Shown piece by piece: positions 1-64,000 of a stretch of 64,000 nucleotides of DNA; the stretch's first letter is position 1; every line of letters begins with the position of its first letter. Origin of the DNA: Fuscovulum blasticum DSM 2131 (lineage in GTDB: Bacteria > Pseudomonadota > Alphaproteobacteria > Rhodobacterales > Rhodobacteraceae); the NCBI RefSeq assembly GCF_003034965.1, contig NZ_PZKE01000002.1, positions 62,001-126,000 on the forward strand, read 5' to 3'. Below the pieces are notes generated by a model that was not told the origin of the DNA, made no database searches, and saw nothing but the letters and a program-made list of their open reading frames with translations. The position numbers and the translations under genes were made by a program.

Positions 1-19
1 CCTTGGCGAAACGGGCGCG

Positions 20-781
20 GTGGGGCTATCGCCCCGCCCTTCGCCGCTTGTCCGGCGGCTGGACCCGCGCGGACGTATTCTGGCGGCGCTGGCCTTCGCG
101 GTGGTGGTGACGGGGCTATCCAGCCTGACAGCACTGGTGGCGGCGCTGGCGGCGGCACTGGCCCTGCTGGCGGTATCCGGCCTGCCTGTGGCAACCACCC
201 TGAAACGCATGATGCTGATGGACGGGTTCATTGTCTTCATGCTCGTGCTGCTGCCGTTCTCGACGCCGGGCACGGCGCTTCTGGTCGTGCCCGGCGGCTT
301 TGTCGCCAGTGCGGAAGGGCTGCGGCTGGCGGTCGAAATTGCGCTGACCGCCAATGCGGTGATCCTGGCGCTGATGGTGCTGGTTGGCACGATGGAGCCG
401 GTGGTGCTGGGACATGCGCTGGCGCGGCTGCGGGTGCCGGAACGGCTGGTGCATCTGCTGCTGTTCACGGTGCGCTACATCGAAGTGTTGCGCGACGAAT
501 ACAGCCGGTCGCGGCAGGCCATGCAGGCGCGCGCTTTCCGCCCCGGCAGCAACCGGCATTGCTGGCGCAGCCTTGGCCAACTGGTCGGAATGATGCTGGT
601 GCGCGCGCTGGAACGGTCTGAGCGTATTCTGCAGGCGATGAAGTGCCGCGGCTTCACCGGGCGGTTGCCGCTGCTGTCGGACCTGCGGTTCGGCCGGATC
701 GACGGGTTGGCGGCGGTGCTGTTTCTTGCCGGGCTTCTGGGGCTGGTTCTGCTGGAGATGTGCCTTGCCGACCTTGCTTGA
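20..781 (+). CDS. ECF/Cbi-type transporter transmembrane component (EcfT/CbiQ-like)
   Basis: A 253-residue integral membrane protein with several hydrophobic segments (about residues 20-55, 60-95, 110-130 and 225-250). It has the conserved C-terminal cytoplasmic region of EcfT/CbiQ proteins, with ARAFRPG (about residues 169-175) and the helix around MKCRGFTGR (about 210-218), which couples to the ATPase. The GTG at 20 gives the full family length. It is followed by, and overlaps, the ATPase gene, so the two form a cotranscribed energising module. The substrate-binding S component would lie left of the window, so the ligand (cobalt, nickel, biotin or other) cannot be decided here. Confidence 0.82.
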   Translation: MGLSPRPSPLVRRLDPRGRILAALAFAVVVTGLSSLTALVAALAAALALLAVSGLPVATTLKRMMLMDGFIVFMLVLLPFSTPGTALLVVPGGFVASAEGLRLAVEIALTANAVILALMVLVGTMEPVVLGHALARLRVPERLVHLLLFTVRYIEVLRDEYSRSRQAMQARAFRPGSNRHCWRSLGQLVGMMLVRALERSERILQAMKCRGFTGRLPLLSDLRFGRIDGLAAVLFLAGLLGLVLLEMCLADLA

Positions 782-1421
782 ACTGGAGGAGATCCACTTC
801 GCCTATCCGGGCCAGACACCCGTGCTGCGCGGCGCCAGCCTGTCCGTGGCGGCAGGAGAGCGGGTTGCCCTGGTCGGGCCGAACGGGTCGGGGAAATCCA
901 CGCTGCTGCGCATCGCGCTGGGGCTGGTTCTGCCCCTGCGGGGCCGGGTGCGGGCCTTCGGACAGGAGCGCAGGCACGAGGCCGCGTTTCATGACGTGCG
1001 GCGGCGGATCGGGCTGGTGTTCCAGGACCCCGATGATCAGTTGTTCTGCCCGACGGTGGCCGAGGACATCGCCTTTGGCCCGCTGAACCTGGGGCGATCC
1101 CGGGCCGAGGCCTTGCGTCTGGTGGACGAAGTCCTTGACCGGCTGGCGCTGCGACACCTGCGGGACAGGGTGACACATCACCTGTCAGGCGGGGAAAAGC
1201 GGCTGATCACACTGGCCTCGGTGCTGGTGATGGACCCCGAGGTGCTGCTGCTGGACGAGCCGACCAATGCGCTGGATCCGGAAAACGAGGCACGGCTTCT
1301 GGAAATCCTGCTGGCCCTGCCCCAGGCCATTGTGCTGGTCAGCCACGATGCCGCGTTCCGCGCGCAAGTGACCTCTCGCGAGGTGCGGCTGGAAAAGGGC
1401 ATTGTGGTCAACCCATCCTAA
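765..1421 (+). CDS. ECF/Cbi-type transporter ATP-binding protein (EcfA/CbiO-like)
   Basis: An ABC ATPase of 218 residues. It shows Walker A GPNGSGKST (about residues 39-47), a Q-loop (VFQDPDDQLF), the signature LSGGEKR (about 143-149), Walker B VLLLDEP (about 167-173) and the H-loop VSHD. The chosen start is TTG at 765, with a GGAG ribosome site just upstream; an earlier TTG at 726 would only add residues that overlap the EcfT gene. It is translationally coupled to the upstream membrane gene and powers uptake with it. The Mu-like prophage is inserted 5 bp after its stop codon. Confidence 0.85.
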   Translation: MPTLLELEEIHFAYPGQTPVLRGASLSVAAGERVALVGPNGSGKSTLLRIALGLVLPLRGRVRAFGQERRHEAAFHDVRRRIGLVFQDPDDQLFCPTVAEDIAFGPLNLGRSRAEALRLVDEVLDRLALRHLRDRVTHHLSGGEKRLITLASVLVMDPEVLLLDEPTNALDPENEARLLEILLALPQAIVLVSHDAAFRAQVTSREVRLEKGIVVNPS

Positions 1422-1426
1422 CCGCC

Positions 1427-1431
1427 GCGGC
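1427..1431. repeat. 5-bp target-site duplication, left copy
   Basis: GCGGC directly precedes the prophage terminus TGTAGCGCG and is repeated at 56406-56410 directly after the opposite terminus. Mu-family transposases make 5-bp duplications. Because the flanks agree, both ends belong to one insertion event. Confidence 0.85.
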
Positions 1432-1500
1432 TGTAGCGCGACACGAATTTTTGCAGGGTGAGACAGAAAGATTTGCAGCAGTGCACTTGCAGGGTGATGT
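1432..1500. other. Mu-like prophage right end with transposase-binding repeats
   Basis: The terminal TG is followed by three same-orientation copies of TTGCAG at 1451, 1473 and 1487; the first and third extend to TTGCAGGGTGA. The arrangement resembles the R1-R3 sites of phage Mu attR. A related TGCAGG lies at the same distance from the opposite terminus at 56405. Confidence 0.75.
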
Positions 1501-1520
1501 GGATGTCGCTGCCGGACTGA

Positions 1521-2333
1521 TCACCCCGCATCAGATATGAGCAGTTCGGGGCGACCCGGCTGACCGCCCTTTGTTCCGATAGAATAGGTCGTCGTCGCCT
1601 CCTCGATGCGCGCCCAACCGAACAGGTTGCGGATCTCTGGCACGTCGTTGATCGACAGGATGAAGCGGCCTTTAAGGCCCCTTAAAGCCCCCTCCAGACG
1701 CTCGAAATCGCCCCTGCTGAACAGGTGCTTGCCGTAGTCGCCCTCGCTGCCCCAATAGGGCGGGTCGAGGTAGAAGAGCGTGCCGGGGCTGTCGTAACGG
1801 CGGATGAACACCTCGAAATCCATACACTCGATCACCACGCCAGACAGGCGGCTGTGGAGGTCTTCGAGCATCGGCTCCAGCGTGGTCAGGTTGAACCGCG
1901 CCGGGCGGCCGGTCTGCACCCCGAAGTTGCGACCACTGACCTTGCCGCCGAACGCGGTGCGCTGGAGGTAGAGGAACCGCGCTGCGCGTTCCAGATCGGT
2001 CAGGGTTTCGGGGTTGGTGTCGACCAGGCGGTTGAATTCGACCCGCGTCGTCAACTGGAATCGCAGCACATCGAGGAACTGCGGATAGTGGCGCTGCAGG
2101 ATGCGGAACAGCGTGGCCACGTCGCGGCCGGCGTCGTTGATCACCTCGGCCCGGGGGCGCGAGGAGCGGCGCAGGAAGATGCCGCCCATCCCGACGAAGG
2201 GTTCGGCATAGGTGGTGTGATCGCGGTCCGCGTCGATCAGCGCGCAGATGCGTTTGGCAAGGTTGCGCTTGCCGCCGATCCAGGGGGCAATCGGTTGCAC
2301 AGGGGCAACTTCGGAATGGTGGGTCATGGTCAT
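1521..2333 (-). CDS. D12-class DNA adenine methylase of the Mu-like phage
   Basis: A 270-residue Dam/DpnM-type N6-adenine methyltransferase. It has the N-terminal PWIGGKRNLA motif (residues 17-26), the SAM-binding EPFVGMGG (44-51) and catalytic DPPY (190-193). The ATG at 2333 overlaps the stop of the Com-like gene as ATGA, so the two are translationally coupled. In phage Mu the same position holds com-mom, where Com activates mom translation to protect phage DNA from restriction. Here a methylase replaces Mom, so the inferred role is anti-restriction modification of the phage genome. Confidence 0.88.
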   Translation of the reverse strand: MTMTHHSEVAPVQPIAPWIGGKRNLAKRICALIDADRDHTTYAEPFVGMGGIFLRRSSRPRAEVINDAGRDVATLFRILQRHYPQFLDVLRFQLTTRVEFNRLVDTNPETLTDLERAARFLYLQRTAFGGKVSGRNFGVQTGRPARFNLTTLEPMLEDLHSRLSGVVIECMDFEVFIRRYDSPGTLFYLDPPYWGSEGDYGKHLFSRGDFERLEGALRGLKGRFILSINDVPEIRNLFGWARIEEATTTYSIGTKGGQPGRPELLISDAG

Positions 2334-2536
2334 TCTCCTGGGGCCTTGCCCCGGTGATCTGTTGGGCGCTGGTCGCGCTCGATCGCGGGGGCTCTGTGCG
2401 GCCTCAGGATGTTCACCGCCTTGCAGCGGGGGCATTTGATACGGATGGCTGCGGCCACCGCATCAGGCTCTGCCACGAATAGCAGGCGGTGACAGGCGCA
2501 GCAACGGACGGCTGCGGTTTCAGGACTCGACATCAT
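2330..2536 (-). CDS. com: Com-like zinc-finger translational regulator
   Basis: A 68-residue protein with two cysteine pairs, C12-x2-C15 and C35-x2-C38, and a basic C-terminus. This is the layout of the Mu Com family of small zinc-binding RNA regulators. Two ATG codons sit in tandem at 2536 and 2533. It is last but one in the late tail transcript and overlaps the methylase start by 4 bases, as com overlaps mom in Mu. By analogy it would switch on translation of the methylase late in infection. Confidence 0.75.
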   Translation of the reverse strand: MMSSPETAAVRCCACHRLLFVAEPDAVAAAIRIKCPRCKAVNILRPHRAPAIERDQRPTDHRGKAPGE

Positions 2537-2672
2537 GGGCAGAATCGCTCGACTGTGCCGCGCCCTCGCGAGGGTGGAGCGGCCATGAGCTATGGTTTGG
2601 TCGGCGGGGGCTTTCTGACGGCTTCCCCGTGTCAGAGGGGGCGGCAACCCCCTCTGGCCTCCCTTTGAGGCC

Positions 2673-3392
2673 TCAGGCCACCCAGGCCAGCAGCGTCGCC
2701 AGCTCGGCTGATGAAACAGCGCGGTTCCAGATCCCGAAATTTCCAACCGACCCCGGCAGGTCGCCGGGCTGGGCGGCCTGGGCGGCCCCGAGTGCAAGCG
2801 TTGCCAACGTGAACGCGCCGGTGAGCACGACGGTGGTCGAGCTGCCGGTGCTGAGGTGCAGCGTGGCCGAGGTGCCGTTGACAACCAGCACCACGCCGCA
2901 ACGGCCCGAGAAATCGGCGGGCAGAGGCGTGTCGATGTTTTGCGTCAGGTTCTGGTGGCGCCAGTATTTCGCGCCGTTTGTATACCTGTAGGCCAGCCGG
3001 CAGATCGGAACGGCGGCGCCCAGGGTGAAGTGGTTGTCGACCGTCACCCCTGCGGCGTCGATCGTCACGTTGAGCGCGATGGTGAGCGCGGCGGTGGCGC
3101 CGATCTGCGTTCCCTGCAGTTCGAGGCAGGCGCCCGGCGTCCCGGCCCCATTGCCCATCCGCACGCGGCCTGCATCCAGCACCGGCTGACGCGCCGCAGT
3201 GGCCTGCGCCAGCACCCGCCCGGCCTTCCGGCCTGTCCAGGCAGCGATCTTGCCCGCGGCCAGCGTGATCGAGGCCTCGGTCGGCGCCCAGATGTCCAGC
3301 GCGTCGGGGATCTGGTCGACCAGCGTATCGATGGGAACAACGGCCCCGAAGGTGCGAGACGGCGGTGCCACGAAGCCGAATTTCAAGCGCAT
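2673..3392 (-). CDS. phage tail/fibre protein, probable lectin-like (LamG-type) fold
   Basis: A 239-residue protein rich in small and beta-forming residues. The C-terminal part (about residues 90-239) looks like a concanavalin/LamG-type carbohydrate-binding domain: alternating hydrophobic strands, DNHFTLGA and LPGSVGNFGIWNRAVSSAELA. It lies directly after the large fibre gene in the tail operon, so a receptor-binding or fibre-tip role is inferred. There is no clear paralogue in the window. The product class is supported by position more than by sequence. Confidence 0.55.
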   Translation of the reverse strand: MRLKFGFVAPPSRTFGAVVPIDTLVDQIPDALDIWAPTEASITLAAGKIAAWTGRKAGRVLAQATAARQPVLDAGRVRMGNGAGTPGACLELQGTQIGATAALTIALNVTIDAAGVTVDNHFTLGAAVPICRLAYRYTNGAKYWRHQNLTQNIDTPLPADFSGRCGVVLVVNGTSATLHLSTGSSTTVVLTGAFTLATLALGAAQAAQPGDLPGSVGNFGIWNRAVSSAELATLLAWVA

Positions 3393-3402
3393 TTAACCCC
3401 CC

Positions 3403-5493
3403 TTAAAAGGCAATCCTGAAGTTGGTGGCCCAGCGATACAGCATGGTTCCGGGCAGCAATTTCGACGGCCACACGTCCGACGTCCGCAGCAGCCCGCGAT
3501 GGGCAGACCACTTGTTGCCGGCAAATCCGGTGCAGTCCTGACGTTGCAGCGCATAGCGCACGGCTGTCGGCGGGGCACTGCAGGTGAGGGCCACCGTCCG
3601 CCCCCGGATCGCCAGATCGGTGATCGTCGCCCCCTCGACCTCATAGCCCAGCCACCCATCAATGCCCTGGCCGCCGTAGCGGGCGGGGTCATGCGCGGCC
3701 AGATATTCGCCAGGGCGCAGGCTGTCATAGTCGAGGATGAGGGTCGATCCGATCAGGCTGGGTTTTGGCCGGCGGATCGTCCAGGGCCGGCCGGCCTCGG
3801 TTTCGACCGCCGCTCTCGCCTGAACCTCGGCTGACTGCACTGTCCAGACCGCATCCGGGTGCACGTTGTTGTCCGCGATCTGATAGGCGTATTCCGGCGT
3901 CGTCAGCACGCCCCCGCCCATTTCACAGAACTGCAACTGCTCGTCGCAGACATGCCAGTCTTCGCCGGGCTGACTGGTGTTCGCATCGCCACCCGACTGA
4001 CTGACCAGAAGCGTCGCCGGGCCGAGCGCGCCGATGCTGGCCAGCAGCGCCCGCATGTCTGCGGTGTATTGCCAGAGTTGCGTCAGATAGGCGCCGGCTG
4101 GGTACGACTTGGCCGAGGTGCCGTGCACCCATTGATGCCAGGGGACATAGAGCGATTTGCCCTGAGCTGCGGCCACCGCGACCATCTGCTGGTAGAAGTA
4201 CCGAAGGTTGTTCCAAACCGTCAGCGACCCTGTGCCGGTGGTCGTATCGTCGTCGATATCTTCAATCGGGATGCCGGCGATGCCGTGTGCCTGCGTCACG
4301 ACGGGCACCAGCGGCAGCCCGGCCTCCATCCGATAGAGGGAGATCGCCGCTGCCAGCGGCCAGGCGGCCGTGACAGTGGTGCCGACGGCCGCCGTCGTCA
4401 GGCCGGTTGCGGGCACGGCCTCGTTGTAGCCCGGCGATCCGGGGCCGGCGACCGTATCCACCGGCACGCCGTCCCCCCTGACCATGCCCGCAAGCATCAA
4501 TGTGGTCCCGGGCATCGCCCGGGCCAGCAGCGCGGGCGCCGTCAGACCGCTGCCGGCGAAATCTCCGCCCACCAGCAGAGACTGGCCATTGCCGGTGATC
4601 GCGTGCAGCGCCGTGGTCGACACGCTGCTGCGCATCTTGGCTGCGCCACGGTCCCAGAACGCGCGGGACATGTGCGCATCGAGGCCGCTGTCAGATTCGC
4701 TGGCTTCGGTGCGCCACACGATCAGCGCCTGCCCCGCGGCATCGGTGACCACCTCGTAGAGGCCGGCCCCATGAACCGTCTGGATCGGGGTCTCGAGAAC
4801 GCTGTCGACGATAGGGCCGATTTCCGGGGCCGCCCGGTCCCACCAGTCGCGGGACATGTACATGTCCACGCCGGCGTCGGCCGCGACCGCTGCGTCGCGC
4901 CACACCACCAGCGCGCGGCCGTCGTCGTCAAACAGCAAGGAGGTGGTGGCGCCGCTGTCGGCCGTCGGGGCTTCAAAACCCACATAATCGACGAATGCGG
5001 GGCGGGCGTTCAAAGATTCCAGCCATTCGGCTTCGGTCCCGACAAAACCCGCATCCAGCGCAACCCTGTAGGCACTCCGCCCGGGGGGGCCAACCAAGGA
5101 CTCCTGCCATTCGGCCTCGGTCCCGGGAAAGCCCGCATCCAAGGCGATCTCGTAAGCACTGCGCCCGGCCGGGCCGATCAGGGATGACAGCCATTCGGCC
5201 TCGGTCCCGGCAAAGCCTGTATCCAGCGCGACTTGATAAGCGCTGCGCCCGGTCGGACCGATCAGGGACGACAGCCATTCGGCCTCGGTTCCGGCAAAGC
5301 CCGCGTCCTGCGCAACCCTGTAGGCACTCCGCCCGACCGGGCCTATCAGGGACGACAGCCATTCGGCTTCGGTCCCGGCAAAGCCCGCGTCCTGCGCAAC
5401 CCCGTAAGCGCTGCGCCCCCGTGGGCCGACCAGGCCGGTGATGACCTCGACCACCGTTCCGCTTTCCGTCATCACCTCGACGATATCAGTCAT
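3403..5493 (-). CDS. large tail-fibre protein with five collagen-like repeats and an SGNH-hydrolase-like domain
   Basis: A 696-residue protein. Residues 23-162 are five tandem 28-residue repeats with consensus GPxGRSAYxVAxDAGFxGTE. Residues about 295-580 contain GNGQSLLVGG, like block I of SGNH/sialate-O-acetylesterase enzymes, and DNNVHPD, like their catalytic Asp-x2-His block. The likely job is host-surface binding with deacetylation or hydrolysis of a surface glycan. The repeats probably form the shaft. The hydrolase call rests on two short motifs and is tentative; a fibre role from operon position is firmer. Confidence 0.7.
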   Translation of the reverse strand: MTDIVEVMTESGTVVEVITGLVGPRGRSAYGVAQDAGFAGTEAEWLSSLIGPVGRSAYRVAQDAGFAGTEAEWLSSLIGPTGRSAYQVALDTGFAGTEAEWLSSLIGPAGRSAYEIALDAGFPGTEAEWQESLVGPPGRSAYRVALDAGFVGTEAEWLESLNARPAFVDYVGFEAPTADSGATTSLLFDDDGRALVVWRDAAVAADAGVDMYMSRDWWDRAAPEIGPIVDSVLETPIQTVHGAGLYEVVTDAAGQALIVWRTEASESDSGLDAHMSRAFWDRGAAKMRSSVSTTALHAITGNGQSLLVGGDFAGSGLTAPALLARAMPGTTLMLAGMVRGDGVPVDTVAGPGSPGYNEAVPATGLTTAAVGTTVTAAWPLAAAISLYRMEAGLPLVPVVTQAHGIAGIPIEDIDDDTTTGTGSLTVWNNLRYFYQQMVAVAAAQGKSLYVPWHQWVHGTSAKSYPAGAYLTQLWQYTADMRALLASIGALGPATLLVSQSGGDANTSQPGEDWHVCDEQLQFCEMGGGVLTTPEYAYQIADNNVHPDAVWTVQSAEVQARAAVETEAGRPWTIRRPKPSLIGSTLILDYDSLRPGEYLAAHDPARYGGQGIDGWLGYEVEGATITDLAIRGRTVALTCSAPPTAVRYALQRQDCTGFAGNKWSAHRGLLRTSDVWPSKLLPGTMLYRWATNFRIAF
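5008..5427 (-). repeat. five tandem 84-bp coding repeats
   Basis: Five in-frame units of 84 bp encode GPxGRSAY...GTEAEW-type repeats in the large fibre gene. Copies are close at DNA level; units 1 and 2 are nearly identical and units 4 and 5 have diverged. Such arrays change copy number by slippage or recombination and so vary fibre length. Confidence 0.85.
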
Positions 5494-5884
5494 CGTTCCC
5501 CCCGGGCAGCACCTTCAGGCGGCCCTGCATGATGGTCCGCTGCGACGGCGGATCAGTGCGGCGCACCTCGACTTCGTAGGACAGGATCACCTCGGGTCCG
5601 GTCGCCTCGCCCCACAGCGCGCGCGTGTCGGCCGCGCTGAACGGGATCAGGATTCGACCCTCGGCCGGGGTCAGGCTGATCTCGCCGGCACCCGACGATT
5701 TGCGCAGGACGGATGGCTTGCGCAGCACCAGCCGGGCCGTGAACACCACATCGGCGCCGGTCAGGTCGACCGGCTGGACCGCGCCGTCGGCCGAACGCGC
5801 CTTGTGCGTCAGAACCAGCCCCACTTCGTTCTTCGTCGTCCCGCTGTTGCCCGCGCGGACCGCGAAGTCATAGGTGACGCTCAT
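5486..5884 (-). CDS. uncharacterised phage protein (baseplate/fibre-associated, beta-rich)
   Basis: A 132-residue product starting MSVTYDFAVRAGNSG, with alternating beta-type strands and a C-terminal EVEVRRTDPPSQRTIMQGRLKVLPGG. It has no catalytic motif or membrane segment. The start overlaps the stop of the gpD-like gene and its end overlaps the start of the large fibre gene, so it is coupled within the tail operon. Small proteins here in phage genomes often join baseplate to fibre or adapt the fibre; this is inference. Confidence 0.65.
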   Translation of the reverse strand: MSVTYDFAVRAGNSGTTKNEVGLVLTHKARSADGAVQPVDLTGADVVFTARLVLRKPSVLRKSSGAGEISLTPAEGRILIPFSAADTRALWGEATGPEVILSYEVEVRRTDPPSQRTIMQGRLKVLPGGNDD

Positions 5885-6861
5885 GCCGCCTCTCCCTTCT
5901 TGCCGCTGAAAGATGTGATCAGGCCGCCGCCCGTCAGTTCGTGCGACACGGTTTCCAGATGCCAGTCGCCATCCAGCTCTGACGGGATCAGGCCTGCCAC
6001 CGTGGCGGTCGCCCCGGCCAGCAGGCCCGGTTCGAAACCCGACAGCGTGGCGTTGATCGTCATGGCCGCCCGCGCTGCCCCCGAAACCGCCGCCTCGGCC
6101 GCACGTTCGGCCTCGGCCTTGGTTGCAAAGGCGTGGCGCAACTTCTTCAGCGGGGTGCCGCTGCCAACCTTGACCTTGTGGGTGGTGCCGGTGCCGGTTT
6201 CGGTCCACTCGGCCTCGGCCGCCTTGTAGACGGCGCGCCCGTCATAGGACCAATCCCAGGACGAGAAGCGCCAGCGCGGCAGGACAGGCGGTGTCAGCGT
6301 GTCGCCGGCGGCCGTCTTGCCCTCGCCCCGGCGCTGGACGATCAGCGCCCCGCCGGTCGGCTTGCAGGTCGCATCCAGCGTGGCGGCGATCCGGGTCAGG
6401 AAATGCAGGTTCGATTCCGCCGACTGTGCGAGATAGGCCCAGACCTTGCCGGCCACGCTTTCCCCGACCACAGGTTTCAGCCCGGCCTCACCGGCGATGG
6501 TCGAGACGATGTCCTTGAGCGACTTCCGTTCCCAGGCGCGGGTGCGGGGCGCGCGGATGTCACCCTTCAGGTCGGCGGCGGTGGCCGTGATCCGCATCGA
6601 CAGGACCGGCCCGCCGCCGGAAATCCCGTCCACCGCGAACACGCCCAGGAAGGCCAGCGGTTCGCCGGCATAGCCCAGCGAGACCTCGATCTTCGCCTCC
6701 TTGTCCGGCATCGCCAGCTGGCCGTCGCGGTTGTCCAGCTCCAGCTCCAGCCGGTCGGCCTTGGTGCCGTCCTCATCCGTGACGATCAAGCTCAGCAGGC
6801 GGTCGGCCACGGCGCCGGTGGCATCCTCGCCCGCGACCATGAGGCGGAACGCGGGCTTCAT
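5881..6861 (-). CDS. D: P2 gpD-like late-control/tail-tip protein
   Basis: A 326-residue protein of the phage late control D family, a structural homologue of the contractile-tail hub (VgrG/gp27-like). Recognisable features are the start MKPAFRLMVAGEDATGAV, the hub-like SYAGEPLAFLGVFAVDG segment and the central FLTRIAATLDATCKPTGGALIVQRRG. The order U-X-D matches P2-type tails, and the start overlaps the gpX stop by 4 bases. It would form the hub between tube and spike. Confidence 0.88.
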   Translation of the reverse strand: MKPAFRLMVAGEDATGAVADRLLSLIVTDEDGTKADRLELELDNRDGQLAMPDKEAKIEVSLGYAGEPLAFLGVFAVDGISGGGPVLSMRITATAADLKGDIRAPRTRAWERKSLKDIVSTIAGEAGLKPVVGESVAGKVWAYLAQSAESNLHFLTRIAATLDATCKPTGGALIVQRRGEGKTAAGDTLTPPVLPRWRFSSWDWSYDGRAVYKAAEAEWTETGTGTTHKVKVGSGTPLKKLRHAFATKAEAERAAEAAVSGAARAAMTINATLSGFEPGLLAGATATVAGLIPSELDGDWHLETVSHELTGGGLITSFSGKKGEAA

Positions 6862-7070
6862 GTGCGGCCCCACAGCCGGATCTGGCCGGTTGCCACCGGC
6901 TCTGACACGACCGGCAGCGTGATCAGCACGCCGGCGGGATAGACGGCGCCCAGATCGGCCAGGTGCGGGTTGACGGCCAGCACGGCCGGGGCATGGGTTT
7001 CGGATCCGAGCCTTGCCTTGCAGATCGCATCCAGCATGTCGCCGGCAATGGTGCGGTAGACCGTCGTCAT
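6858..7070 (-). CDS. X: P2 gpX-like tail protein with LysM-type fold
   Basis: A 70-residue protein with the gpX/LysM pattern: RTIAGDMLDAICKARLG, then VLAVNPHLADLGAVYPAGVLITLP. In P2-type tails gpX is a small hub or tube-end protein required for tail assembly. It overlaps gpU upstream and gpD downstream by 4 bases each, showing tight translational coupling. Confidence 0.88.
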   Translation of the reverse strand: MTTVYRTIAGDMLDAICKARLGSETHAPAVLAVNPHLADLGAVYPAGVLITLPVVSEPVATGQIRLWGRT

Positions 7071-7450
7071 GCGCGGTCGCTCCCATAGGCCATGAGCGAC
7101 AGGCTGAACTCGATCTTGCGCGGCGCACCGTCCGCCATGAACAGCGTCTTGGTCTCTTCCACGCCGGTGATGACCCAGCGTTCCCAGACCCAGCCCAGCC
7201 CGTCGACCAGGATCAGCGGTTGCCCGGCCGAGGCGACCAGGCGCATCAGTTCGATCTGGCGCAAGCCGCCCTTGAAATGGGGATAAATGACCCCTTCAAG
7301 GGTGATCTCGCCGGCATCGGGTCCAAGATATTGCAGCGCCGGGGCGCGGCCGAGGCGATCCTGCTTTTCCCAACGCCAGGAGGCCGAGCGGGTGAAGGTC
7401 TGATAGTTCGCGCGGTTCACGCCGAAGCGGAAGGCGCCCAGCGCCATCAT
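7067..7450 (-). CDS. U: P2 gpU-like tail terminator protein
   Basis: Phage tail protein U, about 127 residues from the start MMALGAFRFGVNRANYQ, which matches the usual gpU N-terminus. An upstream ATG at 7501 would add 17 residues overlapping the tape-measure gene and has no better ribosome site, so the start is uncertain. The conserved core LGPDAGEITLEGVIYPHFKGG and the C-terminal PRKIEFSLSLMAYG are clear. The protein caps the tail tube and sheath. Confidence 0.87.
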   Translation of the reverse strand: MMALGAFRFGVNRANYQTFTRSASWRWEKQDRLGRAPALQYLGPDAGEITLEGVIYPHFKGGLRQIELMRLVASAGQPLILVDGLGWVWERWVITGVEETKTLFMADGAPRKIEFSLSLMAYGSDRA

Positions 7451-7469
7451 GATCGTGCTGAGGCCAAGG

Positions 7470-9590
7470 TTAATCAAAGTCGCCCCCATCGTGCAGGGCA
7501 AAACCCTTCTGGCGGGTCAGCTCCTCAAGCTCGCGCCGGAGCGCGCGGGCAATCGAACCGGCCGACTGGCCCGGTGCCGCGTTGATGGTGATGCCGCCGA
7601 TGTGCAACCCGCCCGACCGCCGTCCGCTGCCCGCGCCGGCCGACAGGCTGCGCAACTGGCGGTTCGAGATGACATTGCCATCGGTGCGGGGCGAGAACAG
7701 TTCGCGGCCCTGTTCCTGCCACTCATAGATCATGCCCGCGCGCACAGGGCCGCCCAGTGCACGCCCGGGCGGAGTGGCCATGCCTTCCAGAACCTTGCCA
7801 TAGGCCTCGGGCTCACCGGGTCGGGCCGGCACGCCGCCGCCTGTGCCGGGCACGCCGACATTGGGCGTCACCCCCAGATTGATGGCATCCGACAGGTCGA
7901 CGCTTCCGAACGCCTCCTTGATCATCGCCGGGATGCTGCGAACCCATTCGATGAACTCGGCAACCTTTGCCTTGGCGCCATCCCAGAGCGACTGGATCAT
8001 GTCGATCCCGGCCTGAAGCAGGTCGATGTCGAAGGCGGCAGTGATCCTTGCTGTGACATCGGCAAAGGACCAGCCGGTGATATAGGTGAACAGCCCCTCG
8101 GCCGCGTCGGCCATCAGGACGAAGGGGTTGAACTCGGACAGGGTCTTCAACACCCCGTTCAGCAGCCCTTCGTCAAAGGCGGCGCGCACCCGGTCGATCT
8201 TGCCCCGGAAGTAGGACACGATCCCGTCCCAGTTCTGATAGATCACATAGGCCATGCCGGCGATGGCCGTCAGGGCCAGCATCAGCGGGTTGGCCAGCAG
8301 GGCACGGCCTGCCAACAGAATGGCCCGTGCCAGCCACTGGATGGCAGCGCCCACCGCCAGCGCGCCGGTGCGCAGCAGACCGACGGCGCGGGCCAGCCCG
8401 CCGCGCAGCAAGAGCGCCAGGCGACCGAAGATGCCGGTCGCCACAATGCCCTGGGCAACCATACCCAACAGGCCGCGGACAACCAGCAGGATGCCCCAGC
8501 TCAACTGGGCGAACCCGCCGACAAGGCCCCAGATGATCTTGCCCATGACGAGCGAGACCGCGACCCAGGCCAGATTGTCCCAGCCGCCCAGCAGATCGGC
8601 GACTCGCGCGATGATCGGCGTCACCGCATTCCAGGCTGAGACCGCTTGGTGTGCAAAGGCTTGCATGGCCTTAAGACTTTGGAGCAGCGCGCGGGCAACC
8701 TGATCCGCCAGTGCCTGCAATCGACCGTCGGCGGCCATCTGATTGATCGTGTCGAGGAGACCGCGAAGCTGTTCCTTCAGGAAGTCGAAGACGCCGCTGT
8801 CCATCACCATGACGCGGAAGCGGTACCACTGGTCGCTGAGGTTCGAGACGATACCGTCCCAGGACTTCGAAATCCGCTCGGCCGCACCGGCGTTCCTTTC
8901 GCCCAGGGCGTCCATCAACAACTGGATTTCCTTGCGGCCGAGCTTGCCCTTTTCGGCCAGCTTCATCACCTCGGCCGAGCTCTTGCCCATCTTGGCCGCC
9001 AGCAGATCCCAGACAGGCACACCGCGTTCCAGCATCTGCATGGCTTCCTCGCCCTGCAGCTTGCCCTTGGTCCAGGCCTGCCCCAGCGCCAACACAAGCC
9101 CGTCCATCTGCTCGACCCCGCCGCCCGTCGCGGCCATGGTGTCGACCAGCGCCAGCATTGAGCCATTGGTCGGGTCAAGGCCGAAGGCCTTAAGCCGGGC
9201 ATAGGCCGCGATGGTTTCGTTGAGTTGCAACGGGGTCTTTGCGGCAAAATCCATGATCCACGCCATGGCTTTGTCGGCGCCCTCGGCCGAGCCTTCCAGG
9301 TTGGTCAACTGGATCTTGAACTTCTCCATTTCCGCCGCCGGGCCGATGAAGAGCCCGGTCAGCGCCGCCGCCGTGCCCTGATAGGCGGCCAGCACGGCCG
9401 CGCCCCTCAGGGCGGCCCCGGTCACGGTGCCCAGGCCCGCTGCCATCAGATGCGCGCCGCGGTTGCCCCGGGCGGCGTTGCGCATCATGCCCTCGCCGCC
9501 GATCCGCTCGATCGCGCGCATCGCCAGGCGCGCGGGCGCGGTGGCCTTGTCGACCAGGCGCAGGATTAGCTGGATGTTCAGGTCAGCCAT
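7470..9590 (-). CDS. phage tail tape-measure protein
   Basis: A 706-residue protein. The N-terminal half carries the TMP core, with helical segments around LTNLEGSAEGADKAMAWIMDFAAKT and YARLKAFGLDP. The middle (about residues 340-480) holds several long hydrophobic segments, and the C-terminal region is Gly/Pro-rich. It scaffolds the tail tube and sets its length; the moderate size fits a Mu/P2-type tail. Its ATG overlaps the end of the short E' gene. Confidence 0.9.
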   Translation of the reverse strand: MADLNIQLILRLVDKATAPARLAMRAIERIGGEGMMRNAARGNRGAHLMAAGLGTVTGAALRGAAVLAAYQGTAAALTGLFIGPAAEMEKFKIQLTNLEGSAEGADKAMAWIMDFAAKTPLQLNETIAAYARLKAFGLDPTNGSMLALVDTMAATGGGVEQMDGLVLALGQAWTKGKLQGEEAMQMLERGVPVWDLLAAKMGKSSAEVMKLAEKGKLGRKEIQLLMDALGERNAGAAERISKSWDGIVSNLSDQWYRFRVMVMDSGVFDFLKEQLRGLLDTINQMAADGRLQALADQVARALLQSLKAMQAFAHQAVSAWNAVTPIIARVADLLGGWDNLAWVAVSLVMGKIIWGLVGGFAQLSWGILLVVRGLLGMVAQGIVATGIFGRLALLLRGGLARAVGLLRTGALAVGAAIQWLARAILLAGRALLANPLMLALTAIAGMAYVIYQNWDGIVSYFRGKIDRVRAAFDEGLLNGVLKTLSEFNPFVLMADAAEGLFTYITGWSFADVTARITAAFDIDLLQAGIDMIQSLWDGAKAKVAEFIEWVRSIPAMIKEAFGSVDLSDAINLGVTPNVGVPGTGGGVPARPGEPEAYGKVLEGMATPPGRALGGPVRAGMIYEWQEQGRELFSPRTDGNVISNRQLRSLSAGAGSGRRSGGLHIGGITINAAPGQSAGSIARALRRELEELTRQKGFALHDGGDFD

Positions 9591-9708
9591 CGGCATCCTC
9601 GCGTCCGGCGCGGGCACGCGCCTTGCCCCACCAGCGGGCCAGTTCGTCCAGGGTCATCGGGTCCATGGCCTGCGGTGGCCAGTGAAAGACGACGGCAATG
9701 TCGGCCAT
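9583..9708 (-). CDS. GpE' family tail-assembly protein
   Basis: A 41-residue product beginning MADIAVVFHWPP with a conserved Met-Asp-Pro-Met and DELARWWGKAR, typical of the GpE/E' family. It lies in a different frame just downstream of gpE. The E' frame stays open upstream past the gpE stop, encoding DPAVELPDDIEEA in front of the ATG. In phage P2 this segment is made as an E+E' fusion by -1 frameshifting, which may also happen here. Confidence 0.8.
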   Translation of the reverse strand: MADIAVVFHWPPQAMDPMTLDELARWWGKARARAGREDADG

Positions 9709-9734
9709 CGCCTCTTCGATATCGTCGGGCAGCT

Positions 9735-10019
9735 CTACTGCAGGGTCGCGCGTTCCTGCCGGATCTGCTCCGCCGTCATGAAAAAACCGACCACCTCGCT
9801 GGAGAGCGCCAGCAGATCGGGCAGTTCCAGCGCCTCGACCTCGGACGGCATCAGTGCGGGTTCGGTCACGCGCGGCAGCAGCCGCACCATGGAATTGACG
9901 TCCATCTGCAGCACGTCGGTCAGCTTCAGGCCGCGCATGGCGCCGGTGTCGGGTTTGCGAACGGCCACCTCGGCAATCACCGTCTCGCCGCGATGGATGG
10001 GTTGGATAAGCCTGGTCAT
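9735..10019 (-). CDS. E: gpE-like phage tail assembly chaperone
   Basis: A 94-residue tail assembly protein placed between the tube gene and the tape measure, the invariant chaperone position. Sequence features are the beta-rich N-terminus with MRGLKLTDVLQMDVNSM and a helical C-terminus. It guides tube protein onto the tape measure. Its stop at 9735 is followed by the -1 frame E' segment. Confidence 0.85.
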   Translation of the reverse strand: MTRLIQPIHRGETVIAEVAVRKPDTGAMRGLKLTDVLQMDVNSMVRLLPRVTEPALMPSEVEALELPDLLALSSEVVGFFMTAEQIRQERATLQ

Positions 10020-10030
10020 GTCGTGATCCC

Positions 10031-10528
10031 TCAAAAGCCCATGGCGCGGCGGATTTCGGCAAGCTGGTCGACGCCGCCGATGCGGCGGATCGCATTGACC
10101 AGGTCGATCTCGTAGATGACCTCGTTGTCCATCTCGAGCTTGTAGGTCCGCACATCCATGCCGATCTTCAGCGTGGCGGCCGTCCCGGGCTTGAGGTCGG
10201 AGGGTTCGGACACCGTGATCAGGCCCGACATCGTGGCGATGATCGTGGTCGCGCTGAAATCGGTGGAACTGCCGGCGGCGGGCCGCAGCACGAAGCGTTC
10301 GGTCCGGCCCAGCTTCTTCAGCACGGCCGAGGACCATTCGGTGAAGGTGATTTCGGCCGACAGGGCCTCCATGCCGACATCGACGCCGACCGGGCCGTCC
10401 ATGCCCGCGCCCCGGTGGCCTTCGGTCTGCACCTTGACCGCCGGCAGCTTTGCCTCGGACGCGAGGCCGAAGTAGCTGATGCCGTCGACGAAGGCGTTGA
10501 AGTTCTTGATGATGCGCGGCAGCGCCAT
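10031..10528 (-). CDS. FII: major tail tube protein (FII family)
   Basis: A 165-residue tail tube protein. It starts MALPRIIKNFNAFVDGISYFG and has the typical AEITFTEWSSAVLKKLGR and LEMDNEVIYEIDLVNAIRRI segments. It stacks in hexameric rings inside the contractile sheath. It is the second gene of the sheath operon, 10 bp after the sheath gene. Confidence 0.93.
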   Translation of the reverse strand: MALPRIIKNFNAFVDGISYFGLASEAKLPAVKVQTEGHRGAGMDGPVGVDVGMEALSAEITFTEWSSAVLKKLGRTERFVLRPAAGSSTDFSATTIIATMSGLITVSEPSDLKPGTAATLKIGMDVRTYKLEMDNEVIYEIDLVNAIRRIGGVDQLAEIRRAMGF

Positions 10529-10538
10529 GGATGCCTCC

Positions 10539-11723
10539 TTACTGGCCGGTGGTGACGGCGGTCACCAGCTCTTCGTAGTAGTCGCCGTTGCGCCGGGCCT
10601 GCATCGTCAGATGCTCCAGCGGGGCCGGCGGCTCGATGTCGAAGTCGATGAAGAGCTTTCCCGCCTTCAGCGTGGTTTCGGTGTTGGCTTCCGGGTCGAT
10701 CCAGACCCGGCCGCCCAGCAGCGCGCCGCGCGTCTTGAGCGTGTCGAGATAGGCCTGCACGCTGTCGCGGATGTCGCGCAGCAACTGGGCCGAGAACGGC
10801 CGGTCCATCGCCCAGAGCAGCGCCTCTTCGATGCTTTCGTAGATCATGTCCGCGGTGCGGCGCACCGGCAGGAAGGTCCAGAGCGGATCGGTCGAGGTGC
10901 TGCGGTTGCCCCAGAGGCGGAACCCGTTCTTGCGGACGATGGTTGCCACCTCTTTTTCGTTCAGCCGGTTTGCCTCGGTATCGGTGTCCGAAATGCCCCA
11001 ACTGATGGGCCGCGCCGTGCCCGCCACGCCCTGCAGCACCTGGTTCGAGGGGGACCACCAGAAGCCGCGGCTTGCGTCGATGGCCGACAGGGCGCCCGCG
11101 ACATAGGCCGAGGCCGGGCGGGTGACATAGGTCGAGGTCGTGCTGTCCCAGGCGCGCACGGCCGGATCGACGATGTAAAGCCGGTCCGAGCCATACTTGG
11201 CGCGGTCGGTCAGGGCGTCTGCCTCGGTGGTGTTGGGGCCATCGGCAATCGCCACAGCCCGCAGGCGCGTGGCAACCGACCCCAGCGCCTGGGTCACCGG
11301 CGATGCCGGATCGGCGGCCGGGGTCGATGTCCAGCCCGGCGCGGCCAGGATGCGCGGGGTCTGACCCAGCAGGTTGGTGGCATTCAGCAGCGCCCAGACG
11401 CCGTCGCCGCCCGCCGGCGTACCGGCCACGGCCGTGATCGTCTCGGCCGACGTCGCGCCAGCCGCGACGCGCACGACGATGGCCACGCTCACCCCTTGGG
11501 CATAGGCGGCATTGTAGGCGTCCAGCAGCGTGCCCTCGACCCCCAGCTTGGCCGCAAGGCGCGGGCCGGTCACCAGAACCGGAGTATCCAGAGGAAAGGT
11601 GTTGATGTCCGCGGCGGGGGCGGTTCCGACCAGGCCGATGATCGAGGACTTGACGGTCTGGATCGGGCGCAGGCCGTCATCGATCTCGACGGTTTCGATC
11701 CCGTGAAGGAACTGTTCGGGCAT
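10539..11723 (-). CDS. FI: contractile tail sheath protein (FI family)
   Basis: A 394-residue sheath protein with the hallmark N-terminal FLHGIETVEIDDGLRPIQ, a central region with GFWWSPSNQVLQGV, and a C-terminal handshake region with GRVWIDPEANT. It shows the phage has a contractile tail. It is first in the third late operon: the conserved late motif lies 53 bp upstream of its ATG, with a short hairpin and a GGAG ribosome site in the leader. Confidence 0.95.
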   Translation of the reverse strand: MPEQFLHGIETVEIDDGLRPIQTVKSSIIGLVGTAPAADINTFPLDTPVLVTGPRLAAKLGVEGTLLDAYNAAYAQGVSVAIVVRVAAGATSAETITAVAGTPAGGDGVWALLNATNLLGQTPRILAAPGWTSTPAADPASPVTQALGSVATRLRAVAIADGPNTTEADALTDRAKYGSDRLYIVDPAVRAWDSTTSTYVTRPASAYVAGALSAIDASRGFWWSPSNQVLQGVAGTARPISWGISDTDTEANRLNEKEVATIVRKNGFRLWGNRSTSTDPLWTFLPVRRTADMIYESIEEALLWAMDRPFSAQLLRDIRDSVQAYLDTLKTRGALLGGRVWIDPEANTETTLKAGKLFIDFDIEPPAPLEHLTMQARRNGDYYEELVTAVTTGQ

Positions 11724-11775
11724 TGAGGGTCTCCAAGCAGGGCTTGGCGGACTGTCTCAGATGCGCGGGAGGGGT

Positions 11776-11798
11776 TCGCCCTTGAAGGTTTTCGGTGG
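11776..11798 (-). promoter_or_regulatory. late-promoter motif, copy A (sheath operon)
   Basis: Minus-strand core CGAAAACCTTCAAGGGCG, identical over 22-23 bp to copy C at 44626 and near-identical to copy B at 37292. It lies 53 bp upstream of the sheath start codon. Thirteen bases further downstream A and C share ATCTG(A/C)GAC, a possible -10/start region. It is probably bound by the Mor-family activator at 44696. Confidence 0.72.
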
Positions 11799-11867
11799 CT
11801 CGGGTGGTGGCACCGAACGGCGTCGGGCCAACAATGCCAGCCCGCGCCAAAGCTGTCAAAGGTGCCG

Positions 11868-12314
11868 TCAGGCCTTGATCGTGGCAGCCAGGCGGAACAG
11901 CTCGTCCACCTGCTCATCGGTCATGCCCAGCGCTGCGGCCATGGCCGCAATAGCCGCGCTCGACCGTTCGAACTGTTGCGCGTCGGCCCAGGCGATTTGC
12001 ACCAGGGGATCAGCCGCCGCAATCGCCGCGGTGACGGTTGGCAGATGCCCCTTCAGGTGCAGGATGGAGCGGGCCTGCATCCGGCTGACGACGGCAGTCT
12101 TGCGCCATGCCGCCAGTTGCTCGGCGGCCGTCGGCACCGGCGGATCGGTCAGCTTCGGGTGGCCGCCAGCCCCGGGGGTGATCTGCTTGCCAGCCGCCTG
12201 CCCAGACAGCAGCGCCGAATACTCCGCCTCGCTGATCTCAACCGCGTCCTCGGGCATGGTGCCGCCGTGGATCTCGGCCGCGTAGAAGCCGCGGGTGGTG
12301 GGTGAGTAGAACAT
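11868..12314 (-). CDS. tail fibre assembly protein
   Basis: A 148-residue protein. The N-terminal half (MFYSPTTRGFYAAEIHGG, then VEISEAEYSALLSG) is typical of tail-fibre assembly chaperones. The C-terminal half is helical, with a DUF4376-like pattern. It directly follows the fibre gene, as chaperones of this type do, and it closes the second late operon. Confidence 0.72.
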   Translation of the reverse strand: MFYSPTTRGFYAAEIHGGTMPEDAVEISEAEYSALLSGQAAGKQITPGAGGHPKLTDPPVPTAAEQLAAWRKTAVVSRMQARSILHLKGHLPTVTAAIAAADPLVQIAWADAQQFERSSAAIAAMAAALGMTDEQVDELFRLAATIKA

Positions 12315-12326
12315 CGCTTCGCTCCT

Positions 12327-13031
12327 TTACCAGCCGATGGCCAGCATCTGCCCGACGTTTGATTGTTGGCCGGGGTGATTGTCGACATCGGCGTAAGTGG
12401 TGGTCATCCCCGTGACATAGCAGTCCTCGGCATTTGGCGTGAGCGAGCTGACCCAGACACCGAGACAGGCGTTCGGGAACGCGATCGGGAATGTCCATGT
12501 CACCCCCATGGAGGCTGGCACTGTGACCCGCCCCCACTGCATGATCAGGCCCGACGGCAACCGCTGATAGCCACTGAAGCCGAAAGATGCCCAGAATTCG
12601 GTCCGGGCTGTGAGAATGGACTTTGCCCATCCCGTCGTCACAATGCGGTCGCTGTAATCAGTGTCGTCCGGGCGAGGTGCAGTCGGCGCCCCCGTGAATA
12701 CGGGGGATTGCAGCGGGGCCTTGCTGTCCTGCAGCACCTTGCCCTGTGCGGCTGTCAGCGCCCGATCGGCGGCTGTGGAGTTCAGCGCGTTGACCAGCCT
12801 CACGATGCCTGGCGCCTCGGTCGTCGCGGCGCCGATTGCGGCGACAGCGCTGATCAGTTGATCGACCTTGGTCTTGAGCCATCTCGTGCGGCGGGCCAGA
12901 TGCAGGTGCGGAATGTTCGACACGCCCGCCATCGTCGCTTCATTCGGCACACCGCCCACGACGGGATCGAGGCGCTCGATCAGGTAGACGCCTTCCGGCC
13001 AGTCTACGGTGGTATCGTCCAGATTGGCCAT
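12327..13031 (-). CDS. tail fibre / side-fibre protein
   Basis: A 234-residue fibre protein. It has a trimerising, coiled-coil-prone middle (RALTAAQGKVLQDSKAP, a motif repeated in many phage fibres) and a C-terminal beta-rich tip (YQRLPSGLIMQWGRV and following) of the putative tail-fibre tip family. It overlaps the end of gene I by one base. It probably binds the host receptor; a second, larger fibre is encoded at 3403-5493. Confidence 0.8.
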   Translation of the reverse strand: MANLDDTTVDWPEGVYLIERLDPVVGGVPNEATMAGVSNIPHLHLARRTRWLKTKVDQLISAVAAIGAATTEAPGIVRLVNALNSTAADRALTAAQGKVLQDSKAPLQSPVFTGAPTAPRPDDTDYSDRIVTTGWAKSILTARTEFWASFGFSGYQRLPSGLIMQWGRVTVPASMGVTWTFPIAFPNACLGVWVSSLTPNAEDCYVTGMTTTYADVDNHPGQQSNVGQMLAIGW

Positions 13032-13591
13032 CAGGCAACTCCATGGGAATAGGTGCCATCGTTGAGGATGGCGCCGTCGTAGAGGAACGGCACTTCGCTG
13101 AAATCGAGGGCCTTGAGGTGGCAGCGCAGCGGTGCGACTCCGGCAAGGATGCCGCGAACCTTCTGGGCCTGCGTTATGGTGATCGGCCGCTGAAGCACGA
13201 CCCGGTATTCCGCCCAGTGGTCGGCAACCTCATGGGTCACTTCCCCGTCATGCAAGAGCGTTTCATCATATCGCCTTACCCCGAACTTCTCGAAGAGCTG
13301 GGCATCGCCATAGCCGGCGGCGATCAGTGCGCGGCGGATGGCGCCTACCGTGCCCTTGTGACGGTGGACCCAGACCGATTCCGCGATGACAGCGCGCTTG
13401 CGTTCTTCCGACCAGGCCGTGTCCCAGGTGTCGACCGACAGCGCCCAGGCCAGCCAGGGCAGATATTGCGCGGGGCACCGCTCGGGCGACCACAGGTCGG
13501 CAATCGGAACCGGCAGATCGCACACCGCCTTCAAGGCCGTTTCAAAGGCCCGTTCCGTCGCGGTTGAATTGGGCGGCAGGATCGAGGTCAT
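13031..13591 (-). CDS. I: phage tail protein I (baseplate)
   Basis: A 186-residue P2 gpI family protein, with the diagnostic CPAQYLPWLAWALSVDTWD and KGTVGAIRRALIAAGYGD. It connects the baseplate wedge to the fibres. It overlaps gene J upstream by 4 bases in the order W-J-I known from P2-type baseplates. Confidence 0.92.
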   Translation of the reverse strand: MTSILPPNSTATERAFETALKAVCDLPVPIADLWSPERCPAQYLPWLAWALSVDTWDTAWSEERKRAVIAESVWVHRHKGTVGAIRRALIAAGYGDAQLFEKFGVRRYDETLLHDGEVTHEVADHWAEYRVVLQRPITITQAQKVRGILAGVAPLRCHLKALDFSEVPFLYDGAILNDGTYSHGVA

Positions 13592-14481
13592 GGTGCCACC
13601 GTGACGCTGATCGCCGTGCAGACAGGGGCGGTGTCCGGGTCGCACAGGATGTCGCCGGCGGGCTGGATCAGCGTGACAAGCTCGACGCCCGGCTGATGAA
13701 GCGCCGCATAGATCCCGCTCAGCCGCACGGCCCGGCCCAGCCGGTGCCGCCCGGCCGCATAGGCCGCGACAGCCGATTGTGCGGCTGCGATGACGGTCGA
13801 GGCATCCGGGCCATCCAGAACGGTGATCGTCGCCGCGATCTCGTACTCGACCAGTGTCGCGCCCTGCACGATCACCGTGTCGCAAAGCGGGCGGACGTCC
13901 TCGTCAGTCAGCGCCGCAGCAACGGTTGAGATCAGTTCGGAAGAGGCCGTCCCGTCGCCGCTGCGCGACAGCACGGTCACCAGGACATCGCCCGGGGCCG
14001 GGCTGGCGACCGACACGTCCAGCACATCCCCCGAGGCCGAGAGCGCATGGAACAGATAGGCGCCACGGGGGCCGGCCGTCGAGAAGCCTTCCAGCGCCAG
14101 TTGGGCACGCGCCCGCAGATCACTGTCGCTTTCCAGCACTTCTGCGATCGGAGGAACGGCGTCAGGGTCGGCGGCGATGATGACCAGGCGACGGACGCCG
14201 AACAGCGCCGCCAGGTGTTCCAGATCGGCCCCCGAGGCTGTCGCCAGCAGCACGGCCCGGACCCCGTCATTCACCCGTGCCCGGTGCAGCAGCCCGAAAT
14301 ACGCAAAGGCCTCGATCAGCTTGACCGCCGGTTCGCTTTCCAGCGCCAGCACCGCCGCCAGCTCGGGCGCTGCGGTCTGCACCGCAGCCTTGATCTGGGC
14401 GATCGTCGCTTCGGTATCCAGCGCCTCGATGGCGTCGGGCACCGGCAGTTGCGACAGGTCAATGGCAGCGTAGCCGGTCAC
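13588..14481 (-). CDS. J: baseplate assembly protein J
   Basis: A 297-residue baseplate J family protein (wedge component). Supporting segments are the N-terminal AYFGLLHRARVNDGVRAVLLATASGADLEHLAALFGV and the central EGFSTAGPRGAYLFHALSA. The start overlaps the gpW-like gene by 4 bases. Confidence 0.93.
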   Translation of the reverse strand: MTGYAAIDLSQLPVPDAIEALDTEATIAQIKAAVQTAAPELAAVLALESEPAVKLIEAFAYFGLLHRARVNDGVRAVLLATASGADLEHLAALFGVRRLVIIAADPDAVPPIAEVLESDSDLRARAQLALEGFSTAGPRGAYLFHALSASGDVLDVSVASPAPGDVLVTVLSRSGDGTASSELISTVAAALTDEDVRPLCDTVIVQGATLVEYEIAATITVLDGPDASTVIAAAQSAVAAYAAGRHRLGRAVRLSGIYAALHQPGVELVTLIQPAGDILCDPDTAPVCTAISVTVAP

Positions 14482-14804
14482 AGCGTCACCTCGATCGCAG
14501 CTTCCGTGTCAGTCACATCGGCTGTCAGCAGCAGCGACATGCGCCCCGCTGCGGCCGCGGTGATCTCGACCCGGCGCAACCGCAGCCGCGGTTCCCATTT
14601 CTCCAGCGCCTCGGCCGTCTCGGCGAAAACGTCGATCGCGGTCTCGCCGTTCATCGGGGCGTCGATCAGGTCCGGCAGGCGCGAGCCATAGTCGCGCCGC
14701 AGCACCCGGCTTCCCTTTGGCGTGGAGAGGATGTCATTGATCGACTGCGCAAGATGGGCATCAAAACCGATCAGTCGGGCCGTGGTGCGAGACAGGCCGG
14801 TCAT
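14478..14804 (-). CDS. W: baseplate wedge protein W (GPW/gp25 family)
   Basis: A 108-residue lysozyme-related gp25 fold protein with the signature GSRVLRRDYGSRLPDLIDAP. It nucleates sheath polymerisation on the baseplate. Coupled by 4-base overlaps to its neighbours. Confidence 0.92.
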   Translation of the reverse strand: MTGLSRTTARLIGFDAHLAQSINDILSTPKGSRVLRRDYGSRLPDLIDAPMNGETAIDVFAETAEALEKWEPRLRLRRVEITAAAAGRMSLLLTADVTDTEAAIEVTL

Positions 14805-14989
14805 GATGCCACCTCGGCTGCCTTCACCGGAGCCTTGCGGCCGGGCCGGGTCTTGGCGGGCACTGGCGCAATCATCGCGGCCGGCTCGTATTTGGCCTCG
14901 GCCGGCGTCAGCCAGACGGTATCACCCTTGGCAACGCGGGCGCCGGCCACCCATCCGGCCCGCCGCACCTTATAGGGGGCCTTCGTCAT
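14801..14989 (-). CDS. small basic baseplate-operon protein
   Basis: A 62-residue lysine/alanine-rich product, MTKAPYKVRRAGWVAGARVAKGD, with a Pro/Lys-rich tail. It is translationally coupled on both sides (gpV and gpW), so it is a real gene. Similar short proteins with an SH3-like start occur at this position in other Mu-like baseplate clusters. No function is assigned. Confidence 0.6.
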   Translation of the reverse strand: MTKAPYKVRRAGWVAGARVAKGDTVWLTPAEAKYEPAAMIAPVPAKTRPGRKAPVKAAEVAS

Positions 14990-15441
14990 TGGTTCGGCTC
15001 CGCGGTATCGGCTGCGCCAGGCGCAACGCCGCCATGGGTGTGGTGGACAAGAGACACGCCGCTGGCGACCACATCGCCAGTGACCTCGATGTCGCCATCG
15101 ACATAAAGGTTGCCGATCACGCGCAGGGTGCCGCCGCCCAGATCCATGGTCGGGCTGCCGGCATCTGGCGCCACCATGTTGCCGTCGATCGGCAGCGACC
15201 CCATCACGAAGGCGCGGGCCATGTCGCCCGATGGTGCCAGTACCGTCACCTGTTCGCCGACGCTCGGCATCCAGTGCATGCGGATCGCACCCGAGCGCAT
15301 CTGCATCACGGGGATCGAAGCGGTCTGCAGATCGCCGACCTGCACCACCGCGCGGCCGGTGGCGTTATCGATCGACAGGATCTTGCCCAGCGAGACCAGA
15401 TTACCAACCCGGCGGTCGGCTTCAGCACCGGCAACCGTCAT
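14986..15441 (-). CDS. V: baseplate assembly protein V (tail spike/hub)
   Basis: A 151-residue gpV family protein. It has an N-terminal OB-like domain (VRIH-type MHWMPSVGEQVTVLAPSGD) and a C-terminal beta-helical stretch (GGTLRVIGNLYVDGDIEVTGDV) ending in HHTHGG, the histidine-rich metal-binding tip of contractile tail spikes. It would pierce the outer membrane. Confidence 0.9.
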   Translation of the reverse strand: MTVAGAEADRRVGNLVSLGKILSIDNATGRAVVQVGDLQTASIPVMQMRSGAIRMHWMPSVGEQVTVLAPSGDMARAFVMGSLPIDGNMVAPDAGSPTMDLGGGTLRVIGNLYVDGDIEVTGDVVASGVSLVHHTHGGVAPGAADTAEPNQ

Positions 15442-15992
15442 GCTTCACCTCCGATCTGTTCATATTCGCCGCCGCCGTCAGACCGGTTCGCGACATAGAG
15501 GCTGAGCCGGATCGGCGATGCCGCCTCAAACGGCTCGACCGAAATCACCTGTTCCCAGGTGACGGCTGTCAGTGCCAGCGCAGCCTTGCCGGACGCGGCC
15601 GTAACCAGCGGCTCCTCCGCCACGGCCTCGGCCGGCGCCAGATCATCGGGCCGGCACCAGACGTTGTCGGGGATCAGACGCAGCAGCACCTGGGCGATGT
15701 TCGCCGCGGCCCGGTCCCGCATCAGACCCAGTTCATCCTTGCACAGGATGAAGGCCGCCATCTGCAGGCGGTAGCTGTGGTGCGGCCCGGCACCCGTGCG
15801 GTCCTGCCGCGCCCGGATGCGGCTGACCAGGACAGCAGGGGCGGCAATGCCCTGCCGCTTCACTTCCTCGATATCCAGCCGGCCGGTCATGCCGCGGCAA
15901 TCGCGCAGCCCGGGCAGCGCCTTGCGGATCTCGGCCGCCACGATGTCGGGCAGGCCGGCCAGCAGATCGTCCGGGGTTTCGGTCGCGCTCAT
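15438..15992 (-). CDS. Mu gp37-like phage protein (DUF1834-type)
   Basis: A 184-residue protein located between gpG and gpV. It shows DIVAAEIRKALPGL near the N-terminus and a beta-rich middle, LQMAAFILCKDELG. Position and length match Mu gp37, a tail-completion protein family. Function is assigned by synteny. Confidence 0.75.
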   Translation of the reverse strand: MSATETPDDLLAGLPDIVAAEIRKALPGLRDCRGMTGRLDIEEVKRQGIAAPAVLVSRIRARQDRTGAGPHHSYRLQMAAFILCKDELGLMRDRAAANIAQVLLRLIPDNVWCRPDDLAPAEAVAEEPLVTAASGKAALALTAVTWEQVISVEPFEAASPIRLSLYVANRSDGGGEYEQIGGEA

Positions 15993-16420
15993 TGCAACAG
16001 ATCCTCCAGCCGTCCGGTGACCAGGTCTTCGATGGCGCTGCGGTTGTCGATCGAGAGGCCGAGATAGGGGCGCGCCGGCGTGCGGCCATCGGCTGACCCG
16101 AACTGATGCGGGGCCGCATAGACCCGATGGGCGCCGACAATGGCGTTGAGACCGGAACTGATGTTCTGGATGCTGCCCAGAAGATTGCCCTCGCCAACCA
16201 GCAGGCTGTGCGCCGGGCCGCGGGTTTGCGCATAGGCGTCTGACCAGGCCGCCCAGGTGCGGCCGTCCGGCCCGGTCTTCTCTTCGTCGATCCGCAGCTT
16301 GGTCTGGTCTTCGATCAGCGCGCCGACCTCGTACATGATCTGCGCCAGTTCATCAGATGTCAGCCGGCCCAGCGCCTCCGCGGCAACGGCAACGTCCGCT
16401 TCCAGGACAACCCCGACCAT
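15989..16420 (-). CDS. G: phage virion morphogenesis protein (gpG-like tail completion)
   Basis: A 143-residue protein with the family pattern: ALIEDQTKLRIDEEKTGPDG..W and the C-terminal GLSIDNRSAIEDLVTGRLEDLL. Mu gpG/P2 gpS homologues finish the head-tail connector. It follows the DUF1320 gene by three bases. Confidence 0.88.
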   Translation of the reverse strand: MVGVVLEADVAVAAEALGRLTSDELAQIMYEVGALIEDQTKLRIDEEKTGPDGRTWAAWSDAYAQTRGPAHSLLVGEGNLLGSIQNISSGLNAIVGAHRVYAAPHQFGSADGRTPARPYLGLSIDNRSAIEDLVTGRLEDLLQ

Positions 16421-16423
16421 CGT

Positions 16424-16864
16424 TCAGAACTCCCGCATCTTGTCGCGGCTGAACAGCCTGGGCGGACCGCCTGCCACGATGGGCTGCGCGCCGGTCACGG
16501 CGGGTGTCTCGTCCTCACTGCCCTCGACCGGCGGCAGGACCAGCGAGACGCGACCGTCGGCCATCTTGGTCAGGACGCTGATCGCATCCTCGTAACGCTT
16601 CCGGTGTTCTTCGCTGGCCACGTCCTGCGACAGCGCCATGCGGTACAGCGCGATGTCGACGCAAAGCTGGACCAGATGTGCAGGCGTGACCGTCAGCGGC
16701 AGCGTGTAGCGGCGCGCGAGATAGGTATCGATCTCGCCCGAGGCCATGACCAGCGCGCGGGTGATGGCCGCATCATCCGGCACCCCGACCCGATCGTGAT
16801 CAGCCACGACCAGGGCGTTGACGCCATAGAGATCGGTGATGTCGGTCCGGGTGGCGTAGGTCAC
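16424..16864 (-). CDS. Mu gp36-like head-completion protein (DUF1320)
   Basis: A 146-residue DUF1320 protein. It begins with GTG at 16864, overlapping the upstream stop as GTGA, then TYATRTDITDLYG. The family motif EIDTYLARRYTLPL and the downstream helix HLVQLCVDIALYRM are clear. It normally follows gp35 in Mu. Here gp35 is 17.6 kb away because the satellite element lies between them. Confidence 0.9.
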   Translation of the reverse strand: MTYATRTDITDLYGVNALVVADHDRVGVPDDAAITRALVMASGEIDTYLARRYTLPLTVTPAHLVQLCVDIALYRMALSQDVASEEHRKRYEDAISVLTKMADGRVSLVLPPVEGSEDETPAVTGAQPIVAGGPPRLFSRDKMREF

Positions 16865-17127
16865 GACGCTGCCTCCAGGCGCTGTGCCTCCTCTTCGGCC
16901 TTGGTCGCCCATGCCCTCATGGCCAGCACCGGGCCGGCCGTGCAACTGGCGGTGATGCCGCCGGCGCGGGCGATGTAAGTGCCGCCCGAAAATCTGACGC
17001 GCAGGTTAGTGCGTCCGAGATCCACAACGGCCTCGCCCGAAACCCGACCCAGATTGGTCGCGCGCCGTGCCGCGTCGGCCATCGCCCGGTAATCGGCTGC
17101 TGTCAGCGAGCTGATGGTCAAAGGCAT
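16861..17127 (-). CDS. small phage protein between tRNA and gp36
   Basis: An 88-residue product beginning MPLTISSLTAADYRAMADAARRA. It has no known domain, and it is coupled to the DUF1320 gene by a 4-base overlap. It starts 28 bp beyond the tRNA 3' end, so it was originally transcribed through that tRNA from the late promoter at 37292. The satellite insertion has separated it from that promoter. Confidence 0.65.
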   Translation of the reverse strand: MPLTISSLTAADYRAMADAARRATNLGRVSGEAVVDLGRTNLRVRFSGGTYIARAGGITASCTAGPVLAMRAWATKAEEEAQRLEAAS

Positions 17128-17155
17128 GGCATGTGTCCACGGATCAAGAGGATGA

Positions 17156-17203
17156 TGGTTGCGGGGGCCGGACTTGAACCGGCGACCTTCGGCTTATGAG
17201 GCC
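17156..17203 (-). other. attachment junction with displaced original 3' half of the phage tRNA(CAT)
   Basis: Minus-strand sequence corresponds to a tRNA 3' half: anticodon loop CTCATAA, GCCGA anticodon-stem strand, a perfect T arm (GCCGG/CCGGC), acceptor CCCCGCA and ACCA. The 5' half is absent and unrelated satellite sequence replaces it. Joined to the 5' half at 34802-34838 it gives a tRNA with fully paired anticodon stem (TCGGC/GCCGA). This is the left junction of the satellite; the core TTATGAGGCC is at 17194-17203. Confidence 0.9.
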
Positions 17204-17322
17204 CATTCCGACGCGCTGAATAACCTTGTGATTTCAAATTCTTAGCCGATTTTTGTGCCCGCAACGTCGGCGTCGTGTCGCACGGAACTGCCGTAAACCT
17301 TTGCAAGAAAACGGGAATCCTC
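17204..17322. other. satellite left-end non-coding segment
   Basis: About 120 bp between the attachment core and the first satellite gene. It contains an AT-rich stretch (about 17221-17255) but no gene or RNA I can support. This is where integrase arm-binding sites would be expected. Confidence 0.4.
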
Positions 17323-17847
17323 TCAGGAAGGATCCCATATGACTTTGCCACGTTCACTCTCTGGAAAAATGCAAATTACAGGGCGTTGGGAGATGAGCCT
17401 GGCGCTGTCGGTCCGTGCCCCTCGGAGCCATTCCAAAACGGAGTCTTGAGAGGATTGGTCAGGGCCGCGCCTGATTGACCGGCCTATGATGTCAACGCGA
17501 CGACCCTGAAAACCGATATCGTCGGGATGGCGTCCAAGGTGCGAGAGACCGAAATCTTTGACACCGCGACGGCGGTACGGAAATGGCCGCGTAGGATGTT
17601 CGGAGAAGAAGGTCCAGACGTCGAGATCTTTAACGCCACGCCTTTGCCGAACGAAATGCTCGGCACCGCCTTGGCAGAGGCAGATCATCATCAGCCGGTC
17701 CTTGTAGAGTTCGCCCGTCTCCGGTCGCCTCGCGAATAGCTGCTGCAGATCAGCCCGTGCCAGTTCTGACAGCCGATGCAGGTCGGCAGCGGTCAGCGGT
17801 TCGAATGACCGCTCGGATATCAATGAAGGTGTGGCTGCATCAGTCAT
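17323..17847 (-). CDS. uncharacterised protein, integrase-linked
   Basis: A 174-residue protein lying 12 bp behind the integrase in the same direction, so probably cotranscribed. Visible features are a helical N-terminus (LTAADLHRLSELARADLQQLF), then GGAEHFVRQRRGVKDLDVWTFF and a second RRGVKDFGLS, rich in Arg and Asp. The GVKDLDVW region faintly recalls nucleotidyltransferase active-site loops, but the usual Gly-Ser is missing. I do not recognise the family; it may be cargo at the left end of the element. Confidence 0.6.
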   Translation of the reverse strand: MTDAATPSLISERSFEPLTAADLHRLSELARADLQQLFARRPETGELYKDRLMMICLCQGGAEHFVRQRRGVKDLDVWTFFSEHPTRPFPYRRRGVKDFGLSHLGRHPDDIGFQGRRVDIIGRSIRRGPDQSSQDSVLEWLRGARTDSARLISQRPVICIFPESERGKVIWDPS

Positions 17848-17859
17848 GGTCCGATCAGC

Positions 17860-18963
17860 TTAGCCGAGGAGCTTCGCCTCGACCATGGCCATGGCCTTCT
17901 GGTGGTCGGGTGACGGAAACAGATGGCCATACCGCTCCATGGTCATCTGGATCGAGGAGTGGCCCGCGAAGGTCATGATCTCCTTGATCGAGAAACCCTG
18001 TTCGATCCACAGCGACACGGCGAAGTGGCGCAGGTCGTGCCAGCGCATGGTGACCTCAACCTTTTCCAGCAGCTTGCGGAACCGGTCCTGCGTGCGGGTG
18101 TGTTGCAGGATCCCGCCCTGCGGCGCGGGGAACACCAGCCCCAGTTCGCTTTTCGGACAGCGCAGTTTCCAGCGGCGCAGGGCGTTCAGCACCATCGGCC
18201 CGGCAGGGATGTCGCGAAACCCGGCCCGCGATTTCGGCTCGCCCATCTGGTTGTAGGCGTCTGCGCGCTGGCGGATGTGGAGGAAGCCTTTGTCGAAATC
18301 GACGTCCTGCCAGCGCAGGCCCCGCAGTTCTGACGCGCGCAACCCGCCCAGCGCCGACACGATCAGATGCGGTTTGAAATCCTCATCAGCCGCTTCGATC
18401 AGCGCGCGGATGGCTTCCTTCGAAGGCACTGGGGCCTTGTGCTCTATCCGGCTGGACTTGATCACCCGCACGCCCTGCGCGGCATTGGTGAACAACTGGC
18501 CGTTGTCGATGGCATGGTCGAGGATCAGCTTCAGCACCGAAATCGCGCGGCGGGTCAGGTGTTCAGACCGGCCATTCAGCAGCAACCGGTCCCGCAGTTC
18601 GTTGACATGGCGGCGGGTCAACTGGGCAATCAGTTTGTCTCCGATGCCGATCTCGGGGGCGGTGATGTGCAGCCGCACATAGTCGCTGTAGCCGCGCAGC
18701 GTGGACCGCTCCATCCGCCGCCCCGTCTTGCAGCGCACCTCGCAGTGGTCGAGCCAAGCCTTCGCGGCATCGGCCACCGTGGTGCTGTCGCTGTCGGCCA
18801 GATAGGTATGATTGGCCACCAACGAGCGGACCTTGACCAGATAGACGTCGGCGTCCTTGCGGCGCGGGAACAGCTTGGACCGCCGCTTGCCCGCCTGGTC
18901 GGTGAAGTCCACCTGCCATCGGACCAAGCCCGAGGGCAGCGTGCGTTTGCGGATCGTGGCCAT
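17860..18963 (-). CDS. int: tyrosine recombinase (satellite integrase)
   Basis: A 367-residue phage integrase. Catalytic residues visible are R209 (GLRASELRGLRW), H309 and R312 (HDLRHF), H335 (AGHSS) and nucleophile Y345 (ERYGH). The N-terminal 60 residues form an arm-binding-like domain starting MATIRKRTLPSGLVRWQVDF; residues 62-160 are a SAM-like core-binding domain. The ATG at 18963 is chosen because it opens the conserved N-terminus. It sits near one junction, pointing to it, and would catalyse insertion at the tRNA anticodon-loop core. Confidence 0.95.
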   Translation of the reverse strand: MATIRKRTLPSGLVRWQVDFTDQAGKRRSKLFPRRKDADVYLVKVRSLVANHTYLADSDSTTVADAAKAWLDHCEVRCKTGRRMERSTLRGYSDYVRLHITAPEIGIGDKLIAQLTRRHVNELRDRLLLNGRSEHLTRRAISVLKLILDHAIDNGQLFTNAAQGVRVIKSSRIEHKAPVPSKEAIRALIEAADEDFKPHLIVSALGGLRASELRGLRWQDVDFDKGFLHIRQRADAYNQMGEPKSRAGFRDIPAGPMVLNALRRWKLRCPKSELGLVFPAPQGGILQHTRTQDRFRKLLEKVEVTMRWHDLRHFAVSLWIEQGFSIKEIMTFAGHSSIQMTMERYGHLFPSPDHQKAMAMVEAKLLG

Positions 18964-19097
18964 GATTTCCCTCCGTGATCGTAAGAAACGGGACCAGTTG
19001 TCAAAGCCCGTTAATTGGTGATATGAACCGTCGCACATGCACTTGCAATGGATTGTTGCGTGTGTAAAGCCCTTGTTCATGAACGGAGCCCTCATCA
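18964..19097. promoter_or_regulatory. divergent control region between integrase and replication operon
   Basis: A 134-bp spacer between oppositely transcribed integrase and regulator/replication genes. It holds a perfect 10-bp palindrome GTTCATGAAC at 19075-19084 and a related half-site TGAAC at 19023. In PICIs this spacer carries the master-repressor operators that a helper-phage protein relieves. Operator function here is inferred. Confidence 0.5.
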
Positions 19098-19814
19098 ATG
19101 ACAGCCAGCGAACGGAACGGTGCGGAAGCACCCGAACCGCTCTTCTATGGCGACGCAGACGCAGTGGCGGCATCGGGGATGCCCTTGCCCAGCCTGCGTG
19201 TCCTGCAAGCAGCCGGAGCCATTCAGGCGCAGAAAACCCCCAAGGAACACGGCGGCTTCAGGCGGTTGTGGCGCGAGGAGGACGTGCTGATTGCTGCGAT
19301 TGGTGCCGCGATCAGCGAGCACTTCGCCTGGAACATCCGGATCGTGGCCGAGGTGATGGCCAAGACAAAACCGGGCACATGGGCCGCGCTGACAGGCTCG
19401 ATTGCCGGGACCATTTCATCCGAGGAGGGCGCGCTGATCCGATCATCGCCAGACGACTGGCATCTCGACCTGATCGACCGGAAGTATCTGTTCCTGCGGG
19501 TGCCATCTCTGGTCGCCCTGCTTTTCCACGATGCACCGCCCCGGGAGACCAACCTGATTCTCGGGTATGCAACATCGAAGGACACATTCCAGATGCTGCC
19601 GTGGCTGCTTGGCAGTCCGGAGGGTCGTACCAAGCTCGCGGCCATCACCTCCCCGGCGCAGATCACGACCGGCGAACGCATCTACAAGCTGGCCATGGCG
19701 ACCCGCGCCAACGCACTGAGCACCGCCAGCGTCAACATCAGCATGCAGGTCCGCGCTACATGGCGCCGCCTCCACGGCCTTGACGCCCACTTCCTCCAAG
19801 ACGCCCTGCCCTAG
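19098..19814 (+). CDS. MerR-like DNA-binding protein of the satellite
   Basis: A 238-residue protein. Residues about 28-75 resemble a MerR-type winged helix: PSLRVLQAAGAIQAQK, then GGFRRLWREEDVLIAAIG. The rest is helical with no known domain. It is the first gene rightward from the divergent spacer, ahead of the AlpA-like gene and primase, so a transcriptional regulator of the lysogenic/replicative switch is the likely role. The family is not identified with certainty. Confidence 0.62.
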   Translation: MTASERNGAEAPEPLFYGDADAVAASGMPLPSLRVLQAAGAIQAQKTPKEHGGFRRLWREEDVLIAAIGAAISEHFAWNIRIVAEVMAKTKPGTWAALTGSIAGTISSEEGALIRSSPDDWHLDLIDRKYLFLRVPSLVALLFHDAPPRETNLILGYATSKDTFQMLPWLLGSPEGRTKLAAITSPAQITTGERIYKLAMATRANALSTASVNISMQVRATWRRLHGLDAHFLQDALP

Positions 19815-19827
19815 AAAGGAATCTCCA

Positions 19828-20079
19828 ATGACCCACCACCCTCGATCCCTTGACACCCTGAAGCAGACCGCGACCGAAGCGACGCTGGGCGATGACCTGC
19901 TGCGCGGCGCGGACGAAATCGCCAGGTTCCTGTTCGGCGACGTGAAGCATCGCCGCAAGGTCTACTACCTGACCGGTGAGGCACCGAAGGGCATGCCGCA
20001 CTTCAAGATGGGATCGGTGATCTGCGCCCGCAAAAGCACCATCCTGAACTGGATCGCAGAACAGGAGGGTCGTGCATGA
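19828..20079 (+). CDS. AlpA/excisionase-like helix-turn-helix protein
   Basis: An 83-residue protein. The DNA-binding part is ADEIARFLFGDVKHRRKVYYLTG, then MPHFKMGSVICARKSTILNWI, as in AlpA-type excisionase/regulators. The start ATG at 19828 has the GAAAGGA ribosome site upstream. It overlaps the primase start by 4 bases. AlpA next to a primase is a PICI hallmark; likely roles are excision and control of replication genes. Confidence 0.75.
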   Translation: MTHHPRSLDTLKQTATEATLGDDLLRGADEIARFLFGDVKHRRKVYYLTGEAPKGMPHFKMGSVICARKSTILNWIAEQEGRA

Positions 20080-22667
20080 CAGCCGCTGCTGCGGATGATC
20101 TCACCGACCTGCGCCTGACCCTCCATCGCAACGACTATCGCCCCGTTCCCGTCCTTGGTCCGCATGTGGCCACGAAATCTGCCGGGAAGCGTCCAGCCAT
20201 GAAATCCTGGGAGGCCGTTTGCGCGACGGCCGACGAGGCCGAAATCACCCGCTGGACCAACGCCCAACGCAATTGCACCAATACCGGCCTGCTCTGCGGC
20301 ACCCTGATCGGCATCGACATCGATGTACTGGACCGCGACCAGGCAAGCCGACTGACCTGCATGGCCACCGACATGCTGGGGCCTTCGCCCTTGTCCCGCA
20401 TCGGGCGTGCGCCGAAGATCCTGCTGGCCTTCCGAACCGATGTGCCCTTCGACAAGGTGCAGACCAGCGAGTTCCAGATGCTGGATGGCACAGTGGCGCG
20501 CGTCGAGGTGCTGGCGACGGGGCAGCAGTTCGTAGGCTTCGGCATCCATCCCGACACCAAGGCCCCCTATCACTGGCCAGAACGCTCGCCGCTGGATGTA
20601 CCGTTGCACGACCTGCCCATCGCCAGCCGCGACGCCTGTGCCGCCTTTATCGCCGCCGCAGAGGATTACCTGCGCAAGGCGGGCGGTCAGACCACCAGTG
20701 AACGGCGCGACATGGATCGCGAGGGGCGCAAGCTCGCTGGGTTGAAGCCGAAGGAAGCCCCCTCGCACGATCTGATAGCCGATGCCGTTGCCCATATCCC
20801 GAACAACGACCTGCCCTATGATGAATGGATCAAGGTGGGTCTTGCCCTTTATGCCGCGCTTGGCCCCGAGGGCCGAGACCTTTGGCAGGCCTGGTCAGCC
20901 GAGGCCGCGAAGAATGACCCGGCGCATACCGCCCTGAAATGGGACAGCTTTGCCGCCGTGCGCAACGTCACCGTCGGCACACTGTTCTGGCTGGCCAAAC
21001 AGAATGGCTGGCGCGCGGCGCAGCCGCGTCGGGTGCGCACCGCCCACACTAGCCGCGACGTCGGTGACGAAACCGCGACCCAAGGCAACCGCCCGCTCAT
21101 CCGCATCCGCGCAGGCCAGATGCCCGAGACCATCGACGAGGCCGAGGAGGCACTGCTTGGGTCCGGACTTGGCTTCTATCAGCGCGGCAGCATTGTCGTG
21201 CGCCCGGCCATGGTCCCGGTGGCGATCTCGGGTGGCAAACAGATCGACGCGCCGCGCCTCGTCCACGTCAAGGCGCACCACATGGCCGAGGCCTTCACCA
21301 AGGCCGCCCATTGGGAACGCTTCGACATGCGCGCCGGGGAATGGATCAACACCGACTGCTCGCAGCGGCTGGCTGAAACCTATCTGGCGCGCGAGGGCCA
21401 GTGGCGGCTGCCGGTGCTGACCGGAATCATCAATGCGCCCACCCTGCGCGACGATGGCTCGATCCTCGACCAACCAGGCTATGACGGGCAGACTGGCCTT
21501 CTGTTCGACCCGCAGGGCGAACGCTTCCCCCTGCTGCCGCGCGATCCCGACCGCGCCACAGCCTTGCGCGCGCTGGGCTTCCTGCGCGACCTGATCGGCA
21601 GCTTCCCCTTCGTCACGCCCGCCGACCGATCCGTGGCGCTGTCAGCCATCCTCACCACGCTGATCCGCCGCTCGCTGCCAACCGCGCCGCTGCACGGATT
21701 CAATGCACCCACCGCGGGGACGGGCAAATCCATGCTGGTCGATCTGGCCAGCATCATCGCCACCGCTCGCCCCGCGCCAGTGATCGCGCAGGGCAAATCC
21801 GAAGAGGAGATGGAAAAGCGGCTGGGTGCTGCGCTGATTGCAGGCGACGTGATGATCGCCATCGACAACTGCGAAGAACCCCTCGGCGGCGAACTGCTCT
21901 GCCAGGCGACGACCCAGACCAGCCTCAAGGTCCGCATCCTCGGCACGTCCCTGAATGCAGAGGTGCCGAGCAACGCGACGATGTTCGCCACCGGGAACAA
22001 CCTGACCCTTGCAGGCGACATGACACGCCGCGCCATCCGTGCCACGCTGGATGCCGGGGTGGAACGGCCCGAACTGCGCGCCTTCGACCGTGATCCCCTC
22101 ACCATGGTAGCGGCGCATCGCGGCGACTATGTCACGGCGGGTCTGACGATCTTGCGCGCCTTCCACGTCGCTGGTCGCCCGTCGCAGACGGTGCCGCTGG
22201 GCTCCTTCACCGCCTGGTCTGGCTGGGTACGCGATGCACTGATTTGGCTGGGCGAGGCTGACCCCTGCGAGACCATGGAGGGCATGCGCGGCGCGGACCC
22301 GAAGCTGGAGGCGCTGACGGCGGCGCTGGAGGAATGGCGATCGGTGATCGGCACCGACCGCGTCACGGTGCGCGAGATCATCGAACGCGCCGCCGCGCAG
22401 CAGACCCAGCTGTTCGGCAAGGCCGAGTTCGTGAACCCCGAGTTCCGCGAAGCCCTGCTCCGCGTCGCGGGCGAAGGCGGCGCGATCAACGGCACGCGCC
22501 TCGGCAAATGGCTGTCGCAGCATCAGAACCGCGTCGTCGCAGGCCACCGCATCATCGCGGCAGGCACCACCGGCAACCGGGCGCGCTGGCAACTGGACAT
22601 CGCGAACGCTGACGCCGCCCCGATCAACAACGGTTCTGATCCGTTCCGGAGGGCTGCCAATGCGTGA
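20076..22667 (+). CDS. satellite replication protein: primase-polymerase with helicase/ATPase domain
   Basis: An 863-residue replication initiator. Residues 15-210 form an archaeo-eukaryotic primase-polymerase domain (IGIDIDVLD catalytic acidic cluster, then FVGFGIHPDTKAPYHWPE). A PriCT-type domain follows (about 235-310, LPYDEWIKVGLALYAALG). The C-terminal half is a helicase/ATPase with Walker A NAPTAGTGKS (about 543-552) and Walker-B-like MIAIDNCEE. It would open and prime the adjacent origin and allow autonomous replication after excision. Confidence 0.85.
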   Translation: MTAAAADDLTDLRLTLHRNDYRPVPVLGPHVATKSAGKRPAMKSWEAVCATADEAEITRWTNAQRNCTNTGLLCGTLIGIDIDVLDRDQASRLTCMATDMLGPSPLSRIGRAPKILLAFRTDVPFDKVQTSEFQMLDGTVARVEVLATGQQFVGFGIHPDTKAPYHWPERSPLDVPLHDLPIASRDACAAFIAAAEDYLRKAGGQTTSERRDMDREGRKLAGLKPKEAPSHDLIADAVAHIPNNDLPYDEWIKVGLALYAALGPEGRDLWQAWSAEAAKNDPAHTALKWDSFAAVRNVTVGTLFWLAKQNGWRAAQPRRVRTAHTSRDVGDETATQGNRPLIRIRAGQMPETIDEAEEALLGSGLGFYQRGSIVVRPAMVPVAISGGKQIDAPRLVHVKAHHMAEAFTKAAHWERFDMRAGEWINTDCSQRLAETYLAREGQWRLPVLTGIINAPTLRDDGSILDQPGYDGQTGLLFDPQGERFPLLPRDPDRATALRALGFLRDLIGSFPFVTPADRSVALSAILTTLIRRSLPTAPLHGFNAPTAGTGKSMLVDLASIIATARPAPVIAQGKSEEEMEKRLGAALIAGDVMIAIDNCEEPLGGELLCQATTQTSLKVRILGTSLNAEVPSNATMFATGNNLTLAGDMTRRAIRATLDAGVERPELRAFDRDPLTMVAAHRGDYVTAGLTILRAFHVAGRPSQTVPLGSFTAWSGWVRDALIWLGEADPCETMEGMRGADPKLEALTAALEEWRSVIGTDRVTVREIIERAAAQQTQLFGKAEFVNPEFREALLRVAGEGGAINGTRLGKWLSQHQNRVVAGHRIIAAGTTGNRARWQLDIANADAAPINNGSDPFRRAANA

Positions 22668-22923
22668 CGACCAGTCCCGGATTGCCCGGTTAGGTTGGGT
22701 GGGTTTGGTTAGGTGCTTCCAGCCGTTAACAATGTTTGTCCCGAAAACTGTCAGCGACGTGGCAGAGCCACCGTGCCGACATGACACCACGCCCATCGCA
22801 TGTGACGCGACACATACAGGAAGTGGCCGGGATCACCTCACCCAACCCACCCACCCTAACCAGACGGTTCGGCAACGGGCGGCAACGCTTGGGATGGCTC
22901 GTGACAACATCCGAACCGTTGTT
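22626..22923. other. nested inverted repeats next to primase and terminase: probable origin and/or packaging site
   Basis: Outer arms AACAACGGTTC (22626-22636) and its exact complement (22913-22923). Inner 26-bp arms at 22688-22713 and 22836-22861 match at 23 of 26 positions; they are G/T-rich (GGTTAGG-TGGGTGGGTT). CGGTTC words recur at 22631, 22865 and 22933. The 336-bp gap 22668-23003 between primase and TerS holds no convincing gene. The iteron-like words suggest a replication origin; the place just before TerS suggests a packaging start. Both are inferred. Confidence 0.55.
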
Positions 22924-23003
22924 AGCAGCCGGGCGGTTCCTTTTGGGCCGATTTGTATGCGGGGGAGCGCAGCGCATGACCCCGCCAGCGTCAGGGGGCG
23001 GAA

Positions 23004-23525
23004 ATGACTAAACTCAACGCCTCTGAAACCAAGACCGCCTTCGCCACACGGGTCGGCCTGACCAAGGGCCGCATCTCGCAGTTGGTGGCCGAGGGTCTGC
23101 CGGTGCGACCCGATGGTCAGATCGATGTGGCCGAGGGGCTGGCATGGATCGAGGACAATCTTGATCCGTCGCGTCGCAACAAGGGTGGTGCCTTCGCCGC
23201 TCCTGCATCGCCCGCCCGCGTCTCGACCACGCTGGCCGAGGCCAAACGCCTGCATGAAATCGTCAAGGTGCAGCGAGCCAAGCTGGCGTTCGAACGCGAA
23301 CAGGGTCAGTTGGTCGAAACTCTCGCCGCAACCCGCACGGTATTTGCCCGCGCCCGTGCCGAACGCGACGCGCACATGGCTTGGGTGCAGCGCACAGCAC
23401 CGCTCTTGGCCGCCGAGGTCGGGGCCGATCCGCGCGCCACCTTCGCCGCACTGGACCGGATGATGCGCGAACATCTCGAACACCTGGCCGACATGCCGTT
23501 GGGGAGTTTTGGCGATGGTGCCTGA
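23004..23525 (+). CDS. terminase small subunit (Nu1-like)
   Basis: A 173-residue DNA-packaging protein. The N-terminal winged HTH is ATRVGLTKGRISQLVAEGLPV; the middle is a basic helix (EAKRLHEIVKVQRAKLAFEREQGQLVE); the C-terminus is helical and would contact the large subunit. It binds the packaging site and hands DNA to TerL. It overlaps the large subunit gene by 11 bp. Confidence 0.85.
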   Translation: MTKLNASETKTAFATRVGLTKGRISQLVAEGLPVRPDGQIDVAEGLAWIEDNLDPSRRNKGGAFAAPASPARVSTTLAEAKRLHEIVKVQRAKLAFEREQGQLVETLAATRTVFARARAERDAHMAWVQRTAPLLAAEVGADPRATFAALDRMMREHLEHLADMPLGSFGDGA

Positions 23526-25302
23526 AATTGACCTCGCCTGGCGGCGCGGCATCCGGCCGGAACCGCCGATCCCGGTGTCCGAGTGGGCCGACCGCCATCG
23601 CATCTTGCCGCCCACATCGGCGGAACCGGGCCGCTGGCGCACGGAACGCACGCCCTACTTGCGGGCGGTGATGGACGCCCTGTCCACCTCCAGCCCCTAT
23701 GAACGGGTCGTGCTGATGAAGGGCGCGCAGACGGGTGGCTCCGAGGCAGGGCTGAACTGGCTCGGCTACATCATCCAGAACGCACCCGGCATCGCCATGC
23801 TGGTCATGCCCTCGCTCGACATGGTGCGGCGCAACACCACCGTCCGGATTGATCCGCTGATCGAGGCCACCCCTGCTCTGCGCGATCTGGTGTCGGCCCC
23901 GAGGTCGCGGGACGCCGGGAACAGCCTGTTCCGCAAATCCTTCCCCGGAGGCCAGCTGGTGATGACCGGAGCGAACAGTGCGGTCGGCCTGCGGTCCACG
24001 CCCGTGCGCTACCTGTTTCTGGACGAGGTGGACGGCTATCCCGGCGACGCGGATGGCGAAGGCGATCCCGTTGATCTGGCGATCCAGCGCACCACCACCT
24101 TCCGGGGGCGGCGCAAGATCTACATGGTGTCCACGCCTACGCTGAAAGGCCACTCCCGCATCGAGGCCGCCTATCTCGACAGCGACCAGCGGTTTTTCCA
24201 TGTGCCCTGCCAGCATTGTAGCGACATGGCCCCGATCACATGGGCACGCATCCGCTGGCCCGAGGGGCAGCGTGACGCAGCCTATCTGGTCTGTGAGGCC
24301 TGCGGCGGCGTCCATCACGAGCATGAAAAGCCGCGCCTGATGGCTGCCGGTGAGTGGCGGCCGACCGCGCTGGGCGATGGCCGCACGGCAGGGTTCCACC
24401 TGTCGTCGCTCTATTCGCCATGGGAAACTTGGGCCGAGATCGCGCAGGAGCATGCCCGCGTCGCCAAGGATCCCGCCCGCCTTCAGGTCTGGGTCAACAC
24501 CAAACTGGGCGAGTCCTGGGAGGACCAGGCAGGTGACACCGTCCCCGCCGACCCGCTGATGGCGCGGCGCGAGGACTGGGGCGGCGACCTCGCCCCTGGC
24601 GTGGCCGTGCTGACAGCAGGCGTCGACGTGCAGGGCGACCGGATCGAGGTGCAGGTTGTCGGTTGGGGCCGCGACGAGGAAGCATGGGTCATCGACTACC
24701 GCGTCCTGTGGGGCGACCCTTCCGGCCCGCGCCTCTGGTCCGATCTGGATGGCGTGCTGAACGGCACCTATGGCGACCTGCCCGTGCGCGCCGTTGCTGT
24801 GGACACCGGCGGCCACCACACCAAGATGGCCTACGAGTTCTGCCGCACCCGCCTTGCCCGCCGCATCTGGGCCATCAAGGGCCGTGGTGGCCCCGGCATC
24901 CCGGTCTGGCCCCGGCGTCCCACCCGCAGCAACAAGGCAAAGATCCCGCTCTTCATCGTCGGCGTGGATGCCGTGAAGGACGCGGTCTACGCTCGCCTGA
25001 AACTGACCGAGCCCGGCCCCGGCGCCATCCACTTTCCCCGCCGCCTCGACGCCGACTACTTCCGCCAGTTGACCGCCGAACGCGTTGTCACCCGCTTCGA
25101 AAAGGGCCGCCCCATCCGCTCCTGGCAACCCAAGCGTGACGGCGAACGCAACGAGGCGCTGGACACCTTCGTCTACGCCCACGCCGCCCTGCACGGCCTG
25201 ATCAGCATGGGGATGCGTTTGAACGAAGAGGCGGAGGTGCTGCGGGCCCCACGGGCGATGCCCGCAGCTAAGCCAATCCGGTCGTCATGGATGGCGAACT
25301 AA
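23515..25302 (+). CDS. terminase large subunit (lambda GpA family)
   Basis: A 595-residue packaging motor-nuclease. Walker A-like GAQTGGSE (about residues 70-77), Walker B FLDEVD (about 166-171), a zinc-ribbon-like CQHC...CEACGG, and the nuclease domain from about 370 (AVLTAGVDVQGDRIEVQVVGWG; acidic residues in the GpA pattern). A separate large terminase means the satellite packages its own DNA. Its stop codon overlaps the stop of the convergent HNH gene. Confidence 0.93.
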   Translation: MVPEIDLAWRRGIRPEPPIPVSEWADRHRILPPTSAEPGRWRTERTPYLRAVMDALSTSSPYERVVLMKGAQTGGSEAGLNWLGYIIQNAPGIAMLVMPSLDMVRRNTTVRIDPLIEATPALRDLVSAPRSRDAGNSLFRKSFPGGQLVMTGANSAVGLRSTPVRYLFLDEVDGYPGDADGEGDPVDLAIQRTTTFRGRRKIYMVSTPTLKGHSRIEAAYLDSDQRFFHVPCQHCSDMAPITWARIRWPEGQRDAAYLVCEACGGVHHEHEKPRLMAAGEWRPTALGDGRTAGFHLSSLYSPWETWAEIAQEHARVAKDPARLQVWVNTKLGESWEDQAGDTVPADPLMARREDWGGDLAPGVAVLTAGVDVQGDRIEVQVVGWGRDEEAWVIDYRVLWGDPSGPRLWSDLDGVLNGTYGDLPVRAVAVDTGGHHTKMAYEFCRTRLARRIWAIKGRGGPGIPVWPRRPTRSNKAKIPLFIVGVDAVKDAVYARLKLTEPGPGAIHFPRRLDADYFRQLTAERVVTRFEKGRPIRSWQPKRDGERNEALDTFVYAHAALHGLISMGMRLNEEAEVLRAPRAMPAAKPIRSSWMAN

Positions 25303-26654
25303 AGCTCTCGACGCCGCCTGAGGTAGTCTAGATTCGGCCTTTGCTTGCTTGGCATTCTGAGAGTCGCACCATCAAATGGCCTCAAATACTCTTCAAGAGC
25401 GACATCGCCTGCGATGGCGCTCGGCAAAATATGAACTGTATAGTCATCGTTGATATATATGTATCCATATTCAAAAGCTCGATCCACCAAAACAGAAAGG
25501 CAGATTCCATTGGCAGGATCGAGTCTTATCGTCTTGTCGACACTCCATGGGACGATGTGAGACGCGATGAGAAATTCTCTTGAACTTATACCCGTAAGCG
25601 CGCATCGCCAACCGTAATTGTCCTTTACTCTCTTTGCAAAAGCCTGTTGCGCACTGCCTCGAGTCTTGGACACTCCTTCTTTGTCGGGTGCCTCGAAATT
25701 CCCTGCATCAATCAAAACCTCGAATTCTTTGACTTCTTCTTCCGAGCTATTGAGCTCCTCCGCCAGCGAGTCCCGATCAATAGACAGCGGCACTCTTTTA
25801 CCTTGGCCTCCGCTCGGTGACGGACCACCAGAGCCTTGGGTGCCGTTTGGCTGCTGCGTGTTTGCTCCCTGACCACTGCCCGACGAAGGTTTGGTACCGC
25901 CTTGGCCGCTGCCGGACGATGGCGTTGTCGCACCCTGACTGCTGCTTGATGACGGGGCTATTGTCCCCCTACTGTTGCCCGGCAATGAAGAACCCACTTT
26001 GCTCCATGGGCTAAATTTGGCATCGGGGTCGAAGAATACCACAGCGGGATCCTGCGGGCTGTCGAACAAATGCCATCTCACGGCCGAGTTCTGTGTTGTG
26101 GACATTGCCAGATTTTGAACCAGACCGGGCGCACTTTTAAGGTCCGCCCACTGAAAATTTGGAGTTGGGTTATTAACATGAACTCGAAGGTGCAGCGTAT
26201 TACCATCGCCAAACAACTTCACAGCGATCAAGTACGGCTGACCAAAGCTCTGCAGCGAGAGTTGTAAAAACTCTCCATCCGCTTGCAACGCCGTAACGAA
26301 GTTGGGGTCTCCGGGAATAGTTTCAATGGTTGTTTTATCAGGGTTGGGCGCCATACGCCACGCCGCTGGAGGCTTGTTCGTCCCCCAAGCCAAATGCGGC
26401 CGATCGGCTGACTCTGAAAAGATTTTTCCATCTGTATGACCCGAGGGCCATCTATACGTGATGGGGGTAGACGGCGCACCAGCGCCTAATGTGGGAAATG
26501 CAACGCCCAAGTCGTGGATGAATTCGGACCGCCGAGGCAGTTGGATGTAGTCTTTCGAATATTTGGACTCTCCGCTAAGCCTCCCGTAGACTGCTCGGTG
26601 AGCAGTTGCATTGTAATTCACAACAAGTATCCACTGTACTGCCTGAAAACTCAT
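25299..26654 (-). CDS. HNH restriction endonuclease (cargo R-M system)
   Basis: A 451-residue protein. A unique N-terminal domain (about 1-220) is joined by a Ser/Gly-rich linker with repeated TPSSGSGQG-like units (about 225-285) to a C-terminal HNH nuclease. That has [16 protein letters not shown] (HNH histidine), ANGICLS and DRAFEYGYI. The ATG overlaps the stop of the methylase gene as ATGA, so the two are one R-M operon. The DNA is visibly AT-richer than the head genes. Its target is presumably the adenine-containing site methylated by its partner. Confidence 0.8.
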
Positions 26655-27547
26655 GCTTGCGACCCAATTACAATTGCTTCTGGTGACTTATGCGCTTCCA
26701 CTTCACGACGGCTTTGAGCGGCCAGGGCACGGTGCGCGGTGAAACTAATAATATCATGCTTTGAAAACAAATCGCGAACAACTTCGGTGTCTCGATTTGA
26801 CATTATCCAGGAGACCCCTCGATCACTCAACTCATTACAAACCCGAGCCAGATCCACCAGATCGACCATCTCAAAGGTTTTCGCTGTATATTTATTGAAC
26901 TTTGCCGTTGGCTCTTTTTCGACTGTCGGTTTGGAAAATATTGGCAGATAAGGTGGATCTAAATACACAAAATCACCTTCCTTGGCAGACGAAACCAAAT
27001 CTCGGAAATCGCAACATCTTATCTCTGCGCCTATCAACAGGAAGCGGATGCTCTCAAGCTCCTCAGCAGAGAACCCCTTAAATTTACGATCCCCCCAAGG
27101 CACATTCATGGCACTTGTTTTTGAGTTCTCGCGCCAGAGGTGGTTCCATGACACACCGTTGAGATACAGAAAGCGGGCGGCCTTCTCCAAATCTGATTGC
27201 GGCTGCTCGGCGCGTACTTCATAGTAGAAGCTCTTGGAGTCGTGTTCATGGTACCAATCCAGTAGCGGCTTCAGCTCTTCCGGCCTGTCACGAAGAGCTG
27301 TCCATGCAGCAACAAGGTGAGGATTCAAGTCCGCCAGATATGGCGTACCCGCTATCCTTGACTGGCAGGCGATGAACACGGCGCCACCACCAAGAAATGG
27401 CTCAAAGTAGTTCACCACGCGCGCTGGAACGTGCGGCAAGATGCGTGGCAGCAAGCGTGACTTTCCTCCGACCCACCGTATGAACGGTTTTCGGACACTT
27501 GCAGGGGCTGGGTTCACGGTACGTACTTCCTTCGAAACTACTGGCAT
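26651..27547 (-). CDS. D12-class DNA adenine methylase (cargo R-M system)
   Basis: A 298-residue Dam-type methyltransferase: RWVGGKS (residues 24-30), SAM motif YFEPFLGGG (47-55) and catalytic DPPY (197-200). The ATG at 27547 gives the conserved N-terminus. Followed by the HNH gene with a 4-base overlap. It protects the satellite host from the linked endonuclease. It is clearly different from the Mu-like phage methylase at 1521. Confidence 0.9.
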
Positions 27548-27648
27548 TTTGGGCTTCAACGATCTACGAGTAGTAGGCAAGATGCTTGGGCCACACAAGG
27601 CGGGGCGCAACCGTTTCGTAACCAGATGCCGCTAAGAGCTGAGGACAG

Positions 27649-28962
27649 ATGTCAGGTATTTCATTATCGTGGGAGAACAAAGATCGGACGCTTCTGGCGT
27701 CCGGAACGGATTCGTACGAGTGGGTAGACTCTTCCTGTCCGCTGCTCCGAGAACTCCCGAAGGTCGAGATTGTGGGTCCAGAAGCACCCAAGCCGAACGG
27801 CAATGTCCTCGTCATCGGTGATGGGCTCGATGCACTCTGCGCGCTAGATGCGTCCACAACTATCCTCGCAGACAAAATTCGCCTCGTGTACATCGACCCC
27901 CCCTTCAATGCCAGTGCAGACGTCAAATGCTATGGTGATACCATGGAACGCTCCATGTGGCTGGGCATGCTTCGTGATCGCTTGGTGGCCCTGAAACCTC
28001 ACCTGTCTGACGACGCGAGCGTTTGGGTGCACCTCGATGATGCAGAGGTTCACCGAGCCCGTCTCGTAATGGACGAAGTGTTTGGCGATGGTGCATTCGT
28101 AACATCGATAATATGGCAAAAACGAATGACCCGGGAATCCAGATCGGCGTTTTCAAATAACCATGACACGATACTGGTATACGCACCCAGCGGCCCGAGG
28201 AAATGGAAGACCACAAGGAACTTGCTGGCGAAAAATACAGCGCAACTTGATAATCGAGATAACGACCCGCGAGGTCCGTGGGCGGACGCTCCATTCACGG
28301 CTCCAGGGTTTCGCGCCGCCCAGCAATATCCGATCACCACACCCTCTGGAAAGGTACTTACCCCCCCTCGCGGACGTTCATGGTACGCAACGGAATCAAC
28401 TTATAAAAACCTTCTTGCCGAGGATAGGATTTGGTTTCCGAAGAATGGTGGCGGTTCTCCCCGATTGAAGTTGTTCAGCCATCAGCTGCGGGGATTGGTG
28501 CCATTCACAATTTGGAGCAATTCAGAAACCGGGACAAATGATGAGGCAAAACGACATCTTCTTTCCATTTTTCCGAATGGAGATGTATTTGACACCCCAA
28601 AGCCTGAAGAGCTTTTGGAGCGCATCATCCATATATCCACCCAGCCCGGCGAACTCGTTGTGGATCTATTTGCTGGCAGTGGCACGACAGCCGCAGTCGC
28701 TCACAAGATGAGGCGAAAGTGGATCACTGTTGAACGAAACATCCAAACCGTGTGTGATTTTACACTGCCGCGCCTTCAAGCAGTTACATCGGGAGAGGAT
28801 AGGGGCGGCATTTCGGATATCGCAAATTGGCGGGGTGGCGGCGAGTTTTCGGTCCTCGAAGTGTCGCCTAGGCTTGGGCGGCCTTCGAACAACAGTTGTA
28901 GAGCTCGCATCGAGAAGCTTTTGTCATCACGCGACAAAATCGAAGCTAAAGTTGCAGGGTAA
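27649..28962 (+). CDS. beta-class DNA methyltransferase (Mod-like)
   Basis: A 437-residue methyltransferase with catalytic DPPF (83-86) ahead of the SAM motif DLFAGSGTT (about 338-346), the motif order of beta-class N6-adenine or N4-cytosine enzymes such as type III Mod. No Res subunit is nearby. Transcribed divergently from the D12 methylase across a 101-bp spacer. It may be an orphan methylase or supply a second specificity to the linked HNH enzyme. AT-richer than the flanking head genes. Confidence 0.85.
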   Translation: MSGISLSWENKDRTLLASGTDSYEWVDSSCPLLRELPKVEIVGPEAPKPNGNVLVIGDGLDALCALDASTTILADKIRLVYIDPPFNASADVKCYGDTMERSMWLGMLRDRLVALKPHLSDDASVWVHLDDAEVHRARLVMDEVFGDGAFVTSIIWQKRMTRESRSAFSNNHDTILVYAPSGPRKWKTTRNLLAKNTAQLDNRDNDPRGPWADAPFTAPGFRAAQQYPITTPSGKVLTPPRGRSWYATESTYKNLLAEDRIWFPKNGGGSPRLKLFSHQLRGLVPFTIWSNSETGTNDEAKRHLLSIFPNGDVFDTPKPEELLERIIHISTQPGELVVDLFAGSGTTAAVAHKMRRKWITVERNIQTVCDFTLPRLQAVTSGEDRGGISDIANWRGGGEFSVLEVSPRLGRPSNNSCRARIEKLLSSRDKIEAKVAG

Positions 28963-29105
28963 GTCAGCGAGCCGTAGGGGTTCGGGACATGGCACTCGCG
29001 GCCAACTCCCAACACCATTTGCCATAGTCAACAATGAAGAACTTTCCCGAGCAATCCCAATCGCTCTGATACCTCAGTGACGCTGAAAATGGGAAAATCC
29101 GCGCC

Positions 29106-30515
29106 ATGCGGACGCTCCTTCATCGCCTTTTTGGCTTCACGCGCACACGCGGCTTTGACGCTGCGGGTGGCGGCCGCCGTTGGGAAGGCCAGCGCACCGT
29201 CGACGGGCTGAACACGGCGATCCTCGCGGGCGCGACCACGGCGGCGCGGCGGGCCGGGTGGTATGCGCGGAACAACCCTTGGGTAGCGGCGGCGGTGGAC
29301 AGCCTGGTGGGCAATGTCGTCGGCGCCGGGATCAAGCCACAATCGACCCATCCCGACCGGGCGGTGCGCGAGCGGCTGCAGGTGCTGTGGCTGCGCTGGA
29401 CCGATCATGCCGATCCGGGCGGGCTGGCGGATTTCTATGGGCTGCAGGCCATGGCAGTGCGGGCGATGGTCGAGGGCGGGGAGAGTTTTGCGCGGCTGCG
29501 TGTGGTGCGGGGTGCGGCCGCCGTTCCCTTACACATCGACCTGCTGGACCGGGATCAGGTGCCGCTGGATCTGCACCGCGATATCGGTGGCGGCGCACGC
29601 ATCCGGGCTGGCATCGAATTCAACGGCGCTGGGCAGCGCACCGCCTATTGGGTGATGCGGGACCGGCCTGGTGATCCGCTGACCTCCCTGCGGCTGGAAC
29701 CGTTGCGTCTGCCCGCTACGGATTGCCTGCATCTTTTCAAGCCGCTGGCTGCTGGCCAGTTGCGCGGGATCACCTGGCTCGCGCCAGTGCTGCTCCGGCT
29801 GCACGAGTTGGACCAGTTCGAGGATGCGGCGCTGGTGAAGGCCAAGGTGGCCGCGCTGTTCACCGGCTTCATCACCGATCCGGATGGCACGGCGGGCGGC
29901 CTGAGCGGGACGAACACCAACGGCGCGCTGACCGTGGGCATGGAGCCCGGCAGCCTGATCCCCCTGCCGCCCGGCACCGACATCCGGTTTTCCAACCCGA
30001 CCGAGAGCGACGCCTACGGTCCCTTCGTCAAGAACCACCTGCGCGCCGTGGCTGCAGGGATGGGCCTGCCCTACGAACTGGTCTCGGGCGATCTGGAAGG
30101 CGTGACCTATTCCTCGATCCGCGCTGGGCTGATCGAGTTCCGCCGCCGGGTCGAGCAGTTGCAGCACAACGTCGTCGTGCATCTGTTCTGCCGCCCGGTC
30201 TGGGAACGTTTCGTGCGATTGACGGTGCTGACCGGCGATCTGCCCGCGCGAGACTTCGACCGTGACACAGCCGCCTATCTCGGCTGCGAATGGCTCCCGC
30301 CCAAGTTCGACTACGTCGATCCCAAGAAGGACGTCGAGGCAGAGATCCTCGCCATCAACGCAGGTCTCAAAAGCCGACGCCAGGCAATTTCCGAACGGGG
30401 CTACGACGCCGAACAGGTCGATGCCGAGATTGCCGCCGACAAGGCGCGCACTGATGCGCTGGGCCTGAGCTTCGGTGCGCCGCCTGTCCAGAAGGAGGAC
30501 ATCCCCGATGAATGA
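29106..30515 (+). CDS. portal protein (lambda gpB family)
   Basis: A 469-residue lambda-type portal, with the N-terminal ARRAGWYARNNPWVAAAVDSL, the central ITWLAPVLLRLHELDQFEDA and the LPYELVSGDLEGVTYSSIRAG signature. It forms the dodecameric packaging vertex. It resumes the head operon after the R-M block (gap 28963-29105 without a gene). The stop overlaps the next start (ATGAATGA). Confidence 0.92.
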   Translation: MRTLLHRLFGFTRTRGFDAAGGGRRWEGQRTVDGLNTAILAGATTAARRAGWYARNNPWVAAAVDSLVGNVVGAGIKPQSTHPDRAVRERLQVLWLRWTDHADPGGLADFYGLQAMAVRAMVEGGESFARLRVVRGAAAVPLHIDLLDRDQVPLDLHRDIGGGARIRAGIEFNGAGQRTAYWVMRDRPGDPLTSLRLEPLRLPATDCLHLFKPLAAGQLRGITWLAPVLLRLHELDQFEDAALVKAKVAALFTGFITDPDGTAGGLSGTNTNGALTVGMEPGSLIPLPPGTDIRFSNPTESDAYGPFVKNHLRAVAAGMGLPYELVSGDLEGVTYSSIRAGLIEFRRRVEQLQHNVVVHLFCRPVWERFVRLTVLTGDLPARDFDRDTAAYLGCEWLPPKFDYVDPKKDVEAEILAINAGLKSRRQAISERGYDAEQVDAEIAADKARTDALGLSFGAPPVQKEDIPDE

Positions 30516-32310
30516 CACCATCACCCTGCTGACGCGCCGCGCCGACCTGGCTCCGGCCAGTGCTGACCAAGATGCCCGCACTGTAGAGGTGATCTGGTCC
30601 ACTGGTGCGCCCGTGCGTCGCCGCGACATAGCTGGACCCTATGTCGAACGCCTAAGCCTTGCGCCCGAGGCGGTGGACCTGTCGCGCCTCCAAGGGGCCA
30701 GCGTGCTGGATGCCCACCGGCAATCCGCCGTCCGCGATGTGCTTGGCAGCGTCCAATCGGCCAGCGTCGATGGCCAGCGCGGCACGGCGCTGATCCGCTT
30801 CTCGGCACGGCCCGAGGTGGAACCGCTCTGGCAGGATGTCCTGTCGGGGATCCTTCGGCATGTCTCGGTTGGCTATTCGGTCGAGGAATGGGCCGAGGCC
30901 ACCGCGAACGGCGCGCGGGTTCTGACCGCCGTGCGCTGGACCCCCCACGAGATTTCCCTTGTCCCCACCCCGGCTGACCCGGGTGCATATATCCGCATGG
31001 AGACCAACATGACCGATACCACCATCACCCCGGCCCCGCCCGAGACCCAGACCCGCGCCACGATCAACACCGAAATCCGCTCCATTGCCCGCATCGCCGG
31101 GCTGGACCAGTCCTGGATCGACGGCCAGATCGACGCCGCCGCCGATGAGGATACAGCCCGTCGTGCGGCCTTCGAGGCGCTGGCCAGCCGCAGCGCGCCC
31201 ACGATCCGCACCGAACAGGTCCGCGTCGAGATGGGCGAGAGCCAGGACGACCCGGCCTTGCGTGCCCGCCAGATGGGCGAGGCCCTCTATGCGCGCATCA
31301 ACCCGCGCCACGACCTCAGCGAACCCGCCCGCCGCTATGCCTATGCAACACCGGTGGACATGGCCAAGGAACTGCTGACCCTGCGCGGCGAGTCCACGAT
31401 GGCCCTGTCGCCCGCCAGCCTCGTCACCCGTGCCCTGCACACGACCTCGGACTTCCCGATCATCCTCGGCAACACCGTGGGCCGGGTGCTGCGCGATGCT
31501 TATCAGGCTGCGCCATCCGGCATCCGCCGCCTTGGCCGCCAGACCTCCGCTCGGGATTTCCGGTCGGTGAACAAGATCATGCTGGGCGAGGCCCCCCTGC
31601 TGGAAAAGCTGAACGAGCACGGCGAGATCAAGGCCGGGACGATGGCCGAGGCGCGCGAGGCCTATAAGATCGAGACGTGGGCCAAGAAGATCGGCATCAC
31701 CCGGCAGGTGCTGGTGAACGACGACCTTGGAGCGTTCTCGGACCTTGCCCGCCGCATGGGCCAGGGGGCCGCCGAAACCGAGGCGCGGATCCTCGTCACC
31801 CTGCTTGAGGCGAACAGCGGCAACGGCCCGACCCTGTCGGACACCAAGGCCCTGTTTCATGTCGATCACGGCAACAAGGCAGGCACCGGCGCGGTAATCT
31901 CCGATGCCACGCTGTCCGCCGCCCGGCTGGCGCTGCGCACCCAGAAGGGCATCGACGGGCGCATCATCCGGGTGACGCCGAAGAACCTGCTCGTCCCGCC
32001 CGCGCTGGAGACCGTGGCCGAGAAGTGGCTCGCCACCATCGCGCCCGCAACCGCCGCCGATGTGAACCCCTTCTCGGGTGCCATGTCGCTGGTGGTGGAA
32101 CCCCGCCTGTCCAGTGCCACGCGCTGGTATGTCACCGCCGACCCCGGCGAGATCGACGGCCTCGAGTTCGCCTACCTTTCGGGCAACGAGGGGCCCCAGG
32201 TGGAAAGCCGGTCGGGCTGGGATGTGGACGGCGTGGAAATCCGGGTGATCCTGGACTTCGGTGCGGGCTTCATCGACCACCGCGGCTGGTTCCAGAACGC
32301 CGGCGCGTAA
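30508..32310 (+). CDS. fused prohead protease and major capsid protein
   Basis: A 600-residue fusion. Residues 1-165 are a prohead protease (U35-type) with LDAHRQSAVRDVLGSV (probable catalytic H70) and RHVSVGYS (probable S120). Residues about 195-600 are a major capsid domain with AREAYKIETWAKKIGITRQVLVNDDLGAF and a C-terminal domain ending in IDHRGWFQNAGA. The two are separate genes in most phages; here the protease must be removed after assembly. The ATG at 30508 overlaps the portal stop. Confidence 0.85.
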   Translation: MNDTITLLTRRADLAPASADQDARTVEVIWSTGAPVRRRDIAGPYVERLSLAPEAVDLSRLQGASVLDAHRQSAVRDVLGSVQSASVDGQRGTALIRFSARPEVEPLWQDVLSGILRHVSVGYSVEEWAEATANGARVLTAVRWTPHEISLVPTPADPGAYIRMETNMTDTTITPAPPETQTRATINTEIRSIARIAGLDQSWIDGQIDAAADEDTARRAAFEALASRSAPTIRTEQVRVEMGESQDDPALRARQMGEALYARINPRHDLSEPARRYAYATPVDMAKELLTLRGESTMALSPASLVTRALHTTSDFPIILGNTVGRVLRDAYQAAPSGIRRLGRQTSARDFRSVNKIMLGEAPLLEKLNEHGEIKAGTMAEAREAYKIETWAKKIGITRQVLVNDDLGAFSDLARRMGQGAAETEARILVTLLEANSGNGPTLSDTKALFHVDHGNKAGTGAVISDATLSAARLALRTQKGIDGRIIRVTPKNLLVPPALETVAEKWLATIAPATAADVNPFSGAMSLVVEPRLSSATRWYVTADPGEIDGLEFAYLSGNEGPQVESRSGWDVDGVEIRVILDFGAGFIDHRGWFQNAGA

Positions 32311-32519
32311 TGGCAGACCTCGCGCAACTCACCACCTGGCGCGATGTCCTGATGGCCGCCCGCTATCAGGGCATCCGCACCGTTGAATACGACGGCAAGC
32401 GGGTGACCTACGCCACCGACGCGGAAATGGCGGCCGCCCTGGGGGACCTCAACCGCCAGATCACCGGCACCACGGCGCGCATCGCCGTGGTCCGCATCCA
32501 ATCCTCGAAAGGGCTCTGA
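32310..32519 (+). CDS. gpW-like head-tail joining protein
   Basis: A 69-residue connector: LTTWRDVLMAARYQGIRTVEYDGKRVTYATDAEM is the lambda gpW pattern. It plugs the portal and makes the surface a tail attaches to. It starts on the last base of the capsid stop codon. A siphovirus-type connector suggests that the tails captured are of that type. Confidence 0.85.
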   Translation: MADLAQLTTWRDVLMAARYQGIRTVEYDGKRVTYATDAEMAAALGDLNRQITGTTARIAVVRIQSSKGL

Positions 32520-32521
32520 CC

Positions 32522-32866
32522 ATGCAGAACTTCATTCAGAACGGCGACGTCATCACCGTGCCCGCTCCCGCAGGCGGCATCGCATCTGGCGAGGGCGTGA
32601 TCGTCGGCAATATCTTCGGCATCGCCGCCTATGCGGCCGCCGTGGGCGAACCGGTCGAACTGGCCACGACGGGCGTCTATCAACTGCCGAAAACCACCGC
32701 CGCCGTGCTGACGGTCGGCGCACGCGTGGCTTGGGACAACACGGCCAAGAACATCAACGTGCCGGGCACCGGGCGTTTCCCCGTGGGCATCGCGACCGAG
32801 GCTGCCGGGAACGGCATCACCAGCGTCGCTGTTCGGGTGGATGGCGTGGGGACCGTGGCAGCATGA
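32522..32866 (+). CDS. DUF2190 family head protein (capsid decoration-like)
   Basis: A 114-residue protein with the DUF2190 signature: NFIQNGDVITVPAPAGGIASGE, then GVYQLPK and VAWDNTAKNI. Proteins of this family decorate or stabilise capsids and occur beside capsid genes. It overlaps the following gene by 4 bases. Confidence 0.85.
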   Translation: MQNFIQNGDVITVPAPAGGIASGEGVIVGNIFGIAAYAAAVGEPVELATTGVYQLPKTTAAVLTVGARVAWDNTAKNINVPGTGRFPVGIATEAAGNGITSVAVRVDGVGTVAA

Positions 32867-33177
32867 TGGAGCGAGATATCCGCGCCGTTCTGCATGGTCT
32901 CACCCTGTTGGTCGCTGACACGAATGGGGCGAGCCAGCTTGATGCGATGCGCAATTACGCAGCGATCATGGCCCTGTGCGCCGATCTCCGGAGGTCGGCT
33001 ACTGAATACAATGGGACATGGAACATCACTATGGTCATCGGTGAGGTGGAAAACCATATGGCCGCGGTCGCTGGGCTGTTCCCCACCTGGGACTTGCCGC
33101 AGGATCAACACCGCGTGGGCGCACATGCTGCCATCAGCAAGCTGGCCATGGGCACGTGCTTTGGCTTGACCGTCTAA
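32863..33177 (+). CDS. uncharacterised satellite head-operon protein
   Basis: A 104-residue helical protein (MMERDIRAVLHGLTLLVAD) with no recognised domain, coupled to the DUF2190 gene by ATGATG overlap. It is the last gene of the structural operon, where a helper-tail adaptor or size-determining factor might be expected; this is inference. Confidence 0.65.
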   Translation: MMERDIRAVLHGLTLLVADTNGASQLDAMRNYAAIMALCADLRRSATEYNGTWNITMVIGEVENHMAAVAGLFPTWDLPQDQHRVGAHAAISKLAMGTCFGLTV

Positions 33178-33320
33178 TCGGGCGGGATGTTGCGATACGT
33201 GGCATCCCTTTTTCTGTTCCACCTTGGTCGTGACGCGGCTATCTGCCTCATCAACACCCGTTGCGAGGCGACCTGGGCGACATTGCCGGTTTCTGCCCTG
33301 TTCAAGCCGAAGTAATCTGT

Positions 33321-33342
33321 CCCGAAATACGATTCTTTCGGG
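33321..33342 (+). other. 7-bp-stem hairpin before the accessory gene
   Basis: CCCGAAA and TTTCGGG pair across an 8-base loop, ending 7 bp before the ATG of the next gene. No T-run follows. The hairpin would sequester the start region in mRNA and may control translation. The remaining gap 33178-33320 shows nothing else. Confidence 0.35.
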
Positions 33343-33349
33343 CACTTTC

Positions 33350-34561
33350 ATGGACGGCGGAGCAACACGGCAAGCTGCAGACCTGTCACGCGAAGAAATC
33401 TACGCGCTTGTCTGGGAGCATCCTCTCAATCGGGTCGGCCCCGATCTCGGGCTAGATGGCCCGCGTCTGGCGAAGCTTTGCGACAAACGCCAGATTCCGT
33501 ATCCACCTCTTGGTTACTGGTCGAGGAAGGCCGTAGGCCGGGCACCAGCTGCGCCGCCGTTACCAGCAGACCCTGGAATGGGCGCCGAACCTACAGCAGC
33601 ACCTCGTGCTTGCCCCTCGCAGCAGCGCGAACCCCTGCCTCGTTTGAAGCCGCCTACTTCCTTCAAAGATGCGGCGCCACCGCCTGCGGCGCCGACCACG
33701 GTCGAACCGTTGGCACCTGTTGATGATCGCTTGGACCCGCTTGACAAGCTGCACCCAAAGATTCGCGCGTGGATCGTTGAGCATGCTCGGGAACAAAAGG
33801 AACGCATTCAGGAGAACAAACGTCGGAGGCACGATCCATGGTCGTGGTCGAAGTCGCTCCTTGATGATCTGACAGAACGCGACCTCTATCGCTTTCGTGC
33901 CAGCAGCACGCTTTGCCACGCGTTCGAGAAGGCGGGGGCAAAGGTCAAGACTGCGGACCTGCACGGGAAGCTCACGTTCACCTCAGAGGGGCGCGACATC
34001 GAGTGTGCGGTCAAGGAGAAGATGTCCCGCCCGATGAAGCGGCCTGAAGGCGACGCTGCAAAGTGGACGGCCTATCCGCAGCACCACAACTCCGGACTGA
34101 CGTCGTCCGGTTGGCTTCGGGCGCAAATTACCACCTGGCTACCGGGGGAGCAGCCACAGTGGATCGAGGCTCCGAAGAAGCCATTTGCAGCCCTAATTCC
34201 GGCAATCGTAGCATCGGTGATCGCCTGCGTACCCCGACTGATCGAATGGGAACGACAGCGCGAAGAAGAACGCCGACGATACCAGGAAGAGGAAAGGCGT
34301 CGGTGGGAGCAGCGGCGCTTGCAGGAAATCGATGATGGTCGATGGGCACGTTTTCGATCGGCCGCCACGAATTGGCGAGAGAAACAGCTTCTGGACACGT
34401 TCATCGCTGAACTGGAGGCGCGGTTGTTGTCCGAGGGGGATCAGTTGCTTGGCGACAGGACAACCGCGGAATGGCTCGGCTGGGCGAAGGAACGGGCCAC
34501 TGATCTGGACCCTTTGACCGAGGGCATCACCGGACTGTTCAGGGATATCTTGCGGCCGTGA
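33350..34561 (+). CDS. right-end accessory protein with HTH-like N-terminus and charged coiled coil
   Basis: A 403-residue protein. The N-terminus (about residues 10-62) LSREEIYALVWEHP then RLAKLCDKRQIPYPPLGYW is a DNA-binding-like module seen at the start of many uncharacterised mobile-element proteins. A Pro-rich segment follows (65-130). Residues about 295-345 are an extreme Glu/Arg coiled coil. It sits alone next to the attachment site, the usual place for defence or interference cargo. No function is assigned. Confidence 0.65.
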   Translation: MDGGATRQAADLSREEIYALVWEHPLNRVGPDLGLDGPRLAKLCDKRQIPYPPLGYWSRKAVGRAPAAPPLPADPGMGAEPTAAPRACPSQQREPLPRLKPPTSFKDAAPPPAAPTTVEPLAPVDDRLDPLDKLHPKIRAWIVEHAREQKERIQENKRRRHDPWSWSKSLLDDLTERDLYRFRASSTLCHAFEKAGAKVKTADLHGKLTFTSEGRDIECAVKEKMSRPMKRPEGDAAKWTAYPQHHNSGLTSSGWLRAQITTWLPGEQPQWIEAPKKPFAALIPAIVASVIACVPRLIEWERQREEERRRYQEEERRRWEQRRLQEIDDGRWARFRSAATNWREKQLLDTFIAELEARLLSEGDQLLGDRTTAEWLGWAKERATDLDPLTEGITGLFRDILRP

Positions 34562-34702
34562 CCCACATCACGTCGTCGGAGACCGGAACATCCGGTGAAC
34601 ATCACGCTCACTGCGTGTCGCATGGGTGTTGCACGGAGGAAATCGGAACGGCTGCAAGCCTTTGGAATCACGAAGAAACGTGTTGTTCTGTGTTGCAAAC
34701 GC

Positions 34703-34722
34703 AAAAAACGCCCCGTGGGGCG
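34703..34722 (-). terminator. intrinsic terminator after the tRNA
   Basis: Read leftwards, CGCCCC-AC-GGGGCG is followed by six T, a classical rho-independent terminator. It lies about 40 bp beyond the tRNA 3' end, inside satellite DNA. It ends the tRNA transcript and should also stop Mu late transcription arriving from 37292. Confidence 0.85.
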
Positions 34723-34763
34723 CCTTGCATCGGCCTAAGCCTTTGATATCTTGTTATAATATT

Positions 34764-34838
34764 TGGTTGCGGGGGCAGGATTTGAACCTGCGGCCTTCAG
34801 GTTATGAGGCCGATGCTCTACCGCTGCGCTACCCCGCA
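34764..34838 (-). tRNA. phage-borne tRNA-Met(CAT), hybrid formed by satellite insertion
   Basis: A complete cloverleaf with 5' TGCGGGG pairing 3' CCCCGCA, anticodon CAT in loop CTCATAA, T arm GCAGG/CCTGC and encoded CCA. U1-A72 pairs, so it is elongator-like rather than initiator; tRNA-Ile2 is possible. The 5' part is from the Mu-like phage and the 3' part from the satellite. The join leaves a C31-C39 mismatch and a G-U pair in the anticodon stem, absent from the ancestral version. The core is at 34802-34811. Confidence 0.88.
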
Positions 34839-34986
34839 AAGGGTGCCGGTCTCTCCCGGTGGTCACGCCCCCTTGCGACGTTCGCGTCCGGGTCCGCCCC
34901 CGGCTAGCCTACTTGATCCTCCCGACCCGTGGGCCTGGTGTGTCCCCGATAGGGCCGGTCCGCGAGTGGATCGTTCGCTCGGGATG
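34839..34986. other. spacer between tRNA and gp35
   Basis: About 150 bp of Mu-like phage DNA without a gene or a clear promoter. It was transcribed with the second late operon. Confidence 0.4.
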
Positions 34987-35352
34987 TCAGACCGCCGGCT
35001 TCAGTTCGGCCCAGATTTCCGCGACCAGCGCCTTCGTCAGGCCCTTGGTGCCGGTGGGCAGCGCCTTGCGCAGCGCCTCCACCTTCGGCAGGCCATCCTC
35101 GCCAAAATCGCCGGGTTCAAGCTGGCCGATGGCATCGCGCACCGAAACGCGCAGGCTGTCCTCGATGGCGCCGGCCACGTCGACCGTGTCCTCCGGGGCC
35201 GGGCCGATCCGCAGGTTGGGCTCGTCCTTCAGGATGGTCCATTGCTCTGGCGTGAACTCGTCCCGCGAGACGGTCTTGCCGGCCTCGGGCCAGTGGACGC
35301 CGCAACGGAAGAAACCGGCTGCGGCGGTGGCCTTGATGATCAGACGCTTCAT
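34987..35352 (-). CDS. Mu gp35-like protein (HI1506 type)
   Basis: A 121-residue protein directly after the capsid gene: MKRLIIKATAAAGFFRCGVHWPEAG near the N-terminus and a helical C-terminus KALPTGTKGLTKALVAEIW. Position and N-terminal pattern match Mu gp35/HI1506-type proteins of unknown, head-related function. It is the last Mu gene before the satellite. Confidence 0.75.
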   Translation of the reverse strand: MKRLIIKATAAAGFFRCGVHWPEAGKTVSRDEFTPEQWTILKDEPNLRIGPAPEDTVDVAGAIEDSLRVSVRDAIGQLEPGDFGEDGLPKVEALRKALPTGTKGLTKALVAEIWAELKPAV

Positions 35353-35363
35353 CGTGACCCTCC

Positions 35364-36284
35364 TTACAGCCAGTCGGAGACGATCACGTCGACGGCCTTG
35401 TAGAGCACGTTGCTCTCCCCGCCGGCGAGGTTCGCCTTGTTGATCAGGTCATCGGCGGCGGAACGAAGGGCCGCCGGAACGACCAGCGTGGTCGGACGGA
35501 TGCCCAGGGGCCGGCCGCCATCGCCCTTGAAGGCCGTCATCGCGTCCCGCGCCGCCTTGAAGTTGACGTCGGTCAGCGCGGCCTTGGAGCAATAGGCCAT
35601 CTGCCAGAACCCGTAACCGCCGTTGCAGCGGTAGCGGATGCCGTGCAGGTACTGGTCCTTGATGAACACATGGTCCGAGGTGCCGGGGCTCGTCTTGTTC
35701 TCGAACTCGGGCTTGGTGCGTTCCTGGAAGATGAACGGCTTGATCGCCTTGCGGGTGTCGAGCAGATACCAGGCCGGCCCGGGCGCGCCACCGCCGGAAT
35801 TGTAGTTCGACACCGTCGCCGCGACGCCGGTCCCGTCCACATTCGGATAGACCGGGTGGTCGGTGTCGAAGAAATACTGGCCATCGTAGCACGCCGTCGA
35901 CGTGCCGGCCGCCATCAGCGCAGCCATGATCTTGTCGGGATGCTGGGCAGCTTCCTGCCCCATCGACGCGGCCACCGCCGCATAATGGCCGTACTGGTCA
36001 TCCTCGACCGCGGTCCGGCGCACACCCAGCGTGGCCTCGAACAGCTTGTTGGTGATCTGGTAGCCCTGCGCCTTCATGTCCTTGATGACGCGATCGCCGA
36101 CCCATTCCTGCAGCGTGGGGAAATCGCCCAGCCAGTCATAGGTGTTCGAGGTCGAAGACGACGACACGGTGGTCGCGATCTTCTCGAAGACCGAGTCCGC
36201 GCGCATCGTCTTGTAGGCGTCATTGAACGCCTTGTTGAGGGCCGTCTGCAGGGTGGCCAACAGGGTGGGGGTGATGATTGCCAT
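35364..36284 (-). CDS. T: Mu gpT-like major capsid protein
   Basis: A 306-residue major head subunit. The N-terminus MAIITPTLLATLQTALNKAF, the central FEATLGVRRTAVEDDQYGHY and the DTDHPVYP segment are typical of gpT. It builds the T=7-type Mu head. It is preceded by protease/scaffold genes in the canonical order I-Z-T. Confidence 0.94.
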   Translation of the reverse strand: MAIITPTLLATLQTALNKAFNDAYKTMRADSVFEKIATTVSSSSTSNTYDWLGDFPTLQEWVGDRVIKDMKAQGYQITNKLFEATLGVRRTAVEDDQYGHYAAVAASMGQEAAQHPDKIMAALMAAGTSTACYDGQYFFDTDHPVYPNVDGTGVAATVSNYNSGGGAPGPAWYLLDTRKAIKPFIFQERTKPEFENKTSPGTSDHVFIKDQYLHGIRYRCNGGYGFWQMAYCSKAALTDVNFKAARDAMTAFKGDGGRPLGIRPTTLVVPAALRSAADDLINKANLAGGESNVLYKAVDVIVSDWL

Positions 36285-36290
36285 CGCGCG

Positions 36291-36773
36291 TTACTCCTTC
36301 GCGCCCTTGCCGAAGGTCTCGGCCGGGTCCATGCCCAACTGGCGGCAGACCGCCAGTTGCTCTTCCGTGTAGGTGCCGCTGTCCTGACCGGCTTTCTTGT
36401 CCAGCCCGGACGGCGCGGCGATGACCGGCTGGGTGGCGATGAAGCCCTTGAAGCGGTCCAGACCGCCCTCGGCGCGGCAGGTGGCCAGATGGTAGTCGCG
36501 GCTGGCCGGGGCGATCTTGCCCTCGGCAATCGCCGCATCCACGGCCGCCTCGGCCTCCTTGTCGGCGCGGGCCTTGGCCTCGGTCTCGAAGGTGGTGATG
36601 CGGTTGAGCGCCAGTTGGTGATCGGCACGCGGCACCCATGCCGCCGGATCGGGATGCTGGGCGCGGTTCAGCGCCAGTTGCTGGTCGGACTTCAGCTTGT
36701 CGATGGCCGTGACCGCATCGGTCGCGGTGGCGCCATCGGCAAGGCCGAGCGCCTTGAGCACTTCGGGGTTCAT
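36291..36773 (-). CDS. Z: internal-start scaffold protein (Mu gpZ equivalent)
   Basis: An in-frame internal ATG (MNPEVLKALGLADGATATD) is preceded by a strong AGGAG ribosome site seven bases upstream, giving a 160-residue helical scaffold from the 3' part of gene I. Mu makes its scaffold Z the same way. It is removed from the prohead by the protease. Confidence 0.75.
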   Translation of the reverse strand: MNPEVLKALGLADGATATDAVTAIDKLKSDQQLALNRAQHPDPAAWVPRADHQLALNRITTFETEAKARADKEAEAAVDAAIAEGKIAPASRDYHLATCRAEGGLDRFKGFIATQPVIAAPSGLDKKAGQDSGTYTEEQLAVCRQLGMDPAETFGKGAKE

Positions 36774-37259
36774 GTCGGTCTCCTGGTAAGGGTCTTGGCG
36801 ATTGAGGGCGGGCAGCTTGAAATTCGGAACATTGGTCAGGCCGATCGACACCAGCCGCATCACCGCCCGGGTCTTGGGGTCGAAGAAGAAGCCGGGGCTG
36901 ACATAGCGATAGGCGCGCGAGGCGATGGCTTCGCGCCCGGTCTCGTTCCAGTCGATCCGTGCCCAGAGCGCCCCGTCCCGGTTTTCAAGCTGCTTGACCC
37001 AGCCGACGGCATCGGCCCGTTCACCGGCCTCGCCCTTGACGTGGGTCGCGTGTTCGAAATCCACCGGGGCCTCGGCCCCTTCGCGCGCGGCAGCGGCATA
37101 GACCTGCACGACCGCGTCCGGGTCCGGCAGTTGCCATTCGCGGCCATCGCGCGCCGGCAGCCGCGGGCCTGCCGGGGTGATCTGCACCCAGTCGGGCACA
37201 TGGGCGCCCTCGAAGCAGAGGGCAAAAGCCTGGGATTGAAGAAGGGCGCGGGTTTTCAT
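36291..37259 (-). CDS. I: Mu gpI-like prohead protease with fused scaffold
   Basis: A 322-residue protein. The N-terminal protease domain contains DAVVQVYAAAAREGAEAPVDFEHATH (conserved acidic-His motif) and ASRAYRYVSPGF. The C-terminal half is a Glu/Ala/Lys-rich scaffold. Start at 37259 (MKTRALL); an ATG four codons upstream is possible. The late-promoter motif copy B ends 33 bp before the start. It cleaves the scaffold during head maturation. Confidence 0.9.
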   Translation of the reverse strand: MKTRALLQSQAFALCFEGAHVPDWVQITPAGPRLPARDGREWQLPDPDAVVQVYAAAAREGAEAPVDFEHATHVKGEAGERADAVGWVKQLENRDGALWARIDWNETGREAIASRAYRYVSPGFFFDPKTRAVMRLVSIGLTNVPNFKLPALNRQDPYQETDMNPEVLKALGLADGATATDAVTAIDKLKSDQQLALNRAQHPDPAAWVPRADHQLALNRITTFETEAKARADKEAEAAVDAAIAEGKIAPASRDYHLATCRAEGGLDRFKGFIATQPVIAAPSGLDKKAGQDSGTYTEEQLAVCRQLGMDPAETFGKGAKE

Positions 37260-37291
37260 GGGGGCGACCATGCCCGCGCCACAGCCGGCGA

Positions 37292-37314
37292 TCGCCCTTG
37301 AAACCTTTCGGTGG
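37292..37314 (-). promoter_or_regulatory. late-promoter motif, copy B (head/baseplate operon)
   Basis: Minus-strand core CGAAAGGTTTCAAGGGCG, differing from copies A and C by three central bases. It starts the operon that originally ran I-Z-T-gp35-tRNA-gp36-37-G-V-W-J-I-fibre, now split by the satellite. The rest of the 304-bp gap 37272-37575 has no gene. Confidence 0.68.
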
Positions 37315-37536
37315 AGGTGGCCCCGCACATCGTCGATTTCGGGGGGCGGCGACAGCGGGCCGTAGAGGCCCCGTCTCGCCTTCACCCTACGAGGAGACCC
37401 GACAGCCTGTCGACCCCCTTCAAAGGGTATTCAAAACCGCGCTACGGGCCGGTTCCGGGTCCGACCGCCGGGTGCCGGTTGAAATCCGACGGCAGATCAG
37501 CTAGATTTCGCTTGCGAGCCTGAGCCATGGGCACCG

Positions 37537-37570
37537 GCCTGGACCGTGAGGGAGTACCGCCCCTCCAGGC
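37537..37570 (-). terminator. hairpin after gpF
   Basis: GCCTGGA (37537-37543) and TCCAGGC (37564-37570) pair with further G/C pairing inside. It is just downstream of the gpF stop and ahead of the next late promoter, so it may end the first late operon. No strong T-run. Confidence 0.45.
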
Positions 37571-37575
37571 TCGTA

Positions 37576-38826
37576 TCATTCCTTCAGAACCTTTGTCGTC
37601 TCCTGACGCTTCAGCGCAGTCCAGCGCCTAAGCGTTACCCTATACATCGTATCGACAAACAGGCCGGACGCCTTGACCACGACGATGATCCGCAATGGCA
37701 AGCGCTCATAGGGATCGGGGCTGGCTGGATTGGCAGCCGCGTCCAGGTCGAAGATCAGCCTCGGATGCGACCCGGGCCGCTTCTGCAGCGCGACCCGGCC
37801 AGCCAGATCCAGAAAGGCCATCCACTTGAGGTCGCCAACCCGGCGCGCCTTGTCCTGACCAAAGACATGGTCGCGTGTGATGTTCGAGAACTCGACCAGG
37901 TGCAGGTTCGTTCCCGCCGCTTCTGCAAACTCCGCAGGCAGAAGGCCGACCGGAGCATTTCCGACCGATGACGGGTCCGTCGCCAGGCGTGCCACCCGCC
38001 AGCTCGTGGCAATATCACGCAGGGCGGCCCGCCTTGCCGCCTCAGGTAAGGCAAGCAGGCGGTCCTTCAGCATCGCTTCCATGTTCTGCAAGCGCAGCTT
38101 TCCGGGGTTGCGCTGCCAGCCCGGGTCGATGCCCACCGGCACCAACTGGCGGTCGCCGGTGCGCTTGTTCTGCCAGATCCTGTCCTGGACATCGGGCATG
38201 TCTGACACGCCACGCCGCCCGGCCTCGGCCTTGGTCACCTGACGGACCCAGCATTTGCAGCCCCAGCCATTCGGCGGCATCCACTCCTCCCAGAACGGAC
38301 TGTCCACCGGCAGGATCATCCCTGCCTTGTCGGCGTGGTGCGGGCGGTGGGTTTCGCTGGGGCCAAGGCGGTATTCAAGGAAGGGGAACGCTGCCTTCGT
38401 CCGCTCGATCCGCTCCCACTGGCCGGCGGCGCGGGCAGACCGCAGGTTGGCGTCATAGATCGTCTTCAGCCGCCTGGGGCTGCCCAACTGGGCATCGACA
38501 ATCTCGCCCGTCAGCGGGTCTTCCATCTCGCGGCGGCCCCACCAGTCGGCCAGTTTCGGATTGGTGCGCCAGCTTTTCTGGAACGCCTCTAACGGCACCC
38601 CCGCATCAAGGGCCTTCTGCGCCTCGTCACGCGCCGCCTCCAGCAGGTCAAGTTCGGTCATCTTCGCCACGGTGAAGGCGACGGCATGTTCTTCCGGCTC
38701 GACATCCTCCCAAGAAAACGCCGGGCGCAGGCCCTTGTTGCGGAAGAAGCGGCTGGCCTCGGGCGGCGGGCCGGGGTTGAAACTGTATCCCGGGCGGTCA
38801 GGGTATTCGGGATCGTCGTCAGCCAT
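37576..38826 (-). CDS. F: Mu gpF/gp30-like head morphogenesis protein with extra C-terminal domain
   Basis: A 416-residue protein. Residues about 20-250 are the Mu F family head-morphogenesis domain, including NLRSARAAGQWERIE, EWMPPNGWGCKCWVRQVT and DPGWQRNPG. About 110 extra C-terminal residues contain NITRDHVFGQD and LPLRIIVVVKASGLFVDTMY; this resembles the PBECR-type nuclease-like domains known to be fused to gpF proteins in polyvalent phage proteins. It would be packaged minor head protein, possibly delivered to the host. Confidence 0.85.
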   Translation of the reverse strand: MADDDPEYPDRPGYSFNPGPPPEASRFFRNKGLRPAFSWEDVEPEEHAVAFTVAKMTELDLLEAARDEAQKALDAGVPLEAFQKSWRTNPKLADWWGRREMEDPLTGEIVDAQLGSPRRLKTIYDANLRSARAAGQWERIERTKAAFPFLEYRLGPSETHRPHHADKAGMILPVDSPFWEEWMPPNGWGCKCWVRQVTKAEAGRRGVSDMPDVQDRIWQNKRTGDRQLVPVGIDPGWQRNPGKLRLQNMEAMLKDRLLALPEAARRAALRDIATSWRVARLATDPSSVGNAPVGLLPAEFAEAAGTNLHLVEFSNITRDHVFGQDKARRVGDLKWMAFLDLAGRVALQKRPGSHPRLIFDLDAAANPASPDPYERLPLRIIVVVKASGLFVDTMYRVTLRRWTALKRQETTKVLKE

Positions 38827-40351
38827 CCACCTGGTCCCCGACCACGCGCGCCTTGAACATGCCCTTCACCAGGGTTTCAACGGCCAGCCCGGTCGGCATG
38901 TGACGCAGGGCCTCGGGGAGGCGCGCCAGAAGATCCTCGTAGCTGGTCGCCCCGTCGACGGCCGTGCCCACCGCGTCCTGAAGACCGTCCGCCAGTTCCT
39001 GCCAGTCTTCCAGCATGTCCGCCGCGATTTCTTCGATATCGGGCGCGCGGGGCGCTTCCCGGTTCAGCGCCAGCTTGCCAGGCGCAGCCGCAGGCGGCTG
39101 GCTGGCCAGCCCGCCCACAACCTCGTCACCCTCCGCAGGATCGGTGTAGCCCAGCGTCTGCCGCAACTCCGTTGCCTTGAACTTCACCCCGATACCAGCC
39201 AGCGAGACGGCCCCTTCGACCTTGGCCTTGGCGTCTTCCGGTTCGTCCACGGTAAAGACCAGGCGCGGATAAACCGCCTGCACCCCGAAGTTCAGATCCA
39301 CGAAGGGGCGCACCAGATCCCGGTTCAGCGTCCCGGTCACGGCGCGTGCATCGCTGGCGGCGATATCGTGGCGCACCTCATTGTGCACCTTGGCCTGGGC
39401 TTCGGACGATCCGCTGTCGGCCGTCATGGTCTGGCCCAGCACCGCCTTCGACACCTGCTCATCCGCCCAGCGGGCGAAGCTCTCGAAGATTGCTGTCCCG
39501 GTCGCCGTGGGGCCGTTCTCGAAATCGATCTCCATCGACTTTGGCAGGACGGCCGCGGCATCGGTGCCGATGTTCGCCACCGCCTGGAACAGCTTGCGCA
39601 CATCCTCGGCCGTGGCTTCCGGCCCGTACCGGCCGAGGCGCAGCGGCAGGCCGTAGGTTTCGATGAAGGCGATCCAGTCCTTCAGCGTATAGGCCTTGCA
39701 CATCCAACTGAAGGCAACGACCCGCGCCAGACCACCGCGAAAGGTCAGGCCGGACTTGATCCGCGACCGATGCGTGATGAACTTCGCCGGCTCGAGCGGC
39801 AGACCGTCGACCGGGGCGGTCTCGTCGAGCAGCCGGATCTCGCGGCCGGTGGCCCGGTCGAACGTGAAGTGGCGGGGATCACAATAGATGAACTCCCCCG
39901 GCGTCCAGAGGCGCGCCGACCTGTCCCAGTCGATCTCGACCACGGAATAGGACTTGCCGAGCGCATCCAGCATATCCTCGATCAGGTCTGGCAGGCCCTC
40001 ATGCTCGGCCAGTTCGGTGCGCACCGCCTCGGCGATCTTCTTCGATTGCGCATCGTCGCCGCCCGGCTTGACGATCGGCGTCACGCCGCTGACCACCCGC
40101 TTCCGGGTGCCCAGCACCGACATGTAGTGCGGATCGCGCTCCTCCATCTCTTCGGCCAGCGTCAGGAACTCGCGCAGGTCGCCCTGGTCGCAGGCGGACA
40201 GGATGGACGCCAGTCGCTGCGGCGTCAGGCCCGAGGCGGTCGAGCCGTGCCAGATCTGGCGGACACCCGTCAGGCCCGCCTCTGCCAGTCGTTCGGTCAG
40301 CCGTTGCAGCCGGATCGGCCGGCCATAGGCATCAAGGATTGCCATCACCAA
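38819..40351 (-). CDS. Mu gp29-like portal protein (DUF935)
   Basis: A 510-residue DUF935 portal: MAILDAYGRPIRLQRLTERLAEAG, MSVLGTRKRVVSGVTP and VVAFSWMCKAYTLKDWIAFIETYGLPLRLG are diagnostic. It forms the Mu portal ring and overlaps both neighbours. Not related to the lambda-type portal of the satellite at 29106. Confidence 0.94.
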   Translation of the reverse strand: MVMAILDAYGRPIRLQRLTERLAEAGLTGVRQIWHGSTASGLTPQRLASILSACDQGDLREFLTLAEEMEERDPHYMSVLGTRKRVVSGVTPIVKPGGDDAQSKKIAEAVRTELAEHEGLPDLIEDMLDALGKSYSVVEIDWDRSARLWTPGEFIYCDPRHFTFDRATGREIRLLDETAPVDGLPLEPAKFITHRSRIKSGLTFRGGLARVVAFSWMCKAYTLKDWIAFIETYGLPLRLGRYGPEATAEDVRKLFQAVANIGTDAAAVLPKSMEIDFENGPTATGTAIFESFARWADEQVSKAVLGQTMTADSGSSEAQAKVHNEVRHDIAASDARAVTGTLNRDLVRPFVDLNFGVQAVYPRLVFTVDEPEDAKAKVEGAVSLAGIGVKFKATELRQTLGYTDPAEGDEVVGGLASQPPAAAPGKLALNREAPRAPDIEEIAADMLEDWQELADGLQDAVGTAVDGATSYEDLLARLPEALRHMPTGLAVETLVKGMFKARVVGDQVDG

Positions 40352-41754
40352 ACTCCTGTCTTGCCGCCGAACCCGCCGGTGATGCGGATATCGCGGTCGA
40401 AATCACCGCCGCCATGGCGGGGAACAGCCTGATAGGCATAGGGCTGGTAGCTGGTCTGCGCTGCCGAGGTTGCCATGGCGAAGGACCAGAACCTGTCAGC
40501 GTGTCCGTCTGTATCGCCGTCGGCAATCAGGCGGGGGGTGCCGGTGACCCCGACCTGTTTCTTGATCGCGTGCAGATCCGCGCGCAGCGGCACGTCGCCG
40601 GCCGGGATGCGGGTCTTGCGGTCCTGCATTGCCTCTTTCAGCGCGGTCGCCATGTCCAGCTTGGCGGCGGCCGAGAAGATTACCCCCTCGACCCGGCTTT
40701 CGCCGTGGCGGCGCTTCGCATCCTCGACGGGCTTTTCCCCCATGCCCGTCTGGTCCATCCGGCAGCGCACCACATGGTAGCGCCGGAAGACGTCCGCCAG
40801 CAGTTGGTCCTGTTCGAAGAAGGTGGCCCGGCGCCGGGTGATGACCTCGCGGGTCCACAGCACATCCCCGACCTGTTCCTGGACCCAGATCACGAAAAGG
40901 TCGCCGCGGGCGGCGATGTCGACGCCCACGAAGCACGGCCCGCCCTGGTAAAGGCCGGGCAGACCGGCGGCCGGGTGTTCGCATGATCCGATCAGGTCGT
41001 AGTCCAGCCAGGCACTGGCCTCGTCCAGCCATTGCAGTTCGTATTCCTGCGCCCAGGCATCAGGATCGGCCATGCCCTTGCGCAGCATGTCGATGTCACG
41101 GTCAAGGCCCTGGCGCACTGCCTCGTAGATGTCGACGACATGGCGCGACCAGACCGTGTCCTCGGCCGTCATCAGCTCGTAGAACTTGTTGCCCTTGCCG
41201 TTCGGGGTGCTGATCACCCGCAGCTTCTGCCGGCCTTTCGAGATGACCGGGAACAGGACGGCCCAGATCTCGCGCGACTTCGCATGAAAGGCGAACTCGT
41301 CCAGGATCACATTGGCGCTGAAGCCGCGGGCGGTGTCGGGGTTGGCGGGCAGCGCCGTGATGCGGCTGCCATTCGGGAATGCGACCTCCAGCGCCTTGTA
41401 AACGGCGTCCGGGCCCTTCTCTTGCGGCGCGCGAAACTCGCCCTCGTGAAAGGTCGGTTCGCCCCCTTTCAACAGGGTGTTGTAGACCTCGTAAAACGCC
41501 TTGGTGAACGGCTTGATGACTTCGGTCATCATTTCGGCCGCCTGCCGTTCGCCGCGCGACAGGATCACCCAGCGGGTGCGGCGGTCCTCGATCCAGCCCT
41601 TGAAGCAATCGTCGGCGCATTCACCGCCGGTTGAGAAAGTCTTGCCGGTCTGACGCGCAAACATGCCGATCTTGAACCGGCTGTCATCGGCGATCCACGC
41701 CTTCTGGTAAGGCAGGAAGTTGATGACGGGGGCAGTGGTGACGACTGCGCTCAT
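40345..41754 (-). CDS. Mu gp28-like terminase large subunit
   Basis: A 469-residue headful-packaging terminase. Walker A region FARQTGKTFS (about 33-42), Walker B VILDEFAFH (about 150-158), and nuclease start FVGVDIAARGDLFVIW (about 272-287). It packages host-flanked Mu DNA from the left (repressor-side) end. The insert makes the genome exceed one Mu-type headful. Confidence 0.93.
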   Translation of the reverse strand: MSAVVTTAPVINFLPYQKAWIADDSRFKIGMFARQTGKTFSTGGECADDCFKGWIEDRRTRWVILSRGERQAAEMMTEVIKPFTKAFYEVYNTLLKGGEPTFHEGEFRAPQEKGPDAVYKALEVAFPNGSRITALPANPDTARGFSANVILDEFAFHAKSREIWAVLFPVISKGRQKLRVISTPNGKGNKFYELMTAEDTVWSRHVVDIYEAVRQGLDRDIDMLRKGMADPDAWAQEYELQWLDEASAWLDYDLIGSCEHPAAGLPGLYQGGPCFVGVDIAARGDLFVIWVQEQVGDVLWTREVITRRRATFFEQDQLLADVFRRYHVVRCRMDQTGMGEKPVEDAKRRHGESRVEGVIFSAAAKLDMATALKEAMQDRKTRIPAGDVPLRADLHAIKKQVGVTGTPRLIADGDTDGHADRFWSFAMATSAAQTSYQPYAYQAVPRHGGGDFDRDIRITGGFGGKTGVW

Positions 41755-41957
41755 GCCTTGGCCTCGCGCACCGTCACCAGATACGGGCGCTGCCGCCAGA
41801 AGCTGACGCGGAAGCGCAGGCCGAGGTGTTCATAGACCTGGTGCTGACCGAAGAGAACGGCGCAGATCCGGCGGGGCCAGCCGGCCGACTGCCAGAAGCT
41901 GTTCGCCACCAGAGTGAAGGTGCCGATATCCACGTCAAGGGTGCGGGGGGCCGTCAT
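41751..41957 (-). CDS. small protein between terminase subunits
   Basis: A 68-residue product, MTAPRTLDVDIGTFTLVANSFW, beta-rich with FRVSFWRQRPYLVTV. Coupled by 4-base overlaps on both sides. Unknown function; not recognised. Confidence 0.65.
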   Translation of the reverse strand: MTAPRTLDVDIGTFTLVANSFWQSAGWPRRICAVLFGQHQVYEHLGLRFRVSFWRQRPYLVTVREAKA

Positions 41958-42493
41958 GCGAACCCCATGATCCGGCGCGCCTTTGCGGCGGCTTCCGCGT
42001 CCAGATCGCCTGCCTCGACTGCGGCATCCAGCTTGGCAGACTGCTCTTTCCGTTCCTTTTCGCGCATCGCCTGGACGATGCCGGAAGAACTCATGACGTC
42101 CTTCATCATGCGGGCAAGGAAGTGCAGGTTCTGCGGACTGATCTCGGCGCCATTTTTGGCGACCTCTGCCTGCATCACCTTGAACGCCAGCGTGGTCAGC
42201 ATCTGGAACAGCACGTTCTGGCGCTGCGCCTGGTCATCCATGCCCATCTCGCCCAGCCATTCCTTGGCCCAGTCCGATGCCTGGTCCTGCAGCTTGACGA
42301 ACTCGCGGTACTCGGACCCGTAGTCATGCAGCGCAGATTTGCGGATGCGCAGTTCCGACCCGGCCTCGGCCAGGCGCCAGTTCAGTTCTTCGGCCAGCGC
42401 TTCATAGTCGCCAAAGCCGCGCGCCCGCAGGGCCTCTTGCAGCCACTGGCGCAGTTCGGCCGGCAGAAGATCGACCTTGCGGGGAACCGGCAT
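41954..42493 (-). CDS. Mu gp27-like terminase small subunit (DUF3486)
   Basis: A 179-residue DUF3486 protein, starting MPVPRKVDLLPAELRQWLQEAL with an HTH-like region (ALAEELNWRLAEAGSELRIRKSALHDYG) and a helical C-terminus. DUF3486 proteins are the proposed small terminase of Mu-like phages. The start at 42493 removes a non-homologous upstream extension. Confidence 0.88.
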   Translation of the reverse strand: MPVPRKVDLLPAELRQWLQEALRARGFGDYEALAEELNWRLAEAGSELRIRKSALHDYGSEYREFVKLQDQASDWAKEWLGEMGMDDQAQRQNVLFQMLTTLAFKVMQAEVAKNGAEISPQNLHFLARMMKDVMSSSGIVQAMREKERKEQSAKLDAAVEAGDLDAEAAAKARRIMGFA

Positions 42494-42494
42494 G

Positions 42495-42794
42495 TCAGAC
42501 CCTCGGGGCGGGGCGCTGGATGTCCGGGTGCGAAGCAAGGCCAGTGGCGATCTCGACGCCCCGCGTCGTGGCGGTGGCCAGCAAGAGGGTGCCCAGATCC
42601 TCAAGCGCGATCATGCCCTGTTCCTTCAGCCAGACCAGTTCGGTCGTCACCTGATCAGAGGTCGAGCCGATGCCGACACCGTTCAGCACATCGCGGATGA
42701 TCGAGCCGTTGGCGGTATAGCCATCGCAGTCCTTCAGGAACCGCAGGATGGCAAGGCGGCGGTGCTTGCGGGCGAGGTGTGCGTAATCGTTCAT
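42495..42794 (-). CDS. Mu gp26-like winged-helix protein
   Basis: A 99-residue winged-helix-like protein: RRLAILRFLKDCDGYTANGSIIRDVLNGVG, then TELVWLKEQGMIALEDLG. The same family lies between DUF2730 and gp27 in other Mu-like phages. Probably structural or DNA-binding; unproven. Confidence 0.75.
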   Translation of the reverse strand: MNDYAHLARKHRRLAILRFLKDCDGYTANGSIIRDVLNGVGIGSTSDQVTTELVWLKEQGMIALEDLGTLLLATATTRGVEIATGLASHPDIQRPAPRV

Positions 42795-43132
42795 TTCCGG
42801 CCTTCCAGAAGGTGGTCTTCGTGGCGGGCGACGATGTTCTCGACCCGCGCCATGATCTTGGTGTTTCCCTCCATCACGGCCCGCATCTCCTTCAGCTCAC
42901 CGCGCATCTCGGTCAGTTCCAGCCGCAGATCGTGGATGTGGTCCTTGCCGGGCAGGCCGGTGACGGTCTGTTCGACCGCCGTCAGACGGCTTTCGTGACG
43001 GCTGAGCCTGCCATCCAGCCCGTCGATCTTGTCGGCGACGGTCTTTCGGCCGGCGCGCACCCAGCCGACGATTGCGATCACGACGGTAGCGATCACCCCC
43101 ATGGTCACCGTGAAATCGAAGGCGATGTTCAT
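42791..43132 (-). CDS. DUF2730-like membrane-anchored coiled-coil protein (Mu gp25-like)
   Basis: A 113-residue protein with one N-terminal membrane helix (about 9-27, TMGVIATVVIAIVGWV) and a long coiled coil (about 35-105). Matches the DUF2730 family at this position in Mu-like phages. In the lysis cluster such a protein may act as spanin-like or holin accessory; this is inference. Confidence 0.78.
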   Translation of the reverse strand: MNIAFDFTVTMGVIATVVIAIVGWVRAGRKTVADKIDGLDGRLSRHESRLTAVEQTVTGLPGKDHIHDLRLELTEMRGELKEMRAVMEGNTKIMARVENIVARHEDHLLEGRK

Positions 43133-43638
43133 TTGCTGATCCACTTGGAAACGACGTCCTTCAGGGTGTGGCCGCCCATGTAGAGCGAGCAGTAGACGCC
43201 GGTCAGCCAGCCAAGGGCATCAAATGGCGCGGGCGGCAGGGCGATCTTCCAGACGGCGTTGGCGACGTGCAGGATCACGATGTTCCACGCCCACAGGAAC
43301 AGGATCAGGTACATGCCCCCGGGCCGCCAGGCGCGCATCCAGATCGGTTCGGCCGCTTCCGCCTGGAGCAGCGCGAACTGGCCCTGCAACCCGGCGGCAT
43401 AGAGGGCGACCAGCTCGGGGGCCATCGGCTCGACCTGGCGCATCGCCTCAATGACCCGGCCCGGATACTGTTCGGCCACGGCCTCGACCTCATCCGGGGC
43501 GACCTTGAGAGCATCAGCGATGTGGCGGATGACCTCGGTGGCCAGTTGGCCGCCGGCATCGCCCAGCTTGCGTGACAGGATGCGCTCGATCAGCGGCAAC
43601 CCGGCCGAAAGGGCGATGGCAGAAAGGGTGCCAGACAT
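43129..43638 (-). CDS. three-TM holin (GTA-holin type)
   Basis: A 169-residue protein: helical cytoplasmic part with LPLIERILSRKLG and DALKVAPDEVEAVAEQYPG, then hydrophobic segments (about 105-128 and 138-156, YLILFLWAWNIVILHVA). It matches the 3-TM holin family first described for gene-transfer-agent release. It sits directly after the endolysin, with a 1-base overlap, and would permit lysis. Confidence 0.82.
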   Translation of the reverse strand: MSGTLSAIALSAGLPLIERILSRKLGDAGGQLATEVIRHIADALKVAPDEVEAVAEQYPGRVIEAMRQVEPMAPELVALYAAGLQGQFALLQAEAAEPIWMRAWRPGGMYLILFLWAWNIVILHVANAVWKIALPPAPFDALGWLTGVYCSLYMGGHTLKDVVSKWISK

Positions 43639-44573
43639 CAGAAGCTCCGAAGCAGGTTGGCAAGGCTGGGGAAAACCCGCTGGACCTTGACCGCGATCAC
43701 GTCGCGGTAGCGGTAGGCCAGCACAGCCAGCCAGATCAGCAGGACGGCCAGCACGGCGGTATCCACCCAGGCCGGCAATGCCTGATCGGCGGCGCCGGTG
43801 GTGGTGACATAGGTGGCGGCCGGTGTGGCGGCGGCGGCAGGCGTGGACTTGGAAACCGCATCGATGCGACGTTGCAGGGTGCTGAGCGTGGCGCGGCCGA
43901 TGATGCCGTCGGGCGTCAACCCATGGTCCTGCTGGAACCGCACGGCGGCGGGCTGCAGCACCCAGCCGGGCCGGTCGCCGACCGCATAGCCGAGTTTCGC
44001 CAGGGCGGCGCGGGCCGCCGATTTCTCTTCCGGGGACAGCGCCAGCCCCCAGGTGGCCCAGCCGTCCACCACGGTTTCGCGCACTTTGACGGGATACTTG
44101 CCCAGGAGCAGGATATCCGCCTCGCGGTCCCGGCGCTTCACCAGCCCGGGCAACACGCGGCCGCCGCCCCGATTCCACAAGCCCAGGGCCGCGCGGATCG
44201 CAGCGGGTGCGGCCCCGGCCTTCCAGAGCTTGACCCAGCTCGCGCGGCCAATCGCTCCGCTGTTGAAATGGAACAGGACGCCGGCATCAAACTCATGCTG
44301 GGCGGGCCGCACGACCGTGCTGCCTGACGTGCTGCCTGACAGCTTCGCCATGGTGATTTCAACCGTCGGCTCATAGGCGCGCGACAACGACAGCGACAAC
44401 AGCCGCCGCGACTTCTCGCGTGTAATCACCATGCCCGCATGCGGCTTGATCACGCCGGAATTGCCGGTCAGGCCCACGCCGATGGTCCACTTGCCGGCGG
44501 GGCAGCGGTAGGCCCGGAGGACTTCACCCTCTTCGGCAACAAGGGTGGCGATGCCCGCGCTGCTGGTCTGCAT
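43638..44573 (-). CDS. endolysin: GH24-like lysozyme with peptidoglycan-binding domain and C-terminal membrane helix
   Basis: A 311-residue lysin. Residues 10-165 are a GH24-type lysozyme (EEGEVLRAYRCPAGKWTIGVG). Residues about 195-240 are a PG-binding-1 domain (AAVRFQQDHGLTPDGIIGRATLSTLQ). A single C-terminal membrane segment (about 270-290, AVLAVLLIWLAVLAY) is unusual for a soluble endolysin. First gene of the first late operon; late motif copy C is 53 bp upstream. Confidence 0.88.
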   Translation of the reverse strand: MQTSSAGIATLVAEEGEVLRAYRCPAGKWTIGVGLTGNSGVIKPHAGMVITREKSRRLLSLSLSRAYEPTVEITMAKLSGSTSGSTVVRPAQHEFDAGVLFHFNSGAIGRASWVKLWKAGAAPAAIRAALGLWNRGGGRVLPGLVKRRDREADILLLGKYPVKVRETVVDGWATWGLALSPEEKSAARAALAKLGYAVGDRPGWVLQPAAVRFQQDHGLTPDGIIGRATLSTLQRRIDAVSKSTPAAAATPAATYVTTTGAADQALPAWVDTAVLAVLLIWLAVLAYRYRDVIAVKVQRVFPSLANLLRSF

Positions 44574-44625
44574 GATCTGATCCCCGGAATGCTTTCCGGG
44601 AACGTCGCAGATCGGCGGCGCCGTC

Positions 44626-44648
44626 TCGCCCTTGAAGGTTTTCGGTGG
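44626..44648 (-). promoter_or_regulatory. late-promoter motif, copy C (lysis/terminase operon)
   Basis: Minus-strand core CGAAAACCTTCAAGGGCG, identical to copy A, and again exactly 53 bp upstream of the start codon. The downstream ATCTGCGAC is at the same 13-bp distance as ATCTGAGAC in copy A. It lies immediately downstream of the Mor-family activator gene. Confidence 0.75.
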
Positions 44649-44695
44649 GGGACGTGGACCCTCAGGTCTCCACGCGGGCAGTCTGGCAGATCAGC

Positions 44696-45082
44696 CTATT
44701 CGCTGTCAAACCGCAGTGTCATCTGACGGGAATTGGCCTCGTTCTCGATGGCGGCGCGATAGTTCGACACGGTGCGCGTGTGCATGTCGCAGGCCCGCGC
44801 GACCTCCTGCAAAGACGCGCCCGCCCGCAGCATCCGTTCCGCCTCTGCCCGGCGCCGCTTCGCCCCGCGCAGTGACCCGCACGGCAGCGTGACCCGGCCA
44901 TGGCCGATTTCGCGGATGATGGTTTCGGCGGCATCGACGCCAATCACCCGGGCCAGCGCTGAACCCTCGGCGCGGCGCGGGATGCTCAACTGGCACCCGC
45001 CCCAGTGCCGCAACAGCTCGGTCGTCAGTTCGGTGCCGATCAGCGCCTCGATATCGCCCGCGATGCCTGGGAAGGTGGTCAC
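44696..45082 (-). CDS. mor: Mor-family late transcription activator
   Basis: A 128-residue Mor/C-type activator. The dimerisation part includes LLRHWGGCQLSIPR and the Mor-like HGRVTLPCGSLRG strand region. The C-terminal HTH is GASLQEVARACDMHTRTVSNYRAAI. It is the last gene of the early operon. Only one such activator is visible, so it probably serves all three late promoters carrying the shared motif. Confidence 0.9.
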   Translation of the reverse strand: MTTFPGIAGDIEALIGTELTTELLRHWGGCQLSIPRRAEGSALARVIGVDAAETIIREIGHGRVTLPCGSLRGAKRRRAEAERMLRAGASLQEVARACDMHTRTVSNYRAAIENEANSRQMTLRFDSE

Positions 45083-45291
45083 TTCACCGCCTCCTTGATG
45101 CGGCCCCGCGCGGCGATCATTTCCAGCCGGTCAATCCGGCCGGGCAGCCGGGTCAGCTTGAGAACCATGGCCTCCATTGCCTCGCGCTGGCCCACCTCAA
45201 AGCGGAGCGCACGCTCCAGCACCTGCACCCGCGTCAGCAGGTCCAGGTGCGCCGCTTCGAGTTGGGCCAGACGGGCGGCGGTGTTGCTCAT
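45079..45291 (-). CDS. small coiled-coil early protein
   Basis: A 70-residue, almost wholly helical product (RLAQLEAAHLDLLTRVQVLERAL) coupled to mor and to the preceding gene by 4-base overlaps. No recognised family. Confidence 0.6.
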   Translation of the reverse strand: MSNTAARLAQLEAAHLDLLTRVQVLERALRFEVGQREAMEAMVLKLTRLPGRIDRLEMIAARGRIKEAVK

Positions 45292-45536
45292 GCCTCATCC
45301 TCGGCTGGCAACATGCGGGGCAGCGCTAGATCGCGGCGGCGCGGCATCACGGTCGTGACGTGGCAATCAGTGATAGTGTATCGCCAGCCCTCGCTCACAA
45401 CCGCGCAGGCCCCATGTTCGACCGCCAGGGCGGTGCGTTCCTCGATCGCACGGCGATGGGCTTCCACATCAATGCCCACCACCCTTTCGAGATAGCGCAC
45501 CAAGGCGTGGTCGGTGATGATGGGGCGGCGGGTCAT
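45288..45536 (-). CDS. small early protein of Mu-like phages
   Basis: An 82-residue protein, MTRRPIITDHALVRYLERVVGIDVEAHRR, resembling a conserved early protein near GemA in Mu-like prophages. The HALVRYLERV start recalls toxin/RelE-like 'HAxxR' proteins, but no activity is implied. Start overlaps the GemA stop. Confidence 0.65.
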   Translation of the reverse strand: MTRRPIITDHALVRYLERVVGIDVEAHRRAIEERTALAVEHGACAVVSEGWRYTITDCHVTTVMPRRRDLALPRMLPAEDEA

Positions 45537-45973
45537 TGCAGGGTCACCCCGGCGCGGGCGCACATGCTTTTCAGCGCGCGGATCACATCGTTGATCTGAC
45601 CGGCATCGGTCATTGCATCGATGTCGATCGGCACCGCCTGCCACTTGCCTTCAAACCGGGTCCGCACAAAGGCGTTCAGCCCATCGCGGCCCGGCTTCTT
45701 CAGCGCGCCCGCATCGCCAAGCCGCTTCCACAGGACATGGACAAAGCGCAGATCAGCCCGCCCCGCCGGTGTGCGGCGGCCCTTCGAGGCGCGCTTGAAC
45801 CCCGCCTTGAAACCCCGCGCCTTCAGCGCCTCCAGCACCCGCATCTGCTCGGCCGGGGTCATGTCCTTCAGGCTTGCCTTGCCGGTGGCAGCCTGTTGCA
45901 GATCCCGGCGTGTGTCGTCGTCCAGGCCCAACTGGCGGCAGGCGACGTGGATGGTTTTGAGGAGGGCAGTCAT
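45533..45973 (-). CDS. gemA: GemA/gp16-like regulatory protein
   Basis: A 146-residue protein of the Mu gp16 (GemA) family: IHVACRQLGLDDDTRRDLQQAATGKASLKDMT and the later FVHVLWKRLGDAGALKKPGRDGLNAFV. Mu GemA alters host gene expression and DNA supercoiling. Central in the early operon. Confidence 0.9.
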   Translation of the reverse strand: MTALLKTIHVACRQLGLDDDTRRDLQQAATGKASLKDMTPAEQMRVLEALKARGFKAGFKRASKGRRTPAGRADLRFVHVLWKRLGDAGALKKPGRDGLNAFVRTRFEGKWQAVPIDIDAMTDAGQINDVIRALKSMCARAGVTLQ

Positions 45974-46665
45974 GTGGTGGCCTCGATCCGGTGCGGCGTT
46001 CCCGAGGTGCCGTTTACACCCTGCGAAAGGTTCACCCGGTTCGCGGCATCCCAGCCCGACCAGACCGCGTTTTCGAAGCGTGGCTTGCCAACTGCTGGCG
46101 CGGGAACCGGCTTTGCTCCCTCGAAACGCTCATCCCGTGCGGCCCGGGCGACGGCATTTGCCGTCTTGTCGATCGAAGGGCCGAAGATTTCGATCAGCCG
46201 GCGCGACAGTCGCGCCACCATGCCGGCCGTAAAGTCCCTGACGGCCGCACGGCGCGTGGCATCCGTCTTGCGGCGCCGATAGAAGGCACCGGCCCTGAAA
46301 TCTGCGATTCCGGTGTCGACTGCCCGGCCGAGAACGGCAACCAGGTAAGCCGCGATTTCGGGGCCGGGATCGCGACCGACAAAGACCAACTGCGCCCCGC
46401 GCCGGCCCGACACATGAGAGTAAGTCGCCGCAGTATTGGTGCAATAGGCCACCACCGTCCAAAGCCGATCACGGGCGCTGCGGCCCTTGGTGCTGGCATT
46501 GACCGAGGCCTGTCCAATGGTGATGTCAGCCTCAGAAAGCCCATGCTCACGCATCAAGGCAGCGGCCTTTTCGGCAGCGGCCAATGCCTCTGCTTCGCTG
46601 CAACCCGCGGCCTTTGTCATTCGCAACAGGGCCGCGATCTTCTGCTTGATGCTTTCGACAGCCAT
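45970..46665 (-). CDS. DUF2786-family early protein
   Basis: A 231-residue protein. The N-terminal DUF2786 helix pair is IKQKIAALLRMTKAAGCSEAEALAAAEKAAALMREHGLSE, followed by a domain with RLWTVVAYCTNTAATYS and FVGRDPGPEIAAYLVAVL. Common in Mu-like early regions; function unknown. Confidence 0.82.
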   Translation of the reverse strand: MAVESIKQKIAALLRMTKAAGCSEAEALAAAEKAAALMREHGLSEADITIGQASVNASTKGRSARDRLWTVVAYCTNTAATYSHVSGRRGAQLVFVGRDPGPEIAAYLVAVLGRAVDTGIADFRAGAFYRRRKTDATRRAAVRDFTAGMVARLSRRLIEIFGPSIDKTANAVARAARDERFEGAKPVPAPAVGKPRFENAVWSGWDAANRVNLSQGVNGTSGTPHRIEATT

Positions 46666-46666
46666 T

Positions 46667-46912
46667 TCATTCCTCCCTTGAAAGGGCGTTGACGACCGCT
46701 TCCACGGGCACGCGGTAGCGCCCGGCGACAGCCTTGCGGGTGGCGGCCAGGTCCGCAGGGGTGGGCACGCCGATCAGCCAGTGGCGGCGACGGGCCGCAA
46801 CCTCGGCTTCATAGGCCGCGGCCAGCACGGCCGGGTCGACCTCGACCTGCGCGGGCGCCGGCCGGGGGCGATGCGACAGCGGGATGAACCACGGGCGCAG
46901 GATCATGATCAC
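46667..46912 (-). CDS. small early protein
   Basis: An 81-residue basic protein, MIMILRPWFIPLSHRPRP, ending in an HTH-like ATRKAVAGRYRVPVEAVVNALS. Coupled to DUF3164 by a 4-base overlap. Unrecognised. Confidence 0.6.
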   Translation of the reverse strand: MIMILRPWFIPLSHRPRPAPAQVEVDPAVLAAAYEAEVAARRRHWLIGVPTPADLAATRKAVAGRYRVPVEAVVNALSREE

Positions 46913-47568
46913 GCGCTCGCCAGATCGATGGTCAGGGTCTGCCAGGGCGCATCGAAGGCATCCCGGTGCTGGAAGCGCAGGTAGCTTTTCGAACCGATGA
47001 CATGCATGGCGTCGCGGATCGCTTCCTGCCCGCGCTTGAACTCGGGATCATCGTCCTTGACGTTCAACAGGACGAACACGTTTGCCCGGTTGATCTGGCC
47101 TTCCTTGTCGGTGTCGAAGGCACTGGTGATGATCGACCGGATCAGCGGGTCAGACCCCGCCGCGCGTTCGGTCAGCACCTTGTCGAACAGGGCCTTTGCC
47201 ACCTGCATTTCCGGCCCGTAGACGATCCGGTCCTGAATGCGGACCTCGATCTTCATCAGCCCGTCGAAGGTGGCGTAGGTGCGGTTGCCCTTCGGCCCTC
47301 CGACGGTCAGGCCGTATTCCTGCATCATCAGGGCGTCGAGCGAACCAAGGTCTTCGTAGACATGGCCTTTGAAGCGCCCGATCTGGGCTGCCAAAGCAAA
47401 GGCAAAGCCGAAGATCTTGCGGACCTGCTCGTCCTGCAGCTTCTTCATCGCCGGAATGTTCTCCAGCGCCCGCAGACCACCCTTGCCGTCGGCCATGTAC
47501 TGGTTGCCATTGGCTTCAATGATGCCATTCGGCACCGGGTGCGGTTCAAAGGTCGACTTGGGAACCAT
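46909..47568 (-). CDS. DUF3164-family early protein
   Basis: A 219-residue DUF3164 protein: MKKLQDEQVRKIFGFAFALAAQIGRFK, ALMMQEYGLTVGGPKGNRTY and NVFVLLNVKDDDPEFKRGQEAI. This family is a hallmark of Mu-like early operons. Function unknown. Confidence 0.9.
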   Translation of the reverse strand: MVPKSTFEPHPVPNGIIEANGNQYMADGKGGLRALENIPAMKKLQDEQVRKIFGFAFALAAQIGRFKGHVYEDLGSLDALMMQEYGLTVGGPKGNRTYATFDGLMKIEVRIQDRIVYGPEMQVAKALFDKVLTERAAGSDPLIRSIITSAFDTDKEGQINRANVFVLLNVKDDDPEFKRGQEAIRDAMHVIGSKSYLRFQHRDAFDAPWQTLTIDLASA

Positions 47569-47569
47569 T

Positions 47570-47788
47570 TCAGGCCTCCTTCTTGTTGATCAGGGTTTCC
47601 GGCGCCGTTGCGCCCGGTGCGATGGGCATCAGCCCCAGATGGATCAGCGCCCCGGCCATCGCCTCGATCTCGTCGGTCGACAGGCTGGTCGAGGCGCGGA
47701 CGCCGTCACGGTCGATGCGGCCCAGGGCGCGGGCGGCCAGCTCCAGCATCTGGCGGGTGCTGGCAAAGGGGACAGGGTCACGCGCCAT
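47570..47788 (-). CDS. small early protein
   Basis: A 72-residue product, MARDPVPFASTRQMLELAARALG, helical, in the early operon with an 11-bp overlap to the upstream gene. No family recognised. Confidence 0.55.
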   Translation of the reverse strand: MARDPVPFASTRQMLELAARALGRIDRDGVRASTSLSTDEIEAMAGALIHLGLMPIAPGATAPETLINKKEA

Positions 47789-48242
47789 GGCTGGAACCTC
47801 CCAGCAGCGTCAGCGCGGCAGCACGGGCGTCGGCATCGGCAAGGCTGGCGTCCTGCAGCACCCCGACGGCCGCCGTGATGCGGAGAGGGCTGGGCAGGCC
47901 GGGCGCCGCGCCGACCCAGGCGATGATCTCGGCCCGCAACTGGCGAAGACGGTCGCGATACTCGGGATCGGTGGCCAACCTGTCGGCGATCTTGGCCGCG
48001 GCCTCGTCAACCGTGGCCTGGTGGCGGCCGCCCAGCAGATCGCCGATCTGCGTGGATGCGGCGGCGGTCAGATCGCGCATCAGCCACATGCACTCATGCC
48101 GCAGGCGGCTGACGCCCCGGGTCTGGCCCGGCCCGCACAGTTCATGCATGGGCACCGCGGCGATGGCACAGAACGATGCCAGAACATCGGCAGGCGCCAT
48201 GAACCCGGGCGCGGCGGGGGCCGTTGCTGTGGCGGGCATCAT
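47778..48242 (-). CDS. early protein with DnaA-C-like HTH domain
   Basis: A 154-residue protein. Residues about 44-100 (SRLRHECMWLMRDLTAAASTQIG, then GGRHQATVDEAAAKI) match the DnaA domain IV helix-turn-helix that reads DnaA boxes. No ATPase part. It may bind phage or host DNA to influence replication; inferred from the domain. Confidence 0.72.
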   Translation of the reverse strand: MMPATATAPAAPGFMAPADVLASFCAIAAVPMHELCGPGQTRGVSRLRHECMWLMRDLTAAASTQIGDLLGGRHQATVDEAAAKIADRLATDPEYRDRLRQLRAEIIAWVGAAPGLPSPLRITAAVGVLQDASLADADARAAALTLLGGSSHGA

Positions 48243-48610
48243 GCCGAGGCCTCCTTTTTCATGCGGGGACAGGTGCGACAGGCGCGGTACATCCGCACCC
48301 GTTCACTGTTGACGTTGGAAAAGCTCGCGGCCGCGCGCATCCAGTCGCGACAGGTGGCCGTGCTGATCTCGCCCAAAGCGGGGCAGCGGATCGTTGTCGC
48401 GAAGAACAGGCCACGAACGATCTCTTCGACCGCCTGCATGTCGCCAAGGTACTTGGCCCGCAGCACAGCCGAGACGAGCGATGCCGATCGGTTCATCTGA
48501 CCAGCGACCTTGTTCTGACTGCTGGCGGCGCATTCTTCGGCCAGGCGCAGCACCCAGTCCGGCAGGGCCTCCCCCCAGGCATCGCGTGCGATGGTGATCG
48601 GATCGCTCAC
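48239..48610 (-). CDS. early DNA-binding protein with Cys cluster
   Basis: A 123-residue protein. An HTH-like segment (AASSQNKVAGQMNRSASLVSAVLRAKYLGDM) is followed by a C-terminal cluster of Cys residues (CRDWMRAAASFSN, then CRTCPRMKK) that may bind zinc. Coupled on both sides. Also known from other alphaproteobacterial Mu-like prophages, judging by pattern; not firmly identified. Confidence 0.68.
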   Translation of the reverse strand: MSDPITIARDAWGEALPDWVLRLAEECAASSQNKVAGQMNRSASLVSAVLRAKYLGDMQAVEEIVRGLFFATTIRCPALGEISTATCRDWMRAAASFSNVNSERVRMYRACRTCPRMKKEASA

Positions 48611-49194
48611 GGCTGGCCCTCCGCCATGTAGACGGAGCCCGTGTTCGGATCGTAGACCTGCCGCACCCTCTGCACCTGCGGTGCCTTGGGTCCGCTGTGC
48701 CGGATCAGCCGATAGCGGGCCGGCCGGGCGGCGTGGGGATCAGCCTTGACCAGAACCTTCAGATAGCCGGCGGCCAACAGCCGCTTGCAATAGTCCTTCG
48801 CCGTAGCCTCGGCCACCTCGACCGAGGCGTTGTGGATCAGGTCAAGGAAGCTGAAATCCTTCAGCATGTACATCGCCCGCCAGATCTGGCCGGTGATCTC
48901 TCCTTGCGTGACCCTTGTGCCGTCCGACCGGATGCGGGGCGCATGGTGGCCAACGTCCTGGACCAACATCCAATGGCTGGCCTGACCGGGCAGTGTCGCA
49001 ATGCTTTCCAGATACCCGGCAGCCGTCAGCGCCTTCAGATAGCGCATCACAGGCGCGCGGTTCACGCCGGTCGCGGCGGCGATGTCGCTGACCTTGAAGG
49101 GGCCATTCACCGCCTTGATCGCCAGCCAGATTTCCTGACGCCCCGCGCCAGCCTGATCGACCGGCAGCCGTCCGATCTTGGTCGGTGCCGTCAT
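48607..49194 (-). CDS. early winged-helix protein
   Basis: A 195-residue protein with a winged-helix N-terminal domain (IWLAIKAVNGPFKVSDIAAATGVNRAPVMRYLKALTAAGYL) and a second, similar module after residue 110 (LIHNASVEVAEATAKDYCKRLLAAGYL). Two HTH modules suggest a DNA-binding regulator. Overlaps the transposase B gene by 4 bases. Confidence 0.72.
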   Translation of the reverse strand: MTAPTKIGRLPVDQAGAGRQEIWLAIKAVNGPFKVSDIAAATGVNRAPVMRYLKALTAAGYLESIATLPGQASHWMLVQDVGHHAPRIRSDGTRVTQGEITGQIWRAMYMLKDFSFLDLIHNASVEVAEATAKDYCKRLLAAGYLKVLVKADPHAARPARYRLIRHSGPKAPQVQRVRQVYDPNTGSVYMAEGQP

Positions 49195-49946
49195 GCCACG
49201 ACCCTCCGCGGGGCCGGGGCCTCGCCCAGGAAGAACTCGATCCTCGGCACATCGGCCAGGGTGATCTCCGCCCGGCCCGAGGTCAGCGCGTAAAGGTTGA
49301 TCTGGTTCAGGTTGGCCACGATCCGACGGAAGTTCGCGGCCGACTTCTCCAGCACCACCTGCAGCACGTCATCCGGCAGCGTCAGATGCGGCTGCTTCAG
49401 TTGTGCCAGCACCTTGGTCTCGCGCAGGTCGGCCGGTTGCGCACCGGCCCAGGCGCCGATCCGGTTGTGGATGCGCTCCCACCGCCGCAGGCGCTGCGGC
49501 AGCATTTCCTCGCCGATCAGCACCATCGCGCTGCCATGCGAGCTGACATAGATGTCGTGGATCACACCCATCATGTCATCGCGGCAAAGTTGGTGCGCTT
49601 CATCTAGCAGCAGAGGGCGGCCGGACTTTGCCAGCTCCTCGCCGATCTGCTCGACCATGTCGCTGATCATGCCCTGCGGGGTCATGCCCAGCGCCTGGAC
49701 GATCTTCGTGACCAGCACCTTGCGGGACCAGACCGACTTCACCTCAACCCAGCAGGCGTCATAGACCTGCGCGTTATAGGTTGCGGCGCTGGACTTCCCG
49801 TAACCCGAGAAGCCGTGGAAACAACCCATGCCAGGCAGATCGGGGTCGCGTTCGCGCAACTGCTGAATGGCCGCGCCCAGCAGCATGACGTTTCGCAGGG
49901 GCGCCACATTCGAGATGGTCTTGTTCTTTTCCATTCCGTCCAACAT
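49191..49946 (-). CDS. B: MuB-like transposition target-delivery ATPase
   Basis: A 251-residue AAA+ ATPase. Walker A GFSGYGKSS (45-53) and Walker B RPLLLDEAH (110-118). Like MuB it would bind target DNA, activate the transposase and provide target immunity. Strong GAGGAG ribosome site before the ATG at 49946. Follows transposase A. Confidence 0.92.
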   Translation of the reverse strand: MLDGMEKNKTISNVAPLRNVMLLGAAIQQLRERDPDLPGMGCFHGFSGYGKSSAATYNAQVYDACWVEVKSVWSRKVLVTKIVQALGMTPQGMISDMVEQIGEELAKSGRPLLLDEAHQLCRDDMMGVIHDIYVSSHGSAMVLIGEEMLPQRLRRWERIHNRIGAWAGAQPADLRETKVLAQLKQPHLTLPDDVLQVVLEKSAANFRRIVANLNQINLYALTSGRAEITLADVPRIEFFLGEAPAPRRVVA

Positions 49947-50003
49947 GCTCTCTCCTCACCGTCCAAGCCGCCGTGGGGCCTTGCCCGCCCCCGGCGGCAA
50001 TCT

Positions 50004-52136
50004 TCATCCGATCGCCACCGCACCATCCCGGTCGAACATTGCCCTCTGGGCGCGGTAGACCGGATGGCGCTGCATGCGCTGATAGAACTCGGCATCCTCG
50101 GCCGAGATCGGTTCGCCGGCCTCTGACCGGCTCTCGATATCGATGACCCGCCAGAACCGGGTGATATCGGTCTCCTCCGGTTCGACCGCAGGCCGGGGCG
50201 CCGCGAAATCGACCTGCAGAACCCGCAACTCAGCGTCGCGCGAGGTATCCGGCTGCGGCACCTGCCGGTCGATCAGCGGGCGGCGGGCCTGCATCGGCAC
50301 GATCTGGACAACCTTGGCTTCCAGTTGGTCGGGCAGTGTCGGGGGCATCGCCGCCAGTTCCGCCGCCAGTTCGGTGACCGAAACCGGGCGATGGGCTGCC
50401 AGAAGCTGCTTCTCGATCCGCCGCCGCTGGGCCTTCTGCCTGGCATGAAGCCGGGCGCCGACCAGGTCGAAGAACCCGACCTTCTCGCGGCACGGGGCCT
50501 CGCCCAGGAACTCGCCCTGCAGACTGTAGAGATACAGGCCCGCATGGAGGTCTTCCGGGTCGAACCGCGCCACCACCTTCTGGCCCGCGTATTCGGACAT
50601 CCAGTCGGCATGGTACTTGTTGTCATGCAGCGTCAGTTGGCCGTGGGTGGCATGCAACTTCCTGACTTCCTGCCCCATCAGCCACAGCCGGTGCTGCTCG
50701 GCCGTGGCCTTGCGGATCGGCGCGCGCTCATAGCTGTCCGCAAAGGTCTGGTCGAAGGACCGGCCCTTGCAGTTGGGCGACAAACGGCCAAGCCGGGCGT
50801 TATGGTCACGGATGCTCTCGGCCAGCACCGTCAGGAAGGTGTCCAGGGGCACCGCGCGGCTGCCGTAATCTTCGGGCTTCGCGTCCGGGCGATTGCCGAC
50901 ATAAGCCCCTGCAAAGGCCGGATGCAAAGCGATGTGATCCGCGAAATCGCGGAACCCGCGTTCGATCGGCTTGGCCTGGCCGTGGGCCGGGGTGGCCCAG
51001 TGCACCTGGATACCCATCATGGGCAACACGCCCAGCGGATCATCCTCGCGCACCTTGAACCGGAACCGGGTCGGGGTGCCGCCGGTCAGCCATTTGTTCG
51101 CGAACTCATGGCCGTTGTCGAACAGGCAGTGCCGCGGGATGCCCCACGTCTCGATCAACTCGCCGAAGGCGGACATCACCGCAACCTTGTTGGGGTCAAG
51201 GTCAACGCGCCAGCTCAGGACCTTGCCCGAGAACAGATCCTGAAACGCCACGATCTGGGGCCGAACCGGCTTCTCGATGCCCGGCCACTGCACGAAGACG
51301 TCGATCTTGTGGCAGTCCGCGTTGACCGCTTCCATGGCGGTCAGCATCGACCGATCACGGATCTGCGGCGGGAAGCACTTGGACAGGCCGCGTTCGCCCT
51401 GACGGGCGAAGACCTGCGTCACACGCGGCACGTTTTCGTCCATCCAGCGTTGCGCGGTCTTCAGGGTCAGCGTGGCCAGCCCCCGGCTTTCGCAAAGCTT
51501 GACCACCCGGTTCCAGCAGCTTGCAAAGCTGGGCTCGCCAAGGCGCAGATAATCGGCCTTCAACCAGTCAAGAAACTCGCGGCTGCATTCGGCCCGGCGG
51601 CGCTTGGCAGGCGCGGCCCGGTGACGGGGGGCGAGGTAGGGCAGGTAGTCAGCCGGATCGACCCCCTCGATCATCGAAGACCAGCCCCAGATCGTCCGCG
51701 GCGAAACCGGGCGCCCCTCGGCGGTCTCGGCCTCGGCCACGGTGATGACCGCCAGATAGCGGCCCATCGGTGCCGTCATCGCCTCGACACGCTGCAGCAC
51801 CGTCAACCGGGCGCGGGCCTCCGCCTTCACCTTTTCCGGCAGCCCGTCGAACCATGCCCAGGCCTCGCCCCGGTCCATCCGGCCGGGCTCTTCCGGGGCC
51901 AGCGGCGCCGCCGCCTTCAGAAGCGCGGCCTGTGCGCGCACCGGCAGCAGGCGCCAGTGATATTCCCAGCCGCCACCCCGGCCTTGCCGGCGACGGCACA
52001 GCTTAGGATGCGCGCGCCAGTCAGACCGGGCGGCAACATCATCAACACCTTGCCGTGTGCCGGGCACATCCGGCAGGCCGCTGGCCGCCAGTTCGCTGGC
52101 CGTCCACCATTCCTTGTCGGGGGTCAGGCGTTTCAT
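50004..52136 (-). CDS. A: MuA-like DDE transposase
   Basis: A 710-residue transposase. The catalytic core is DDE: D274 (NADCHKIDVFV), D340 (LFDNGHEF) and E392 (KPIERGF), close to the positions in MuA. An N-terminal WTASELAASGLPD HTH-like domain would bind the end repeats. The C-terminal part (about 560-710) is the B-interacting region. The ATG at 52136 overlaps the upstream stop as ATGA. It cuts and joins the TG/CA ends found at 1432 and 56405. Confidence 0.95.
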   Translation of the reverse strand: MKRLTPDKEWWTASELAASGLPDVPGTRQGVDDVAARSDWRAHPKLCRRRQGRGGGWEYHWRLLPVRAQAALLKAAAPLAPEEPGRMDRGEAWAWFDGLPEKVKAEARARLTVLQRVEAMTAPMGRYLAVITVAEAETAEGRPVSPRTIWGWSSMIEGVDPADYLPYLAPRHRAAPAKRRRAECSREFLDWLKADYLRLGEPSFASCWNRVVKLCESRGLATLTLKTAQRWMDENVPRVTQVFARQGERGLSKCFPPQIRDRSMLTAMEAVNADCHKIDVFVQWPGIEKPVRPQIVAFQDLFSGKVLSWRVDLDPNKVAVMSAFGELIETWGIPRHCLFDNGHEFANKWLTGGTPTRFRFKVREDDPLGVLPMMGIQVHWATPAHGQAKPIERGFRDFADHIALHPAFAGAYVGNRPDAKPEDYGSRAVPLDTFLTVLAESIRDHNARLGRLSPNCKGRSFDQTFADSYERAPIRKATAEQHRLWLMGQEVRKLHATHGQLTLHDNKYHADWMSEYAGQKVVARFDPEDLHAGLYLYSLQGEFLGEAPCREKVGFFDLVGARLHARQKAQRRRIEKQLLAAHRPVSVTELAAELAAMPPTLPDQLEAKVVQIVPMQARRPLIDRQVPQPDTSRDAELRVLQVDFAAPRPAVEPEETDITRFWRVIDIESRSEAGEPISAEDAEFYQRMQRHPVYRAQRAMFDRDGAVAIG

Positions 52137-52972
52137 TCGGCCGCGACCTCCGGGCGGGGCATCAGGTCGGCCAGATCGGCCCCCACCTCGGCCAGCCACC
52201 GACGCCGCGCCGCCGCCCCGGCGCGCGACCAGGCGGTCTTCAGCGCAAGGTACTGCTTGTCCGACGGGTCGGTCTCGACCTCGACCGCGCTAGGGTCTTC
52301 GGCCACGATCTGGCGGCGCGCGGCCGCGACCGACTTTGCATTCCCGCACGACAGCAGGCTGGCGATGCGGCTGCGTTCGCCGTCATCCGCCACCTTGCCC
52401 AGCGCCTCGACATCCTTCAGCGTGACCGGCGCGGTGGCCGTCCGCAAAAGCGCCAGGTCGGCGGGGCGCAGGGCCTCTCCGGCGGCGATGATCTTGCGGA
52501 CCTGCCTGACGGTGATTGCCCGCTTCGAGGCGACGATTTCAGCAAAGGAACTCGAGTTCCCTTGCAGACCATGCCGGGCCAGCGCACCGGCCTTGCCCTG
52601 GGCCGTTTCGGGGTGTTTCTTCAGATGTTCGCGCTTCCAGGCCGCAAGGAAGACCGCATCGTCCAGCGGCGACAGCCCGCCCGTCAGGTTCTGAGATGCC
52701 TCCAGCAGGCGCGCATCCGCATCTGACATCGTCGCATAGGCGCGGACGGGAATGGTCGGCAGACCGGCCCGCCGGGTGGCTTCCAGCCGGTGCAGGCCAT
52801 CGACCAGTTCAAAGCCGTGCAGGGTCTTGCGCACAAGGATCGGCGTCGTCTGGCCGAACTCCTCGATCAGCCCCACCAGCGCCGCCACCTCGGCTTCTGA
52901 GAAGGGGCGCAGACGCGGGCCGACGATGATATCGGCAACAGGCAGGTCGGTGATCGCAGGCAGCAGGTTCAT
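52133..52972 (-). CDS. ParB/Srx-domain protein of the early region
   Basis: A 279-residue protein. The N-terminal ParB-like nuclease domain has VGPRLRPFSEAEVAALVGLIEEFGQTTPI and the box HGFELVDGLHRLEATRRAG. Residues about 90-175 hold the HTH part with SFAEIVASKRAITVRQVRKI. It is coupled to transposase A. ParB-like proteins are frequent ahead of MuA in alphaproteobacterial Mu-like phages; possible roles are DNA binding or transposition control. Confidence 0.85.
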   Translation of the reverse strand: MNLLPAITDLPVADIIVGPRLRPFSEAEVAALVGLIEEFGQTTPILVRKTLHGFELVDGLHRLEATRRAGLPTIPVRAYATMSDADARLLEASQNLTGGLSPLDDAVFLAAWKREHLKKHPETAQGKAGALARHGLQGNSSSFAEIVASKRAITVRQVRKIIAAGEALRPADLALLRTATAPVTLKDVEALGKVADDGERSRIASLLSCGNAKSVAAARRQIVAEDPSAVEVETDPSDKQYLALKTAWSRAGAAARRRWLAEVGADLADLMPRPEVAAE

Positions 52973-52973
52973 G

Positions 52974-53222
52974 TCAGGGGGCCTTCGTCAGGGTGTAGTA
53001 CCAGCGCCAGCCGTCGCCGTTCGGGGCGGCCTGGCGCACACAGGTGATTTCGGCGCCGTGCTGGCGCAGCTCGGCAATGCAGGCGTTGACCGCCATCACG
53101 CGGGCCTTGCGGACGATGTCCCGCGTCGTGTGCGGTTTGCCGTCCGCCAGCAGGGCCAGCACCTTCTGCAGGCGCGGGGCGTCCAGCCGGGCCGCCTTGA
53201 TATGGCCAAGCTGCCGGCCCAT
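52974..53222 (-). CDS. small winged-helix early protein
   Basis: An 82-residue protein with a winged-helix pattern: LQKVLALLADGKPHTTRDIVRKARVMAVNACIAELRQHGAEITC then WRWYYTL. Coupled to the upstream zinc-finger gene by a 4-base overlap. Confidence 0.7.
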   Translation of the reverse strand: MGRQLGHIKAARLDAPRLQKVLALLADGKPHTTRDIVRKARVMAVNACIAELRQHGAEITCVRQAAPNGDGWRWYYTLTKAP

Positions 53223-53545
53223 CAGGCGGCCCGCCGCTGGCGCGTCGACGGATGCAGCGGATCGGGCGCACTGCCCCGGTACTTGCAGTCATTGCACAGG
53301 CGGTTGTGGATGCCCTCGCTCGGGAAGCTGTGCCCGCAGGCCATGCAGGCCCTCGGGCCGCGCTTGGCCTTTGCATCCGCAGCGGCCTGCTTTGCATCCC
53401 GGCTCATCAGGGCCTTGTTCTCGTCCTTGAACGGCCCGGCGCACTTCTCGCCACCGGGGTCCAGCACGAAGAACCCGCGGCCCGGAACGTGATCGACCCG
53501 GAATTGGGTCGAGGGCTTCGGAAGGTTGCAATCCTTGCCCATCAT
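53222..53545 (-). CDS. small zinc-finger-like early protein
   Basis: A 107-residue product with four cysteines arranged as ACMACG and CNDCKYRG, a zinc-ribbon-like pair in the C-terminal third. The N-terminal part (VPGRGFFVLDPGG) is unrecognised. Coupled to its neighbours. Confidence 0.65.
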   Translation of the reverse strand: MMGKDCNLPKPSTQFRVDHVPGRGFFVLDPGGEKCAGPFKDENKALMSRDAKQAAADAKAKRGPRACMACGHSFPSEGIHNRLCNDCKYRGSAPDPLHPSTRQRRAA

Positions 53546-53964
53546 TGCGCCTCGATCAGCAAGCGTTCGGCCTCGGCCATCTCGGCATGGGCGTCCGCGC
53601 CGGTCACCAGTTCGTTGATCAGGCTGGTCAGCGGATCGGTCAGCTCCCAAAGGCGGTCGGCCTCGATCAACAGCGGCCGGGCAGCATCGTCAGGCAGGTC
53701 GTCCGCACGGTCTTGCAGCGCAGCAGCCAGCGAGCAGGCATTGCGCTGGATGCGAACCGCCTTCAGCAACCAGCGGAACCGGCGCAGCGCGGCGGGCCGG
53801 ACATCCCAGGGCTGCGCCTCGCGGATCTGGCGGCTCAGGTTCTCCAGCGCCCGTTCAACGGCAACGATGGAGGTGGGCAGTTCGCCACCCTCTGCGACCG
53901 CGCCATCAGGGCCGGCCATCGGGGCATGATCATGCCAGGTCAGGGCGGGGCGGGCATTGTCCAT
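53542..53964 (-). CDS. helical early protein
   Basis: A 140-residue protein, mostly helical (IVAVERALENLSRQIREAQPWDVRPAALRRFRWLLKAVRIQ). ATG at 53964 with an AGGAGGTG ribosome site; a GTG one codon upstream is possible. No recognised family. Confidence 0.65.
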   Translation of the reverse strand: MDNARPALTWHDHAPMAGPDGAVAEGGELPTSIVAVERALENLSRQIREAQPWDVRPAALRRFRWLLKAVRIQRNACSLAAALQDRADDLPDDAARPLLIEADRLWELTDPLTSLINELVTGADAHAEMAEAERLLIEAQ

Positions 53965-54434
53965 CACCGGACACCTCCTTCGTTGAGCATCAGGATCAGG
54001 ATCGGCGACGCGAACAGCACGATCACGCCGATCACATCGGCGGCGGTCAGCGACGCCAGCCAGCGGCGAAAAGCACCACCCCGCCCGCCGGATTTCCCTT
54101 TGGTCTTGGCGGGGTGGCCCCTACCATCGGAAGCGCCAACAACCGGATGGAGGGATTGTGATGTCTGACCAGAACCCGGCGCCGACGGGGATGACCCTGT
54201 TTCCGCCGATTGACGTGATATGGAATTCCGAACGATCAGAACTCGTGGTTGTCGGAACGGCACAGCTTGGAAGCGATCAGACCGTTCGCATGGGGTTCCA
54301 CATGGCAGCGGGAGCAGCACAAGCACTCTTCCAGCGGATGAAAGTCCTTCTCGAAGCTGTGGATGTCGATGCAATAGCCACCAGGCCGCGCGATCTACAA
54401 TAAAGCCAAACAGGCCAAGGCTCCGGCCGCTCAT
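53964..54434 (-). CDS. possible small membrane protein, partly antisense to a plus-strand gene
   Basis: A reading frame of 156 residues. It starts with ATG overlapping the Ner-like stop (AAGGAG ribosome site) and ends overlapping the next start. Only the first about 10 residues and the last about 60 (TAADVIGVIVLFASPILILML, one membrane helix) look protein-like. The middle is the complement of the plus-strand gene at 54161. It may be a small membrane protein split by that gene; uncertain. Confidence 0.4.
   Translation of the reverse strand: MSGRSLGLFGFIVDRAAWWLLHRHPQLREGLSSAGRVLVLLPLPCGTPCERSDRFQAVPFRQPRVLIVRNSISRQSAETGSSPSAPGSGQTSQSLHPVVGASDGRGHPAKTKGKSGGRGGAFRRWLASLTAADVIGVIVLFASPILILMLNEGGVR
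54161..54403 (+). CDS. small plus-strand protein inside the early region
   Basis: An 80-residue protein, MSDQNPAPTGMTLFPPIDVIW, with a regular beta-alpha pattern (LVVVGTAQLGSDQTVRMGFHMAAGAAQALFQRMKVLLEAV). The ribosome site GGAGG lies before the ATG (a GTG one codon upstream is possible). It opposes the early operon, so it is a candidate lysogenically expressed gene. No family identified. Confidence 0.55.
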   Translation: MSDQNPAPTGMTLFPPIDVIWNSERSELVVVGTAQLGSDQTVRMGFHMAAGAAQALFQRMKVLLEAVDVDAIATRPRDLQ

Positions 54435-54679
54435 GCCGCCTTCTCCTTCTTCTGGATGGCAGGGCGCGGAACGTCCCGCGGCCACTCAAGGTCCGCAGGC
54501 CAGTTCTCCGAAAACCAGCAGGTGACGACCGCCGCCTTGCGCAGCGTGCAGCTCGACCCGGTCTTCAGACCGCTCAGCCACTTTCCATCGTTCGCCGCAT
54601 AGGTCGAAACCGTCGAAAGCGTCAGACCAAGGTGTCTGGCGAAGGTTTCCGCAATTCTGATGATTGCTTCGGTGCTCAT
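54431..54679 (-). CDS. Ner-like early regulator (HTH)
   Basis: An 82-residue protein. HTH pattern IRIAETFARHLGLTLSTVSTYAANDGKWL, first gene of the early operon and divergent from the repressor across the operator region, the position of ner in phage Mu. A GGAG ribosome site precedes its ATG. It would shut off early and repressor transcription. The sequence is not a close Ner match, so the function is by position. Confidence 0.7.
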   Translation of the reverse strand: MSTEAIIRIAETFARHLGLTLSTVSTYAANDGKWLSGLKTGSSCTLRKAAVVTCWFSENWPADLEWPRDVPRPAIQKKEKAA

Positions 54680-54687
54680 GTAGCCTC

Positions 54688-54759
54688 CGGTAACGATACC
54701 GATAAAATAGACGGGAACGTTACCGATGGTCAAGCGGCATGTTTTCGGTAATAATCCCG
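54688..54759. promoter_or_regulatory. three operator dyads between repressor and early operon
   Basis: Three 14-bp sites fit CGGTA-N4-TACCG: CGGTAACGATACCG (54688-54701, perfect arms), CGGGAACGTTACCG (54712-54725) and CGGTAATAATCCCG (54746-54759). Centres are 24 and 34 bp apart. The first lies over the early gene's leader; the third ends 4 bp before the repressor GTG. This is a three-operator switch as in Mu and lambda. Confidence 0.8.
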
Positions 54760-54763
54760 ATTC

Positions 54764-55465
54764 GTGGACAAGCTTGGACAACAGTTTGGCGAGATCATCG
54801 CTCAGCGCCTCAAGGCGCTGGAAACAAACGCTTTTGCTGTTGAGACCGCATCAGGTTTACCCCCAGACGCCATTCGCAACGTCATCAGGAGCGAAAAGAA
54901 ATCCGGCCCGACGCTAAGTCGTGCGCAGGAGATCTGCGCGGCTCTTGGGTTGGAACTCTACATCGGCCCCAAGCGCGACGACGGCCCGGTCACGACGATC
55001 ACCGCCGACGATGAAGACTATGCCCATATTCCTCTGCATGAAGCGTCTCTCGCAGCAGGGGATGGCAGCCAGAACGGCGCAGTCGAAATCATCGACCACC
55101 TCGCCTTCCGGCGGTCCTGGTTAAAGCGCATCGGGGTGTCCGCTGGCTCGGCCGTGCTGGCCCGGGTCCAGGGCGACAGCATGGCGCCTTCGATACAGTC
55201 GGGCGACATCGTCTTGATTGACCGTTCAAGAGCGGCGGTTCCGGTGCGGCCTCGGGCACCGAATGACAAACGGCCAGCCCCGATCTACGCTATCCTGGTG
55301 GACGGCCTGGCGCGGGTTAAACGGATCGAACGACCGTCCGAGGACATCACCATGCTCGTCTCGGACAACCCGAGCTGCAGCCCAGAACTTTTAACCGGCC
55401 ATCGCGCCATGGAGCTTGACGTAATCGGCAAGGTCATGTGGTGGGGCCATACGAACAGGGAATAG
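54764..55465 (+). CDS. S24/LexA-type phage repressor
   Basis: A 233-residue repressor. The N-terminal HTH is about residues 14-62; the C-terminal S24 peptidase domain has QGDSMAPSIQSGDIVLID (nucleophile S139) and RVKRI (K186). An Ala-Gly (98-99) in ASLAAGDG is a plausible self-cleavage site. Starts with GTG and has no Shine-Dalgarno, so probably leaderless from the operator region. A self-cleaving repressor would make the Mu-like phage inducible by DNA damage, unlike Mu c. Confidence 0.88.
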   Translation: MDKLGQQFGEIIAQRLKALETNAFAVETASGLPPDAIRNVIRSEKKSGPTLSRAQEICAALGLELYIGPKRDDGPVTTITADDEDYAHIPLHEASLAAGDGSQNGAVEIIDHLAFRRSWLKRIGVSAGSAVLARVQGDSMAPSIQSGDIVLIDRSRAAVPVRPRAPNDKRPAPIYAILVDGLARVKRIERPSEDITMLVSDNPSCSPELLTGHRAMELDVIGKVMWWGHTNRE

Positions 55466-55466
55466 A

Positions 55467-56000
55467 ATGAACAGGATCATTTTAGCCGCTGGCTTGGCCT
55501 TTTTCGCGATTCCAGTCCTTGCTCAGGAGTTGCCCCCACAGCAGGCCGCATTTCGCGATGCGATTGTCACGGCAAGAGAGGCTTTTGAGAGCGCGGCAAA
55601 CGACCTTGCCAAAGGCGGGACACGCCCGAAGCGTGGAAAGGCAATCTGCGAGGCAGTGCCGTCCCGTGCGGTAAAGGATTGGATCGGCACGGTCTACGAG
55701 CTTACGACCAACGGCGATGGCTGGGGCGTTTTCAGTGTGGAGATGGAAGGCGACATCTGGCTTTCCACTTGGAACAACGCCTTTTCTGATGCCGGGTCCA
55801 ACACCCTTATTGATCCTTCGAGCGAGCTGTTCGCGGCCCTGGCCGAGTTGCAGGAAGGGCAACAGGTTGTCTTCTCCGGGAGCTTCTTCAAAGACCCAAC
55901 CGACGGCGACTGCTTCGATGAAAAAAGCCTGAGCCTCTCAGGATCTATGGACCAGCCCGAGTTCGTCTTTGACTTCTCCGCTGTTCGGCCGGCCCAGTAG
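55467..56000 (+). CDS. secreted protein in the repressor operon (lysogenic-conversion candidate)
   Basis: A 177-residue protein with a clear signal peptide (MNRIILAAGLAFFAIPVLAQ, cleavage after residue 19-20). The mature part is acidic, with SGSFFKDPTDGDCFDEKSLSLSGSM; two Cys may form a disulfide. It follows the repressor by one base, so it should be expressed in the lysogen. It is not a known Mu gene. Possible roles are surface protection or host fitness. Confidence 0.72.
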   Translation: MNRIILAAGLAFFAIPVLAQELPPQQAAFRDAIVTAREAFESAANDLAKGGTRPKRGKAICEAVPSRAVKDWIGTVYELTTNGDGWGVFSVEMEGDIWLSTWNNAFSDAGSNTLIDPSSELFAALAELQEGQQVVFSGSFFKDPTDGDCFDEKSLSLSGSMDQPEFVFDFSAVRPAQ

Positions 56001-56012
56001 CTCAAAAATCTC

Positions 56013-56126
56013 TTGCATGTTCACGGTGCCGCCGCTGGCGTAGGCTAACGACAAAACTCATTTGGTCACAATGTGTTAGCCGGAACATGCAAGCCTGAAA
56101 CAAACTCGCGGCGCGATTTGCATGTT
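56013..56126. repeat. three TTGCATGTT motifs near the phage left end
   Basis: TTGCATGTT occurs at 56013 and 56118 and inverted at 56084. A 7-bp inverted repeat GGCTAAC/GTTAGCC (56043/56075) lies between. These may be inner transposase sites or a repressor/host-factor site ahead of attL. The whole stretch 56001-56405 holds no gene. Confidence 0.5.
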
Positions 56127-56229
56127 ACGCGCATGCCTCCTCACCGTGCCACGGCGCGGAATCGGTTTGAATTCGTCGATTTGACAAAGGGTTAAGCGCT
56201 CGCGCTGCGGGGTTGTCCCAGGCGCCGCC

Positions 56230-56405
56230 CTCGGCCCTTCACCGCCCCGTTGAAGGCCCTTTCAAGCCCGTCTGCAAGACATCGCCCTCGCGCGGCTTCC
56301 CCGCGCCCGCAAGGCCATTTCGGCCTTGTTTACAAGGCTTTTCCGCCCTCTTCCGGCATCACCCACCGTCTTCCGGCTTCCTGCAGATATTCATGTCCCT
56401 CAACA
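56230..56405. other. Mu-like prophage left end with transposase-type sites
   Basis: From the terminus inward: TGTTGAGGGACATGAAT, then CTGCAGG at the distance seen at the other end, and a further CTTGCAGACGG near 56270. The terminus matches the right end at 22 of the first 29 positions. Purine-rich GGAAG words follow. No gene is supported here. Confidence 0.78.
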
Positions 56406-56410
56406 GCGGC
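56406..56410. repeat. 5-bp target-site duplication, right copy
   Basis: GCGGC directly follows the terminal CA at 56404-56405 and equals 1427-1431. Confidence 0.85.
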
Positions 56411-56613
56411 GGCAGGCCAAGACAGACCCCGGCCCTGCCATTCCGACCAGACTTGCCGCGCGCTGTGGCGCCTTCAAGCCCCCCTCCCGCAGGCAACTGG
56501 AAGGCCCCGGCAGATACATCAGACACCGCCCAGCAGCCGCGAATGTCATGCCCCATAGGCCCGCGCCACAAAGGGCCTGTAGGGGCCTCCTGCGGCATTG
56601 GCGGTGGAACGCT

Positions 56614-57039
56614 ATGGACAGGAACCCATACGCCGCACATACACTTCGGGGTAAGCTTTTCTTAGGCTCAAATTTCAAGCGAGGGATCGTGTCTTACCTG
56701 TCCGTGAAAGCAGATCGCCGTGACCTGATCGACGCGCACTTTGATGCCTGCAAAAAGAGCCAACAGCCGTATGTGCTGTGCCGCCGCCGCCGCACGAAAG
56801 CCGATGTCGAGTTCGATTTCATTTCCTTCGACAAATCCCTTGATCGCATTTTTGAGCAACGGGAGAGGGAGATAATGGATAGAGCGATGGAGATTTTTCA
56901 TCGGCACAAGACCAAAGGGGCAACCTACCACATCTCCGCCAAGGTCATGGCCATGCGAGGACTCACGGTCGAGAGCGCCGAACTGGCTGCGGCCGAACTT
57001 TACAAACTGATTTCCGGTCTCATCGCAGAGGAAACCTAA
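56614..57039 (+). CDS. uncharacterised host protein
   Basis: A reading frame of 141 residues, MDRNPYAAHTLRGK, then IVSYLSVKADRRDLIDAHFDACKKSQQPYVLCRRRR and a helical C-terminus (ESAELAAAELYKLISGLIAEE). The start could also be the GTG at 56689. It lies in host DNA just outside the prophage. No domain recognised. Confidence 0.5.
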   Translation: MDRNPYAAHTLRGKLFLGSNFKRGIVSYLSVKADRRDLIDAHFDACKKSQQPYVLCRRRRTKADVEFDFISFDKSLDRIFEQREREIMDRAMEIFHRHKTKGATYHISAKVMAMRGLTVESAELAAAELYKLISGLIAEET

Positions 57040-57121
57040 GAAACCAAACTGTGTATAATATGTGGACGACTTGGCCTTTCGGTCAAATTGTCCAGAAAAT
57101 AAATATGTTATCATATAGGTA

Positions 57122-57211
57122 TGGCGGACAGTGAGGGATTCGAACCCTCGAGACGGTTCCCCGCCTACACACTTTCCAGGCGTGCGCCTTCGACCACTCG
57201 GCCAACTGTCC
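57122..57211 (-). tRNA. tRNA-Ser(GGA)
   Basis: A 90-nt class II tRNA with GGACAGT/ACTGTCC acceptor, anticodon GGA, a long variable arm and encoded CCA. It lies outside the prophage and carries no insertion. Confidence 0.95.
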
Positions 57212-57285
57212 GTGGCGGCGGTCTTAGCGGTTCGGGCGCGGGGCGGCAAGGGGTGTGGCGGGGGCTTTCGCGCAGAACCCGCAGA

Positions 57286-58008
57286 TCACTCCGCCAGGGT
57301 GATCGAGACGCGGCGGTTCATCCGGCCCTTCTTTTCCACCTTGTCGATGGTCACATGGCCGATTTCGCCGGTGCGGGCGACATGGGTGCCTCCGCAGGGT
57401 TGCAGATCGACTTGCCCAGCCCCTTCGCCGATGCGGACCAGCCGCACCCTGCCCTGCCCTGCTGGCGGCCGGACGGACATGGTTTTCACCAGGCCGGGAT
57501 TTGCCTCCAGTTCGGCATCGGTGATCCAGGTTTCGGTCACCTTCAGGTCACGCTCGATCAGCGCGTTCAGGGCGGCCTCCAGCGCGGCCGTGTCCGCGGG
57601 CGGGTCTGGCATGTCGAAATCCAGCCGGCCCCGGTCGGCGCCGATCTGGCCGCCGGTCACCGGCAGCGGGATCACAACCGACAAGAGATGCAGCGCGGTA
57701 TGCACCCGCATGTGGCGGTGGCGGCGGGACCAGTCCAGCACCTGCCGGACCTCGGCCCCCACGGGGGACATCTGCATAGGCGCGGCGGGCACCAGCACAA
57801 TGGCCCCGCCCTCGCCCTTGACCGTGGTGGCGACGGGCAGGCGACCGCCGTCCCAGACCAGCCAGCCACTGTCGCCGGGCTGGCCGCCGCCCGTCGGGTA
57901 AAAGACCGAAGCGTCCATCACGATTCCGCCTTCGGCGGTATGGGCCAGGACGTGGGCGGTGGCTTCTTGCAGATACGGGTCGGCGCGGAACAGCGGTTCG
58001 GTCGTCAT
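57286..58008 (-). CDS. alaX: AlaX-type alanyl-tRNA editing hydrolase
   Basis: A 240-residue trans-editing domain protein, with zinc ligands H103-x3-H107 (HTALH) and C205/H209 (CGGTH), and the ASVFYPTGGGQPGDSG strand of the AlaX family. It hydrolyses Ser- or Gly-mischarged tRNA-Ala in the cytoplasm. Overlaps the channel gene by 4 bases. Confidence 0.9.
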   Translation of the reverse strand: MTTEPLFRADPYLQEATAHVLAHTAEGGIVMDASVFYPTGGGQPGDSGWLVWDGGRLPVATTVKGEGGAIVLVPAAPMQMSPVGAEVRQVLDWSRRHRHMRVHTALHLLSVVIPLPVTGGQIGADRGRLDFDMPDPPADTAALEAALNALIERDLKVTETWITDAELEANPGLVKTMSVRPPAGQGRVRLVRIGEGAGQVDLQPCGGTHVARTGEIGHVTIDKVEKKGRMNRRVSITLAE

Positions 58009-60464
58009 GCGGGGTCGGCAGCGCCTGCGCGCCCTCCTTTCGGTTCCTCGGCCACAACGGGCGCGACGGGCGGGATCGGCGTTTCGGGCGCAGGCATCCG
58101 CAGCGCCGCCAGCGCGGCGACGATCTCGTCGGCATTGCGCAGGGTGACATCCGACTGGGCGAAGGGAATCTCGATCCCCTCTTCCTCGAACCGTTTGACG
58201 ATCTGGTGATTGATCTCGTTCTTCACCGACAGGCTGAAGTTCACGTCGCGCAGGATCACCCGGATCTCGAACATCATCGCATCGGCGCCAAAGCCCTGTA
58301 GCACCACCACCGGCGGCGGGTTCAGCACCACAAGCGGCTGCGCCTCGGCAATCTCGCGCAGGACGGCCTCGACCTTGCGGGTGTCAGACCCGAAGGCCAC
58401 GCCCACCGGCACGATCAACCGGCCCGCAAGGCCGAAGCGCGTCCAGTTCTTCACCTGCTGGCTGACCAGATCGGCGTTCGGCACGATCACCATGGTTCGG
58501 TCGAAGGTCTGCACCCGGGTTGACCGCACCGAGATCGACTTGACGATCCCCTGCACCCCGCCAACCTCGATCCAGTCACCTTCGGACACCGGGCGCTCGA
58601 TCAGCAGGATGATCCCCGAGACGAAGTTCGACACGATGTTCTGCAGGCCGAAACCGATGCCCACGGACAGTGCCCCGGCCACGATGGCCAGACCGGACAG
58701 GTCGATTCCAGTGGCATTGATGGCCACCAGCGCCGACAGGAAGATGCCAACGTAGCCCGTGCCCGAGACCAGCGCCGTCTGCCCGCCGCGATCCATGCGT
58801 GTGCGGGGCAGGATCGAGGTCTTCAGCGCCCCCTGGAACATCCGCGTCAGCATGTAGCCGATGGCGAAGATCACCGCGAACAGCAGGAAGTCGGTGGGCG
58901 AGATCCGCGTCTCGCCCATCTGGAACCCTTCGCGGAACCGGGTCCAGATTTCGGTCAGGTCTGCCAGACGCGCGCCCCAGATCAGCACGAAGACCGGCAC
59001 CGCCAGCAGGGTCAGGGCAAAGCCGATCAGCACCGGCACAAGACCGTCGCGATCCGAAGCGGCATCGTCGCTGGGCGAGACCATCGCCCAGATGTCCGCC
59101 AGCAGGCGCTGCAACACCAGAAGCAGCGTGATGAGCCCCAGCGTGACGATGGCCGGGAAGATCATCGCCCGCGCCGCCGCCACATAGCCGAAGGCAGCCA
59201 GCGCCGGGCCGACAAAGCCGATCACCGTCACCACCTTGGCCAGGATCGACAGCAGCCGCAGCACATAGCTTTGCGAGCCGGCCTCGCGCGCAAGGCGCAA
59301 CACCCGGCCGATGCGGATCAGCACCAGCCCGCCCGCAACCAGGATCGGGAACGAGGCCACGGCCGTCACCGCTTCGGAATAGGACTGCGGGTCCATGGTG
59401 ATGCTGCGCAGGAACTCTGCCGCGATCACCAGGCCCATCATCTGCGCCATGAAGCGGCCTTCGATGCGGCTCTCGGGCGGCAGCGGCAAAGCCGCATCCT
59501 CGCCCTGCTGGCGCGGGAAGGCACGCCCGCCCAGCCAGGCCGCGACAAAGACCGTAAAGCCCAGGAACGGCAGCGACACCGCGATCCGGCGCGTGACCTC
59601 GCCCAGCAAACCGCTGTTCAGCAGCGCAACAGTCAGCGCAACGGTGCCGGCCGTCGGCACCACCACCTGCCCCAGCGAGGCCAGAACCGACAGCACACGC
59701 CGCCGCGCCTCGGACCCGCCGGCCTGCATCCGGTCGACAAAGTTCTCGATCCAGCGCCGGGCATAGAAGGTCAGCCCGGCCCACAGCACCAGAAGCCCAA
59801 GGATCAATGGCAGATTGCTGAGGAATACCCCCCGGGCATCCTTGTTCTGCCAGCCCTCGCGCGCCTCATCCACAATCCGCATCAGCGTGTCCGAGATGCC
59901 GACCGCCGCCTCGGGCCAGTTGGCCGGGTTCACCGGCGCCGGCCAAAGCTGCAACAGCTCATTGGCCTGACGTTCCCGCTGGGTGCGGTCGATCTCGCGG
60001 ATCAGCCCGTCGGCCCGGCGATAGGCCTCTTCCGCCGTGATCCCCGGCGCCTGCAACTTGCCCAGCAGATCCGCCAGATCCGACCGGCGGCTGGCGATCT
60101 CGGGCGCCTCGGTCTTGCCTTCCTCGGGGGCGGGCCCCAGCGCCGCGATCTGTTCCTTGACCGTGGCGATCCGGGTCGAGTTCACGTTCTGCGCATTCAG
60201 CAGCGTTGCCCGCCACTTGGCCAACTGGTCGCGCAGTTCATCCAGCCGCTCGTCGCTGATGTTGCGGTTCTCAAGCTGGTCTTCGGCGGCACTCGCCGCC
60301 TTTTCCCACTCGGCATAGTCTACGGTCGGTTCGGCGGGCGCGGCCGCTTCGTCCGCCCATGCAGGCGCTGCGACCGGCCCGGCCACAAGACCCAGCCCGA
60401 CAACCAGCACCAGAACGGCCGGGATCAGCGCGCGCAGGCCGCGCAGGCGGTCACACGTCTTCAT
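58005..60464 (-). CDS. MscS-family mechanosensitive channel with DUF3772-type periplasmic domain
   Basis: An 819-residue inner-membrane protein. Signal sequence (about 1-38), a long periplasmic coiled coil (about 45-180), about ten membrane helices (about 225-600), and the MscS pore/beta region (GIGFGLQNIVSNFVSGIILLIERPVSEGDWIEVGG, then VRSTRVQTFDRTMVIVPNADLV). It releases osmolytes on hypo-osmotic shock. Its ATG overlaps the cysK stop by 14 bp. Confidence 0.9.
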   Translation of the reverse strand: MKTCDRLRGLRALIPAVLVLVVGLGLVAGPVAAPAWADEAAAPAEPTVDYAEWEKAASAAEDQLENRNISDERLDELRDQLAKWRATLLNAQNVNSTRIATVKEQIAALGPAPEEGKTEAPEIASRRSDLADLLGKLQAPGITAEEAYRRADGLIREIDRTQRERQANELLQLWPAPVNPANWPEAAVGISDTLMRIVDEAREGWQNKDARGVFLSNLPLILGLLVLWAGLTFYARRWIENFVDRMQAGGSEARRRVLSVLASLGQVVVPTAGTVALTVALLNSGLLGEVTRRIAVSLPFLGFTVFVAAWLGGRAFPRQQGEDAALPLPPESRIEGRFMAQMMGLVIAAEFLRSITMDPQSYSEAVTAVASFPILVAGGLVLIRIGRVLRLAREAGSQSYVLRLLSILAKVVTVIGFVGPALAAFGYVAAARAMIFPAIVTLGLITLLLVLQRLLADIWAMVSPSDDAASDRDGLVPVLIGFALTLLAVPVFVLIWGARLADLTEIWTRFREGFQMGETRISPTDFLLFAVIFAIGYMLTRMFQGALKTSILPRTRMDRGGQTALVSGTGYVGIFLSALVAINATGIDLSGLAIVAGALSVGIGFGLQNIVSNFVSGIILLIERPVSEGDWIEVGGVQGIVKSISVRSTRVQTFDRTMVIVPNADLVSQQVKNWTRFGLAGRLIVPVGVAFGSDTRKVEAVLREIAEAQPLVVLNPPPVVVLQGFGADAMMFEIRVILRDVNFSLSVKNEINHQIVKRFEEEGIEIPFAQSDVTLRNADEIVAALAALRMPAPETPIPPVAPVVAEEPKGGRAGAADPA

Positions 60465-61485
60465 AGACCGACGGCAGCGGACGCGCCCCGCGGGCCAGCC
60501 ATTCGGGAACCGGCAGACCCTTTTCCCGCAGGAAAACAGGATTGTAGATCTTAGATTGGTAGCGGCTGCCATAGTCGCAAAGAATGGTCACGATGGTATG
60601 GCCCGGCCCCATCTCGCGCGCCATGCGGATGGCGCCGGCGATATTGATCCCGGTCGAGCCGCCCATGCACAGACCTTCGTCCGTGAGCAGATCGAAGATC
60701 AGCGGCAGTGCCTCGGCATCGGGGATGCGCCAACTGAAATCGGGGGTGAACCCTTCCAGGTTCGCGGTGATGCGCCCCTGCCCGATCCCTTCGGTGATCG
60801 AGCTTCCGGGCGATTCCAGCTTGCCGGTCGAATAGAAGGCGTGCAGCGCCGCCCCTTCCGGGTCTGCCAGACCGATCTTCACCCCCTTGGGCTGCAAGGC
60901 CAGACCAACGCCGGCCAGCGTGCCGCCCGAGCCCACCGCCGCCACGAAGCCATCCACCTTGCCGCCGGTCTGTTCCCAGATTTCCGGCCCGGTGGTCTCG
61001 ATATGCGCCTGACGGTTGGCCACGTTGTCAAACTGGTTGGCCCAGATGGCGCCGTTCGGCTCGGTCCGGGCCAGCGCCTCGGCCAGACGGCCGGAATAGC
61101 GGACATAGTTGTTGGGGTTCTTGTAGGGGGCAGCCGGCACCTGCACCAGCTCGGCCCCAGCAAGCCGCAGCATGTCCTTCTTTTCCTGGCTCTGCGTCTC
61201 GGGGATCACGATCACGGTGCGGAAGCCCATGCTGGCCCCGACCAGCGCCAGCCCGATCCCGGTGTTGCCCGCCGTGCCCTCGACAATCGTGCCGCCGGGC
61301 TTGAGCTGCCCCTTCGCGATGGCATCGCGGATGATGTAAAGCGCGGCGCGGTCCTTGACCGACTGCCCGGGGTTCATGAACTCGCACTTGCCCAGGATCG
61401 TGCAGCCGGTCATCTCGCTGGCGCGCCGCAGTTTCAGAAGCGGCGTGTTGCCGATGGTGTCGGCCAGATCGCTGTGAATACGCAT
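60451..61485 (-). CDS. cysK: cysteine synthase A
   Basis: A 344-residue PLP enzyme (O-acetylserine thiol-lyase). PLP lysine K44 in GQSVKDRAALY and the phosphate loop EGTAGNTGIGLAL (about 69-81) are present. The length matches the longer alphaproteobacterial CysK. The strong ribosome site AGGAAGGA precedes the ATG. Confidence 0.93.
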   Translation of the reverse strand: MRIHSDLADTIGNTPLLKLRRASEMTGCTILGKCEFMNPGQSVKDRAALYIIRDAIAKGQLKPGGTIVEGTAGNTGIGLALVGASMGFRTVIVIPETQSQEKKDMLRLAGAELVQVPAAPYKNPNNYVRYSGRLAEALARTEPNGAIWANQFDNVANRQAHIETTGPEIWEQTGGKVDGFVAAVGSGGTLAGVGLALQPKGVKIGLADPEGAALHAFYSTGKLESPGSSITEGIGQGRITANLEGFTPDFSWRIPDAEALPLIFDLLTDEGLCMGGSTGINIAGAIRMAREMGPGHTIVTILCDYGSRYQSKIYNPVFLREKGLPVPEWLARGARPLPSVYEDV

Positions 61486-61917
61486 ACGGGCGGTGTCCTT
61501 CCTGCTTTCCTAAACGTGTAGGCAAGCCTCGCGGCAAACTCAAGTCACGCGGACCCACCCGGACCAGCAACGCCCTTCCCTTTTTGCCCCCGGCAAGAGA
61601 AGGCCTGACTGTCGCGGCGGGTCTTCATCGCCGGGCCCGCCCGGAGACATCGCCCGGGTGCAGGTTCTTCCCGCCTGTCTTGCGCACTTCAACCGGGCGG
61701 GATCGGCCGCCACAAAGGCCGCCCATCATGGCCAAGGGATGCGCCTGCGCGGAAGGCAAGGGTCCGGGAAACCTCATGGCGCGGGGGCGGCTGTTGCCAG
61801 ACAGGCAGCGCCATCACGCCACCTTCAGCCCCCACGCGAAACGTCGCAGCGTCATTTCAGAAGGTTGACATTGCCAATCCTCGCACTTCTTTTGACCGTG
61901 CCCAGTGAAAGCCGATC
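61486..61917. other. intergenic region between cysK and the Hint gene
   Basis: 432 bp between divergent genes. Short frames here look non-coding. A TTGACA box at 61864-61869 could be the -35 of the Hint gene, but I see no good -10. Confidence 0.35.
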
Positions 61918-62898
61918 ATGCCCAGTCACTATATTTATGTGTACAGTCCGTCTGACTTCACCACCGCGATCCCGGCCGAGAACGGAAGCGGAAATTTCAG
62001 CGGAACCCTTCCCTACACGCTGACGCTCAAGCCCGGGGCAAAACCGACACGGGTTCTGGTCAACGACAGCAACGACCAGTTTCAGGAAGTGGACCCAAGT
62101 CAGAAACTGGCTGAAGCGGTCACGATAAACGGCATCACCCGCCCGGCCGGAACCACCATCAACTCGGCTTATGATCTTTACAGCACCAGCAGTTCCCTGC
62201 GGGTGATCACGGTGCATTTCGGCGGCGACGGTTATTTTTCCGGCCCCGTTCACGGGCTTGTTTCCACCGAACCGCTTGTGCCGGGCCAACCCTATACCTT
62301 CAACAGATCGGTCACGTCGAACTCGGCGCCGATCAACTACGCTAACCTTGCCTGTTTTGCCGAAGGCACCCGCATCCTGACCGATCAGGGCGAAGTTGCC
62401 GTGGAAACGCTGAAGGCGGGGCAGATGCTGGTCACGCTGGACAACGGCCTGCAACCGTTGCGGCGCCTGTTGCAAACGACGGTTGCCGCAGACGGGTATC
62501 ATGCCCCGGTGAAGGTGCCCGCCGGCAGGTTCGGCAACCGCCGCGACCTGTGGCTGTCGCCGCAGCACCGCGTTCTGATCCGTGGTCCACGGGCTGAACT
62601 GCTGTTCGGCGAAGCTGAGGTTCTTGTGTCGGCCATTCACCTTGTCAGGTCGGGCCTGGCCGTGCAGATCCCGCAACCGGAAGTGACCTATTTCCATCTG
62701 CTGCTGGACCGGCACGAAATCCTGTTCTCGGAAGGGGCGCCGACCGAAAGCTACCTGCCCGGCATCGAGGACGAGCTGATCCAGGTCGATGGTGCCGAAG
62801 CCATGCCGCGCCCTGGCCCCTATCGCGCGGCCAACAGCCCCCGCGCAGCACGGCTGTGCCTGCGCGGCTATCAGGCCGCAGCGCTTCTGGCGGCCTGA
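61918..62898 (+). CDS. Hint-domain protein
   Basis: A 326-residue protein. Residues about 1-140 are a beta-rich N-terminal domain; from about 143, CFAEGTRILTDQGEVAVETLKAGQMLVT begins a Hint (hedgehog/intein-type) domain, with LSPQHRVLI and HLLLDRHEILFSEGAPTES. Alphaproteobacteria often carry such secreted or surface Hint_2 proteins next to unrelated genes. Self-processing is possible at C143; function unknown. Confidence 0.85.
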   Translation: MPSHYIYVYSPSDFTTAIPAENGSGNFSGTLPYTLTLKPGAKPTRVLVNDSNDQFQEVDPSQKLAEAVTINGITRPAGTTINSAYDLYSTSSSLRVITVHFGGDGYFSGPVHGLVSTEPLVPGQPYTFNRSVTSNSAPINYANLACFAEGTRILTDQGEVAVETLKAGQMLVTLDNGLQPLRRLLQTTVAADGYHAPVKVPAGRFGNRRDLWLSPQHRVLIRGPRAELLFGEAEVLVSAIHLVRSGLAVQIPQPEVTYFHLLLDRHEILFSEGAPTESYLPGIEDELIQVDGAEAMPRPGPYRAANSPRAARLCLRGYQAAALLAA

Positions 62899-63010
62899 GA
62901 ACCACGCCTCCATCCGGCACAAGGGGGCGGATGCCGCCTTTTGCACAAAGGCCCCGGGCCCTTTCGGGCACCGGAGCAATGGCAGTGGCGCATTCCGATG
63001 TCAGACGATG

Positions 63011-63032
63011 CGCGCCCCAAAGCCGGGGCGCG
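63011..63032 (-). terminator. hairpin after the aminotransferase gene
   Basis: A perfect 8-bp stem CGCGCCCC/GGGGCGCG around a 6-base loop, 9 bp beyond the aminotransferase stop. No T-run, so termination is only probable. Confidence 0.5.
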
Positions 63033-63041
63033 CGCGTCCGG

Positions 63042-64000
63042 TCAGCCTTCCCGGGCGACCAGCAGCCCGTCTTTCTTCAGACCGGCATAGCATTCGTCCA
63101 GGCTCTTCTTCGCACGATCAACCAGGATGTCGATCTCGGACGGGGTGATGACCAGCGGCGGCGCGATGATCATCCGGTCGCCCACGGCGCGCATGATCAG
63201 GTCATTGGCAAAGCAGCGCTCGCGGCAGCGATAGCCCACCGTCCCCTCTTCCCCGGCGAACTTGGCGCGCTTGGCCTTGTCCGGCGTCAGCGCGATCGAC
63301 CCCATCAGCCCCACCAGCTTGGCCTCCCCCACCAGCGGATGCTCGGCCAGCGCGTCCCAGCGCTCCTTGAGGTAGGGGTGCGCCACGTCGCGGACATGCT
63401 CGACCACCTTCTCGTCCTGCATGATGCGCAGGTTTTCCAGCGCCACCGCCGCCGCCACCGGATGGCCGCTGTAGGTGTAGCCATGGAAGAACTCGCCCGC
63501 GCCGCCCACAACCTCGGCCACCTCATCACAGACGATGCTGCCGCCGATCGGCTGGTAGCCCGAGGACAGGCCCTTGGCGATGGTCATGATATGCGGCTTG
63601 ATGCCGAAGGTCTGGCTGCCGAACCATTGCCCAGTGCGGCCGAACCCGGTGATCACCTCGTCCGCGATCAGCAGGATACCGTATTTCTGGCAGATGCGCT
63701 GGATTTCCGGCCAATAGGTCCGGGGCGGAATGATCACGCCGCCCGCGCCCTGCACCGGCTCGCCGATGAAGGCCGCCACATTGTCCGGCCCGACCTGCAG
63801 GATCTTCTCTTCAAGCTGACGTGCCCGGGCCAGGCCGAACTCGTCCTCGCTCATGTCGCCGCCCTCGGCCCACCAGTAGGGTTGGTCGATGTGCTCGATG
63901 CCGTCGATCTTGCCGCCATGGGCGTGGATCGGCTTCATCCCGCCAAGGCTGCCCCCGCCCATGGTGGAGCCGTGATAGCCGTTCCAGCGCGCGATGATGG
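63042..64000 (-). CDS. class III (omega) aminotransferase, partial
   Basis: The C-terminal about 320 residues of a PLP-dependent class III aminotransferase; the frame continues past the window end. The GEPVQGAGGVIIPP strand, LLIADEVITGFGRTG (PLP ring-stacking Asp) and IAKGLSSGYQPIGG (PLP lysine) are clear. It probably transfers amino groups from diamines, taurine or beta-alanine to pyruvate or a similar acceptor; the substrate is not resolvable here. Confidence 0.88.
   Translation of the reverse strand, partial: IIARWNGYHGSTMGGGSLGGMKPIHAHGGKIDGIEHIDQPYWWAEGGDMSEDEFGLARARQLEEKILQVGPDNVAAFIGEPVQGAGGVIIPPRTYWPEIQRICQKYGILLIADEVITGFGRTGQWFGSQTFGIKPHIMTIAKGLSSGYQPIGGSIVCDEVAEVVGGAGEFFHGYTYSGHPVAAAVALENLRIMQDEKVVEHVRDVAHPYLKERWDALAEHPLVGEAKLVGLMGSIALTPDKAKRAKFAGEEGTVGYRCRERCFANDLIMRAVGDRMIIAPPLVITPSEIDILVDRAKKSLDECYAGLKKDGLLVAREG

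Follow-up and report, generated by a model that had tools for sequence, protein, structure and literature searches.

We found that the region separating terL from the portal gene in a capsid-encoding satellite of Fuscovulum blasticum DSM 2131 belongs to what sequence comparison identifies as a constantly occupied, exchangeable and mainly restriction-modification (R-M) site of a widespread, mostly alphaproteobacterial satellite family. In the window, the 64,000-nucleotide stretch of DNA analysed here, this cargo slot runs, as a variable insert, from the TerL stop to the portal start (25303..29105, without assigned strand), and it holds a three-gene block that we predict to be a type II-like R-M cassette of a D12 methylase, an HNH nuclease and a divergent beta-class methylase. 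The reading as a whole, in which such a cassette sits in a refillable slot and restricts foreign phages, appears to us probable.

The block (25299-28962) comprises an HNH endonuclease gene (25299..26654) and an overlapping D12 (Dam-family) methylase gene (26651..27610), both on the minus strand, and a beta-class methylase gene (27649..28962) divergent from them on the plus strand; the long intact open reading frames and strong profile matches speak against a chance arrangement. The original prediction had described D12 and HNH as a coupled methylase-nuclease operon, which is borne out by their domains, their gene order and the ATGA overlap of D12 stop and HNH start, and it had correctly seen that the pair runs opposite to the plus-strand TerL and portal genes and that the HNH and TerL genes overlap at their stops, an overlap of two bases. 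The block is also AT-richer than its surroundings, as predicted, with a G+C content of 0.50-0.57 in 1-kb windows versus 0.66-0.68 in adjoining windows outside or almost outside the block, and with a third-codon-position G+C of 0.52-0.54 in its three genes versus 0.81-0.85 in TerL, portal and capsid; both measures indicate a foreign composition.

The D12 protein resembles adenine-N6 DNA methyltransferases (PF02086, E 1.2e-39; TIGR00571 dam, E 1.5e-53, above its cut-off), including the DpnII methylase 2dpm (phmmer E 7e-40). Its true start is probably the ATG at 27547 and the listed TTG start too long, since the plasmid homologue described below aligns from residue 38 and this ATG fits better. 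The beta-class protein is a predicted N6/N4 DNA methyltransferase (PF01555, E 4.2e-40) and is type III Mod-like, matching Mod 6k0w (phmmer E 3e-34). The HNH protein, a predicted restriction enzyme (PADLOC PDLC04132, E 4e-34), combines an N-terminal part (residues ~1-217) without assigned fold, a low-complexity linker (~230-290) and a C-terminal HNH domain, where its match to PF13391 HNH_2 exceeds the cut-off (E 2.3e-9, residues 351-402); a single-sequence fold model was unusable (mean pLDDT 31.7). The closest solved relative of this domain is 6yex (E 2.7e-9), but the alignment covers ~95 residues, and two 6yex histidines around VD correspond to leucine and arginine in the window protein, so that catalysis is not certain. 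Methylase and nuclease are encoded together, as in type II R-M systems, and the pair is also kept on a plasmid.

This plasmid, NZ_CP034812 of Paracoccus sp. Arc7-R13, carries the same three genes in the order and orientation of the window, with identities of 67% for the beta methylase, 71% for the D12 methylase and 45% for the HNH protein, which aligns over its whole length, N-terminal part included, with gaps in a linker that is shorter on the plasmid. There the module, unlike that of the window, adjoins a recombinase-family gene, and no phage structural gene is annotated in the surrounding 11.2 kb of the incomplete PLSDB gene tables. The beta methylase, which had been predicted merely to follow the D12-HNH pair, is thus present as described but belongs to it: the conserved arrangement identifies the three genes as one module.

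The satellite encodes its own packaging and head proteins, all on the plus strand: a terminase small subunit (23004..23525; phrog_57, E 2.2e-32), the GpA-family terminase large subunit that forms the left border of the slot (23509..25302; PF05876, PF20454; GpA nuclease domain E 2.2e-94), the portal protein at the right border (29106..30515; PF05136, TIGR01539; E 2.8e-101), a prohead protease/major capsid fusion (30475..32310; NF045541, E 2.8e-223), whose true start possibly lies downstream of the given GTG, and a cement or head decoration protein (32522..32866; PF09956, phrog_122). It also encodes a primase-like replication protein of 863 aa (20076..22667, plus strand; PF08707 PriCT_2; phrog_29234, phrog_1156) and an integrase (17860..19173, minus strand; phrog_1, E 1e-66). 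Its right end is marked by a minus-strand tRNA-Met gene (34764..34838), which we read as a hybrid whose 5' half is local and whose 3' half came with the satellite. In a first search for attachment repeats, a 13-bp match at the tRNA end was the sole result; the 10-bp attachment core GGCCTCATAA lies in the anticodon region (34802..34811, minus strand), and its left copy (17194..17203, minus strand) is followed by the displaced tRNA 3' half. The tRNA-Met gene into which the satellite is inserted stands within the late operon of a Mu-like prophage. That Mu-like relatives natively carry a tRNA there was considered and rejected: tRNA-Met occurred in none of the 59 other loci scanned (L162-L220, of 79 fetched), and another tRNA in three of them (L167, L200, L202).

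Related satellites were collected by searches with the capsid fusion (best 80 of 157 relatives), the portal (an alignment of at least 73 loci) and TerL (best 80 of a total of at least 80). The count leaves out loci without both TerL and portal, eight TerL-only contigs, three loci filtered out beforehand (L143, which carries a C5-methylase insert, L146 and L295) and four that are window copies or not satellites (L001, L002, L160, L161). In all 156 listed loci where both genes could be placed, the window included, an insert separates TerL from the portal gene. The prediction of a moron, an extra gene block inserted into a phage-like element, thus holds insofar as the block is cargo inside the packaging and head region, but not as a one-off, and, as none of these 156 readable loci has an empty slot, the block-free satellites with which a comparison had been proposed are absent from this set. 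Nor are the same genes core in all relatives, which would have spoken against cargo: among the matches listed (E 1e-5), HNH is present in one of 156 slots, that of the window, and distant relatives only of the D12 and beta methylases occur in six and ten other slot loci, respectively.

Inserts were treated as copies when a single blastn piece covered 90% of the longer one at 98% identity, which left 119 distinct inserts among the 156 listed loci. An insert was scored as methylase-bearing if it matched any of 39 methylases confirmed by profile (tblastn, E 1e-10 or better) or if a profile matched directly (L257, L291, L300); open reading frames came from a simple script rather than a gene caller, and the methylases of L101 and L128, where its frames were wrong, were found by tblastn. 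Among the matches listed, 98 of the 119 distinct inserts carry a methylase and one has a restriction-enzyme match alone; the 20 with neither comprise four other defence-like inserts (NERD-UvrD, SIR2-nSTAND, IetA, and a kinase with VWA), three surface-like ones, with the label of L050 a guess from its DUF4910 and Antibiotic_NAT families, and 13 other or unknown. Six of the latter were profile-searched (L005, L113, L130, L139, L254, L275) and the rest judged by eye (L124, L133/L299, L288, L298, L303, L309, L312), whereby some resemble ordinary genes, such as the metabolic L303. Where the portal is at least 80% identical, 91 of 106 distinct inserts from the matches listed carry a DNA methylase. 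The G+C content lies below that of the flanks in every one of the 119 listed inserts, and the methylase queries, a set drawn from the slots that would miss unrelated methylases, found no match in 1.41 Mb beside them.

At a 50% methylase-identity cut, the 119 listed inserts fall into 74 groups, inserts lacking a reference methylase each forming a group of one. Our data furthermore indicate that these cassettes are exchanged. In 52 pairs of distinct inserts from the matches listed, the portal starts are at least 95% identical and the best-matching methylases differ or are absent; conversely, six pairs of cassettes are 96-98% identical over 2.5-3.5 kb on backbones with portal starts 85-89% and TerL ends 91-93% identical. 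Vertical descent also occurs, as 64 of 91 same-group pairs have no excess of slot identity over portal identity. A tendency of cassettes to avoid one another in genomes with several satellites was considered and dropped: all groups differ within each of six genomes (15 readable slots), which proves nothing, since a random pair of inserts shares a group with a probability of just 0.013.

The two edges of the slot were compared over the 119 inserts. Downstream of the TerL stop they show no conservation, whereas information content is raised from ~53 to 29 nt before the portal ATG. In the window this box of TTCCC repeats lies at 29043..29073 (plus strand) and is a candidate head-operon promoter or operator, packaging site or recombination site; its strict two-repeat form occurs in 53 of the 119. 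Fifteen regions of sampled genomes have a related TerL and a portal with 31-43% identity; the distance projected between the two genes is 289-422 nt in 12 of these regions, and 964, 1013 and 2030 nt in the other three.

We propose that the three-gene cassette fills a dedicated cargo slot of a presumably helper-dependent satellite. Its two methylases, each perhaps responsible for one strand or site, would mark the recognition site, and the HNH enzyme would cut unmarked incoming DNA, so that the carrier cell restricts foreign phages. The slot would be refilled by recombination between satellites, most simply via the flanking terL and portal genes, which are conserved; in this way one module for R-M or another kind of defence would replace another.

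Addiction to R-M is well documented for several type II systems, and the cassette could mainly be a selfish stabiliser, whose nuclease would attack unmethylated host DNA after satellite loss (post-segregational killing), with defence secondary. This is compatible with our explanation and possible, though the less likely emphasis: every readable locus listed is occupied, as expected if cargo-free satellites are lost, and the module also stands on a plasmid beside a recombinase-family gene, but the four non-R-M defence-like and three surface-like inserts suggest selection for phage exclusion generally. In PADLOC, the beta methylase best matches a type III methyltransferase model (E 5.5e-94), and slots L101, L287 and L305 hold relatives at 42-43% identity, which might suggest that it remains from a type III system whose Res was lost, and that D12 and HNH form a separate two-gene system beside it; we consider this unlikely, as the plasmid keeps the divergent three-gene order and Res, the partner of Mod in type III R-M, has no match in the three slot ORFs and is not annotated beside the plasmid copy. 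Somewhat less likely still, HNH might be a modification-dependent, type IV-like enzyme that cuts foreign modified DNA, with the methylases serving another purpose. Its sole NCBIfam match is a phosphorothioate-DNA-binding restriction enzyme (E 4.4e-6, 26 bits versus a cut-off of 180) and 6yex is a modification-dependent SRA-HNH enzyme, but both matches are confined to the HNH part, and D12 and HNH overlap by ATGA like a methylase-nuclease pair. A homing or packaging nuclease with bystander methylases is highly improbable: such nucleases, HNH enzymes included, often lie near phage terminase genes according to PMC10448857, and the HNH gene touches the TerL stop, but on the plasmid it retains both its N-terminal part and its partner methylases, it occurs in the window only among the 156 slots listed, and one other slot holds an EcoRII-type restriction enzyme adjoining a cytosine methylase.

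Beyond the preferred reading of an R-M cassette in a refillable slot, the slot could be obligatory in the satellite life cycle. A required immunity module, usually DNA-marking, might then serve as an identity tag that excludes satellites and helpers of other types, allows packaged DNA to persist in recipients of its own type and is diversified through the exchange of cassettes. This would resemble an exchangeable incompatibility locus built of R-M systems, and we regard it as rather doubtful speculation. The element seems to carry bacterial immunity that can be exchanged, and its slot offers a defined place to search for novel R-M systems and other defences, a natural experiment on the movement of R-M genes between hosts, and a testable case of R-M in competition between mobile elements, beyond host benefit alone.

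Some R-M systems combine two methylases of different classes; in the L007 insert, for example, beta and D12 methylases lie side by side and match the two halves of PADLOC PDLC03302. The window differs in its HNH nuclease and in a beta methylase that is divergent and type III Mod-like. As to the carrier, cf-PICIs, which steal tails, are not known to carry tail genes of their own. In the satellite no tail profile matched the 11 proteins scanned, small ORFs excepted, and, as far as a possibly incomplete gene table shows, none is annotated in a relative on plasmid NZ_CP102356. Like cf-PICIs as described in PMC11389934 and PMC10448857, it is integrated, of satellite size and equipped with its own terminase, prohead protease and capsid genes; unlike them, its protease and capsid are fused and an R-M slot lies inside its head region. 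No head-tail adaptor was recognised among the proteins searched with profiles, a set outside which a 104-aa ORF at 32863-33177 lies. P4-like satellites lack capsid genes of their own and use helper capsid and terminase, whereas this satellite has its own terminase, portal and capsid. Defence hotspots in P4-like satellites and P2-like phages were described by Rousset et al. (2022; PMC9122126), according to whom they are small (~1-5 kb), high-turnover loci between two conserved genes, with type II and III R-M among their contents and inserts in either orientation. The slot shares these traits, being high-turnover cargo with defence genes between two conserved genes, and the P2 hotspot, according to the same text, likewise adjoins the portal gene (gpQ). 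Here, however, the position is between terL and portal of a mostly alphaproteobacterial element, no slot among the 156 listed loci is empty, and 98 of 119 distinct inserts bear a methylase. Satellite defence hotspots were already known from enterobacterial P4 and P2, and our results extend them to a different, widespread satellite family with a packaging-region slot that is mostly devoted to R-M.

The satellite in the window carries a variable insert between the stop of its terminase large subunit gene (TerL, 23509-25302) and the start of its portal gene (29106-30515). ORFs and profile searches place three genes in this slot, as the original prediction of a restriction-modification cargo had it: an HNH nuclease (25299-26654, minus strand) with a clear HNH domain match, and a D12 methylase (26651-27610, minus strand) and a beta-class methylase (27649-28962, plus strand), each with a strong profile match. 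The HNH gene start overlaps the D12 stop, and the predicted overlap of the HNH and TerL stops amounts to two bases. The lower G+C content is likewise borne out (0.50-0.57 vs 0.66-0.68 alongside). Residues of about 230-290 of the HNH protein form a Ser-Gly-Gln rich repeat linker, which is much shorter in a Paracoccus plasmid homologue.

We gathered related loci (L-numbers) from matches to the capsid fusion (the best 80 out of 157), to a portal alignment (73 genome loci) and to TerL (the best 80), and called a locus readable where we could locate the C-terminus of TerL as well as the N-terminus of the portal protein. All 156 readable loci, window included, have an occupied slot; inserts measure 889-7583 nt, and the two smallest belong to distant relatives, whose portals are 42-44% identical. 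After near-identical inserts were collapsed, 98 of 119 distinct inserts encode a methylase (95 by relatedness to a profile-confirmed methylase; L257, L291 and L300 by profile), as do 91 of the 106 in the core family, defined by a portal identity of 80% or more. System types include N6 type II, type IIG, MmeI-like and type I-like, besides a C5 methylase with EcoRII (L126). A single further insert has a REase_II match only (L293). Other defence-like contents are NERD-UvrD (L270), SIR2-nSTAND (L278), IetA (L284) and a kinase with VWA (L117), and we took GtrA with a glycosyltransferase (L122) and FkbM (L060) as surface genes, L050 being surface-like by guess. Another 13 of the 119, six of them profile-searched, are other or unknown, and some of these resemble ordinary genes by eye, for example metabolic ones in L303.

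The methylase query set, which is slot-derived and would miss unrelated methylases, matched nothing in the 1.41 Mb of sequence flanking the slots (up to 7 kb upstream and 6 kb downstream, duplicates kept). In 20 related genomes, about 78 Mb in total, PF01555 was counted 32 times, so that its chance presence in a 3.6-kb stretch, for that family alone, is about 0.15%. Related TerL and portal genes also stand in 15 regions of sampled genomes (portal 31-43% identical); there the distance between the two, roughly projected to the gene ends, comes to 289-422 nt in 12 regions and to 964, 1013 and 2030 nt in the other three. All 119 inserts lie below their flanks in G+C (mean 0.561 vs 0.686).

The window's own cassette is rare among the slots. 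At E 1e-5, its HNH protein appears in no other slot of the 156 readable loci, and its D12 and beta-class methylases have relatives in six (24-28% identity) and ten (25-46%) other loci, respectively; these genes are thus not core in all relatives, in keeping with the predicted cargo status.

Satellites of this family most likely swap cassettes when they meet, by recombination in the conserved flanks, as comparisons of slot and portal identity suggest. In 52 pairs of distinct inserts, a count that includes pairs with one methylase-free insert, the first 700 nt of the portal gene are at least 95% identical (maximum 96.1%) and the best-matching methylases differ. Six cassette pairs are 96-98% identical over 2.5-3.5 kb on backbones with portal starts 85-89% and TerL ends 91-93% identical. 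Among 91 pairs compared within the same methylase group, slot identity exceeds portal identity by at least 3 points over at least 1 kb in 27; the remaining 64 lack such an excess, which indicates that cassettes are inherited vertically, too. Two genomes, MAG AG16 (L084, L096, L111) and Cereibacter ovatus (L086, L094, L110), each hold three family satellites with a different cassette group in each.

On its left the slot is bounded by the TerL stop, beyond which no base is conserved. On its right it is bounded by a conserved box with two TTCCC repeats, which lies about 53-29 nt ahead of the portal start (29043-29073 in the window, and at the corresponding position in relatives); a strict form of the motif occurs there in 53 of 119 inserts and three times elsewhere. 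The box could equally well be a head-operon promoter or operator, a cos site or a recombination site; the first would explain why inserts are tolerated in either direction (75 methylases along TerL, 20 against). Five loci of different methylase groups (L015, L037, L094, L108, L112) have inserts that open, directly downstream of TerL, with similar DNA around a GGTCACTGTGACC-like sequence, of which L049, L101 and L128 carry variants; the L049 insert opens with an ORF resembling a Phd-type antitoxin by eye.

A relative of the complete module occurs on a plasmid. A tblastn search with the HNH protein matched 29 plasmid records, of which, among the matches listed, Paracoccus sp. Arc7-R13 alone has a near full-length relative; the remaining 19 listed cover the C-terminal part only. 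The Arc7-R13 plasmid carries the three genes in the order and orientation of the window, at 67% (beta-class methylase), 71% (D12) and 45% (HNH, linker length differing) identity, adjoined by a recombinase-family gene; the 11.2 kb shown has no annotated phage structural gene. From this shared arrangement, with the beta-class methylase divergent from D12-HNH, we conclude that the divergent methylase belongs to the same system. Of 385 genomes sampled across the class, five, the window's own included, have HNH matches at E 1e-10 or better, the other four to the C-terminal HNH part only.

Judging from these protein families, the methylases would most likely mark a site and the HNH enzyme cut unmarked DNA, whereby the carrier cell would restrict foreign phages. 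Selfish maintenance of the satellite by its cassette is a serious companion explanation. The HNH nuclease is likely, not certain, to be active, because Leu and Arg occupy the positions of two histidines, presumably metal ligands, in 6yex, the closest solved relative of the domain.

Profile searches assign the satellite an integrase (phrog_1), a primase-like protein, TerS, TerL, portal, a prohead protease-capsid fusion and a cement protein, with no match to a tail profile among 11 proteins scanned (several small ORFs lay outside the scan). An annotated relative on Paracoccus plasmid NZ_CP102356 has the same layout (integrase, toprim protein, TerL, slot genes, portal, protease-capsid fusion, DUF2190 protein); its slot holds a cytosine methylase, an HNH enzyme and a second methylase, and no tail gene is annotated in the incomplete PLSDB gene tables. 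We infer that the satellite depends on a helper's tail. The capsid fusion has no close relative in the named-phage collection (156 records, all below 60% identity; listed Rhodobacter phages about 34%). Most hosts of the 73 genome loci belong to Rhodobacterales and some to Rhizobiales or Rhodospirillales; the Oceanobacillus label on the contig of L107 and L328 is probably wrong, since locus G+C is 0.67. Near the satellite's right end, a 445-aa ORF (33224-34561) of lower G+C has no profile match; L017, L036, L084 and L092 carry different ORFs at this place, which may be a second cargo site.

The satellite (17194-34811) adds about 17.6 kb inside minus-strand Mu-like prophage genes recognised between about 10.5 kb and 52.2 kb, with a head-tail adaptor, neck protein and sheath to its left and MuA- and MuB-like genes, a terminase, a minor head protein and a capsid to its right. 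It stands in the prophage's late operon between gp35-like and gp36-like genes; in four of the nearest prophage relatives (L162, L163, L164, L166), matches to these two genes are separated by about 95-365 bases. A scan of 59 other Mu-like loci found no tRNA-Met. Joining the flanks in silico restores a 75-nt tRNA-Met. The tRNA now in the window has a 3' half identical to that of the 77-nt tRNA-Met ending satellite L084, and the host genome contains this 28-nt 3' end once more. On these grounds, the satellite seems to have entered a prophage-borne tRNA gene, splitting the late operon. To the left of the prophage's tail genes, an ORF (1521-2435) resembles another D12 methylase by eye (APWIGGKRNLA).

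In the full-text literature searched, a body with few subscription papers and without the original cf-PICI paper, we found no such satellite family with a restriction-modification slot between its terL and portal genes. Published work mentions cf-PICIs (PMC11389934, PMC10448857) and describes nucleases near terminases (PMC10448857). A close parallel is offered by the hotspots of P4 and P2, which span about 1-5 kb and include type II and III restriction-modification systems in P4 (Rousset et al., PMC9122126); the P2 one lies beside cos, with gpA on one side and gpQ, the portal gene, on the other (PMC9122126).
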